Source: Diprion similis (lineage: Eukaryota; Arthropoda; Insecta; Hymenoptera; Diprionidae). From it: a DNA stretch of 64,000 nt. Positions 1 to 64,000 of this stretch are shown one piece after another. The stretch's first letter is position 1. The number at the start of each line of letters is the position of its first letter. The stretch covers positions 5,409,001 to 5,473,000 of the forward strand of contig NC_060113.1 in the NCBI RefSeq assembly GCF_021155765.1, read 5' to 3'. The notes beneath the pieces are model-generated. The model had not been told where the DNA came from and made no database searches. It was given only the letters and a program-made list of their open reading frames with translations. Position numbers and translations under genes: made by a program.

Positions 1-2237
1 CTGCTAGATGGGAAGTTTTATAGTCACTGAAGTTTTTACATACATACGGTGAATTCTAATTAAAGAGAAAAAAATGTGGCCTACCACTGGCATATTCATC
101 CTATTAATATAGTTTATCATTTTTCATATCTTTTAAATCTCGTGCGTATGTACACATGCACAGTAAGAGGGCAGACCGCATACGTATGTGTTTGATACTT
201 GAAATAGCCGATAGGCGCGAAATTCTATTGTCATAAACTATGTATATACGTCGCTTAATCAAGATCGAGGTAGGATAAAGTCGATTTGAAACTTGAAAGA
301 TAATTCGAGTCTTAATCAGTTAACTCGGACAGTTGTCTTCGGGCAGTCTTGCCGACGAAGTACATTTTCTGACATTCTTGCCTCAGAACGCGTGTACATG
401 TTGAATAAGTGACAACAAGTGTGTTGCCTGCGTGTAACAATCGTAGCTGGTGAACATCATGTACCAAAAGCTTTTCAGATCCGGTACTTTCCGAACATTG
501 GCAAGCGTCTTTCAAAGGTGAATTATTTTTCACATCTAACTACCTATGTATTTTCTATTCTCTATCAGCGATCGAACGGTGTCGTTCTGTTCACCTTACA
601 TAAAACAATTGATTTATCTTTCGATTGATAAGAAATCGTCTCAACGTTGTCAACAAATAATCGCCATTATCAGCGGGAGTAATTCGGACTTAGAGCATAT
701 ATTCGGTTCATCATATTGCCGCAGGCGATTACAGAATTCGGAAATAAATACAGAAATGAATTTAAATGTCCGATAATAAGACGACAATCCCGGAGTTCGT
801 GGTTGGACGCACATCCTCCGTGTGCATAAATCATTCCAACAGGCATTTCGACATCGTTTATACTTAAGCACGACAGATTTATATCACGATAATCTCGCCA
901 TGCACGTCGGTATCAGTTCTGCCTCAATCGAATCTAAATGCTGCCGGGAATTATTGTAAAGGAATTAAGTAAGAAGATGCATATCGAAGAGTGGCGAGAT
1001 TTGAAGGACGAGCCACAGGTCCGAGGACGTCGAGCACCGGTTGTTCGGCTTCCTTCGGACACTGTACCGAATTCTTCCGAACCGAACAATCTGGATATTC
1101 CCCTCATCCCCCCTCCTTACTGGGTGTTTTCACTTCGAACCGATGTATTAAAAATCGTCTAAATCAGGATAATACGATGTCCTGATCGTCAGTTTATCGG
1201 GCAGAGTCTCATCGACGTCAAAGTGCCGTTTGTGTTTGCCCCCGCCGCAGGGGCGTGTGCTCTTGGTGATTCCGCTAAACCCGAATATATAACAATTATA
1301 TTTCTGTCCCCGCATGTGAAATCGGATTTGACGGCTAGCGGACAGACGGACTGACGGACAATGGCGAACGCTGCAAGGAGGTTCCCTCGGCCAGAAAGTT
1401 GATCGGGATTTTCGGGGATTCGTTGAGGGCAGGGAACAGAGACCTGTGATCGTCATATGTTCCCGATTTTATCCCGACAATAAATGCGCTGTTCCGCTGA
1501 CTGTCCGATAGCGTTGTTGGTTGTTTTACGCTTTCGTAATACCGTGTTGTAAATGTTTGAAAATAAATACATGTATACGTAAAGGGGTATGCGTTAGGCC
1601 CAGTGCTGCTTGCTGTGTGGAAGTGGAGTTTAATCTCTGTGTGTCAGTTTTATCGGTAAAGTTTCGACTCGAAATATTTGCTTTTTATTTCGACGCTTTG
1701 CAAATCCGAGTTCCTCCTCGTCAAACTGACAACGAATTGTGAATACCTTAGTGTTATCTCGTGTCTGTCTTTGTAACGTCAACGAATCTGATTTCCCAGC
1801 TCTTGTTACCAGTAACCACAAATCGCTGTATCTTTCGTTAGCTACCGACTCGTTATTATCCTTGTATATATAACGCAGAAAAAACGGTGTTTATTTATAA
1901 GCAAAAGGACGAGCCAAGTTTTTTTTATCATTAATAATCTACATTGAAACAAGAAATCTCCTCAAAGGAACAAAGAATCTCGTCTCTGTTCTTCCAATAT
2001 ATTTTTACTTTTATTCCGTCATTTATACTCTTGACTTGACTGTTTATCGAGGAAATCCATACAAAAATCTATGGACCATGCAGAGAACGATAACCCAAAA
2101 CACAGAACTTACTATCCAAATTTGAAAAAAGTGACTGACGATAGACGTATGAACATTCAAATACCAAAAGACACTTGCTGAAGTGTCTCAGAGTTGAGAA
2201 GTCACGTGCTTTGAGACGTTACCAAAACGCTATCAAG
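1..2237 (+). promoter_or_regulatory. Upstream region / probable 5' UTR of the Src42A-type gene
   Basis: No recognisable protein is encoded here; the open frames are short and match nothing I know. The stretch precedes the Src42A start codon at 2238 and probably contains its promoter and one or more non-coding exons. A good donor-like AAAG/GTGAAT lies near 519 and a possible acceptor just before 2191, but I cannot join these with confidence. The GC content is higher around 950-1450 than in the flanks, as expected near an insect promoter. This is inference only. Confidence 0.35.
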
Positions 2238-8746
<6,509 letters not shown>

Positions 8747-10395
8747 TCTACGCGTTAATAATCGCGATATTGATTTTTTCAGATCTGCTGTTTTTTTATA
8801 GCCTAATACACTACTAGGAAATCGATATAGTGAGTGTAGTGAATGACTGACGGTTTTGTTGAAATCATTTTCAGTTGGCCTTGGCCAAACCTGATCTGTA
8901 AGATATCCGTAAAAAACACGTTTAACCAGAAGTTTCAAAATGTCAAATGAAATTTCTATTTTTATTTGATCAAATGAAGTCGAGGTGCGTTTAAATTATG
9001 TATACATGGCCTAGGTTGAAGCATTCGCAAATTTTATTCCACTTCTTAATTTCAAACATCCAGTTCATAACCAGATACAAAATGCCAAAAGTAGCTTACT
9101 ATTAATTCAGTGTATCATCTGTAGTTCACGTTATAAAAAAACAGCATGTATTCTATTAGATATGATTTATTTTTTCATATAGAATAACCAGCATCGTCAT
9201 TGACGATTTTTTTTATTCTAGCTGCCATATACAGGTATAAGTTCTTTTCTATAATTCTATTCTCAAGAATACGCGGACGATATTACAGAGTTTTAAAGCT
9301 AAACATTTTTCCCGAATATGCATGCGAAATTTAAAGTGACTTTTAAAAATAATGAATGATTTAGCGATGGGAATGTCTTAACTGTACGACAACTATAGTA
9401 GGGTAAATACATCGGTGAACTCTGTTGGTGATTGAAAATATCAACACAATTTCATTCACTGGTGTCTTTGTTTTCAGAATGTTGAAATTAATTTGATTGG
9501 AGAAAAAAATGTATGTAAACTGATGAGTTGAATATGGAGGAAACGTTTATCGCGGAGAGAGTAACAGTGCTGAAATGCAAATTAACTGAAGCCACGATAG
9601 AATTTCTGAGTGCGTGATGCATGGGAAAAATTATATACTACGTATTTAATTTCATTTGTCATCGCACACTACAGTTGAGCAACAAATCGAATCATAGATA
9701 TTCGATTCGTACATCCTCAAGTTGGCCGTCGGCTTAAGTTCAAGGTAGAAACATACCTGATGGATTCAAAGTTGACCTTTGATACTGTTACGTAATAATA
9801 ATTCAGTGAAGCGTATTATATTACTTATATATTTTTTTCAACAGTATGCCTCGAGCTATGAAAATTTGCGTGAAAAAAAAAGTTTGTTGGCAAGTTTATT
9901 TGATTAATTCACGAGGTTAAAAGCTTGTAATGTTGCAATGCATTTTTCAGAAAAATTGTTACTTCGTAACCTGAGAATTGATTGAATTTAAGGAAACTAA
10001 TACAGCAAAACGTGATTTTTTTTTGTAAATTTTAGTCGTTGAAAGTAATTTCAAACTTGTAAAACAATGATGTTTTCCGAAATGTTTTCATTTATTAACG
10101 TTACTTACTTCAACCTCGTATTATTTCCGAAAGAGTATAATCATTAAAGGTTCAAGTCCTTTTGTCCTCGGCAGATTATAATGTTGCTACTACTAAGATA
10201 AAATGGCTGTTTTTTAGAACGGGTTTGGAGAGCATAATGCAAGACATTGCAAACTAATGTATTTAATCTCGACAAGATAATCGTTAAGTGTTCATGAAAG
10301 AGTAAGCGTAAGTTTAGTCTTAGCATAATAATTATAAGAATTTGTGTAATTCGCGAATTGTGCTAGCAATTAACTTACAAATTGTTTGTCTTGTA

Positions 10396-10418
10396 TTTTT
10401 TTTTTTTTTTTTTTTTTT
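10396..10418. repeat. Poly-T tract, 23 bases
   Basis: This is an uninterrupted run of T on the plus strand. On the minus strand it reads as poly-A and could be the tail of an old retroposed element, but I see no clear target duplication around it. Confidence 0.95.
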
Positions 10419-11704
10419 CCTTCTCCTGTTCCGGAATATAATTTGATGTATCGCGTCGAAATTTACTCACAACGCTATAGTTTTTTATTCCACTGCAATT
10501 TTCTTTTTCTGATTGATTCACAAATAGATCAGCTGAGTTCTATGAAAACTGATTGATACTAATACTTTTATACTGATTAACGATGTACAGAAACATTGTA
10601 TAGTGTCAACTAGATGTTGTTTAGATCTTTTTTGCAATTGAAAGATGCATCGTGGTTGGACTGGGACCCTACGTTATATACATATATATATATACACATA
10701 TAATTTGCCACGCATGCATATAGATAGATGTAAATTCGCTCCTTTTTACTAACCGCTAAACAAGGTATGTGCATTTTCGAGTCATTTGTAAATCTAAATG
10801 AAAAACATCACGCGATACTCTTAATAATCGTGTGTTTATTTAATATGTTCACAGTATTACAAGGGTACATATAATTCGAGTAGTTGCATTGGGGCGATTC
10901 AACTGTCCATTTAGTTCCCTCATGAAATAGATAAGAAAATATGCATTCACAAATCCCAGTTTTTTTTTTTTTACCCCGGCACAGTTTGATCACAATTTGT
11001 TGATGCTTTTTCAACAAGCCATTTTCTATGTTGAAATTGCAGTTTCTCTTCTTTATTTCTTCCCGTATTTCTCTCTTTAAAAAGCAAGAGATAACTGATT
11101 GAAATTGAACACTAATTTCAATCGAAAGCTCATATTCAAGACTTTTATTCCGTGTATAATTTATTCTTATCCGTATCAACAAAATTTGAGAGTCTGATTA
11201 TACATTGTTATCGTGCGTCACAATTCGGAATCGCTTTTAGATAAACTCGATTAATCGGAAATAAGTTCCGTTCTGTTAGATTATGTAAATGTTGATTTAG
11301 TTATTACGTAGTCCAACCCTCATCTAGCTTTCATGGAGCATTTTGTGACGCACACAAATCAATCATGACCTATCTTTTCCAAGTATATATACATACATAT
11401 ATATAATTAAAGTCATTGGTATAAGCAAGTGTATAAAATAATAATAACAATAACGATAATAATAATGATATGGGTGCGATATGTTTATGGTATTCAAGTT
11501 ACAGTCTGTGAAATACATTTGGCGCAATTTCAGAAAGAATCGATGTTTTCCCTTTATGAACTGACAAAACATAATTTGCTCTCAAGGATTATTAAAAACT
11601 ACAACTGCAATTTGACGCTCGACGAATATAATAGTTGATGTCAATAACAACGATTTTCAGACTGCCGTAATAAATTGCATCTTTGTACATGTATAATATT
11701 TTAC

Positions 11705-11745
<41 letters not shown>

Positions 11746-12654
11746 CTCACCTATGTATAAAACACATAACCTAGATAACGTATTTTCATTGTAAATGCAA
11801 TAAAATTTTTTGTGGAACGTCATTTTGCTATCAGCCTCCAAACGACATGCACAGAATATTAATAATATTATATTAAGATTAAATGTAAAAATCCGCTTAT
11901 CTATAAGTATATACGTTATACACACAAATAGATACATACACATAGTATACTCATTTTAGTTTCTTATACTATTTTATTTTATATAAGAGCAATCTGTATT
12001 TTGCAAGCACTATATTTTTGTTGTCGTACATTTAATTATCTACATTCTAGTTCATACGAAATAAATCTATAGTTGTAATATTTCCGGAGTTTTCATTTCA
12101 GTACTATTACTAATATTGTTGATAATAGTATTGTTATCGAACAGTGTAATAAGTTTTTGTTACATATTACGTGTATGACCATGATAGTATAGTGTATGCT
12201 ATCGGTTTATTCTGAATACTAACACTTTGCTCAGCTAATTATAAGTGAGTTTTTCTTCCTCACTACAATCGATAATATACCGCAAATTGCTCACTGCAAA
12301 CGTAAATTTGTAGTATTAAAACATCTTTCCAATATTTTCAATTATAAATATGTACAAAGTACATATTAAAGTAAGTTTACTGCATGTATAAAACATCTGA
12401 GTATCGAGTAACTCTATAATGATTTGATATACGAATACTGATATTTAAAGGTAACACACGAGTTATCTTTCACCATACCAAGAAAAGACTCGTGGGATTT
12501 GAGCAAATCATTCGAACGTATCTGTGTAACATTCAAAATTTTATGCTGAATATTATCAACATTCATTTCGTTAATACACCGCCGCCTACATTGAGTACTG
12601 TATTGGTAATAAATATAAAACGTAAAAAAGAAATTCCTTCACTTTGCTATGTAG

Positions 12655-13175
12655 GTTCTTTTTTTATTTTTGTACTTTTACAACTCTTCGGGAAACATTC
12701 ACTAGCAAATTTCAATGCTTCACTCCCATAATGTATTTACCTTAGTAGATAATAATTTGTCTTTCAGTACTAAATCATTTATTGGACTACCCGTCTTTTT
12801 TCCCATTTTTTTCCGTATCCAAATACCGCGCCTTGCCGTAAAGTTTCGTTCGTACAGCTTACAATAACAAACGCGCCAACCCGACAGCCTAAAAGTAACT
12901 AGTTCAACCAAGCGGCTGAGTATCCTTGCGCGAAAGCAGGTGTTCTTTTTTATTTTTGTACTTTTACAACTTTCATTGGAAAATATTCACTGAAAAATTA
13001 CAACATTTTTAATCTTATACTGTACTAATTTATGATAATGGATTCGAATGTTCCGTTTAGTTCCGAATCGTTCAGTGAACTCTAGAGGTTTTGTCTCTTG
13101 AAACCAGGTTTGCCAACCCGATCGTTCAAAAGTAACTAGGCCAACCAAGCGGCTCACGACGGCAGGTGTCTGTCA
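12655..13175. repeat. Diverged tandem duplication of about 240-290 bp
   Basis: Two blocks recur in the same order. A T-rich block ending TTTTTGTACTTTTACAACT followed by an ATTCACT-type segment occurs near 12657 and again near 12943. A block with GCCAACCCGA, AAAGTAACTAG and CAACCAAGCGGCT occurs near 12875 and again near 13112. The offsets are about 287 and 237, so the copies differ by an indel of about 50 bp. It lies just upstream of the first coding exon of Rab23 and looks like a local duplication or two copies of an unnamed mobile element. Confidence 0.7.
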
Positions 13176-13177
13176 CA

Positions 13178-13240
13178 GGTGGCTCAGTCGGCGGTCAGCT
13201 ACCGCGTATTCGAGGATCGCGGGTTATGCGTGAGCATCTT
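13178..13240 (+). repeat. tRNA-like A-box segment, possible SINE fossil
   Basis: TGGCTCAGTCGG at 13180-13191 fits the RNA polymerase III A box of tRNAs and tRNA-derived SINEs. About 35 bases on, GATCGCGGGTT resembles the left half of a T-arm/B box, but the following ATGCG departs from the CGANNCC core. It cannot be a working tRNA. A decayed tRNA-derived SINE head is the simplest reading, with low certainty. Confidence 0.3.
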
Positions 13241-13498
13241 TTTTTGTTTAGCGAGGTCTGTGAATAGCGATATAGGATTTAATCTCTTTTCAGAAGTGAT
13301 AGAAAGTTTAATCAAATATCAACGCAAGAATGAGCCGTTTTCGGGAGTGTTTAGCCGATCGGATTAACGGATGGGAAAGATGATTTTATTATACCGGAAA
13401 AGTGTTGGTACGATGAAAGTTTGACAAAAGGAATTATCCCATGTTCGAAAGGGGAATAGAAAATTGTTGGATATTATGCTAATCATAGCGGAGTCAGA

Positions 13499-16286
13499 AT
13501 GCGAGAGGAAGAACTCGAAATATCACTTAAGGTACGAAACTAGTATAGAACTTAAGAAAATTTTACTTATCCATCGAGTTTTTTTCTCGAGTATAAACTC
13601 GATCAAACAGTCTTCTACAGTTTCTATTCAATCACCGTTCGCACAATCAACATAAATACACCGTTAATATACTATGACGTTTCATACGAACGAAGAAAGG
13701 GCTGCATGATTTGCACTTACACATACGTGAAATAGATGCATCTGCCTTATTCTATCTGATCCGGCATATGCATATAATCACAAATTATATCCCTATTAAT
13801 ATGAGTAAATTTATACACTAATTATAACCTTTGAACTAGCACATAATTTCTTTAATACGATATACAATAATTACATTACACAGATGCACTGAATTTAAAC
13901 GATAAGACTTTTGCACAATTGTTATTCATATTTATTATACATGCTGCACGTGTTTAAATTTCCGCGTACCTCAATAACAAGCCTTATGGCGCTTATTCGC
14001 AGAAATTCTTATCATCCGGCGTATCAGTGTTAAATTCGGGATCGTTATTCCTCGGAAATTATTCGTATGACCTTACATACACGGGGCCGTAAGAAAGTAA
14101 GAATGCCTTTGCAGCTCCATCTTTGATTGTGTTAACGGTACACGTCTACATTACATGTGTGTGATTTTTCATCCGTGCCTTGTGTACCCGTATAAATATG
14201 GATTTACACGTACATACATACATACATGCATACATATATGCCGCCGATGGTGACATAAAGTTTTTTTCTTCGCGTCGTATCTTTTCGGGCTCAGACTATA
14301 TACCGACCAGGATCACGATCGTAAATAAGTTTCTCTAACTCTCTGATGACTTGATGCTATTTGTTTGAATAAGTCAACGTCCTTGTATGTACATACATGT
14401 ATGGTGTTCCTTTTTATTTTTATTATTATTCAGTCCGCTCAACCAACCGATTTTAATTAGCGATCGTCTTACAACTCGTTGCGTATAATGTATAATATTT
14501 CTTATAGACGCTGCGATAACTTCAGTGCAGCAGCTCGAGTTGACGATTTACAATTAGGCTGAAGTTAAAAAATCATATTTTGTTTATAATGATTTATTAA
14601 ATTTTGGAAAGTTAGAAAGGTGCGAATTAACGATTTTGTCCTCAACATGCATCGTTGCAATATAACGTTACTAACTTCATCCTCATGATATACGTGCACA
14701 TTAACGAGTCTGAAGTTAGTAACGTTATCGTAACGAAGTATTGGGGGAAAAAAAATCACTATTTTTTCAAGTTTACAACGATTTTAAAGGAACTAGGATT
14801 CTGGGATATGAGTGTGTTTTGTTTCATTACGGTTTATGTTTTTCCTTACGATACGTTACTAACTTCAATATGATCGTATTCAAACGTGTAATGTGAGTCC
14901 TTATATATAATATCTTATACCACGTCTATAAACGGAGAAATTATATATAAGTAATCGCGTTCTTAAATAATGAGACAAAAGTCGATTTACATAAAGCTGT
15001 GCGATGCGCGTCGATAAACGCAGAAATCGGAACGTTGGATAAAAGTAAAAACCAAGAAACTTACTAATTGGCTTTACAACTCTAACCGAATATTCTTATA
15101 ATTAATATATGAAAAAATAAACTTGGTTTAATATTGCGGGATAAGTTAACGAATATGTAATGCAATTATCAGTCTCTTCCGGCAACGCTGAAACTTTCAG
15201 CAACATCGTTCGTTCGATTCTTATCAGGGTCACGGCTATATTTTTTTTGAATCGAATTAATTGGCGACGTTCATCGCGAAGCTATTAATTATAAATACAA
15301 CCGTCCGACAACCGATTCAGTGATGGAAACCTTTCTCTTGAATGTCGAGTTTGCTCGCATGCACGCATAAATATCAACACGACACGTGAAGATTTTGCGA
15401 AAACCAGTTATGCCGATCAAAAAACGTTCCAGGCTCATGTACCAACTAGTTCTTCTTTCCTTGGAATTATTTAGCGTTTTAAGATTAACAAGGATCACGA
15501 TCCACATCGTTATCGTCATCATAATTACTCAGATTTTACATATAAGTTTTATATAAAATACCCAACGATTTTAAACAGAGCGTGCAGATCAAAACCAAAT
15601 TAATTCTCACGTATATGAAATTTTCAAATCTCTCACAATTAGTCGAAATAAGTGTGTACCTAGATAGATGAAGGCAGGTGAAAGCGGAGAAAGATGCGGC
15701 TTCATCTTATATATATATATATAATACACGTTTCACTATGTTCTATGAAAAATTTTAACTCATTATTTACATTACATTATATCTAAAAACTTTCCAATAC
15801 TTTACGGAACTTCAGCTGTCCAAACAATTCTAATTCCGCGCCCCTTCATAATATTTCAAATATTTTTTTCGCCATAATTTTAGGTAAAATAGCGATAATT
15901 CCGCTGCTCGATTACATTATAGAGATATACGCAACTTATTGCTTAAAGTGCGTACACGTTGCCGTGACGGGACCCAATGAGAGTTCATATATTCTTCGAT
16001 TCATTTCCTGAATTCGAAGACCGGTTATTCAGGTGAATCCGGACTTCGGCCTTCCGCGATTTGACCCACTTCAAAATGCGCCTGCCTGCACGCCTAACTG
16101 TTAACCGATATTATAATTTGGCAGCGCGCTTAATTCTCGGGACAAATCGAGGAAGGCGCGGTATTGGCATAATAATTTATGTACGTAAAAGAGGACTGGA
16201 AAGTAAAAAATTATTTTATGCAAAATAAATATTCGCCAATTAAAACGTGTTGATAGATTATACGTGACCGAAATTTCAAGATAATG

Positions 16287-16317
<31 letters not shown>

Positions 16318-19300
16318 ATAATAAGAAGTCGTTTTAACCAGGTAAAATCCACTAGCTTCTTCCAAAAACTGAATAAATTCACTTCGCTATATACAGCATA
16401 TATCGTGTTTATCACATTTTTATACATTATGTATGTAAGCTTTTACATCGAATACAGCTTGCATGACTAATATAATCGTATGAATATATAGGTGTGGATA
16501 GGAGATTGAAACGTCAATCTTTGAGACATAAAACATGATCGGTTTTACAAATTTATTACCGACCATCGATCAGACGTTCAATGCGCAAATGTTAATTATC
16601 ATATTACTAATTGAAGAGGAGAGTTAAAAAAGGTTGTAAACGCCATTATTATTGCGGGGAAAAGATATATTTTTAGAAACTTCGTAACCGCCAAAGCCAG
16701 TTTTTTGTAAAGAAATTTTTTGCTCTCCAAAAAATGTCACTTGCAGTTTCTTTTAATTCTCTATTTAGATTGACAAATTTTAAACGAGTTATTGTGAACC
16801 ATATGGTGTACTGTTATAGGTGGTCATAGTGGGAAACGGTGCCGTAGGAAAATCGTCCATGATACAAAGATTCTGCAAAGGAACATACACGAGGGATTAC
16901 AAGAAGACAATTGGTGTTGATTTTCTTGAACGACAAATAGAGTAAGTAAAATACTGCAGACGTACTAAAATTGCATGAAATTACATAGATTACTATAATA
17001 TACACGGAGAGTATAATTCGCGCCTTGAGGATGCTGAGATATACAGCAAAGCACGAAACGTGCAGATAATAATTAAGCTACGTTCGATTCTTCGCTCTGC
17101 ACGTCGTTGAAAATTAAAAAACGAACAAAAATTTCCTGCTTAAGAAAGTTTTTTTTATATATTATTATTTTACTCTCTCTCTTCTTGATCACTCCATCTT
17201 AATACTATTTTTGCATCAGATAAACATTATATTATAAACGTGGATGTCTGTACGTCGAATAGGCAAAATGTGAAGGCTACAGTGTCTAGTTCCATGTCGA
17301 GAAATTTGTGTCAGCTTGTCCTACTGGTTTATATTGCACTCGTTCCCAGTTCCTCTCTTTTTCTCTTTCTCTTTCTCTTTCTCTTTCTCCCTCCCTGGAT
17401 CCGTCACGTAAAGTGTCATACACACGTATAATACCATATACATACTTCACGCATGTTTTCTGTTGTAATAACACCTTAGTTTTCACGCTCTCGATAACTC
17501 TGCAATAAGATGAAAATATCGTTGAAAGATATTTTTTTTTTTTTTTACACGGAAATTTTTGCAATCATTTATAATCTCCCTTTATTTCTTTCTTTCTATA
17601 TATATATTTTTTTTTATTCACTTATTTTCCTATACTTTAAATTATACGTAAACACTTTATATAAAAGTGAAAAATTGAAAAGATTTACGTTCGATTTAAA
17701 GTAGCATAAAGTATGCATCAATTATACCGCGGCTCCATTATACGCAGATATGAAATTCAAATCATCGCTACAACTGGTATTACACATATGTTTTCTCCAC
17801 GGCTATTTATCTCTCTCAGTGTCTACACACGTGTATATAAAGATGTATGTACGTGTATACATCTATACGGACGTATATTATTATCGGTTAATAATTTAGA
17901 ATTAATTTCGCTTCTACGATGCATGTATGGATATCAGATCGTCAATCATTTCTTTATTCGTTTATGTATATGTATATATATATGTATAACATTACGACGT
18001 ATCCTCGCACTATTAGGTGTTGGACATTATTACCGAATAATTGCCGCTTCCGCGGCATAAATTTTCTTATCCACATAGCATGTCATATATTTTTGGTATT
18101 ACATTATAATTTCGTAATTTGTGAACATCATTCGCGTATAAATTTTGGATTCAGGTTGAGTTCTTAATGAAAGTATTACAATTGTATATATATATATCTT
18201 AAGTCCGAAATATTTTTGTTGTTTTTTTTTTTTTTTTTTTTTCCTTTTTACTGTAAAAATTGCAGTTGCACTGCACGAAATATCAAAATCATGTAAATAC
18301 GAGAAGTTAATTTTTATTTTTGGATAATAGTTAAATCTATATCAAGGTATGATATAACAATGCAGGAAATCTCCTTCGTTATGCGAACAAAACGTTCAAA
18401 ATTTAATTTGAAAATTGTTTACGAATTTAAACAATCACTTATAACTGCAATTATAATAAGTATCATCGTTCATCATACTTTCTACCCCAGAATATATACA
18501 TATACACACAGCTCGACGTATGAATATTTTCTCTCGATCACGTCCTAAATATAATAAACTTTAAAATGAGCACGTTAAACGGGATTATTTGCATCTAAAT
18601 GCGATTTTTTTTTTTTTTTCTTTGTTATCAATTAATCGGACAAAAGATTGACGAGGGTGAAATTTTGGAAACGCTCGAATCACACAATGATAATGATAAT
18701 GTAAGTTATTATTGTTAAAAACAAATTTATTGAAAAAAAAAAACGTGGAAATTAAAGGAATAATTAATTTGCGAGAAAGTAAACTCTCTCTAAACATACA
18801 TACGTGTTTTACATATAAACCGTGTGTTTTTGGGGTCGCTGATTACAAATCTGAAATCGGATTTAAAATATTCAAGATAGCGGATCCAATGTGGCGTACG
18901 AAAATATGAAATTCGATCGAATCCGGAGAAATAATTCTGTCCAGAAGTTTTCGGGGTCACTGATTACGAATCGGAAATCAGATTTTAAAAACTTAGTACG
19001 ACGACTCCAATCAGCGACCCTGAAAATCTCTACGCAAAGTTTGTCGACCGTATTCGATGAAATTTGAAATGTTCATCTATAATATGTGACGCAAATGGTT
19101 GAAATTTTTTTTTTTCGATCAATGGTAAGATAAGACATGAAATGGAGAAAAAACGAAATGAATAATAAATGTTTCTCTGGGACAGAGTCGATGCCGAGGA
19201 CGTACGCCTTATGCTCTGGGACACTGCTGGTCAAGAGGAATTTGACGCTATTACAGCTGCCTACTACAGGGGAGCTCACGCCTGTGTTCTCGCTTATTCG

Positions 19301-19456
19301 GCGACGGACAGACACTCTTTCGACGCGATACCATCCTGGAAATTGAAGGTAGATACCTACTATGAATACTAAATTCTCGTTTGGGAAGTCAGCTGCTGTT
19401 CGGTTAAGATTCTTCTTTAAATATGTACAAAAAACTCCAGTGTCGAGTTACATCTT

Positions 19457-19487
<31 letters not shown>

Positions 19488-22400
19488 AAATAAATTAAAA
19501 GTACATATATAGAAATAAATTGATTAATCGATAATCTTTGAAGAAATTATTTTGATAGTTTGAGGAATTGAAACGTTTATGAATTAGCTGTGTATAATCT
19601 GATTCTGGATTTTTCGACATCTTGGTCTCTGCATGATCTTCGAATTGCGATGTATTAGAAAACTCCGGGATGCACACGCGGTTTACTCGCTAGAAACAAG
19701 GTGGATGAATTAAAGATATGTACGAAGAGGTCGAGTCTATTAGAAACAGGCTCTGGAATACCTTTAAATAAAATCCGGTTTCGAGACCAAGTTCTTTCTC
19801 TGCGGAAACTCATAAAATGTATTCTCAACTATAAGCTCGCGAGTACCGAGACCGACGGACGAGATGAAGGTCCAGAGATGCAACTAAGCTAAGCTCCGTT
19901 CGCGTAGACTCTTTGCCCTTATACATGCACATGTAGGTAACCTGCAGCCAGAAGAAATGATTTAAAAAGTTGAGAGAACTCTGCAGGAAATACAAGACGC
20001 GTATAAAGACTCTAGCTTGAAGATGGAAGCTGCACCTCCTCTGTTCAAAAATACATTGTTATATAGGTATAGGCTAGAGATGTATATTTAAGGTATAAAC
20101 CTTAAAGAAGTCTCGTTAATAACGAGACGTGGAATCGAGTTGAAAAATCATTTGTCACACTTATCAACGCCTAGATGTGTGGATTTATTTCAACCGTGAT
20201 GTATAAATAATGTATACGTATAGGTCATAAAGAGCCAAACACACGAATCAGCTATATACGCATACGGTGAAATTCTGAACAGGTGAAGATTTTTTTCTTT
20301 CAACGCGAATTCAGGGTCGTTAGGATTATTCCTTCGAGCGGTATTCGTGACGTCACACACTTGATATAACGACATTCATATATTCGGATTCTGTTTACTC
20401 TGACACGTATATACTTGAACACAAATTTATATGTGTGTGTTTTATTTTCTTGAAAATTCTTAAGTATTTACAGTTTACTCGAGGCTCCCATGATCACATT
20501 TACGATGTGACAATAATGACCTGAAATAAAAATATTCACCTATGGATTGAATTTTTTTACAGGTTGAAAATGAATGCGGAGAAATACCGACGGTCCTAGT
20601 CCAGAATAAGATGGATCTGGTCGATCAATGCGTTATAGACCCGTAAGTTATACGTTAAATTAAATCTGTATGTTGAAAGTTTTCTACTTGTCGATGTGAA
20701 AATGAAGTACCTACGATAAAATGAAATAACCAACGTGATTTATCGCCACGCCTTTCTTTTACCACTTATATTATTTATTTTATCATATTCGCGTATTACC
20801 TTATTACGCACTATAAGCTGCAATATCGTTGTACAGTTTGAGAAACAAGATACTTTCTCCTCGGTATAGGGTATATAAAACAGCAATTTAATTTCCTCGC
20901 CAACGTTTATAATACCGCGATTTAATTACTTCGATAAATAACATCGCGGATCATCACGGGGCTGTTAAATAAAGCTAAAATCGTACACGCGGATGATTTT
21001 ACTTGCAATTTATATTATTGTTATTATTTTCATTACAGTTCTACATACTCACATACACAGCTTCGAATTGAGACAAATTCTTTCCCCTTTGTATATATAA
21101 TTTAAAAAAAAAATCGTTGCTTACACATATACGTATATTATAATATTTATTCGGAATTTTATCATTTTCTTTTTTTCTTTTCCTTGCTGTTTTCCGCAGA
21201 GAAGAAGCCGAAAGACTGAGCAGAGCCCTCGGCTGCAAACTCTTGAGAACTTCCGTCAAAGAGGACGTCGGGGTCGTCGGAGTATTTCGACATTTGGCAT
21301 CACGATGTCTCCACGAGATGCGAAGATGCGAGGATGACTTTCAGGACGATCTTAGGCTCTACTCGGCGGGGCCAAGGTCTCCATCGGTCATAAGTACGTA
21401 ATTAAGCTGAAATATCATTCGTCAGATTTATATTATACATTAAACACACCTTATCCTATTACATACGCTTCGTCGTTATTCTACAATGAAAAAATTGCTT
21501 GTTAAAGAGGCTGAAAAAGATGCGGTCTGATGGTTCCAGAGCCAAATTTCACGGCGGCGTTTGAAAAAAAAAAAATAGAAAAAAAACACAATTACATGTA
21601 AATGTATTTTCCTCGCAAACGCTTTATCTAATTTCACGAATCAGTCATTATTTTTCGTTCTTTCGTTACACTCTACATTGCGTTATCAATTTTCCGATAT
21701 CACAATTTGTTATCGCGATTAGCGAACAGTTGTGTAGGCTTAATGAAATTCTTCACCGTCGTTAATTTTTCATGGAAATTTTTTTTCTCCCGTAGTTTAT
21801 GTTTTACATAAATTATAAGTTTTTAGCATCGCTGATTACGAATCTGAAATCGGACTTTAGGAATTCAAGATGGTGGATTCAATATGGCTGACGAAAATTT
21901 AAAATTCGATTGAATATGGAGAAAAAACTATGTCCAGGGGTTTTTCGGGTCGATTATTACGAATCTGAAAACAGATTTTCAAAATTCAGTATGGCGAATT
22001 CAGTCAGCAGCCTCGAGTACCCCTGCATAGAATTTTTTTACCGGATTTGATTTAATTTAAAATCTTCTCCAGCGACATTGGATCCGCCATCTTAAATTTT
22101 TCAAATCTGATTTCAGATTCGTAATCAGCTAGCCTAAAAACCGCAGAATGCTATATTGCTATTGAAGTTTTCTCATCACAATAATGTGTTACTCAAAGGC
22201 TTAACTCCAAAAGTGTTTCGATTTAGTTGGGCCAGAATCGCAAGGGTCTGCAGTATTATACGTGCATGCATAATTCGCCCGTAAATACGTATATGTATGT
22301 GTATATGTATTGCGGTAGTCGATGACCGCTGTGACGTCAGAAGACTTTATAGTTCTAAGTATAAGGATCGATAGAGCAACGGATGTGGCCAAGGAGAAAC

Positions 22401-23369
22401 ACAGTAGGATCATAGAATACTCCTGGTGCTTCAAGTTTTTTATCACGCGATATATCTTGTATGTACTGCGACAAGTGTAGATTCCAATTCCTAATTTTAT
22501 ACAGTATTTATCATTATTTTATTCATCCGATTTCTTCCACGATAAATTCCCATTGAAGATACCATGGTTCTCGTATTTTCGATCCGAGTTACAAACCGAA
22601 TCGTCATTATATATTAATTCTTGTTGGCCTTCCGCCACGTGTAATTATTTTTCAACGCGAAATTATTTCGTTATTAATGTATCAAACCTCACGAACGTTG
22701 ACGGACTTGTATTATATATATATATATAGCTTCTGTAACACAAACTTCCATTTGACAAGAATAGAGGTGAAAAGGAACAGAAAAAACAAGCACGGTAACA
22801 ATCGATCAGTGTCCCCTTAAGCACCGAGCTTTTTGCCTCGGCAGAGGTTGTTGGTTCAACCAGGTTGCAGGATATTAGCAAATGAGAAATAGCCTTCGTC
22901 ATTTTCGTGGTATTTATTTTCTGCAACCGTGACCTGGGATGAGAAAGAGAATTCATCCATGCGAATGCGAATTGCGTTTTATTACTCCTGCTGCAGCACA
23001 AGGAGCAAAGAAATTACGCGACACAGGAAATTCATTGTCAGATGTGTAGCTGCACGAGTTCCTACCTGTCTGAACTCCCGCATTAAGCTTATACGAACCG
23101 TTATATGATCCTTAATTAATTATACCGGTACACTCGAGCCTTAATATCGTTGTAATTATCTTAGCCGCATAGGGAATCGTATTAATTATAATATTGTATA
23201 ACAATTGTATTAATTTTATAACGTTTACGTTGCAGGTGCCTTTAGTCCGAACGGATCAACGGGTGGTCGAAGCGCCGGGAATGGAACGATAGTTTTGCGA
23301 CCAGGAGGTAGTAAAACTCGGACGCATAGGAAGAAGAATTTCGTAAAAAATGCCTGCAGACTTTTATAG
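13499..23369 (+). CDS. Rab23: Rab23 small GTPase, six coding exons
   Basis: Coding exons are 13499-13531, 16820-16941, 19186-19348, 20563-20642, 21200-21393 and 23236-23369; they join in frame to 241 residues. The first is only 11 codons (MREEELEISLK, ending AAG before a GTACGA donor). It was found because known Rab23 proteins begin with a Glu-rich segment just before the P-loop. Visible motifs are the P-loop GNGAVGKS (16-23), switch I KKTIGVDF with Thr41, switch II WDTAGQEEF (63-71, Gln68), NKMD (121-124) and TSVKE (150-154). The protein ends CRLL, a CaaX box with terminal Leu that predicts geranylgeranylation. Rab23 regulates Hedgehog signalling and cilium traffic in vertebrates and planar polarity in flies. 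Nucleotide-binding residues are intact. Introns total over 9 kb and hold a foldback repeat family. BAG2 follows tail-to-tail. Confidence 0.95.
14662..14867. repeat. Perfect 18-bp inverted repeat plus a third copy (foldback)
   Basis: The segment at 14662-14679, containing ACGTTACTAACTTCA, is matched base for base by its reverse complement at 14711-14728, leaving a 31-base loop. A third copy of ACGTTACTAACTTCA lies at 14853-14867, and the flanking CGTAACG/TTACGAT bases extend its match to the middle arm. The set lies in intron 1 of Rab23 and looks like a small foldback element. Confidence 0.75.
17351..17396. repeat. Pyrimidine-rich (TTTCTC)n microsatellite
   Basis: A run of about seven CTCTTT-type units sits in intron 2 of Rab23. 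It is a polypurine/polypyrimidine tract and no other function is visible. Confidence 0.9.
18825..19075 (+). repeat. Dispersed repeat, truncated copy of the Rab23-intron family
   Basis: This begins with GGGGTCGCTGATTAC and holds two related half-units: CTGATTACRAATCNGAAATC recurs about 130 bases apart. Its order matches the copy at 21819-22142 through the segment ending ATTTGAAATGTTC, but the inverted 3' arm is missing or has decayed. It ends about 110 bases before exon 3 of Rab23. Confidence 0.75.
19461..19490. repeat. (GAAA)n microsatellite
   Basis: Six or seven GAAA units lie in intron 3 of Rab23. It is a simple repeat. Confidence 0.9.
21819..22142 (+). mobile_element. Foldback MITE-like element with ~70-bp inverted ends
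   Basis: The left end (GTTTTTAG..CGCTGATTACG, then AATCTGAAATCGGA and TTCAAGATGG) reappears as the reverse complement at the right end: GATCCGCCATCTTAAATTTT, then TCTGATTTCAGATTCG and TAATCAGC..CCTAAAAACC. This makes imperfect terminal inverted repeats of about 70 bp around a ~180-bp core. There is no coding capacity. A related, shorter copy lies at 18825-19075. The structure is that of a non-autonomous DNA transposon or foldback element. I could not see a clear target-site duplication. It sits in the last intron of Rab23. Confidence 0.7.
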
Positions 23370-26300
23370 CGACGACGTATTATACCCTGCAGTTATATCT
23401 ATACAGCTGCAGTCAGCTAATGCCCAATTCGTATAACTTCAACGGAGATTCGTCGCAGCGTCCACTTTTAGCGCGTATACTAAAGAAAATCTCTTGCGGA
23501 TAAAATCACAAATGCACACAAGTCGATAATATAAAAGAACGTTGTGAAGTACGCGCGATGAATCTAATCATAAGTTAAATGTATGTAATCTAAACCGTCC
23601 GCAAAATATGTACAACGTACCTATAGTGTATAGGTATTCTGACAGAAAGAGTTATGACCGTCCATCTCGAGACGTAAGATTTATTTCACTCCTTTACGTG
23701 TGTTGGCACGTAACTTTGGGCGCCGGGTTAAAGGGGCCAGCTACCCAGTGATGTAATGACGTGTTATCCTAGACACGTAGATTTTATCCTTGTTTTATTA
23801 TGCGAGAAGATGGAAACTCGCGGCGCGCATATTGGAGTAAAGTAATTATATAGTAAGAAAAAAATCGAAAATACTTTCAAAACTAGTTACGTAATACGTA
23901 GGAGTTACTGCGAAGTAACTATGACAGTGGTAGGTGTAAATCTTTGAATATGATTTTTCAGTAATTTGTAAATATGTATTTTATTTTTCATATACTCTAT
24001 ACAGATTGGTTAGTAATTTTGTTGTTTCACGACTTCTTTCTTTCTTGCTGTTTCTCTCAATTTTTTTCTTCTTTTCTTCCACTTTCCCGCAATTCACGGT
24101 GACTATAATTTCTATAATTTTAAATTTCTTTTTCAATTTTATAGGAGAAATATTAAAATTAATACATTATATACTGTAGACATATACATATACAAACAGG
24201 TGTAATAATGATATAGAGTATTTATGTTATACACGTTGTAATTTGTAATAACAATAACATTATATAATGAATACCGAGAACAATCGTTGGCAATAATGCG
24301 ACAGGTTGCGTATAAATTTGTTTTTTCGTTTATACAATTTAATGGATTGTGTGCGAAGGTAACATGAAAAAAATGGAAAAACGCTGTCCGCATACGGTAG
24401 TCTTATGAAAATGAATTAATAGAATGGATATGTGTACCTACGCCGAAATAATTAACCAAATACAATGAACAAAGAATTACTTATTGCATAGAAAAAAGAA
24501 AGAGAATGAAAAACAGAAACTTACCTGTCAATCATTAGAACGTAATCATCGTCAAAATTGCGTTATAGGTATAACAGGTGCTTTTCATATGTATGTATTA
24601 AACACACGTATGAGCTTAATCGTTGCCGAGAATGAAAATATATATAGTGTAGATTATGAAATGGTTAATATATATATATTTGGTAATGAATTTCCTTACG
24701 TGAATGCAGTCAGAATCAAGTTTCGTACTTGGACAATGCATAATGTAAATTTTTTATTTTTTTTGCCGAATTCAATAACAAATAATAGTACCTAATACTG
24801 TTAAGCGTACACGTAAATATGAAGGGAACTGCAATCTCAAGTACATGTATTTTTCTCTTGTCCGACGATGGCCTTCACCTTTTACAAGGCCTTGCGGAAG
24901 AGCCAATGACCGAGTATAAGTGTACCTATATATATAGGTAAGTATGTTATATACCTATAATACCTCGCAGGGATCACCAGACACCTGTGAGTTACGCGTA
25001 ACGACTTGAGTACACATATACCTACACGTATGTTTGTACGCAAGTATGTACAGCGTTGCGTGCTCGTGTAACTTACAATTAGTCGAAACTCGTCGTGCAC
25101 ATTGGAGCCCGCACAATACGCAATCCCCGTTGAATTTAACATTTTATTACAGCGATTACAGTGGCGAATATGCAAATTCATACCTTAAAACCAGGATACA
25201 TGTAGTTATAAATTGTCAGGTCTAAAGACATTTTTATTATCAAAAACGCGTTAGCTGTATTGTATAATACAATTACGGTCTTTTAGATTCGTTGTAAAAT
25301 TGATAAGAAAAATGAAAGAATGGATAAAATTGACGATTGAGTCATTTTATAACGAAGATGCGGTATTTGGCTAAACAAAGAATACAAATTATTCAGCGTA
25401 GCGAATAACTGTTGCAATAAATTTTAGGTTTCAGAGTAAATTTTTATTCAGAGGACACGATTGAATTTGATTCTGTATACTATTATTGTATTCCGCTTAT
25501 GTCTATTTATACATACATGTATATGTATATTATATAATGATAGCGGAAGAATTATTTAAGAATAGAAGCTTGACACATTTATTGAAGACAATTTGATGTC
25601 CTAGGTCCGATTTATACCCATATGTGTTTGTCATTACAACCGATCAATATTTTTATCAAAAAGGCAAATTGATAAACTTACATTCTTTTCTTTCTTTTCG
25701 TTTTCTGTATTTCACATGAATGTCCACTATCACATTAATGACAATAGACATGATTTATACACAATATACATATACTATATACATATAATGTATACGAATT
25801 ATAATTAGCAAGTCAACTATGTCATAGTCTGAAACATATCCGTATAAAGAAGCAAAAATGTTCGTACTCTATAACATCGAGTGCAGCCCAGCGCTACGCG
25901 TTTATTATAAGATTACACGATAAAAATTACATAAGTTATTAGGAATTTGATAAAAATAAGGCTTCTACATGAGAATACAATGTAACAATACTTCATGACT
26001 CTCGATAGTCTTCCCAACTGCATAACAGCTTTTAATAATAACAAGACATTACATTGTCTTGAAATAATCGTCATTTTCCTTGACGACTTATCAGTCGAAA
26101 TAAATTTGATTCAGTCTATCTCGCAATAAATTTATAAATTACGACGAAATAATCTTTTTCCAACCTTTTATCACATATATATATATACCTAAGCTACCAA
26201 TTGATGATACAACTTTCATATAGTAACAGTGATGAACATTTGTAAAAATATAAGGAACAGGTTCTATATTTTTCACGCCAGGTTCAAATTCTATTTTAAT

Positions 26301-26961
26301 TTAATCAATTAGAGAAACAAAATTTATTCTATTTTTGAATGAAAAAATAATTCCGTTTTTTCTGGAAGGCGTAATTTTTTTTATCCTTCAACACGTGTGT
26401 TGCAGACGATTGTGCCCATTATTGAACAAATCTAAAGTATCATAAAATCGTCAATATGATTTAATTTGTCGTGGTGTAATATAAAGTATTTGAATTAAAC
26501 CAGGAATTATCATTGAGTAGTTTTTTTTTTCTTTTTTGTCATATTACATGTAATAAATAAGTACAGTAAACGGCCTGACAGCAAACAGACTAAACTTTTG
26601 GTTTAGATTAAATCTGATTTCTTCCTTTAATGTAGCTAAAAGGTAATTTATATTTGCTTGATCTATATGGTCACACAGATCAGAATTACTATTTTGCTGT
26701 CATCATCAACGCGAAATTCGAACTTTTTTCTTCATTCTGATATTTGGCTTTTTTCTAGGACATTAAGGAACAATTGCAATCTGGTTGATTAATTATTAGA
26801 AAATGATATCTGCAATGTTTCATTGAAAATATTGGTTCTTTGCTATAGAACTCTAGTAATATGCTATGTCAAAGATAATGATAGTATACAATATGCTTGC
26901 TCAAAAGTCAAGGTGAAGAGAAATTCTTCTCAATAAGCTCTTAATGATATTTTAATCAAAA
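23370..26961. other. Intergenic stretch between the Rab23 and BAG2 3' ends
   Basis: The two genes converge here, so both 3' UTRs fall in this interval. The remaining DNA is AT-rich with TA/CA-type low-complexity patches. None of the open frames shows a known domain or coding character, and I recognise no further gene. Confidence 0.6.
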
Positions 26962-28085
26962 TTATATTGTATGCATCTTACTAATGTAATCTAGCAGACC
27001 CTGCAGTCTTTTTTTAATGCGTTTTTGATCATCTAAAGTACAACCTAAAATAGCAGACTCGAAGATTTGTTCCGAATATTCTGGACCATGGGAAGTACAA
27101 GCATTCATGAACCTCCTACATCGCTCTCGTGTAGCCTGGGGATCTTCTTGCAATTGTATAATCAAGCTGTCGATCAAATCATTTACCTGTAACAAGACAT
27201 TCCATTGCCAAGTGAGATATATATTCTAGACTAAAAAAATGCGACAAATAGTTTTCACTCAGTAATTATCAATTGTAAATAATTCGATAAAGAATGTTCG
27301 ATTAGATTATTTTAAAGAATTTTTGCTCACTAATTAAAGAAGAAATTGCGTTACAAAGATATAAATATAAACAAACAAAATGACTGTTTAATTACGTGGG
27401 AAAACTAAGATAAAATGGGACGTTTAATGGTAACATGCAATGATTTTCATTCAGCAACAGATGAATCACAATAAAAACTTTCGTACCTTGTGCAGAGATT
27501 CTTCTTGATCTGTATTTCGCTGAGTTTCGATGAGGATTTCAACTGTCGAGGTGCGCACCCACAAACCCTCTACCGATCTCATGATTTCTTCTCTCTCCTC
27601 TACTCGGTTATAAAATATAAAAATAATTGATTAAAAGTGATTGTGGATAATGATAATAGTTATGAAATAGCAAGAATCATAGTAATATTTCACGATTCCA
27701 GTTGCAAATACAACTTTACTTGAAGGTTTGTCTTTTTCAATTATAACAGTAGAAAATTTGAAAAAGATTTTTGATTGTGTTTTGTTACATCATAATTTAG
27801 TAGCGAGGTGAACTCGGGGCTTCCAGTTGTTTCCATTAACCTCTAGAATTTTCTGTTCCTAATTGTTGTCAACGGATTTAAATGGATCGAACTTACCAAA
27901 CTCGATCCAAACTTACCGTGCACTAATTCAAATATATTTTCGTTGTTTTGAAGCGCATCCAACGTGCTTAATAAGTTCTCTTTCTTTTCCTCAAGCTCCC
28001 ACGCTTCTCTTCTTAACTCCTCAACACGAGCCTCGACTTGATCGAGGATACTGACTAACCTATCTCTGAGTTGTTTGTTGTCCAT
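26962..28085 (-). CDS. BAG2: BAG2 co-chaperone (Hsp70 nucleotide-exchange factor), three coding exons
   Basis: On the minus strand the coding exons are 28085-27917, 27599-27487 and 27186-26962; they join to 168 residues. The start is the ATG at 28085 (MDNKQLRDRL); the frame extends upstream but with no further ATG. Residues about 1-65 form a charged coiled coil (DQVEARVEELRREAWELEEK). EEREEI, TSTVEILIETQRN and QEESL follow, and the BAG-type C-terminal part contains GPEYSEQIFESAILGC and DDQKRIKKRLQGLL. This order matches vertebrate BAG2 (211 residues) nearly throughout. BAG2 binds the Hsc70/Hsp70 ATPase domain, promotes nucleotide exchange and inhibits the ubiquitin ligase CHIP. The exon 1-2 junction has a second in-frame option (see findings). 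Rab23 lies tail-to-tail downstream. Confidence 0.92.
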
Positions 28086-28812
28086 GATTTCTGCACACTG
28101 GATATTATCCCCCAGCCGTATTGCTTCGAGACAACACTTTCGCCGAAATTCAAAGTAACGTCTATTCAAATTTTCGAAAAAAAACAGTCTTTCACAACCT
28201 CACAATCCGGTGGAACAACACGTTATGAGTGATAATTCATTTCCTTTGGATCTGACAGCCTTCGGGGATCTGACAATCAATCGGTACTCACACCTATATA
28301 TGTATCCATACTTTTCCGGTGAGAATCATCGCGAAAGTTCGGTACCGACTGCAGAGTGCAGCACGAGTAGGTGGTGCATCGAGAAGAAAGCCATGTCATT
28401 GGTCCGATCTAATGGAAGGCGGAAAAAATGTTGGCTAGCGTGTCTATGGGAACGTTATGTGCATGCTTATTGTGTATGGCAAAAAATCCTGTCAAGACTG
28501 CGGTTCTGATTATAAAATTTTTATAGATAATGAATACAGAAACGGACGTGAATATACATGATATTAGTAAACGCATCATAGATGTCTGTTGGTATATATA
28601 TTATAAATTGTATGCATAATTACTTGCAAAATTATACTATAAATATTAGACTTTGCATTTAATTATTAGGATTTAATTAGGATTCAAATTATGCGAATAT
28701 CCAACCGAAATCGTTGAAATGACTAGCGAATATAATGGCAAAAAATTGACACGAACACAACATACTTTTATTCATACAATTAGATTTATAAGTCTAGGCT
28801 TTGCATGTAAAC
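28086..28812. other. BAG2 promoter side and intergenic DNA
   Basis: This holds the 5' UTR and promoter of the minus-strand BAG2 gene, roughly 28086-28400. A plus-strand frame of about 99 codons at 28210-28509 has no recognisable domain and I do not call it. A minus-strand AATAAA lies at 28767-28772 and may serve the candidate exon just to the right. Confidence 0.5.
28767..28772 (-). terminator. Possible polyadenylation signal AATAAA
   Basis: A canonical hexamer on the minus strand, about 40 bases downstream of the TAG that ends the candidate exon at 28813. Such hexamers are common by chance in AT-rich DNA, so the support is only positional. Confidence 0.35.
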
Positions 28813-28968
28813 CTATTTGAAAATATTGAATAGGTTCGTGCCGGTTCTGCTGTACACGAGATTTCCATTTACGCCTGACGCGTCGGACGATAAGCATCCG
28901 CATCCGCAAACTCCGCCGGTAATCAGCTGCTTTGTAGTGCTGCAAACCCTACAAACCACACTAAACCG
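28813..28968 (-). CDS. Candidate terminal exon of an unrecognised minus-strand gene
   Basis: A minus-strand frame runs from an acceptor-like AATACAG at about 28970 to a TAG stop at 28813. It reads RFSVVCRVCSTTKQ, then GGVCGCGC and SSDASGVNGN. Two things suggest a real 3' exon: the patch is clearly more GC-rich than its surroundings, and a canonical AATAAA on the same strand lies about 40 bases after the stop (28767-28772). Against it, I recognise no family, the pyrimidine tract before the acceptor is poor, and I could not find a matching upstream exon. The plus strand is also open across the same patch. If real, its promoter would lie head-to-head with the REEP gene. Confidence 0.3.
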   Translation of the reverse strand, partial: RFSVVCRVCSTTKQLITGGVCGCGCLSSDASGVNGNLVYSRTGTNLFNIFK

Positions 28969-29546
28969 CTGTATTGAGAATCCAGAAATCAAATGTCGAT
29001 ACATGATAAGTATAAATATTTTGATTATATTGGTCCAACTAATCCCGATAGCATATATTTTTGAATTATAGTTTCCCAACCAATAAGGTTTTGACAAAAA
29101 TGAATTTTTGCTTTTGATAATTTGATGTGGTGCTGTATGGTGATTTCAAGCTTTGTCAAGTTGCCATTTATCAGTGTCATTTATCTCTTCACTTCTGTAT
29201 GCAACTCTGCTGGTAGCAATTTAAGATCCAGCATGGATTCATCTAGCACCACGAAGCCGCGGCAAAAGACTCTCGATGGCAATCGGCGAAAGCATTGATT
29301 ATAATAATAACTTAGGGCATACAGAATAATAACCAATAATAACAAACAATGGAAATTAGTTTACTCTTCTAGCTCGAGAGTGCGCTGCGAAATAGTGTTA
29401 CCAACAAACGTGGGGGAAAAGTCAAAAGTTCTACTAAGAACCTTACTAAAGCATTGAGCAGCTAGCATCGAGTGTCAATCCGCTGACGGCAAACGACGGT
29501 TTGATTTTTGTACTGGAAGCAGGTGTACAGATTCCCGTAAACGAAA

Positions 29547-31731
29547 ATGGCTAGAATAGCGGTAATAAAAGAATCATTGGATAAGGCATTGCGGGATGAA
29601 AGCAAACCGTGGACAAATATTTTTGCGATTGCTGAAAAAAAGATCGGGGTAGACCGGCTTTACATTTTTCTAGGTAAGTTAGGTTACCTATCACGCATTC
29701 TGTCATTAATTTCGTACTCTGAACACTTATTTTGCCCGTCATTCCTTTATGTAACGATCTCTCCATTTTCAATTTTATTATCATTCGGTTCAAAATTACT
29801 CACTGGGTTTCATTCTCATTTTGTGCAAACATCAATTGTTGATCAACCTTATTTAAGTTTTCACACACGTAATAAACGTGGTCTTGAATTTTCTCCAGAC
29901 TGTAATTAGACTTCAGATATCTTATCGATAACACAATCTTAACCAGATTTCCAAATGACCGCAAGTTTATTAAGGTACAAATTCCACGTACATGACACAC
30001 GACTTGCCTTCATTTACTTCAAAATTATTGAATAGAAACTGGGCATTCGTCACGACTGCTAAGCCAGTTAAACTGATTTTAAAGCGTATGATGACACTTT
30101 TATCGTGAAATCACTAGCTTACCTCGTTTGTTAAGATAAGTACTATCAACAAAATTAGAAGATTGTCTACATTTCTCACTTGTCAGTTATCAAAGTACAT
30201 CCACAATGGCAGGTGTGGCTCATAACGAAAGTGTAGAAAGTACGGATACTGAACGGAATTTTTTTCATAATAATCTATCCGAAAAGGCGTACTTCCCAGT
30301 AATTAAATATGGTAAATGCCTAACTACTTATTAAGAAAAAAAAAAACTAAAAATTTTTAAACTATTAATCCACATCATGTTCGTACAGTGTTTATCACGA
30401 ATAGTAGTAACACAAATGTTAGAATTTGTTACCTCTAGTAGTAAAATTATTTAATCATTTTTTTTTTCAGCATCTGTGGGATTTCTCGCACTTTATTTGG
30501 TTGTTGGGATAGGCCAGCAGCTGGTTTGCAATATTATCGGCTTCTTGTACCCCGCTTATTGCTCCATGAAAGCTCTGGAAAGTCCCCAGAAAGATGACGA
30601 TACAAAATGGTTAACTTACTGGGTTGTATTTGCAGTTTTCACCATCATCGAATTTTTTGCTGATTATATTGTATTTTGGCTTCCAATTTACTGGCTAATC
30701 AAGGTAAGCAGATCAAGGTTAATTACTCAGCTGTGCCATCATAGATTAAATATAAGCCTTTCTTAATACCAGTTTATAGATCCAGTTCTTTTTGCTCTGT
30801 TATTCAAGAATCAACTTTTTAGTTTTTGAGATTGCATATGAAATTAATAAACATCGAAATTTTTTTGACAATCCGTTATTAAGCTAAAATTTAGATTTCT
30901 TTTGCTTTTGCTCTTTCGAAAGTATGGGAGTACACATTTCGTGTACTAGTGAAAGGAATGAACAATCTGTAAACTTTAACATCTTATTGCCAAATCTATA
31001 CAGTTCTGAAAACGAAAAAAAATTTTACTGAGAAGCAACTAGAATTAAGCGTTTCGTACAGCTTCATTTTATAATATGATATTGACACTGTATTCAGTTA
31101 TTCCATCCGTTCCACTAAATATCTTAACTCCTCAGTATGCTAGTGTCTGAACTGAAAATCATGATTTTTAAGTCCAAACAGTTTTACCTAAGTTGTTTAC
31201 ACCATGTAAAAATATAGATACTGAAGTTGATAACTAGAGTCAGTAGCCAAATAAATTATTATTGTAGAGTCATGTTCATGTGTTGAGACTGTTTGCTATG
31301 TTCTGCTGCTACTTACAGCGCAAAAAAAATAATAATCGTGAATTGACAAGCCCTTGTTTACTTATCGCTCAATATCAATATGCAAGGTGTATATTATGCA
31401 ATAAAAACGAATTTATTTTCACAGTGTCTTTTCTATGTTTGGCTTATGGTGCCAATCGAATACAATGGATCTTTGATCATTTATCGCCGTGTCATTCGTC
31501 CAAAATTCTTGCAATACCAACCAAATCTCGATGCCATAATTTCCAACGCCCGCAATTCTGGTAATTATATAATATTTATAGATCAAATAAAACGTTCTTT
31601 GTTTTTGATTTTCTATGAATCACTTAAACTAGATGCAAAAATTTTTTGCTATATCATTCAGGCTAACATACAATATTATTTCAGCGGTGAAAATGGCAGC
31701 GGATGTTCTCACAAATGAGAAGAAAGATTAA
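29547..31731 (+). CDS. ReepB: REEP5/6-type (ReepB, DP1/Yop1 family) ER membrane-shaping protein
   Basis: Coding exons are 29547-29673, 30471-30703, 31425-31560 and 31685-31731; all borders are GT/AG and the product is 180 residues, the normal REEP5 length. The N-terminus [14 protein letters not shown] and VDRLYIFLG is typical of REEP5/DP1. The TB2/DP1/HVA22 domain follows, with hydrophobic hairpin segments: [14 protein letters not shown], the signature [19 protein letters not shown] with [13 protein letters not shown], and a third stretch [12 protein letters not shown] running into [10 protein letters not shown]. The amphipathic C-terminal region has [15 protein letters not shown]. These proteins insert hairpins into the ER membrane and stabilise tubule curvature. 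Start choice: the ATG at 29547 gives the conserved N-terminus. A second possible first exon lies at 30206-30311. ODAD2 converges from the right. Confidence 0.94.
30206..30311 (+). CDS. ReepB: Possible alternative first coding exon of the REEP gene
   Basis: An ATG at 30206 opens 35 codons ([14 protein letters not shown]..., ending YFPVIKY) and runs to a G/GTAAAT donor in phase 1. That is the same phase as exon 1, so it splices in frame to the acceptor at 30471. The resulting protein would be 173 residues, with a hydrophilic N-terminus replacing the first 42 residues of the main form but keeping the whole membrane domain. I infer an alternative promoter inside intron 1. Transcript evidence is lacking. 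Confidence 0.5.
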
Positions 31732-33479
31732 ATGAATACCCACTTTAGAAATTTCTATGTTCACCGAAGAAATGATTTCTAAATTTATACAGGTTGATTA
31801 AATTCTTCTCTGTCCATTCCTGAGAATCAAGTTGGCATTTAGGCTTGAAATCTTGCCATGTTTATTTGTGTATTAATTTCTTACCCAATATTCCAACTCG
31901 GAATATTTGCCTATGTCTTACATCACATGTGAATCGGCAGGGTTTGTTAGAATAGTAATTTCAATTTACAATTAGCTAAATTCTATTTGTGTATTTTGTT
32001 ACTTGAAAATGACGAGTCTTTTACTGATGTCTTTTCAAAGCGTTCTGTGATTTAGGACTGTTTTTTCTGGCTTCAATCAGCACTTATGTATCAAAAAAAA
32101 TGTGGATGTCCTTTTTCCTAAAATCACACGATTTCGAGTATGAAAGTCACGTCAGTGTAACTCATAAAACGCCTAGCACGCGTCATAAAATTCTATAAAA
32201 TTTACGATATTTTTTCAAGTGCTGCGGTTGTAGTATTGTTATTGTATTAATTTGACAATATGATGTCTTCGGATATGAAATTGGTCGTTGATTAAACTTC
32301 TTTTTTGTTTCAATACCATTGAAATTGATTCATTTTAATCAGGTTGATATATTGATTACAAATATTGTACAGAATAATGTTTTTGGTTTTTATTGCATGT
32401 CATGTGTTTTTATTCCACTTAGTTCTGATAGTAATTTAAACCAATAATTCAGTTGAAATTTCTTTAATTTAATTTTTATAGCCTTGAAATAAATTACTGG
32501 TTATTGTTGAACATATTGCCAGAATATCCTTTGACACTATGCCATAGTAGAAATTGATAATGTACCTTCAAAAAATTACTTACTGGATAGAGGTAGATTT
32601 GAAAAACTTACCTCTTCACTAAATAAACGTCTTATCTCTTTAGGCATGGTGAAATTATTATTACCGTATTATGATCCTTGGTATATTGTACAACATAACT
32701 ATAAATCAGTTTCATCGCTATCTCAAAAAATAAGTATTCAATGGCTTTTGATAGAATCTCTTGCTATACTATATTAGGATTATGATAAAGTAGAATATAC
32801 TAAGTGATGTTTGTATCAGAAATATTTTACACTTTGGTTACGATAAGAAAAAATAAATTAGGATTGTATTTCTGCATTTGCCTCAACATGTTCAAACTTT
32901 AGGAAAATTGTATGTTGTTAGAAGACTGTTCTTAGTAACTGTAACAAAAAATTTTTTTTTTCCCTTTGGACTGTCCTTTGGAGTTATGATCAGATCTCTA
33001 CTAATCGGCGTAATTGAATCTCATGTTGAGCTCGTAACTTTGTTGTATACTTTTTGTGTTTTATTTCTGATAAAAATATTCGATGATTAAGGACACTGGT
33101 TTACCAATTTGTTACAATTTTTGTCTATTAGGATGTTCAAGTGATCATATTACATTTATATAAAATAGAATTATGCGGTGCCTCAAAAGACAATTTTTTT
33201 ACAACTTAATAATAAAGCTAATATAAATTGTCTGGGAAAAACGAATAAAGAACGATTTATTTTATATCCTAACTTCAAAAGCACCAGTAAGCGTTTCTTC
33301 GTGAAGTATTATTTGAAACCTGTATGCAGTGTTCCGCTAATTCTGATAGTTTATATCGTACAGCGAACTTCTGCAATTGATAAAGTTAATTAGCATCACT
33401 AATATTAAACAATTTTCATTCACAGTCCCAATATTTGCTTAAATCTACAACCCATAAAACCGACACAGAAATTGTTCAC
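31732..33479. other. 3' UTRs and spacer between convergent REEP and ODAD2 genes
   Basis: No coding gene is visible. The REEP 3' UTR probably occupies the left part, with AAATAAA-type signals such as the one near 32490. A minus-strand AATAAA near 33257 lies about 220 bases after the ODAD2 stop. Open frames at 32878 and 33178 have no recognisable content. Confidence 0.6.
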
Positions 33480-36466
33480 TTACATTTCCCCATAGTGGAA
33501 CTTTTCTGCTGTCAATGCTAGCTTTCTGATATTTCGTATAGTTGTAGCCGCCGCCACTTGAACCTCTGGATCTTTAGATCCGACCATACGCAAAACATGC
33601 TGCAATTTAAAACGAAGAAATCCTCATCTCACAAGTTATACTCAATGAAAAGAAATATTAGTCATCTGTTAGCCTTACCTTCACAACCCCACAAGTATGC
33701 ATTGTGATGCAATTGAGCGGTTCTTTGCTAAAGTGGCAAAATGCAATTGTGACTCCCTTGAGAACTTCTGGATTTTTGCTAGTCATATAGTTTACCAATG
33801 GAGCTACAGCATTCAAGCGACCAAACTCATAGTTATTCTTCTCCCATTCACAACAGTATGCGATGGCCAGTGCCAAATTAGCTCTCAGACTCTCATTTTC
33901 CTGCAGTGGTGATTGCAGGTAATTACAAGATCTACATTTTTTTTAAATTACATACTGAAGAATATTTGAAAATCAAGCTCCTTTGCATTGCTTACAGTGT
34001 CTACAAGATCAGCCAGCATCTTGACAACACCATGATCTGTTAATATGCCCAAGTTTTCAGGGTCTGTAGCAATTTGAGCAATAGTAGCACAAGCTGCACT
34101 CAAAACGTCCACATCCCCAGACTCCAATAGGCTGACCGTAAGCTCCAAACCACCTACAAAGGCTCGTACCATCTCAGGTGAGTCTTTGGCATATTTTATG
34201 CAAGGTACTAAAGCATAACACGAGTTCTTCTTTATGATATTGTTGGGATGTTTGAGTAGGGACCAGATCAATCGTACGCCGTCCAATGTGTGATCAGGAT
34301 CGTTTATAATGTCCATGCATTGCTCGTCCTTGGCGCATTCCTTTAGTACCAAAGGTATATTTTCCAGTAATGGCTCGTAAGTTGAGCTCAATAGCCTGAT
34401 CTAGATTAGAAACATAGAAATGTATATCACCTCATTATTTCAAGATCAATTTACTGTTCTGGTTATCATCTTTTTAGGAATTCTTACCAATTTGGGAAGG
34501 CCCCCTGATGTCCTCAGTATATCTCTGTTCTCTGGGTGCTTGCAACATTCGGATAGGGCGCCGACAACACTTGTCAAAACATCTTCATCTTCGTGTTCTT
34601 CCAACAGCGGCACAAGTGATGCAACTAAATTATTTTGATTGAATCTACTTATGTTCTCCGGACTCATGGCGCATTTCCAAATGCCCCCCGTCACTGCAGC
34701 TAGCAGGCGTTTGTTACTCCTTACATCATCGCTTTGCGCCAACTTGCACAAAGGGTCTAATCCACCAGCTTCACGCACCATGTCACGAGTCAATTTATTA
34801 TCAGCGCATTTGTGAATTGCCAATGCACAGTTTTCTTTCAATTTCACATTTTTATCTTCTATGTGACGAATAATGTCCGTTATTATGCCCATCTGTTCGA
34901 AGGCTATTCTGAATGCTTTCTGAAAAGAATTATAAAATTATATACTTATTATCTAAGCAAAATTGGATTGATAAGTATTTTTTTTAACTTGACTGATTTT
35001 TCAAACTGCAGCCTACCAAGTCGGCACACTGCTGTACAGCTCCCATTGTAGGAATAATCAATTGCGTATGGCAAGATCGCAAGAAGCGGGCCATGTGAAA
35101 AACAACCCCTTGCTTTCGTAGATCTTCTTTGATCTTCGGACTGCTGCTCAAAGAATCGAGTGCCTTGGCACATCCGATTGCTACGGCGACAAGCTCGCAC
35201 TCATCTTCTTTCAGCTCCTCGAGAGGTCTTTGCAGCACAGAATCCGGTACATCCATAATGTCTAACTAAATGAACGATCTTATGAAATGTGAGTTTTTGA
35301 GACACAGTTAGTTAAGATAATTGAACTTTAAGAAATCTTCAATCCTTCCTATACCTTCTTATATTCAACTTACAATCAAAGGTATACCCTTACGAATCCG
35401 TATTTGTTTTCTAGCTTTCCTCATCATAGCAATATTTGCCATAGTTTCCGCAGCCATCACCTGCAAATCCCTTGCTGGATGCTTCAAGATGTTTATAAGG
35501 GGGGTCACAATGTCAAGATCAATTAAAGCCTTCCTCATATCCGAACTAGTCGCTAGTTGTAACAGCACAGATAATGACCCAAGCTGACACTTGATATCGC
35601 GAGTTTCCAGAAGGTTTACCAAAACTTCCAAACCCCCCATATCATGTATGAGATGCTGTATCACCTGAAATTCCCGGACAAGTTACTTTCAAGTTTGACA
35701 TATAATCAACCAGTCATAGTTCGCAGTGCAATGTCTAATAAATAATGCCCTAGCTATACTCGCTATTCTATAGTGATCAATTGAATTAAAAAGCACCAAT
35801 TTGTACACATGGATTCCTCATCTGATTTATCGTTATTATTAATACGATACTATTGGTTCGATCTCAACTGATTTCTTATGTATGCAGCGAACCATTGAGG
35901 TGAGTTCGTGGTCCTTTAGTAGACAGAGGGAAACCATCGTGGCTGTTTGATTTCCGGCTTTCATGTACTTTATCAGCTTCTGAATGTGCCAAAACTCCGA
36001 TGGAACACCGGACTTTAGGTCATCACTTAAAAATCTCGCCTCGTTATCGCTTTCGGACTCTGGCTCGTCGTCGGAGCTTTCCGCTTCCGCGTTTTCGTCA
36101 ATGTAACGAATTCTGGGCCCAAATGGTTCGCCAGTCATCGCGGAGACGAGCGTCTTTGCTGGTGGAGTATCTAACTCCAAAGGCAATTCCGGCTCTGGCC
36201 TGAAAGATGATTATCTAATTATAAATATGGTAAGGATGGACCGTTTTTTTTATAAAAGAATGAATAATTCGTGCACAGCCACTTTTGTTGAGAAATCAAA
36301 AGAAGTCCTCGCAGCAAACTGCAGTGTAACACGACGTAATTAAGGTAAGGATAATTTTTGGACGGCTTTTATACTATGATACGGTGAATGTTACCGGTCT
36401 AATAAGTTAAAATATTTACTCGATAGGAGCTGGTGGTTCCTCATTGTCCTTCTTCTTCTTTGGCAT
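33480..36466 (-). CDS. gudu: ODAD2/ARMC4 (gudu) outer dynein arm docking complex subunit, eight exons
   Basis: Minus-strand coding exons are 36466-36420, 36199-35893, 35664-35374, 35265-35017, 34919-34488, 34400-33996, 33900-33679 and 33599-33480; they join to 690 residues. The start gives a Lys-rich MPKKKK, then an acidic stretch (ESSDDEPESESDNE) and the conserved PSEFWHIQKLIKYMKAGNQT that opens the homology to ARMC4. Armadillo repeats fill the rest: GGLEVLVNLLE, AAETMANIA, CALAIHKCADN, LAAVTGGIWKCA, VVGALSECC, DGVRLIWSLLKHP, EMVRAFVGGLEL, DHGVVKMLADL, NCITMHTCGVVK and a final VQVAAATTIRNIRKLAL. The length matches fly gudu rather than the longer vertebrate protein (about 1040). ODAD2 anchors outer dynein arms in motile cilia and sperm flagella; fly gudu is needed for spermatogenesis. 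Exon 2 ends at a weak ATG/GTTCGC donor, chosen because it aligns without gaps. Confidence 0.94.
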
Positions 36467-39400
36467 GTTGGAAAACAGCTGTTCAAGAGTTATAAACTGT
36501 TCGAATAATTATGATAAAATTTGATTACCTCAATATTTGACACTTGATATATACTTTTAAAATGGTTAAACTTCTAAAATGACAGGCAGTGCTTTGCGTT
36601 TGCGATTGAACAGTTGAATTCGTGGCGTTTAATTGTTACGTCTGAAGTCTCTACCGAGTCTATCTTTGAAATTATTGATCAAACGCGGAGAAAATATTAT
36701 ACATATAACTATGCATGTGGGTTAAAAATTGTCGATACGCGTTTCTTTCTAATCCGTATTAAAAAAAGATTTGATCAAATGGGCATGTGAAAATTTTGCA
36801 TTCAAGCAAATTCAACGGATAGTTACAACTATGTAATTGCACCTCGCTCCAACAATAAAGTGAATTCTTTTCACCCGAAAATCATAAAAATTTCGAATCG
36901 ATCAAACATATTGTTTTAAGTTTACTACAGTATCTGGGAACTTTCCACGATGCATACTTCAGGCGATCGTTTTATTTTTAGCCGTTTAATAAAACATTTT
37001 CCTCATGTTTCCATATACATATACATATACGTATCTATACAATTTAGAGATGTTGTAATTTCTGAAATGAACTGAAGAGAATTCGGAAGAAATCCTTTTT
37101 CATTCTAGATCTTACACAATTTTGAATCCCAGATATTAGGAGCTTGAAATTAATCTATAACTATATTTTTTAAATCATTTTTCTTTCTTTCTCCTACTCA
37201 ATTCATAAAGTCTGTGAGGTCGAAGCCTGATGTAGGCGTAGGTAGGTACCCTTTGGTGCACAGATGCATTGACCACCTGTTGGTGGATGTTGCGACATGA
37301 TCAACAAAGATTATACCGTGCTTGAATACTGGATACAGCAGGCGGTACAGTCACACTCAGGTAACGGTGGCGTGTACAGACTATAATTATACATTCAAAC
37401 AATGTGAAAATTTCAGGCTCAAGATCATCCAGAGAAATTTAACGATTTATGAAACAGGTGCATCTCTGACCGGTTGCAGTATGGATGGGGCATTCATTCG
37501 AACAGGTGGGGATACCGCGCACTCATTATATCCTGCAACGGGACACCTGCAAGTCTGTTTTGTTGACGTAGGAACCTCCTGACGGTATATTTGTACAGTG
37601 ATATACACCTTGTTATTTATTGACTTGTTTTGCTACAGGTATAATATAATCTGCGGAATTGAATTCTGTATATTCGACGTGAGTTCGAAGGTTTGTGTTA
37701 TTACTGCTGGTGGCTATATAAAAACAAGAAAATCTGGAGTTGTTCGGATTTTTCGAACAGTAGTATATAATAACACGAATGATATACATCACGAAATACC
37801 CAGAAAAAACCCCGAGGAAATTGAATATTTTATTTCTACACCAACCTATATACACTATTACGGGGTATGCAGGTATATTCTAAATGTATGCACTAGTGTA
37901 ATCCTAATGACACCTGTCTACAACTAGATTATCATTAGCGAAACTTGGAAGCATCGAAGGTAAAACTACCTAAATCCTTGAGACATTAAACACAAAAACA
38001 TTCGCAATCAATTTTGAAAGAGATAAGTGAATTCAATATTAACACGACGAAGATACTTTTCGAAAATTGAATAACGGGTGTGCAATATTCACCTTATAAA
38101 CATATAATGAAATGATTTCTTTTCGCAAAGCAAGAGGCAATAAAAAGTTAATATAACGCCACAGCGTCGTTTACAGTAATTAAAAACGTCACCGTCTTAA
38201 AACAGTGATTTCCTGGAAACCGTCGAATGGAATTTTTGGAAATCCCGGGTTGTACGCTAATGCACATATATGTGATAATTATAATTTTATTCAATGTAAA
38301 AACAATTGTTAGTATATATCTATACGATGCGAACGATATGCATTCCTTGGGACTATAAATTGGGATCGTATATACTGCTTCGTCAGAATCAGCTTATATG
38401 TATGTACCTGCAAGCATATAATGCTTTATTGAGATATGTAAAAATAAAAATTATTACTTAATATATTGTAAGTATACATGTTACGATTCCCTGCCAATTA
38501 ATTTGAAAATTGAAACTGACATAATTACGATCACGAACGTCATATATACAAAACGATTGATCGTTAACAAAATATACAATATATTTTGTATATATGTATC
38601 GTTTATATATTGGAAATGTCTAGGCTATGCGTAGGTAACATACCGATATCGGAATGATATTCACGGGTATAAAAAGTTGAAAACACTTTTGAGACCCATA
38701 CGTTCAGGGATAATTCTGACTGCATATTACAAATGTTCATATGTAATGGACGAATGTAATTAACTTTTAAAATTCTGAGGAAAAGTCCCCTACTTAAGGT
38801 GTTCATGTGTTAAATCATAAAATATTTTTAAAAAATTCAGCGCGTTATTTATTACATGATTTATTTGTAAATTCAATAAAATATGTAAGAAATCATTATT
38901 ACATTACGTCACGAAAGCACGAATCATCGAATATACTAGGTCAAAATTCATACAGTTCACTGTACATTTAGTTGATTATATGACTTTTGATCTAGTTTAT
39001 CTGATGATTCGTGCTTTCATAATTTATTAGGTAATTTCATATATATTTTATCAAATTTACAAAATAAATCATGTTATAAATTACACGATCAATTCATTCA
39101 AAACATTATACGATTTGACACATGAACATTTTCAATACTGATAGTGCATGCTACCTAAAAGTGAATATTTTTTCGAATTCTGTGACAGATTATCCTGATA
39201 CATCTGTATTATATATGTATAAAAATAGTGAAAATTTATTATATCGTGTCGTACAATATTATAGAAGAAATCGTGCAAGCGATCGTCCGAAACTGAGAAT
39301 TTGAAACCATGACAAAGTAACTGATATATCCCAGATTAACGCCCGAATAATGAATAACGACAACTCTGTTCTGTGGTTCTATTTTTCCAATCAAGCGGAA

Positions 39401-42304
39401 AATTCGAAAACAGTCGTATAAATATTGCTTACGACAAACTGTTCGTTCCTAATTACAAAGACTAGGTCACATTTCCCGTCTCATTTCTTTCCATAAGCTC
39501 TAAGTGTTATGAAATCTTTCATTATTTCGACGTGTTCAGCAGCTATTAATTATCCACTGCCGGTATACGCGGACTGATCAATTCCCACGGGCCTATTGTC
39601 CGTCGTATTTTTACTCCGCGTAATTATACGCATTCCGACCGAATCGATCAATCATTTGAACAGATTATTATATTTGAACGTAATTTAATTTGAAACAACT
39701 TATATAAAGCAGTTGTTATATACATGTCCCCCTGCGTGGTATAACGTCACTGAATCATATTTTTATTGTAATAGCTGCAGTGGCAAGAAAAGTATTAGGA
39801 ACATCTGAACATTTCGTAAAATATATATTACAGTAGAAAATATGTATAACGTTGTTTCTCGTTCGTGATTATAATTTGAGGCCATGAGTAGACCGCCTTG
39901 ATTTGCTCGACGTACATACATACTTAATTCTGTTCAACCCTGGAAATAAAGCAGAATAGTATTATCGTATTACTGCATGCTTGAACATTACACGTTATAA
40001 TGCGGTTGAAGCTACGTGTATGCTCGTCTAATACGAATTAATACGTGAAATAAGAATACAAAAATGGCAATGATGAATTGCCACATTTTTGCATCGCTTG
40101 CACAATTATACTTACAGCGTGTATGTAACGACCTGATCGCGTGCCTTTGTGATAAATATATATTATACATGTATGCCCATGACAATTGTTCGGCACGTGT
40201 ATATTATATAGGTATAATATTGTACTTGCGTACACGTACGTTACGTATAATAGAAATGGGCCAAGGTATTCAGCCTAATTTCTAGAACCTAACGTCTCGA
40301 AGCAGTCTTATATTCTTTTACTTTCATCTCTTACACGCATACACTTATAAACATGTAATACGATGTGTACGATGTACACCAAAACGGACCCCACGCAAAT
40401 TAATCGTCAGCTGCAGGCGAGTGTAAGACTTATGAAATGTGTCGAAAAATGTGTTTACAATCTAAAGTCCGTTGCGCTCATGTATTAATAGTCTTCGACT
40501 TTTGATTTAAATTTTTTCTATAATAATTCAGGCCCTTATAACACTGCCAATAACGTATCGTATAGCAAATTGCGATTCACTGCAATTATAATGCTCAACG
40601 CGATCGCCGATCGAATGTTTATGCATTCAATTGTATTTCAAATATAGCCGGTCAAATATATCACCGCTCTATCCACCTTCTACAGATAAATATTTAGAAC
40701 TCCTGATTCCAACCGTTTATTACGGTATCTCCGATGTGATTTACTTAAGTGAACCAATATAGCTGCACATGCTAGTTTCCAGGTATAACGCCTGCGTAAT
40801 ATTTTTCCAATATAATAATATTTACAACCGCAGTGGAATAACACACGAATGTAAATAGGTAAAAAATCAGAATTCGAATGTATATTGCCGAACGATATTT
40901 TATTACATATATAAAGTATAACAAGGTACGTAAGTACGTACATTTACACATAAATACCAGTCAGAATTACTATGAAAATGCCGATGTGCAAATAAGCAGG
41001 TAAAAAGTTTTTAGAATCGTAAATCGCATGTCAATCGTCAAAGGGTATAACAAGATATATAAAGTTTGCGGAATGCGAATAATCAAGGGGTTTCTGACAC
41101 CTGGGTGACCTGGGAAGACAACCAACCCTTGGGTGGGGTTCGTATATCGATTCCAGAAACGTGCTCGGGGGGGGGGGGGGGGGGGGGGGGGGGGAGCAGT
41201 GCGTCACGAACACACCGCTTGGTGTTATCCCCGGCTGAAGGCACAGGAAAAGGTTCGAGGCGGTGGAAACGCTCCGGCAGTCAGACGCCGCTGCACTCCG
41301 TTGTCTCAAGTCTCGCGGCAGCTAGCTGGGGGCTGACGTTGCATCGCTGCTGCGTGCATTCGTGACTATAATTAATTATACACTAACAAGCTTGAAGTTC
41401 AGTAACTCAAGGCGCTGCTTTGCGGAGCGCGGGGCATGAGCGTCATCGATAATATATATATACTGTGTTGTTGTGTTGTGATCGGTGCAATTTGACGTTT
41501 TCCCCCAGAAACGGTAATTTTTCAAACCTTTGATATTTTTCCTATTTCACTGTCGGTTAGTTATATTGTATGTACACATACCTGCTGTAGTGTATAGGTA
41601 TTCGTAATTGTTATTATTTACCGAAAGAATTAATAGGGTGGAAATGTATATACGCTTTGCCGAGTCACGTAGCGTAACGCCGCCGAATATAATATACCTA
41701 TATCGTTCCTTGATTTGGATAAATATCTTTTTTTTTATATATATCTTTACATATGTACTTGATTTCGATAGTTTCTTTTCTCATTAAATTTTACAGTTAT
41801 ACTTGTGATTTTCAACTGCATCCTCGATCAACCGTATCTACTTGCATTCATTGATTACGTTTTTTAAATAATACTTGAAGAATATTACTGCATCTCTTAT
41901 TATATATCGGATTTCAACTCGGGATGTATAGGACGGTTGTTTTTGGCATAGCTGCAGGCTGATAACTCACTCGCAGTAGGCGTACATTTTTAAACGGAAA
42001 CGGTTAATTTTATTCCCTTACTTTACATTCTTTTCTCTGAGCCCGAATTTCGGATATTTACTTATTATAGCCCGACAAAACCTCTTCGGTCTTCGGTGAT
42101 ATTATTAAAATCTAGCAATCTTGAAATCAAACCCGTATTTACCGTAAAATGTGATAAATGGCATGTATCAATAATCAAACCATTGAAAATTATGTCTGCT
42201 AGATTAATGTAGTCTCAATATATTAATTCAAAGTGTATAGAAAGACAAATTGACAAATAAAGGTGACGTTTTTAATTTGTTTTCAATTTTTTGGAAATAG
42301 GAAA
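36467..42304. other. Long intergenic stretch between ODAD2 and the Dok-like gene
   Basis: No coding gene could be supported; all open frames are short and without known domains. Most is AT-rich low-complexity DNA with TA and TATG patches. From about 41050 the composition becomes more GC-rich, with a 28-G run, and this probably marks the promoter side of the Dok-like gene. A donor-like ACG/GTAATT at 41513/41514 and an acceptor-like AATAG just before the ATG at 42305 suggest a 5' UTR intron. Confidence 0.5.
41167..41194. repeat. Poly-G tract, 28 bases
   Basis: An uninterrupted run of G in otherwise AT-rich DNA, about 320 bases before a possible non-coding first exon of the Dok-like gene. Its exact length may be an assembly or sequencing artefact. 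Confidence 0.85.
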
Positions 42305-44168
42305 ATGGCTGGCGAAGATGCGGAGATTTGTGGTTTTCTGGATGCCAAACTACCTGGCAACAGAGGAATGACCCAAAGAGTAAAAAAACGTTCTCTAGCA
42401 CCTTGGAAGGTCTGGAGACGTCATTGGTGTTCGGTGAGAAAATTGGGTCCGGGTCTTGGAATAGAAGTTAGATTAGACTGTGGTATAAGTAGCGGCGGAG
42501 CTACGGTACCTAAGGATCGTGATAACGCGATAAAAATACCAGCAGATGCCATTATCTGTCGTACAGAATCCAGGTCCAAACAATTTGCCTTTGGTATTTT
42601 TCCTCCGAGTGAAAGAAAACCTCTTCTATATCTCTGTGGAAATTCTGAAACTGAAAGTCAACGCTGGATGGCAAATTTTAGGCAGATACTTAAGCCCAGA
42701 AGACATCGTTTTATGGAAGGAATGTTCCATATTTCTATGGTCGATAATGCACATTCAAGAGGTGCAGGTCTCACAGGTATTAGAAGTTAAATAAAATTTT
42801 GAAATTTTACCTGCATTGCGAATATACAGTTTTTTCTTAGCACATTGTTCGGTATTTTCATTAATATACCAACATTTTAGTACTTGGATACTGTAAAATA
42901 CTTTGTTATTGTTATGCACAGTTGGTATTTTAACATCCTGTTAGCTGATACATTCGACTGTTAAAAGCCTCATGATTTAGTGTTATTTTTTTTTTTTTTT
43001 TTTCATCTTTAATGTTATCACTACAGCAGTGACTGCATTTCTGTTGTCTTGTGATTGCAGGGCTTCATGGCGACCTGGTAGCCAGTCGCTTGGGCGTTTT
43101 TGTCAAGGACGTCAATTCTGGAGAAATAAAAGAAAGCTTGGAATGGAAAGAGTTGAGTCAATTTCATCTCCCAGCCGCAGGTCGACCGGAAGATGTTAAA
43201 CGAATTTGTGTAATTCACACGTCTAAAGAATTTCGTGGGGGTGTTGGTGAATTGCATTTATTCTGCTTTGAAGCCGTTAGATTACTCCAGGACTTTGTAA
43301 CACAGGGAAGAGGACCAAGACACAAGCATCTAAATCAGCGGCCTTTGAGTCTTAGTGAAGGAGATTTGAGAATTTCTATTCATAATGATGGGGACTCTGG
43401 TACTTTTCCCGTATTGAAATCCAAAGTTGCATCCAGTTTGATAAGTGCTGGCTTGGGCTTGTTATTGTCGACAAGATCTGGTAGCGAGGCAAAGTTATTA
43501 GATGACATATCAGAGAACAAACTTTTGGAAAAAATATCCCGTTCAAAAATGAACATGTGCACCCGAGCTGTCGACAATGTTTATCAACCAGAACCAGCCA
43601 GTATTCCAAACATTGGATCTAGTCTAGAAGAACTAGAAGAACCTTGTCCGAGAAGAGTGTCTAACATCTCAGTTGCTTCGGGTATCTATGAAGAGATAAT
43701 GGACGAAATTGATCCATCAAGGACTATAAAAATGCCACTCAATTTGTACGAAGACCCAGAGGAACTGCTTTTTGGACCTTGCGGCCCCAGACAACCCCCT
43801 CCGCCCTTACCTCCAAGACAACGCTGTGGATCTGGATCAACTCGTAATGGAAGGTTAGTGACAACATTACCGTTTAAGGCAACGCGAATCGAAACTCTAC
43901 TAGGAAGTTGAAAAGATCAAATTTCATACGAATTTCTTTACCGTACAGCATAAGTGATGATGGTCTGGATTCGGAAGGTGGAACGAGATCAGCTACGCCA
44001 AGTACCCAAGATGATACCACACCAACGCCAACGCCAGAGGATAAGACAAATACAGGCCACACGCCGATTGATAATTCGGAATATGTTCCGATGTCTCCAC
44101 GACTAAAAGATATCGTGCAACAAGACCAAAATCCTGCTCAGGAAGACTTTTACATGATAATGCGCTGA
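42305..44168 (+). CDS. Dok: Dok/IRS-family adaptor with PH and PTB domains, three coding exons
   Basis: Coding exons are 42305-42776, 43061-43853 and 43949-44168; they join in frame to 494 residues. Residues about 5-133 look like a PH domain (ICGFLDAKLPG at the start, RRHWCSVRKLG, SETESQRWMANFRQIL at the C-terminal helix). Residues about 158-245 look like an IRS-type PTB domain (LHGDLVASRLGVFVKD, then GELHLFCFEAVRLL). The tail is rich in Tyr and Pro motifs: YEEI (Tyr367), YEDP (Tyr387), PPLPPRQR (405-412), YVPM (Tyr467) and YMIM (Tyr490). Such adaptors bind activated receptors through the PTB domain, are phosphorylated in the tail and recruit SH2 proteins. Two YxxM sites suggest PI3-kinase binding, as in IRS proteins, but the short length fits Dok better than the much longer Chico/IRS. 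The gene symbol is a best guess. The ATG at 42305 follows an acceptor-like AATAG, so the 5' UTR is probably spliced. Confidence 0.75.
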
Positions 44169-44478
44169 CACTGCTGTTCAAACAAGTATCTTGATAAATA
44201 TTACGGTAGGTAATATTGTAGGTAACAAATTAAATATGCTAGGACTAATTCTGGGCGACCGTTTACGTGAATGTGCGATAAATAAGTAAGATCTTGACCT
44301 AATATAAATCGCTCATCGAGATGTAAAGAGCAGCTCATATCATGATAGTAACTTTGAGGTGATAATTATAATAATACTAATATATCATTTGAAACAACAG
44401 AAGATCCTGGTATCTCTTCTACTTAAATGTCAATCTATTTGTTTATTATAAAATCAGCTGCACAATATGACAATGCAT

Positions 44479-44484
44479 AATAAA
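44479..44484 (+). terminator. Possible polyadenylation signal AATAAA of the Dok-like gene
   Basis: A canonical hexamer about 310 bases after the stop codon of the Dok-like gene. Other AATAAA hexamers occur nearby, so usage is uncertain. Confidence 0.4.
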
Positions 44485-45752
44485 TTTTATTCTGGATCTG
44501 AGGATTTTGACACTCAGAATAAGTATAATAGCTTGTTAATGTGGAATTTAACATTTCGTAGTCCTAACAACGACATGTATTACTATTAGATGTATTTATG
44601 ATACGTCTGAATAGAAATCAGATATCTTCTGATTATAATATTCATGAAGACTGTGGGCGTAGAAAATTGATGAATTGATTGATGCCGAAAATCAAATGCA
44701 AAACTCACATCATTACACCAGTCAACTGGTCTGCGGGGTACTGTGTAAGGAGAAGAAAGAAATTTATATCAAGAGCGTTCATGACGTTTCTAATTTAGGG
44801 TAGAAGATAAATTATACTCGGCTTTTGCTCAAAAATGTTTCTACAACTTTTTTACAAAATTTATTTACAGAATTTTGATACTCCAAATATTTATCCCATA
44901 TCTGTACAAAAGTACTGTGCTGAATAGCAATGATAATAATAAATGGCAATTTTAATCGCTTTTATACGGTAAATTTATATGACTAAATGATAGAGATGTA
45001 TCTAAAATTTAATGTTCAAATTACTGCCTATTGCCTTTAGCTATGTGCCTCAATATGCATTGTATTAACTAAAGAAAAGCTTGTTAACGTTTGAATTATT
45101 GTTACTGAGTTTGTTGCATTACACAAAAGAATTTTGATCTCTTGAGGTCATAATCTGAAAACTTTCCTCAAATTTCTAAAAATTATTCATGATTTATACT
45201 CAAAGTATGGGACTCGAAATTTGTTGCAATGAGTTCAATGTGTACATACGATGTGTCTGCTGTAGTGGTTATCGTTTGTGTACTAAAAAAAATAATGTTG
45301 AACATTTATATGTTGAACGTTAGAAAATAATTTCCTAAAAATAATTATAAATCATTTTCAATCTATCGTATAAGCTTGACAAGCCAGTATCAAAAGGCTG
45401 TTTGACTACTTCACATATACATGATTGACAAAGCTTGTTTTAGGCTTTTATTCATGTTCTAAGAAAACGAAAAAAAGTAGAATAAAAAAATACAACAATT
45501 AAATATGAAAAAAAAAAAAAAAACTGATGTGATCTGATAATTATTGGTTAATATTCTGTGTAATATAATTATGCTATTTTAATTCTTCATTAAGTTACCC
45601 AAGTTGATCGACATACTCTGTAACTATTAAAATAACTGCTTATTGCTACGTGCTTATATACTACTGATTAACGTTAATTTACTGTTGCTTCTTATATTCT
45701 ATGGAATTTACGAAATAAAATTCATACTTGAACCAAAAATCTGGTACGGGTT
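44485..45752. other. Spacer between the convergent Dok-like and UBE2T genes
   Basis: This is AT-rich DNA with no supported gene. A minus-strand AATAAA at 45447-45452, about 300 bases after the UBE2T stop, is a plausible polyadenylation signal for that gene. Confidence 0.55.
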
Positions 45753-46232
45753 TTAAAATTCATTTTTTCTCTTTCCCATTGCATTTTCTGCTGTACTTTT
45801 GCGAGCCTTTCTCTCAAACACTGCTTTGTTTAAACGATATTCTTCAGCTATTTCAGCCATAAGTGGATCATCGGGATTTGGATAACTGAGTAGTAGTTGA
45901 ACGGCAGTCAGTAAATTTTCTATACTTATTGTTGGTTTCCAGCCTCCTTTGGGTGGCATTTTTAACAAGTCCATACAGATTCTTCCTGCGTCATCTATGT
46001 TGGGGTGGTAAACAGGTGTCAAAAACTTCAGCCTAGGTGGTTCAAAAGGGTAACTTTCTGGGATTTCAATTTCTAGTTGGAATAATCCACCCTCGTAAGG
46101 ACTTCCAAGTGGCCCCAAGATATTTGCTGCCAAAACATCAATTTTGTCACTCTTCGGATAGCAGCAAATACCCTCTGGGGGATTTTCTGCCATTTTTGCC
46201 AGTTCTCTCTTCATTCTCAATGCTTTTTGCAT
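45753..46232 (-). CDS. UBE2T: UBE2T-type E2 ubiquitin-conjugating enzyme
   Basis: A single uninterrupted frame of 159 residues from an ATG at 46232. It reads MQKALRMKRELAKMAENPPEG at the N-terminus, as in vertebrate UBE2T. The UBC fold is complete: YPFEPPRLKFLTPVYHPNID holds the HPN motif (76-78), followed by DAGRICMDLL with the catalytic Cys86 (the same position as in human UBE2T), PPKGGWKP, and SYPNPDDPLMAEIAEEY near the end. UBE2T works with FANCL to monoubiquitinate FANCD2/FANCI in interstrand crosslink repair. The protein lacks the longer C-terminal tail of the human form (197 residues). An acceptor-like TTTTGCAG lies just upstream of the ATG, so a non-coding first exon probably exists further right. 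It is the last gene before the satellite array. Confidence 0.93.
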   Translation of the reverse strand: MQKALRMKRELAKMAENPPEGICCYPKSDKIDVLAANILGPLGSPYEGGLFQLEIEIPESYPFEPPRLKFLTPVYHPNIDDAGRICMDLLKMPPKGGWKPTISIENLLTAVQLLLSYPNPDDPLMAEIAEEYRLNKAVFERKARKSTAENAMGKRKNEF

Positions 46233-47449
46233 TTCACGTTGAAAAATTTCTGCAAAATGTACAGAAAAAACTTCTTTTCATAACAACCACTTAGCATGCA
46301 TGATGTACTGACTACATAAAATATTGCTATTCCGAATTATTTCAAAGTTCTAAAACAACCTGGCAACCCGAATTCAAACAGATGATTTAAGCGTAAAGTT
46401 AATTATATCTATTCTTGTTCATATTTGAATGTACTTTCACTACAATAAATTATTTTAGGGGGTTTTTGAAATATATATGCACTAAGAAATAGTATCATCA
46501 GATTTGAGGTTAGCAAATGGTACAGGAATTTTTGTAACTAGTTTTTCCCGTCATTTCGTTATACACAAAGTGGATTATTTCTCTTAGAAAAAATCAAATC
46601 CTAACTTCGGATACAATTCATAAAAATTAGCAGCCACGCGGCAAATCAGGGCTGATCTTCAAGATATGTTTTTTTTAATTATTTTTGCACACTGATCTAT
46701 CGTAAACAAACTCGAGCGAGATTGTATGAAATATTTAACAAACAATTTTTATTAAAAGCTGAGATAGTCCAGAGTGACCAATTTCACTCAATGAAATCCT
46801 ATACCAATTCGTTCAAAATCTGACCAACGTTTACCGACTTAGTTCTGGAGTAAAAAAATTATTAATTTTACATCCATAATTTCGTCCTAACGGTATTTTT
46901 TTCTCAAGTTGAAATGATTCGGCCGGCAGGTTCACTTACTTATAATAACAGATTCTACGGAAAATACGTGCAAAATTTAAAAAGAAAATTACTTTTGAAT
47001 ACTTTTGAAGTATAGGGCATAGGGACAAGCAAGTACGAGTTGCGCTCCACAGACAATTTATAATTTAGGTTGCGCTCATCTTCGTACCGTTGAGATACCG
47101 AGGTATTTTACTCGCCACTAACTAAACAGTTCCAACACACATAATTTGGTATGGGGCTGTGCAGAGAGCTCCGGTACAGAAACTTCCTACAGTTGCCGAC
47201 CTGGTTAGTGCAGTTAGTATTTCGAACCTGTCAAAGAGTCCTATAATCTGTTGACCTATATAGAATGTTTGATGATATTGGTAAATGCGATTGAGTCAGC
47301 TGGGTTTAATGAATTATCATATTGATTGATAACCAAATGATTTGCGAACTATAACCTTTGGAGTATGTCTTGCATTTCAATAGTATGATTGGGAAATTTG
47401 GCTGAAATTTGAACGATAGGTTCATTTAACCTTCCCGTCCTCGTTGGTA
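46233..47449. other. UBE2T upstream region bordering the satellite
   Basis: This should contain the UBE2T promoter and any non-coding first exon. I recognise no other gene. The right end grades into sequence that increasingly resembles the satellite monomer. Confidence 0.5.
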
Positions 47450-47860
47450 TATCGACGTAACTCTGCAGAATTCGATTCTCATAAGTCTTGAGCTCACTGT
47501 AGACAGTGGATCAGAAATTGCAGCCGTGAAACAGTGTATTAAGGTGCGTTTTTCAAGTTCCCCGGGGTCTGATGATTGAGATATAGCGTATTACGAATAG
47601 ATTCTGGAATAGAAATATTTTCACCTGAAAAAAAAGGAAGGTTAAATCCTTCTGGATTTTCTTGGGGTTCGACTCAGTCAATTGAGACTCATAAAAATCG
47701 ATTCTGAGACAAAAATTGTTTGGCTCAAGGAAATAGGTGAGGCTAACCCATTTGAACTTTTAGGCAAAGGTTCGAGGATTCTGAAAGGTGTTGCAATATA
47801 TTCTTTCAGACTATTTCACTATTCCGACGTAATTTTGCGAGATAAGGATAACCCTTTGGA
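47450..47860 (+). repeat. Decayed, rearranged left edge of the 312-bp satellite
   Basis: Fragments of the monomer are recognisable but heavily diverged. Around 47511-47567, GATCAGAAATTGCAGCC and TTAAGGTGCGTTTTTCAAG mirror GATCAAAAGTTACAGCC and TTAAGGTGTTTTTTGAG of the regular unit. At 47740-47845 a near-normal stretch (GAGGCTAACCC through TATTCCGACGTAATTTTGCG) is cut and joined straight to ATAACCCTTTGGATTTTTGG. That skips most of one monomer, as expected from an unequal exchange or deletion. Confidence 0.8.
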
Positions 47861-50800
47861 TTTTTGGCGAAAATTTCGACGACTTTGAAAAGTCATGCAT
47901 TTAATTTTTTAGGGCACTGTTCCAAAGTAATTTTGCAAGAGGAATCGATTGAGCGCAGCCCCAATACGCTGCGAGCAACGGATCAAAAGTTACAGCCATA
48001 AAACTGCAGATTTTCATCGTCATTTCTCTGCTGTTGGTCCTACGCTTATTTCAAGGTGTTTTTTGAGTTCCTGGTGTTCCAATTAGCCTAGGAACGGTCA
48101 TACAAATCAATTTGGTGACCAGAAATTTTCAGCCCTAAAAATCGCAAAAAAAGTAAGGCTAACCCCTTTGGATTTTTGGCGGAAATTTCGACGACTTTGA
48201 AAAGTGCTGCAATTAATTCTTTAGGGCACTATTCCGACGTAATTTTGCGAAAGGAATCGATTGAGCGCAGTCCCAATACGCTGCGAGCGACGGATCAAAA
48301 GTTACAGCCAAAAAACTGCAGATTTCCATCGTCATTTCTCTGCTGTTGGTCCTACGCTTATTTTAATGTGTTTTTTGAGTTCCTGGTGTTCCAATTAGCC
48401 TAGAAACGGTCATACAAATCAATTCGGAGACCAGAAATTTTTGGCTCTAAAAATCGCAAAAAAAGTAAGGCTAACCCCTTTGGATTTTTGGCGAAAATTT
48501 CGACGACTTTGAAAAGTGCTGCAATTAATTCTTTAGGGCACTATTCCGACGTAATTTTGCGAAAGGAATCGATTGAGCGCAGTCCCAATACGCTGCGAGC
48601 GACGGATCAAAAGTTACAGCCAAAAAACTGCAGATTTCCATCGTCATTTCTCTGCTGTTGGTCCTACGCTTATTTTAATGTGTTTTTTGAGTTCCTGGTG
48701 TTCCAATTAGCCTAGAAACGGTCATACAAATCAATTCGGAGACCAGAAATTTTTGGCTCTGAAAATCGCAAAAAAAGTAAGGCTAACCCCTTTGGATTTT
48801 TGGCGAAAATTTCGACGACTTTGAAAAGTGCTGCAATTAATTCTTTAGGGCACTATTCCGACGTGATTTTGCGAAAGGAATCGATTGAGCGCAGTCCCAA
48901 TACGCTGCGAGCGACGGATCAAAAGTTACAGCCAAAAAACTGCAGATTTCCATCGTCATTTCTCTGCTGTTGGTCCTACGCTTATTTTAATGTGTTTTTT
49001 GAGTTCCTGGTGTTCCAATTAGCCTAGAAACGGTCATACAAATCAATTCGGAGACCAGTAATTTTTGGCTCTAAAAATCGCAAAAAAAGTAAGGCTAACC
49101 CCTTTGGATTTTTGGCGAAAATTTCGACGACTTTGAAAAGAGCTGCGATTAATTCTTTAGGGCACTATTCCGACGTAATTTTTCGAGTGGAATCGATTGA
49201 GCGCAGTCCCAATACGCTGCGAGCGACGGATCAAAAGTTACAGCCAAAAAACTGCAGATTTCCATCGTCATTTCTCTGCTGTTGGTCCTACGCTTATTTT
49301 AATGTGTTTTTTGAGTTCCTGGTGTTCCAATTAGCCTAGAAACGGTCATACAAATCAATTCGGTAACCAGAAATTTTTGGCTCTAAAAATCGCAAAAAAA
49401 GTAAAGCTAACCCCTTTGGATTTTTGGCGAAAATTTCAACGACTTTGAAAAGTGCTGCAATTAATTCTTTAGGGCACTATTCCGACGTAATTTTGCGAAA
49501 GGAATCGATTGAGCGCAGTCCCAATACGCTGCGAGCGACGGATCAAAAGTTACAGCCAAAAAACTGCAGATTTCCATCGTCATTTCTCTGCTGTTGGTCC
49601 TACGCTTATTTTAATGTGTTTTTTGAGTTCCTGGTGTTCCAATTAGCCTAGAAACGGTCATACAAATCAATTCGGAAACCAGAAATTTTTGGTTCTAAAA
49701 ATCGCAAAAAAAGTAAGGCTAACCCCTTTGGATTTTTGGCGAAAATTTCGACGACTTTGAAAAGTGCTGCAATTAATTCTTTAGGGCACTATTCCGACGT
49801 AATTTTGCGAGAGGAATCGATTGAGCGCAGTCCCAATACGCTGCGAGCGACGGATCAAAAGTTACAGCCAAAAAACGGCAGATTTCCATCGTCATTTCTC
49901 TGCTGTTGGTCCTACGCTTATTTTAATGTGTTTTTTGAGTTCCTGGTGTTCCAATTAGCCTAGAAACGGTCATACAAATCAATTCGGAGACCAGAAATTT
50001 TTGGCTCTAAAAATCGCAAAAAAAGTAAGGCTAACCCCTTTGGATTTTTGGCGAAAATTTCGACGACTTTGAAAAGTGCTGCAATTAATTCTTTAGGGCA
50101 CTATTCCGACGTAATTTTTCGAGAGAAATCGATTGAGCGCAGTCCCAATACGCTGCGAGCGACGGATCAAAAGTTACAGCCAAAAAACTGCAGATTTCCA
50201 TCGTCATTTCTCTGCTGTTGGTCCTACGCTTATTTTAAGGTGTTTGTTGGGTTCCTAGTGTTCCAATTAGCCTAGAAACGGTCATACAAATCAATTCGGA
50301 GACCAGAAATTTTTGGCTCTAAAAATCGCAAAAAAAGTAAGGCTAACCCCTTTGGATTTTTGGCGAAAATTTCGACGACTTTGAAAAGTGCTGCAATTAA
50401 TTCTTTAGGGCACTATTCCGACGTAATTTTTCTAGAGGAATCGATTGAGCGCAGTCCCAATACGCTGCGAGCGACGGATCAAAAGTTACAGCCAAAAAAC
50501 TGCAGATTTCCATCGTCATTTCTCTGCTGTTGGTCCTAGGCTTATTTTAATGTGTATTTTGAGTTCCTGGTGTTCCAATTAGCCTAGAAACGGTCATACA
50601 AATCAATTCGGAGACCAGAAAATTTTTGGCTCTAACAATCGCAAAAAAAGTAAGGCTAACCCCTTTGGATTTTTGGCGAAAATTTCGACGACTTTGAAAA
50701 GTGCTGCAATTAATTCTTTAGGGCACTATTCCGACGTAATTTTGCGAGAGGAATCGATTGAGCGCAGTCCCAATACGCTGCGAGCAACGGATCAAAGATA

Positions 50801-53800
50801 CAGCCAAAAAACTGCAGATTTCCATCGTCATTTCTCTGCTGTTGGTCCTACGCTTATTTCAATGTGTTTTTTGAGTTCCTGGTGTTCCAATTAGCCTAGA
50901 AACGGTCATACAAATCAATTCGAAGACCAGAAATTTTTGGCTCTAAAAATCGCAAAAAAAGTAAGGCTAACCCCTTTGGATTTTTGGCGAAAATTTCGAC
51001 GACTTTGAAAAGTGCTGCAATTAATTCTTTAGGGCACTATTCCGACGTAATTTTTCGAGAGGAATCGATTGAGCGCAGTCCCAATACGCTGCGAGCAACG
51101 GATCAAAGATACAGCCAAAAAACTGCAGATTTCCATCGTCATTTCTCTGCTGTTGGTCCTACGCTTATTTCAATGTGTTTTTTGAGTTCCTGGTGTTCCA
51201 ATTAGCCTAGAAACGGTCATACAAATCAATTCGGAGACCAGAAATTTTTGGCTCTAAAAATCGCAAAAAAAGTAAGGCTAACCCCTTTGGATTTTTGGCG
51301 AAAATTTCGACGACTTTGAAAAGTGCTGCAATTAATTCTTTAGGGCACTATTCCGACGTAATTTTTCGAGAGGGATCGATTGAGCGCAGTCCCAATACGC
51401 TGCGAGCAACGGATCAAAAATTACAGCCAAAAAACTGCAGATTTCCATCGTCATTTCTCTGCTGTTGGTCCTACGCTTATTTTAATGTGTTTTTTGAGTT
51501 CCTGGTGTTCCAATTAGCCTAGAAACGGTCATACAAATCAATTCGGAGACCAGAAATTTTTGGCTCTAAAAATCGCAAAAAAAGTAAGGCTAACCCCTTT
51601 GGATTTTTGGCGAAAATTTCGACGACTCTGAAAAGTGCTGCAATTAATTCTTTAGGGCACTATTCCGACGTAATTTTGCGAAAGGAATCGATTGAGCGCA
51701 GTCCCAATACGCTGCGAGCGACGGATCAAAAGTTACAGCCAAAAAACTGCAGATTTCCATCGTCATTTCTCTGCTGTTGGTCCTACGCTTATTTTAATGT
51801 GTTTTTTGAGTTCCTGGTGTTCCAATTAGCCTAGAAACGGTCATACAAATCAATTCGGAGACCAGAAATTTTTGGCTCTAAAAATCGCAAAAAAAGTAAG
51901 GCTAACCCCTTTGGATTTTTGGCGAAAATTTCGACGACTTTGAAAAGTGCTGCAATTAATTCTTTAGGGCACTATTCCGACGTAATTTTGCGAAAGGAAT
52001 CGATTGAGCGCAGTCCCAATACGCTGCGAGCGACGGATCAAAAGTTACAGCCAAAAAACTGCAGATTTCCATCGTCATTTCTCTGCTGTTGGTCCTACGC
52101 TTATTTTAATGTGTTTTTTGAGTTCCTGGTGTTCCAATTAGCCTAGAAACGGTCATACAAATCAATTCGGAGACCAGAAATTTTTGGCTCTAAAAATCGC
52201 AAAAAAAGTAAGGCTAACCCCTTTGGATTTTTGGCGAAAATTTCGACGACTTTGAAAAGTGCTGCAATTGATTCTTTAGGGCACTATTCCGACGTAATTT
52301 TGCGAAAGGAATCGATTGAGCGCAGTCCCAATACGCTGCGAGCGACGGATCAAAAGTTACAGCCAAAAAACTGCAGATTTCCATCGTCATTTCTCTGCTG
52401 TTGGTCCTACGCTTATTTTAATGCGTTTTTTGAGTTCCTGGTGTTCCAATTAGCCTAGAAACGGTCATACAAATCAATTCGGAGACCAGAAATTTTTGGC
52501 TCTAAAAATCGCAAAAAAAGTAAGGCTAACCCCTTTGGATTTTTGGCGAAAATTTCGACGACTTTGAAAAGTGCTGCAATTAATTCTTGAGGGCACTATT
52601 CCGACGTAATTTTTCGAGAGGAATCGATTGAGCGCAGTCCCAATACGCTGCGAGCAACGGATCAAAAATTACAGCCAAAAAACTGCAGATTTCCATCGTC
52701 ATTTCTCTGCTGTTGGTCCTACGCTTATTTTAATGTGTTTTTTGAGTTCCTGGTGTTCCAATTAGCCTAGAAACGGTCATACAAATCAATTCGGAGACCA
52801 GAAATTTTTGGCTCTAAAAATCGCAAAAAAAGTAAGGCTAACCCCTTTGGATTTTTGGCGAAAATTTCGACGACTTTGAAAAGTGCTGCAATTAATTCTT
52901 TAGGGCACTATTCCGACGTAATTTTTCGAGAGGAATCGATTGAGCGCAGTCCCAATACGCTGCGAGCAACGGATCAAAAGTTACAGCCAAAAAACTGCAG
53001 ATTTCCATCGTCATTTCTCTGCTGTTGGTCCTACGCTTATTTTAATGTGTTTTTTGAGTTCCTGGTGTTCCAATTAGCCTAGAAACGGTCATACAAATCA
53101 ATTCGGAGACCAGAAATTTTTGGCTCTAAAAATCGCAAAAAAAGTAAGGCTAACCCCTTTGGATTTTTGGCGAAAATTTCGACGACTTTGAAAAGTGCTG
53201 CAATTAATTCTTTAGGGCACTATTCCGACGTAATTTTGCGAAAGGAATCGATTGAGCGCAGTCCCAATACGCTGCGAGCGACGGATCAAAAGTTACAGCC
53301 AAAAAACTGCAGATTTCCATCGTCATTTCTCTGCTGTTGGTCCTACGCTTATTTTAATGTGTTTTTTGAGTTCCTGGTGTTCCAATTAGCCTAGAAACGG
53401 TCATACAAATCAATTCGGAGACCAGAAATTTTTGGCTCTAAAAATCGCAAAAAAAGTAAGGCTAACCCCTTTGGATTTTTGGCGAAAATTTCGACGACTT
53501 TGAAAAGTGCTGCAATTAATTCTTTAGGGCACTATTCCGACGTAATTTTGCGAAAGGAATCGATTGAGCGCAGTCCCAATACGCTGCGAGCGACGGATCA
53601 AAAGTTACAGCCAAAAAACTGCAGATTTCCATCGTCATTTCTCTGCTGTTGGTCCTACGCTTATTTTAATGTGTTTTTTGAGTTCCTGGTCTTCCAATTA
53701 GCCTAGAAACGGTCATACAAATCAATTCGGAGACCAGAAATTTTTGGCTCTAAAAATCGCAAAAAAAGTAAGGCTAACCCCTTTGGATTTTTGGCGAAAA

Positions 53801-56800
53801 TTTCGACGACTTTGAAAAGTGCTGCAATTAATTCTTTAGGGCACTATTCCGACGTAATTTTTCGAGAGGAATCGATTGAGCGCAGTCCCAATACGCTGCG
53901 AGCAACGGATCAAAAATTACAGCCAAAAAACTGCAGATTTCCATCGTCATTTCTCTGCTGTTGGTCCTACGCTTATTTTAATGTGTTTTTTGAGTTCCTG
54001 GTGTTCCAATTAGCCTAGAAACGGTCATACAAATCAATTCGGAGACCAGAAATTTTTGGCTCTAAAAATCGCAAAAAAAGTAAGGCTAACCCCTTTGGAT
54101 TTTTGGCGAAAATTTCGACGACTTTGAAAAGTGCTGCAATTAATTCTTTAGGGCACTATTCCGACGTAATTTTTCGAGAGGAATCGATTGAGCGCAGTCC
54201 CAATACGCTGCGAGCAACGGATCAAAAGTTACAGCCAAAAAACTGCAGATTTCCATCGTCATTTCTCTGCTGTTGGTCCTACGCTTATTTTAATGTGTTT
54301 TTTGAGTTCCTGGTGTTCCAATTAGCCTAGAAACGGTCATACAAATCAATTCGGAGACCAGAAATTTTTGGCTCTAAAAATCGCAAAAGAAGTAAGGCTA
54401 ACCCCTTTGGATTTTTGGCGAAAATTTCGACGACTTTGAAAAGTGCTGCAATTATTTCTTTAGGGCACTATTCCGACGTAATTTTTCGAAAGGAATCGAT
54501 TGAGCGCAGTCCCAATACGCTGCGAGCGACGGATCAAAAGTTACAGCCAAAAAACTGCAGATTTCCATCGTCATTTCTCTGCTGTTGGTCCTACGCTTAT
54601 TTTAATGTGTTTTTTGAGTTCCTGGTGTTCCAATTAGCCTAGAAACGGTCATACAAATCAATTCGGAGACCAGAAATTTTTGGCTCTAAAAATCGCAAAA
54701 AAAGTAAGGCTAACCCCTTTGGATTTTTGGCGAAAATTTCGACGACTTTGAAAAGTGCTGCAATTAATTCTTTAGGGCACTATTCCGACGTAATTTTTCG
54801 AGAGGAATCGATTGAGCGCAGTCCCAATACGCTGCGAGCAACGGATCAAAAGTTACAGCCAAAAAACTGCAGATTTCCATCGTCATTTCTCTGCTGTTGG
54901 TCCTACGCTTATTTTAAGGTGTTTGTTGGGTTCCTAGTGTTCCAATTAGCCTAGAAACGGTCATACAAATCAATTCGGAGACCAGAAATTTTTGGCTCTA
55001 AAAATCGCAAAAAAAGTAAGGCTAACCCCTTTGGATTTTTGGCGAAAATTTCGACGACTTTGAAAAGTGCTGCAATTAATTCTTTAGGGCACTATTCCGA
55101 CGTAATTTTGCGAGAGGAATCGATTGAGCGCAGTCCCAATACGCTGCGAGCGACGGATCAAAAGTTACAGCCAAAAAACTGCAGATTTCCATCGTCATTT
55201 CTCTGCTGTTGGTCCTACGCTTATTTTAATGTGTTTTTTGAGTTCCTGGTGTTCCAATTAGCCTAGAAACGGTCATACAAATCAATTCGGAGACCAGAAA
55301 TTTTTGGCTCTAAAAATCGCAAAAAAAGTAAGGCTAACCCCTTTGGATTTTTGGCGAAAATTTTGACGACTTTGAAAAGTGCTGCAATTAATTCTTTAGG
55401 ACACTATTCCGACGTAATTTTTCGAGAGAAATCGATTGAGCGCAGTCCCAATACGCTGCGAGCAACGGATCAAAAGTGACAGCCAAAAAACTGCAGATTT
55501 CCATCGTCATTTCTCTGCTGTTGGTCCTACGCTTATTTTAAGGTGTTTGTTGGGTTCCTAGTGTTCCAATTAGCCTAGAAACGGTCATACAAATCAATTC
55601 GGAGACCAGAAATTTTTGGCTCTAAAAATCGCAAAAAAAGTAAGGCTAACCCCTTTGGATTTTTGGCGAAAATTTCGACGACTTTGAAAAGTGCTGCAAT
55701 TAATTCTTTAGGGCATTATTCCGACGTAATTTTTCGAGAGGAATCGATTGAGCGCAGTCCCAATACGCTGCGAGCAACGGATCAAAAGTTACAGCCAAAA
55801 AACTGCAGATTTCCATCGTCATTTCTCTGCTGTTGGTCCTACGCTTATTTTAAGGTGTTTGTTGGGTTCCTGGTGTTCCAATTAGCCTAGAAACGGTCAT
55901 ACAAATCAATTCGGAGACCAGAAATTTTTGGCTCTAAAAATCGCAAAAAAAGTAGGGCTAACCCCTTTGGATTTTTGGCGAAAATTTCGACGACTTTGAA
56001 AAGTGCTGCAATTATTTCTTTAGGGCACTATTCCGACGTAATTTTGCGAGAGGAATCGATTGAGCGCAGTCCCAATACGCTGCGAGCGACGGATCAAAAG
56101 TTACAGCCAAAAAACTGCAGAATTCCATCGTCATTTCTCTGCTGTTGGTCCTACGCTTATTTTAATGTGTTTTTTGAGTTCCTGGTGTTCCAATTAGCCT
56201 AGAAACGGTCATACAAATCAATTCGGAGACCAGAAATTTTTGGCTCTAAAAATCGCAAAAAAAGTAAGGCTAACCCCTTTGGATTTTTGGCGAAAATTTC
56301 GACGACTTTGAAAAGTGCTGCAATTAATTCTTTAGGGCACTATTCCGACGTAATTTTTCGAGAGGAATCGATTGAGCGCAGTCCCAATACGCTGCGAGCA
56401 ACGGATCAAAAGTTACAGCCAAAAAACTGCAGATTTCCATCGTCATTTCTCTGCTGTTGGTCCTACGCTTATTTTAATGTGTTTTTTGAGTTCCTGGTGT
56501 TCCAATTAGCCTAGAAACGGTCATACAAATCAATTCGAAGACCAGAAATTTTTGGCTCTAAAAATCGCAAAAAAAGTAAGGCTAACCCCTTTGGATTTTT
56601 GGCGAAAATTTCGACGACTTTGAAAAGTGCTGCAATTATTTCTTTAGGGCACTATTCCGACGTAATTTTTCGAGAGGAATCGATTGAGCGCAGTCCCAAT
56701 ACGCTGCGAGCAACGGATCAAAAGTTACAGCCAAAAAACTGCAGATTTCCATCGTCATTTCTCTGCTGTTGGTCCTACGCTTATTTTAAGGTGTTTGTTG

Positions 56801-59800
56801 GGTTCCTAGTGTTCCAATTAGCCTAGAAACGGTCATACAAATCAATTCGGAGACCAGAAATTTTTGGCTCTAAAAATCGCAAAAAAAGTAAGGCTAACCC
56901 CTTTGGATTTTTGGCGAAGATTTCGACGACTTTGAAAAGTGCTGCAATTAATTCTTTAGGGCACTATTTCGACGTAATTTTTCGAGAGGAATCGATTGAG
57001 CGCAGTCCCAATACGCTGCGAGCAACGGATCAAAAGTTACAGCCAAAAAACTGCAGATTTCCATCGTCTTTTCTCTGCTGTTGGTCCTACGCTTATTTTA
57101 ATGTGTTTTTTGAGTTCCTGGTGTTCCAATTAGCCTAGAAACGGTCATACGAATCAATTCGGAGACCAGAAATTTTTGGCTCTAAAAATCGCAAAAAAAG
57201 TAAGGCTAACCCCTTTGGATTTTTGGCGAAAATTTCGACGACTTTGAAAAGTGCTGCAATTAATTCTTTAGGGCACTATTCCGACGTAATTTTTCGAGAG
57301 GAATCGATTGAGCGCAGTCCCAATACGCTGCGAGCAACGGATCAAAAGTTACAGCCAAAAAACTGCAGATTTCCATCGTCATTTCTCTGCTGTTGGTCCT
57401 ACGCTTATTTGAAGGTGTTTGTTGGGTTCCTAGTGTTCCAATTAGCCTAGAAACGGTCATACAAATCGATTCGGAGACCAGAAATTTTTGGCTCTAAAAA
57501 TCGCAAAAAAAGTAAGGCTAACCCCTTTGGATTTTTGGCGAAAATTTCGACGACTTTGAAAAGTGCTGCAATTAATTCTTTAGGGCACTATTTCGACCCA
57601 ATTTTTCGAGAGGAATCGATTGAGCGCAGTCCCAATACGCTGCGAGCGACGGATCAAAAGTTACAGCCAAAAAACTGCAGATTTCCATCGTCATTTCTCT
57701 GCTGTTGGTCCTACGCTTATTTTAATGTGTTTTTGGAGTTCCCGGTGTTCCAATTAGCCTAGAAACGGTCATACAAATCAATTCGGAGACCAGAAGTTTT
57801 TAGCTCTAAAAATCGCAAAAAAAGTAAGGCTAACCCCTTTGGATTTTTGGCGAAAATTTCGACGACTTTGAAAAGTGCTGCAATTAATTCTTTAGGGCAC
57901 TATTCCGACGTAATTTTTCGAGAGGAATCGATTGAGCGCAGTCCCAATACGCTGCGAGCAACGGATCAAAAGTTACAGCCAAAAAACTGCAGATTTCCAT
58001 CGTCATTTCTCTGCTGTTGGTCCTACGCTTATTTTAAGGTGTTTGTTGGGTTCCTAGTGTTCCAATTAGCCTAGAAACGGTCATACAAATCAATTCGGAG
58101 ACCAGAAATTTTTGGCTCTAAAAATCGCAAAAAAAGTAAGGCTAACCCCTTTGGATTTTTGGCGAAAATTTCGACGACTTTGAAAAGTGCTGCAATTGAT
58201 TCTTTAGGGCACGATTCAGACGTAATTTTTCGAGAGGAATCGATTGAGCGCAGTCCCAATACGCTGCGAGCGACGGATCAAAAGTTACAGCCAAAAAACT
58301 GCAGATTTCCATCGTCATTTCTCTGCTGTTGGTCCTAGGCTTATTTTAATTCGTATTTTGAGTTCCTGGTGTTCCAATTAGCCTAGAAACGGTCATACAA
58401 ATCAATTCGGAGACCAGAAATTTTTGGCTCTAAAAATCGCAAAAAAAGTAAGGCTAACCCCTTTGGATTTTTGGCGAAGATTTCGACGACTTTGAAAAGT
58501 GCTGCAATTAATTCTTTAGGGCACTATTTCGACGTAATTTTTCGAGAGGAATCGATTGAGCGCAGTCCCAATACGCTGCGAGCAACGGATCAAAAGTTAC
58601 AGCCAAAAAACTGCAGATTTCCATCGTCTTTTCTCTGCTGTTGGTCCTACGCTTATTTTAATGTGTTTTTTGAGTTCCTGGTGTTCCAATTAGCCTAGAA
58701 ACGGTCATACGAATCAATTCGGAGACCAGAAATTTTTGGCTCTAAAAATCGCAAAAAAAGTAAGGCTAACCCCTTTGGATTTTTGGCGAAAATTTCGACG
58801 ACTTTGAAAAGTGCTGCAATTAATTCTTTAGGGCACTATTCCGACGTAATTTTTCGAGAGGAATCGATTGAGCGCAGTCCCAATACGCTGCGAGCAACGG
58901 ATCAAAAGTTACAGCCAAAAAACTGCAGATTTCCATCGTCATTTCTCTGCTGTTGGTCCTACGCTTATTTGAAGGTGTTTGTTGGGTTCCTAGTGTTCCA
59001 ATTAGCCTAGAAACGGTCATACAAATCGATTCGGAGACCAGAAATTTTTGGCTCTAAAAATCGCAAAAAAAGTAAGGCTAACCCCTTTGGATTTTTGGCG
59101 AAAATTTCGACGACTTTGAAAAGTGCTGCAATTAATTCTTTAGGGCACTATTTCGACCCAATTTTTCGAGAGGAATCGATTGAGCGCAGTCCCAATACGC
59201 TGCGAGCGACGGATCAAAAGTTACAGCCAAAAAACTGCAGATTTCCATCGTCATTTCTCTGCTGTTGGTCCTACGCTTATTTTAATGTGTTTTTGGAGTT
59301 CCCGGTGTTCCAATTAGCCTAGAAACGGTCATACAAATCAATTCGGAGACCAGAAGTTTTTAGCTCTAAAAATCGCAAAAAAAGTAAGGCTAACCCCTTT
59401 GGATTTTTGGCGAAAATTTCGACGACTTTGAAAAGTGCTGCAATTAATTCTTTAGGGCACTATTCCGACGTAATTTTTCGAGAGGAATCGATTGAGCGCA
59501 GTCCCAATACGCTGCGAGCAACGGATCAAAAGTTACAGCCAAAAAACTGCAGATTTCCATCGTCATTTCTCTGCTGTTGGTCCTACGCTTATTTTAAGGT
59601 GTTTGTTGGGTTCCTAGTGTTCCAATTAGCCTAGAAACGGTCATACAAATCAATTCGGAGACCAGAAATTTTTGGCTCTAAAAATCGCAAAAAAAGTAAG
59701 GCTAACCCCTTTGGATTTTTGGCGAAAATTTCGACGACTTTGAAAAGTGCTGCAATTGATTCTTTAGGGCACGATTCAGACGTAATTTTTCGAGAGGAAT

Positions 59801-62800
59801 CGATTGAGCGCAGTCCCAATACGCTGCGAGCGACGGATCAAAAGTTACAGCCAAAAAACTGCAGATTTCCATCGTCATTTCTCTGCTGTTGGTCCTAGGC
59901 TTATTTTAATGTGTATTTTGAGTTCCTGGTGTTCCAATTAGCCTAGAAACGGTCATACAAATCAATTCGGAGACCAGAAATTTTTGGCTCTAAAAATCGC
60001 AAAAAAAGTAAGGCTAACCCCTTTGGATTTTTGGCGAAGATTTCGACGACTTTGAAAAGTGCTGCAATTAATTCTTTAGGGCACTATTTCGACGTAATTT
60101 TTCGAGAGGAATCGATTGAGCGCAGTCCCAATACGCTGCGAGCAACGGATCAAAAGTTACAGCCAAAAAACTGCAGATTTCCATCGTCATTTCTCTGCTG
60201 TTGGTCCTACGCTTATTTTAATGTGTTTTTTGAGTTCCTGGTGTTCCAATTAGCCTAGAAACGGTCATACGAATCAATTCGGAGACCAGAAATTTTTGGC
60301 TCTAAAAATCGCAAAAAAAGTAAGGCTAACCCCTTTGGATTTTTGGCGAAAATTTCGACGACTTTGAAAAGTGCTGCAATTAATTCTTTAGGGCACTATT
60401 CCGACGTAATTTTTCGAGAGGAATCGATTGAGCGCAGTCCCAATACGCTGCGAGCAACGGATCAAAAGTTACAGCCAAAAAACTGCAGATTTCCATCGTC
60501 ATTTCTCTGCTGTTGGTCCTACGCTTATTTGAAGGTGTTTGTTGGGTTCCTAGTGTTCCAATTAGCCTAGAAACGGTCATACAAATCGATTCGGAGACCA
60601 GAAATTTTTGGCTCTAAAAATCGCAAAAAAAGTAAGGCTAACCCCTTTGGATTTTTGGCGAAAATTTCGACGACTTTGAAAAGTGCTGCAATTAATTCTT
60701 TAGGGCACTATTTCGACCCAATTTTTCGAGAGGAATCGATTGAGCGCAGTCCCAATACGCTGCGAGCGACGGATCAAAAGTTACAGCCAAAAAACTGCAG
60801 ATTTCCATCGTCATTTCTCTGCTGTTGGTCCTACGCTTATTTTAATGTGTTTTTGGAGTTCCCGGTGTTCCAATTAGCCTAGAAACGGTCATACAAATCA
60901 ATTCGGAGACCAGAAGTTTTTAGCTCTAAAAATCGCAAAAAAAGTAAGGCTAACCCCTTTGGATTTTTGGCGAAAATTTCGACGACTTTGAAAAGTGCTG
61001 CAATTAATTCTTTAGGGCACTATTCCGACGTAATTTTCCGAGAGGAATCGATTGAGCGCAGTCCCAATACGCTGCGAGCAACGGATCAAAAGTTACAGCC
61101 AAAAAACTGCAGATTTCCATCGTCATTTCTCTGCTGTTGGTCCTACGCTTATTTTAAGGTGTTTGTTGGGTTCCTAGTGTTCCAATTAGCCTAGAAACGG
61201 TCATACAAATCAATTCGGAGACCAGAAATTTTTGGCTCTAAAAATCGCAAAAAAAGTAAGGCTAACCCCTTTGGATTTTTGGCGAAAATTTCGACGACTT
61301 TGAAAAGTGCTGCAATTGATTCTTTAGGGCACGATTCAGACGTAATTTTTCGAGAGGAATCGATTGAGCGCAGTCCCAATACGCTGCGAGCGACGGATCA
61401 AAAGTTACAGCCAAAAAACTGCAGATTTCCATCGTCATTTCTCTGCTGTTGGTCCTACGCTTATTTTAATGTGTTTTTGGAGTTCCTGGTGTTCCAATTA
61501 GCCTAGAAACGGTCATACAAATCAATTCGGAGACCAGAAATTTTTGGCTCTAAAAATCGCAAAAAAAGTAAGGCTAACCCCTTTGGATTTTTGGCGAAAA
61601 TTTCGACGACTTTGAAAAGAGCTGCGATTAATTCTTTAGGGCACAATTCCGACGTAATTTTTCGAGAGGAATCGATTGAGCGCAGTCCCAATACGCTGCG
61701 AGCGACGGATCGAAAGTTACAGCCAAAAAACTGCAGATTTCCATCGTCATTTCTCTGCTGTTGGTCCTACGCTTATTTTAATGTGTTTTTTGAGTTCCTG
61801 GTGTTCCAATTAGCCTAGAAACGGTCATACAAATCAATTCGGAGACCAGAAATTTTTGGCTCTAAATATCGCAAAAAAAGTAAGGCTAACCCCTTTGGAT
61901 TTTTGGCGAAAATTTCGACGACTTTGAAAAGTGCTGCAATTAATTCTTTAGGGCACTATTCCGACGTAATTTTGCGAAAGGAATCGATTGAGCGCAGTCC
62001 CAATACGCTGCGAGCGACGGATCAAAAGTTACAGCCAAAAAACTGCAGATTTCCATCGTCATTTCTCTGCTGTTGGTCCTACGCTTATTTTAATGTGTTT
62101 TTTGAGTTCCTGGTGTTCCAATTAGCCTAGAAACGGTCATACAAATCAATTCGGAGACCAGAAATTTTTGGCTCTAAAAATCGCAAAAAAAGTAAGGCTA
62201 ACCCCTTTGGATTTTTGGCGAAAATTTCGACGACTTTGAAAAGTGCTGCAATTAATTCTTTAGGGCACTATTCCGACGTAATTTTGCGAAAGGAATCGAT
62301 TGAGCGCAGTCCCAATACGCTGCGAGCGACGGATCAAAAGTTACAGCCAAAAAACTGCAGATTTCCATCGTCATTTCTCTGCTGTTGGTCCTACGCTTAT
62401 TTTAATGTGTTTTTTGAGTTCCTGGTGTTCCAATTAGCCTAGAAACGGTCATACAAATCAATTCGGAGACCAGAAATTTTTGGCTCTAAAAATCGCAAAA
62501 AAAGTAAGGCTAACCCCTTTGGATTTTTGGCGAAAATTTCGACGACTTTGAAAAGTGCTGCAATTAATTCTTTAGGGCACTATTCCGACGTAATTTTTCG
62601 AGAGGAATCGATTGAGCGCAGTCCCAATACGCTGCGAGCAACGGATCAAAAATTACAGCCAAAAAACTGCAGATTTCCATCGTCATTTCTCTGCTGTTGG
62701 TCCTACGCTTATTTTAATGTGTTTTTTGAGTTCCTGGTGTTCCAATTAGCCTAGAAACGGTCATACAAATCAATTCGGAGACCAGAAATTTTTGGCTCTA

Positions 62801-64000
62801 AATATCGCAAAAAAAGTAAGGCTAACCCCTTTGGATTTTTGGCGAAAATTTCGACGACTTTGAAAAGTGCTGCAATTAATTCTTTAGGGCACTATTCCGA
62901 CGTAATTTTGCGAAAGGAATCGATTGAGCGCAGTCCCAATACGCTGCGAGCGACGGATCAAAAGTTACAGCCAAAAAACTGCAGATTTCCATCGTCATTT
63001 CTCTGCTGTTGGTCCTACGCTTATTTTAATGTGTTTTTTGAGTTCCTGGTGTTCCAATTAGCCTAGAAACGGTCATACAAATCAATTCGGAGACCAGAAA
63101 TTTTTGGCTCTAAAAATCGCAAAAAAAGTAAGGCTAACCCCTTTGGATTTTTGGCGAAGATTTCGACGACTTTGAAAAGTGCTGCAATTAATTCTTTAGG
63201 GCACTATTTCGACGTAATTTTTCGAGAGGAATCGATTGAGCGCAGTCCCAATACGCTGCGAGCAACGGATCAAAAGTTACAGCCAAAAAACTGCAGATTT
63301 CCATCGTCATTTCTCTGCTGTTGGTCCTACGCTTATTTTAATGTGTTTTTTGAGTTCCTGGTGTTCCAATTAGCCTAGAAACGGTCATACAAATCAATTC
63401 GGAGACCAGAAATTTTTGGCTCTAAAAATCGCAAAAGAAGTAAGGCTAACCCCTTTGGATTTTTGGCGAAAATTTCGACGACTTTGAAAAGTGCTGCAAT
63501 TATTTCTTTAGGGCACTATTCCGACGTAATTTTTCGAAAGGAATCGATTGAGCGCAGTCCCAATACGCTGCGAGCGACGGATCAAAAGTTACAGCCAAAA
63601 AACTGCAGATTTCCATCGTCATTTCTCTGCTGTTGGTCCTACGCTTATTTTAATGTGTTTTTTGAGTTCCTGGTGTTCCAATTAGCCTAGAAACGGTCAT
63701 ACAAATCAATTCGGAGACCAGAAATTTTTGGCTCTAAAAATCGCAAAAAAAGTAAGGCTAACCCCTTTGGATTTTTGGCGAAAATTTCGACGACTTTGAA
63801 AAGTGCTGCAATTAATTCTTTAGGGCACTATTCCGACGTAATTTTTCGAGAGGAATCGATTGAGCGCAGTCCCAATACGCTGCGAGCAACGGATCAAAAG
63901 TTACAGCCAAAAAACTGCAGATTTCCATCGTCATTTCTCTGCTGTTGGTCCTACGCTTATTTTAAGGTGTTTGTTGGGTTCCTAGTGTTCCAATTAGCCT
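47861..64000 (+). repeat. 312-bp tandem satellite array, about 52 monomers, open at right edge
   Basis: Direct head-to-tail copies run from about 47861 to the last base. Using GGATTTTTGGCGAAAATTTC as the register, unit starts fall every 312 bases from 48176 to 63775, which is 50 intervals. The first unit (about 47864) is already more diverged. Three units depart slightly from 312: one is longer by a base near 50620, and the two starting near 50673 and 50984 are 311 because of a CAAAGATACAG variant. All copies share one orientation. Each has a short interrupted palindrome CGAAAATTTCG, a perfect AATCGATT palindrome, the conserved core GAGCGCAGTCCCAATACGC and an A-rich stretch ATCGCAAAAAAAGTAAGG. 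No unit carries an ATG-initiated frame of any length. The array has the form of a (peri)centromeric or heterochromatic satellite. I do not recognise the family. Confidence 0.97.
56911..61590 (+). repeat. Higher-order repeat: three copies of a five-monomer (1560-bp) block
   Basis: Five monomer variants recur in fixed order. A has CACTATTTCGACG (56911, 58471, 60031). B has TTATTTGAAGGTG (57223, 58783, 60343). C has TATTTCGACCCAATT and TTTTTGGAGTTCCCGG (57535, 59095, 60655). D has AAGGTGTTTGTTGGG (57847, 59407, 60967). E has CACGATTCAGACG (58159, 59719, 61279). The blocks are nearly identical. I saw only a few differences, for example TAATTCGTATTTTG against TAATGTGTATTTTG in E, a CTTTTC/CATTTC change in A, and a TTCCGAG change in the third D. 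Block identity is much higher than between neighbouring monomers, the mark of recent block amplification. Confidence 0.93.

Follow-up and report, generated by a model that had tools for sequence, protein, structure and literature searches.

The Edge of a Near-Uniform 312-bp Satellite Array Beside Genes in the Sawfly Diprion similis

Introduction

Satellite families of Diadromus, Eupelmus, and Diprion have been reported in parasitoid wasps and sawflies (PMC8122249, PMC13192020), and the satellite monomer of Trichogramma brassicae has been described as 385 bp long with 80-bp inverted repeats (PMC13081366). Long arrays with higher-order organization are also known from the (peri)centromeric satellites of Tribolium, which show macro-dyad symmetry (PMC13081366). 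Higher-order structure is widespread: among 171 species with Sanger data, it was reported in 76 (PMC4053949). In alpha satellite, distinguishable monomers of 171 bp are amplified as one multimer, and monomeric units lie at centromere edges (PMC8122249).

The window analyzed in this study, i.e., the whole stretch of 64,000 nucleotides from Diprion similis, ends on its right side in a tandem array of 312-bp units. Like the T. brassicae satellite, this array is an insect tandem repeat of comparable monomer length, whereas the inverted repeats described for that species have no counterpart beyond chance in the present consensus, whose inverted self-similarity (dyad symmetry) was equalled by 29 of 200 shuffles. 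The satellites of Diadromus, Eupelmus, and Diprion are also insect tandem repeats. Similarly, the Tribolium satellites form long insect arrays with higher-order organization; unlike them, as described, the present array has no orientation inversion in 16 kb. With alpha satellite and other higher-order satellites it shares the amplification of distinguishable monomers as one multimer, but it differs from alpha satellite in its longer monomer, about three higher-order copies, little monomer divergence, and a consensus that has no CENP-B-like box. In sandalwood, a 312-bp repeat is the most abundant tandem unit of the genome (PMC11633456); this is a plant repeat whose known likeness is monomer length, and the shared length is probably a coincidence.

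The locus is, with high probability, the edge of an ordinary non-coding 312-bp satellite block that is kept near-uniform through unequal crossing-over and gene conversion. The evidence for this reading, and for the alternatives to it, is presented below.

A Long Head-to-Tail Array

Tandem Repeats Finder (TRF) described a head-to-tail array of 312-bp units at 47843-64000 (51.8 copies, 97% matches, 0% indels), which is far beyond chance. Segmentation at a fixed phase from 47845 gave 51 complete monomers, 47 of them 312 bp long, three 311 bp, and one 313 bp, followed by a partial monomer of 246 bp that is ended by the window edge at 64000, in agreement with the approximately 52 head-to-tail units counted in the first-pass annotation. 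The complete monomers have a mean pairwise identity of 97.5%, and 51 of the 52 units are 97.1-99.7% identical to the consensus, the exception being the diverged edge unit m00, which is the first complete monomer (47845-48155, plus strand; 24 differences from the consensus, 92.3% identity). All units have one orientation, and no consensus 15-mers in reverse orientation were present within 47300-64000. The consensus has a G+C content of 40.4%, compared with 34.9% in the first 47.3 kb of the window. A long head-to-tail array of one monomer, as expected of satellite DNA, is thus what the sequence contains.

Decayed Units at the Boundary

The transition from unique DNA to satellite had been read as a sharp step with the array starting at 47861. 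The tandem array itself is real, but its boundary is gradual: decayed, truncated units precede it, and satellite sequence extends securely from 47539 and doubtfully from 47312-47390. The outermost piece (47312-47532, plus strand) is a tentative remnant of a decayed unit, detected by nhmmer and by shuffled local alignment. The nhmmer match covers 47390-47534 and profile positions 13-163 with an E-value of 0.0096, and the local alignment score of this doubtful piece was equalled by three of 300 shuffles. The next piece (47539-47660, plus strand) is a decayed, truncated unit comprising consensus positions ~208-312 and then 1-21; permissive blastn aligned 47545-47660 with the monomer at 62.9% identity over 124 columns (E = 3.5e-4). 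It is followed by a decayed unit at 47659-47842 (plus strand; consensus 225-312 and then 1-97), which matched the monomer at 69.6-72% identity in blastn with E-values down to 2e-24 and whose join to the array omits most of one unit. For neither of these two secure pieces did any of 300 shuffles reach the observed alignment score.

As read from the alignments, the unit sequence absent at the two secure joins amounts to ~203 and ~213 bp (similar sizes), so that the edge pieces are truncated remnants. If the doubtful piece is real, ~45-50 bp of monomer would be omitted at the join that follows it. Unequal crossing-over predicts decay toward the flank at the ends of an array, and under the preferred reading of an ordinary satellite edge, units would decay and become truncated where the array meets its flank.

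The boundary also bears on the quality of the assembly. Assemblies of tandem arrays readily collapse or expand, and such an artifact might in principle have affected the junction or the repeat count. Because decayed units of the same orientation lie between the nearest gene and the array, as at a natural edge and unlike a chimeric join, a chimeric junction is unlikely, and an artifact as a whole is considered very improbable, also in view of the differences among the higher-order copies described below.

Flanking Genes

The nearest gene, which lies outside the array at 45753-46232 on the minus strand, is a single open reading frame (ORF) for a UBE2T-like E2 enzyme (Pfam UQ_con, 7.2e-43). Its best PDB match is 1yh2 (2.2e-60), named HSPC150, which we take to be UBE2T, and the second is 5ngz (3.5e-60), named UBE2T, whose residues 1-156 align with residues 1-156 of the query. 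As this alignment begins at residue 1, the start codon of the E2 gene is placed at 46232. The first complete monomer is 1.6 kb away from there and the first secure remnant 1.3 kb, instead of the approximately 1.2 kb initially given between start codon and array. Further left, Pfam searches identified parts of three more genes: a Src-type kinase gene, a member of the TB2/DP1/HVA22 family, and a gene with ARM repeats; the first of these, with its SH3 and tyrosine-kinase ORFs, is presumably an animal gene. The encoded proteins resemble those of insects, perhaps of Hymenoptera. The earlier description of a satellite array adjoining genes was therefore borne out by the tandem array and the ORFs nearby.

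Several other features were observed in this flank. Two ORFs of 178 and 292 amino acids in 42254-43911 had no Pfam match at an E-value of 0.001; by eye they resemble a Dok-type adaptor, in which a PH domain is followed by a PTB domain. Two direct copies of 260 nt (18815-19074 and 21808-22067) are 74% identical and are possibly members of a small non-autonomous element family; the second copy overlaps a fold-back whose arms (21819-21941 and 22019-22141) are 76% complementary. A run of 28 G at 41167-41194, which is striking in a flank of ~35% G+C, would in one frame encode a polyglycine stretch of the ORF at 41063-41365. In addition, an imperfect 49-nt inverted repeat at 38913-39018 (arms 82% complementary and separated by 8 nt) has the size of a microRNA precursor or a foldback element.

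The proximity of the Src-type kinase, DP1/HVA22-family, ARM-repeat, and UBE2T-like E2 genes is what would be seen if the array were modest in size, unconnected with the centromere, and either subtelomeric or interstitial within euchromatin, and beetle satellites have been reported in euchromatin, some of them near genes (PMC3411249, PMC11049206). A small euchromatic tandem array would have the same appearance as the present one. On the other side, no telomeric runs (at least two units of TTAGG, TTAGGG, or TCAGG) occur on either strand of the window, and no dispersed monomers were detected left of 47386 at nhmmer E-values below 1, where blastn with stricter scoring returned only matches of 19-23 bp (best E-value 0.45) that were judged to be chance; an interstitial array is still compatible with both results. 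This alternative is a possible one that deserves some weight without being the probable one. The setting preferred here is a heterochromatin edge, which is most likely, and probably a pericentromeric one. It should be mentioned that centromeric blocks are usually longer than 16 kb and that the window edge hides the true size of the array.

Content of the Monomer

Stop codons are present in all 306 unit-frames (51 complete units in six frames each), no Pfam domain scored above cut-off in two of the six consensus frames, and no Rfam family reached gathering score, as expected of non-coding satellite DNA. As 312 equals 3 x 104, reading frames stay in register between units, and a gene for a tandem-repeat protein might be imagined, especially since one consensus frame is interrupted by just one stop over its 104 codons and since a bacterial ice adhesin consists of 104-residue repeats (PMC4083281). 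The stops in every frame of the complete units refute a continuous protein product of the array, and among the two plus-strand consensus frames (of six) that were compared with Pfam domains, the best score was 12.9 bits against a cut-off of 28, leaving this explanation with practically no probability.

No RNA gene was detected either. The whole window contained no Rfam family at gathering score and no tRNA at threshold. Six sub-threshold Rfam matches up to E = 5 were obtained in 47300-49500, none of which was a hammerhead ribozyme; the best (lsy-6, 22.7 bits versus 60) and the others were judged to be chance. Besides, one unit folded as DNA gave a z-score of -0.56 (a fold as good or better was obtained for 27 of 100 shuffles), and phased A-tracts in the consensus were not significant, 20 of 200 shuffles being as strong. 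The idea that the 312-bp unit arose by doubling of a half-unit was also rejected, as the internal direct similarity was reached by 168 of 200 shuffles. The CENP-B box is a 17-bp motif; no CENP-B-like box with at least seven of nine core positions occurs on either strand of the monomer consensus, a level that was reached by 184 of 300 shuffles.

With respect to previous descriptions, six oligonucleotides from the monomer had no match in 5.39 million open-access papers, suggesting that the 312-bp satellite family may be undescribed. This is consistent with the monomer having been called unrecognised at first sight, and it is a weak test because papers seldom print monomers. A search of the open literature by monomer length likewise revealed no 312-bp insect satellite, judging by titles, abstract openings, or passages; the figure of 312 bp given for Chironomus tentans is a mean exon length and not a satellite (PMC4192438). 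An exact 26-mer of the monomer had no match in viral contigs, an exact 22-mer had none in prokaryote genomes (patterns with only 26 occurrences in the 52-unit array itself), and two monomers had no blastn match in phage records. Such negatives are expected for a eukaryotic satellite, and little is learned from them.

A Pentamer Amplified within the Array

The array had been called a homogeneous satellite, which holds for its mean identity but not for its internal structure. At 56809-61457 (plus strand), comparison at a lag of 1560 bp and permutations revealed a pentameric higher-order repeat with 2.98 tandem copies of 1560 bp (5 x 312 bp). Within it, 56809-59897 differs from the sequence 1560 bp downstream by four mismatches in 3089 bp, and the variant barcode shows three near-identical five-monomer copies (m29-m33, m34-m38, and m39-m43). 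Identities at this lag were used within the block only, since elsewhere the 311-bp and 313-bp units put the comparison out of register. When the order of the units was permuted, a lag of five units had the strongest excess of identity among lags 1-20 (z = 5.9, reached in none of 2000 permutations), and lag 10 was second (also none of 2000). These permutations, as well as the variant and four-gamete counts below, were based on 50 of the 52 units, m00 and the partial last unit being left out.

Pairwise comparison of the three copies gave 2, 5, and 7 differing bases, whereas monomers inside one copy differ by 2-14 per 312 bases (95.5-99.4% alike); copies more alike than the monomers inside them are the mark of a higher-order repeat, found here locally and in about three copies. 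The same differences indicate that the assembly has not pasted one copy thrice, which also argues against an artifact. The array to the left (48156-56808, plus strand), delimited by segmentation and variant barcode, is not claimed to hold any higher-order unit; a second, four-monomer pattern from ~51275 was rejected, as 9 and 12 differences separate its copies and lag 4 has no excess (equalled in 1311 of 2000 permutations). To the right (61458-64000, plus strand, ended by the window edge), m45, m46, and m48 are identical to m13 and m17 on the left of the block, and m50 is identical to m21. The presence of the same monomer types on either side suggests that the pentamer probably expanded inside an older array.

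A pentamer block with other monomers around it and decayed units at the edge recalls alpha satellite, raising the question of whether the locus is a functional centromere core, i.e., a CENP-A site with higher-order repeats active as in human alpha satellite. Several observations make such a core unlikely: there are merely 2.98 higher-order copies, a gene is found within 2 kb, the consensus has no CENP-B-like box at the level given above, and the five monomers are closely alike, whereas greater divergence is typical of the alpha-satellite units that make up one higher-order repeat (PMC8122249).

Variant Patterns and Exchange among Monomers

In an allele-specific count over the 50 units, all four combinations occurred for 27 of the 300 pairs formed by common variant alleles, which requires at least three exchange intervals within 312 bp. 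The linked variants at 212/219/223/230 (GGGA) were all present in 10 units, all absent in 39, and mixed in one. Conversion or crossing-over within monomers is supported by these data; repeated mutation could yield some of the four-combination pairs. Neighboring units do not resemble each other more than units paired at random, lags 1, 3, and 4 having no excess and the identity at lag 2 being reached in 95 of 2000 permutations. As no clear excess was detected at lags 1-4, local exchange between neighbors is not clearly indicated outside the pentamer block. The high mean identity, the pentamer block, and the four-combination pairs together represent the pattern of concerted evolution.

The longest stretch free of variants in the 50 units spans monomer positions 101-133. 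A run of this length arose in 3% of random placements (uncorrected), and it is a weak hint at most of a conserved block. Early higher-order repeat formation in an older monomeric array beside genes, which could mark renewal of a (peri)centromere in this lineage and in which block 101-133 may bind protein, is regarded as an improbable reading of the same data.

Conclusions

For the ordinary satellite edge favored here, exchange between misaligned copies, by unequal crossing-over and gene conversion, would keep the array near-uniform, as its variant patterns suggest. The block, which would be heterochromatic, may act, if at all, as bulk chromatin and probably has no encoded product. The array behaves as ordinary satellite DNA, with nothing unusual about it, and adds one case and no principle. 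Its junction offers a readable satellite edge, from decayed and truncated units through a diverged first full unit to near-uniform units, and the array also displays a locally amplified higher-order unit on both sides of which identical monomers occur. If undescribed, the monomer would be a useful chromosome probe for this species.
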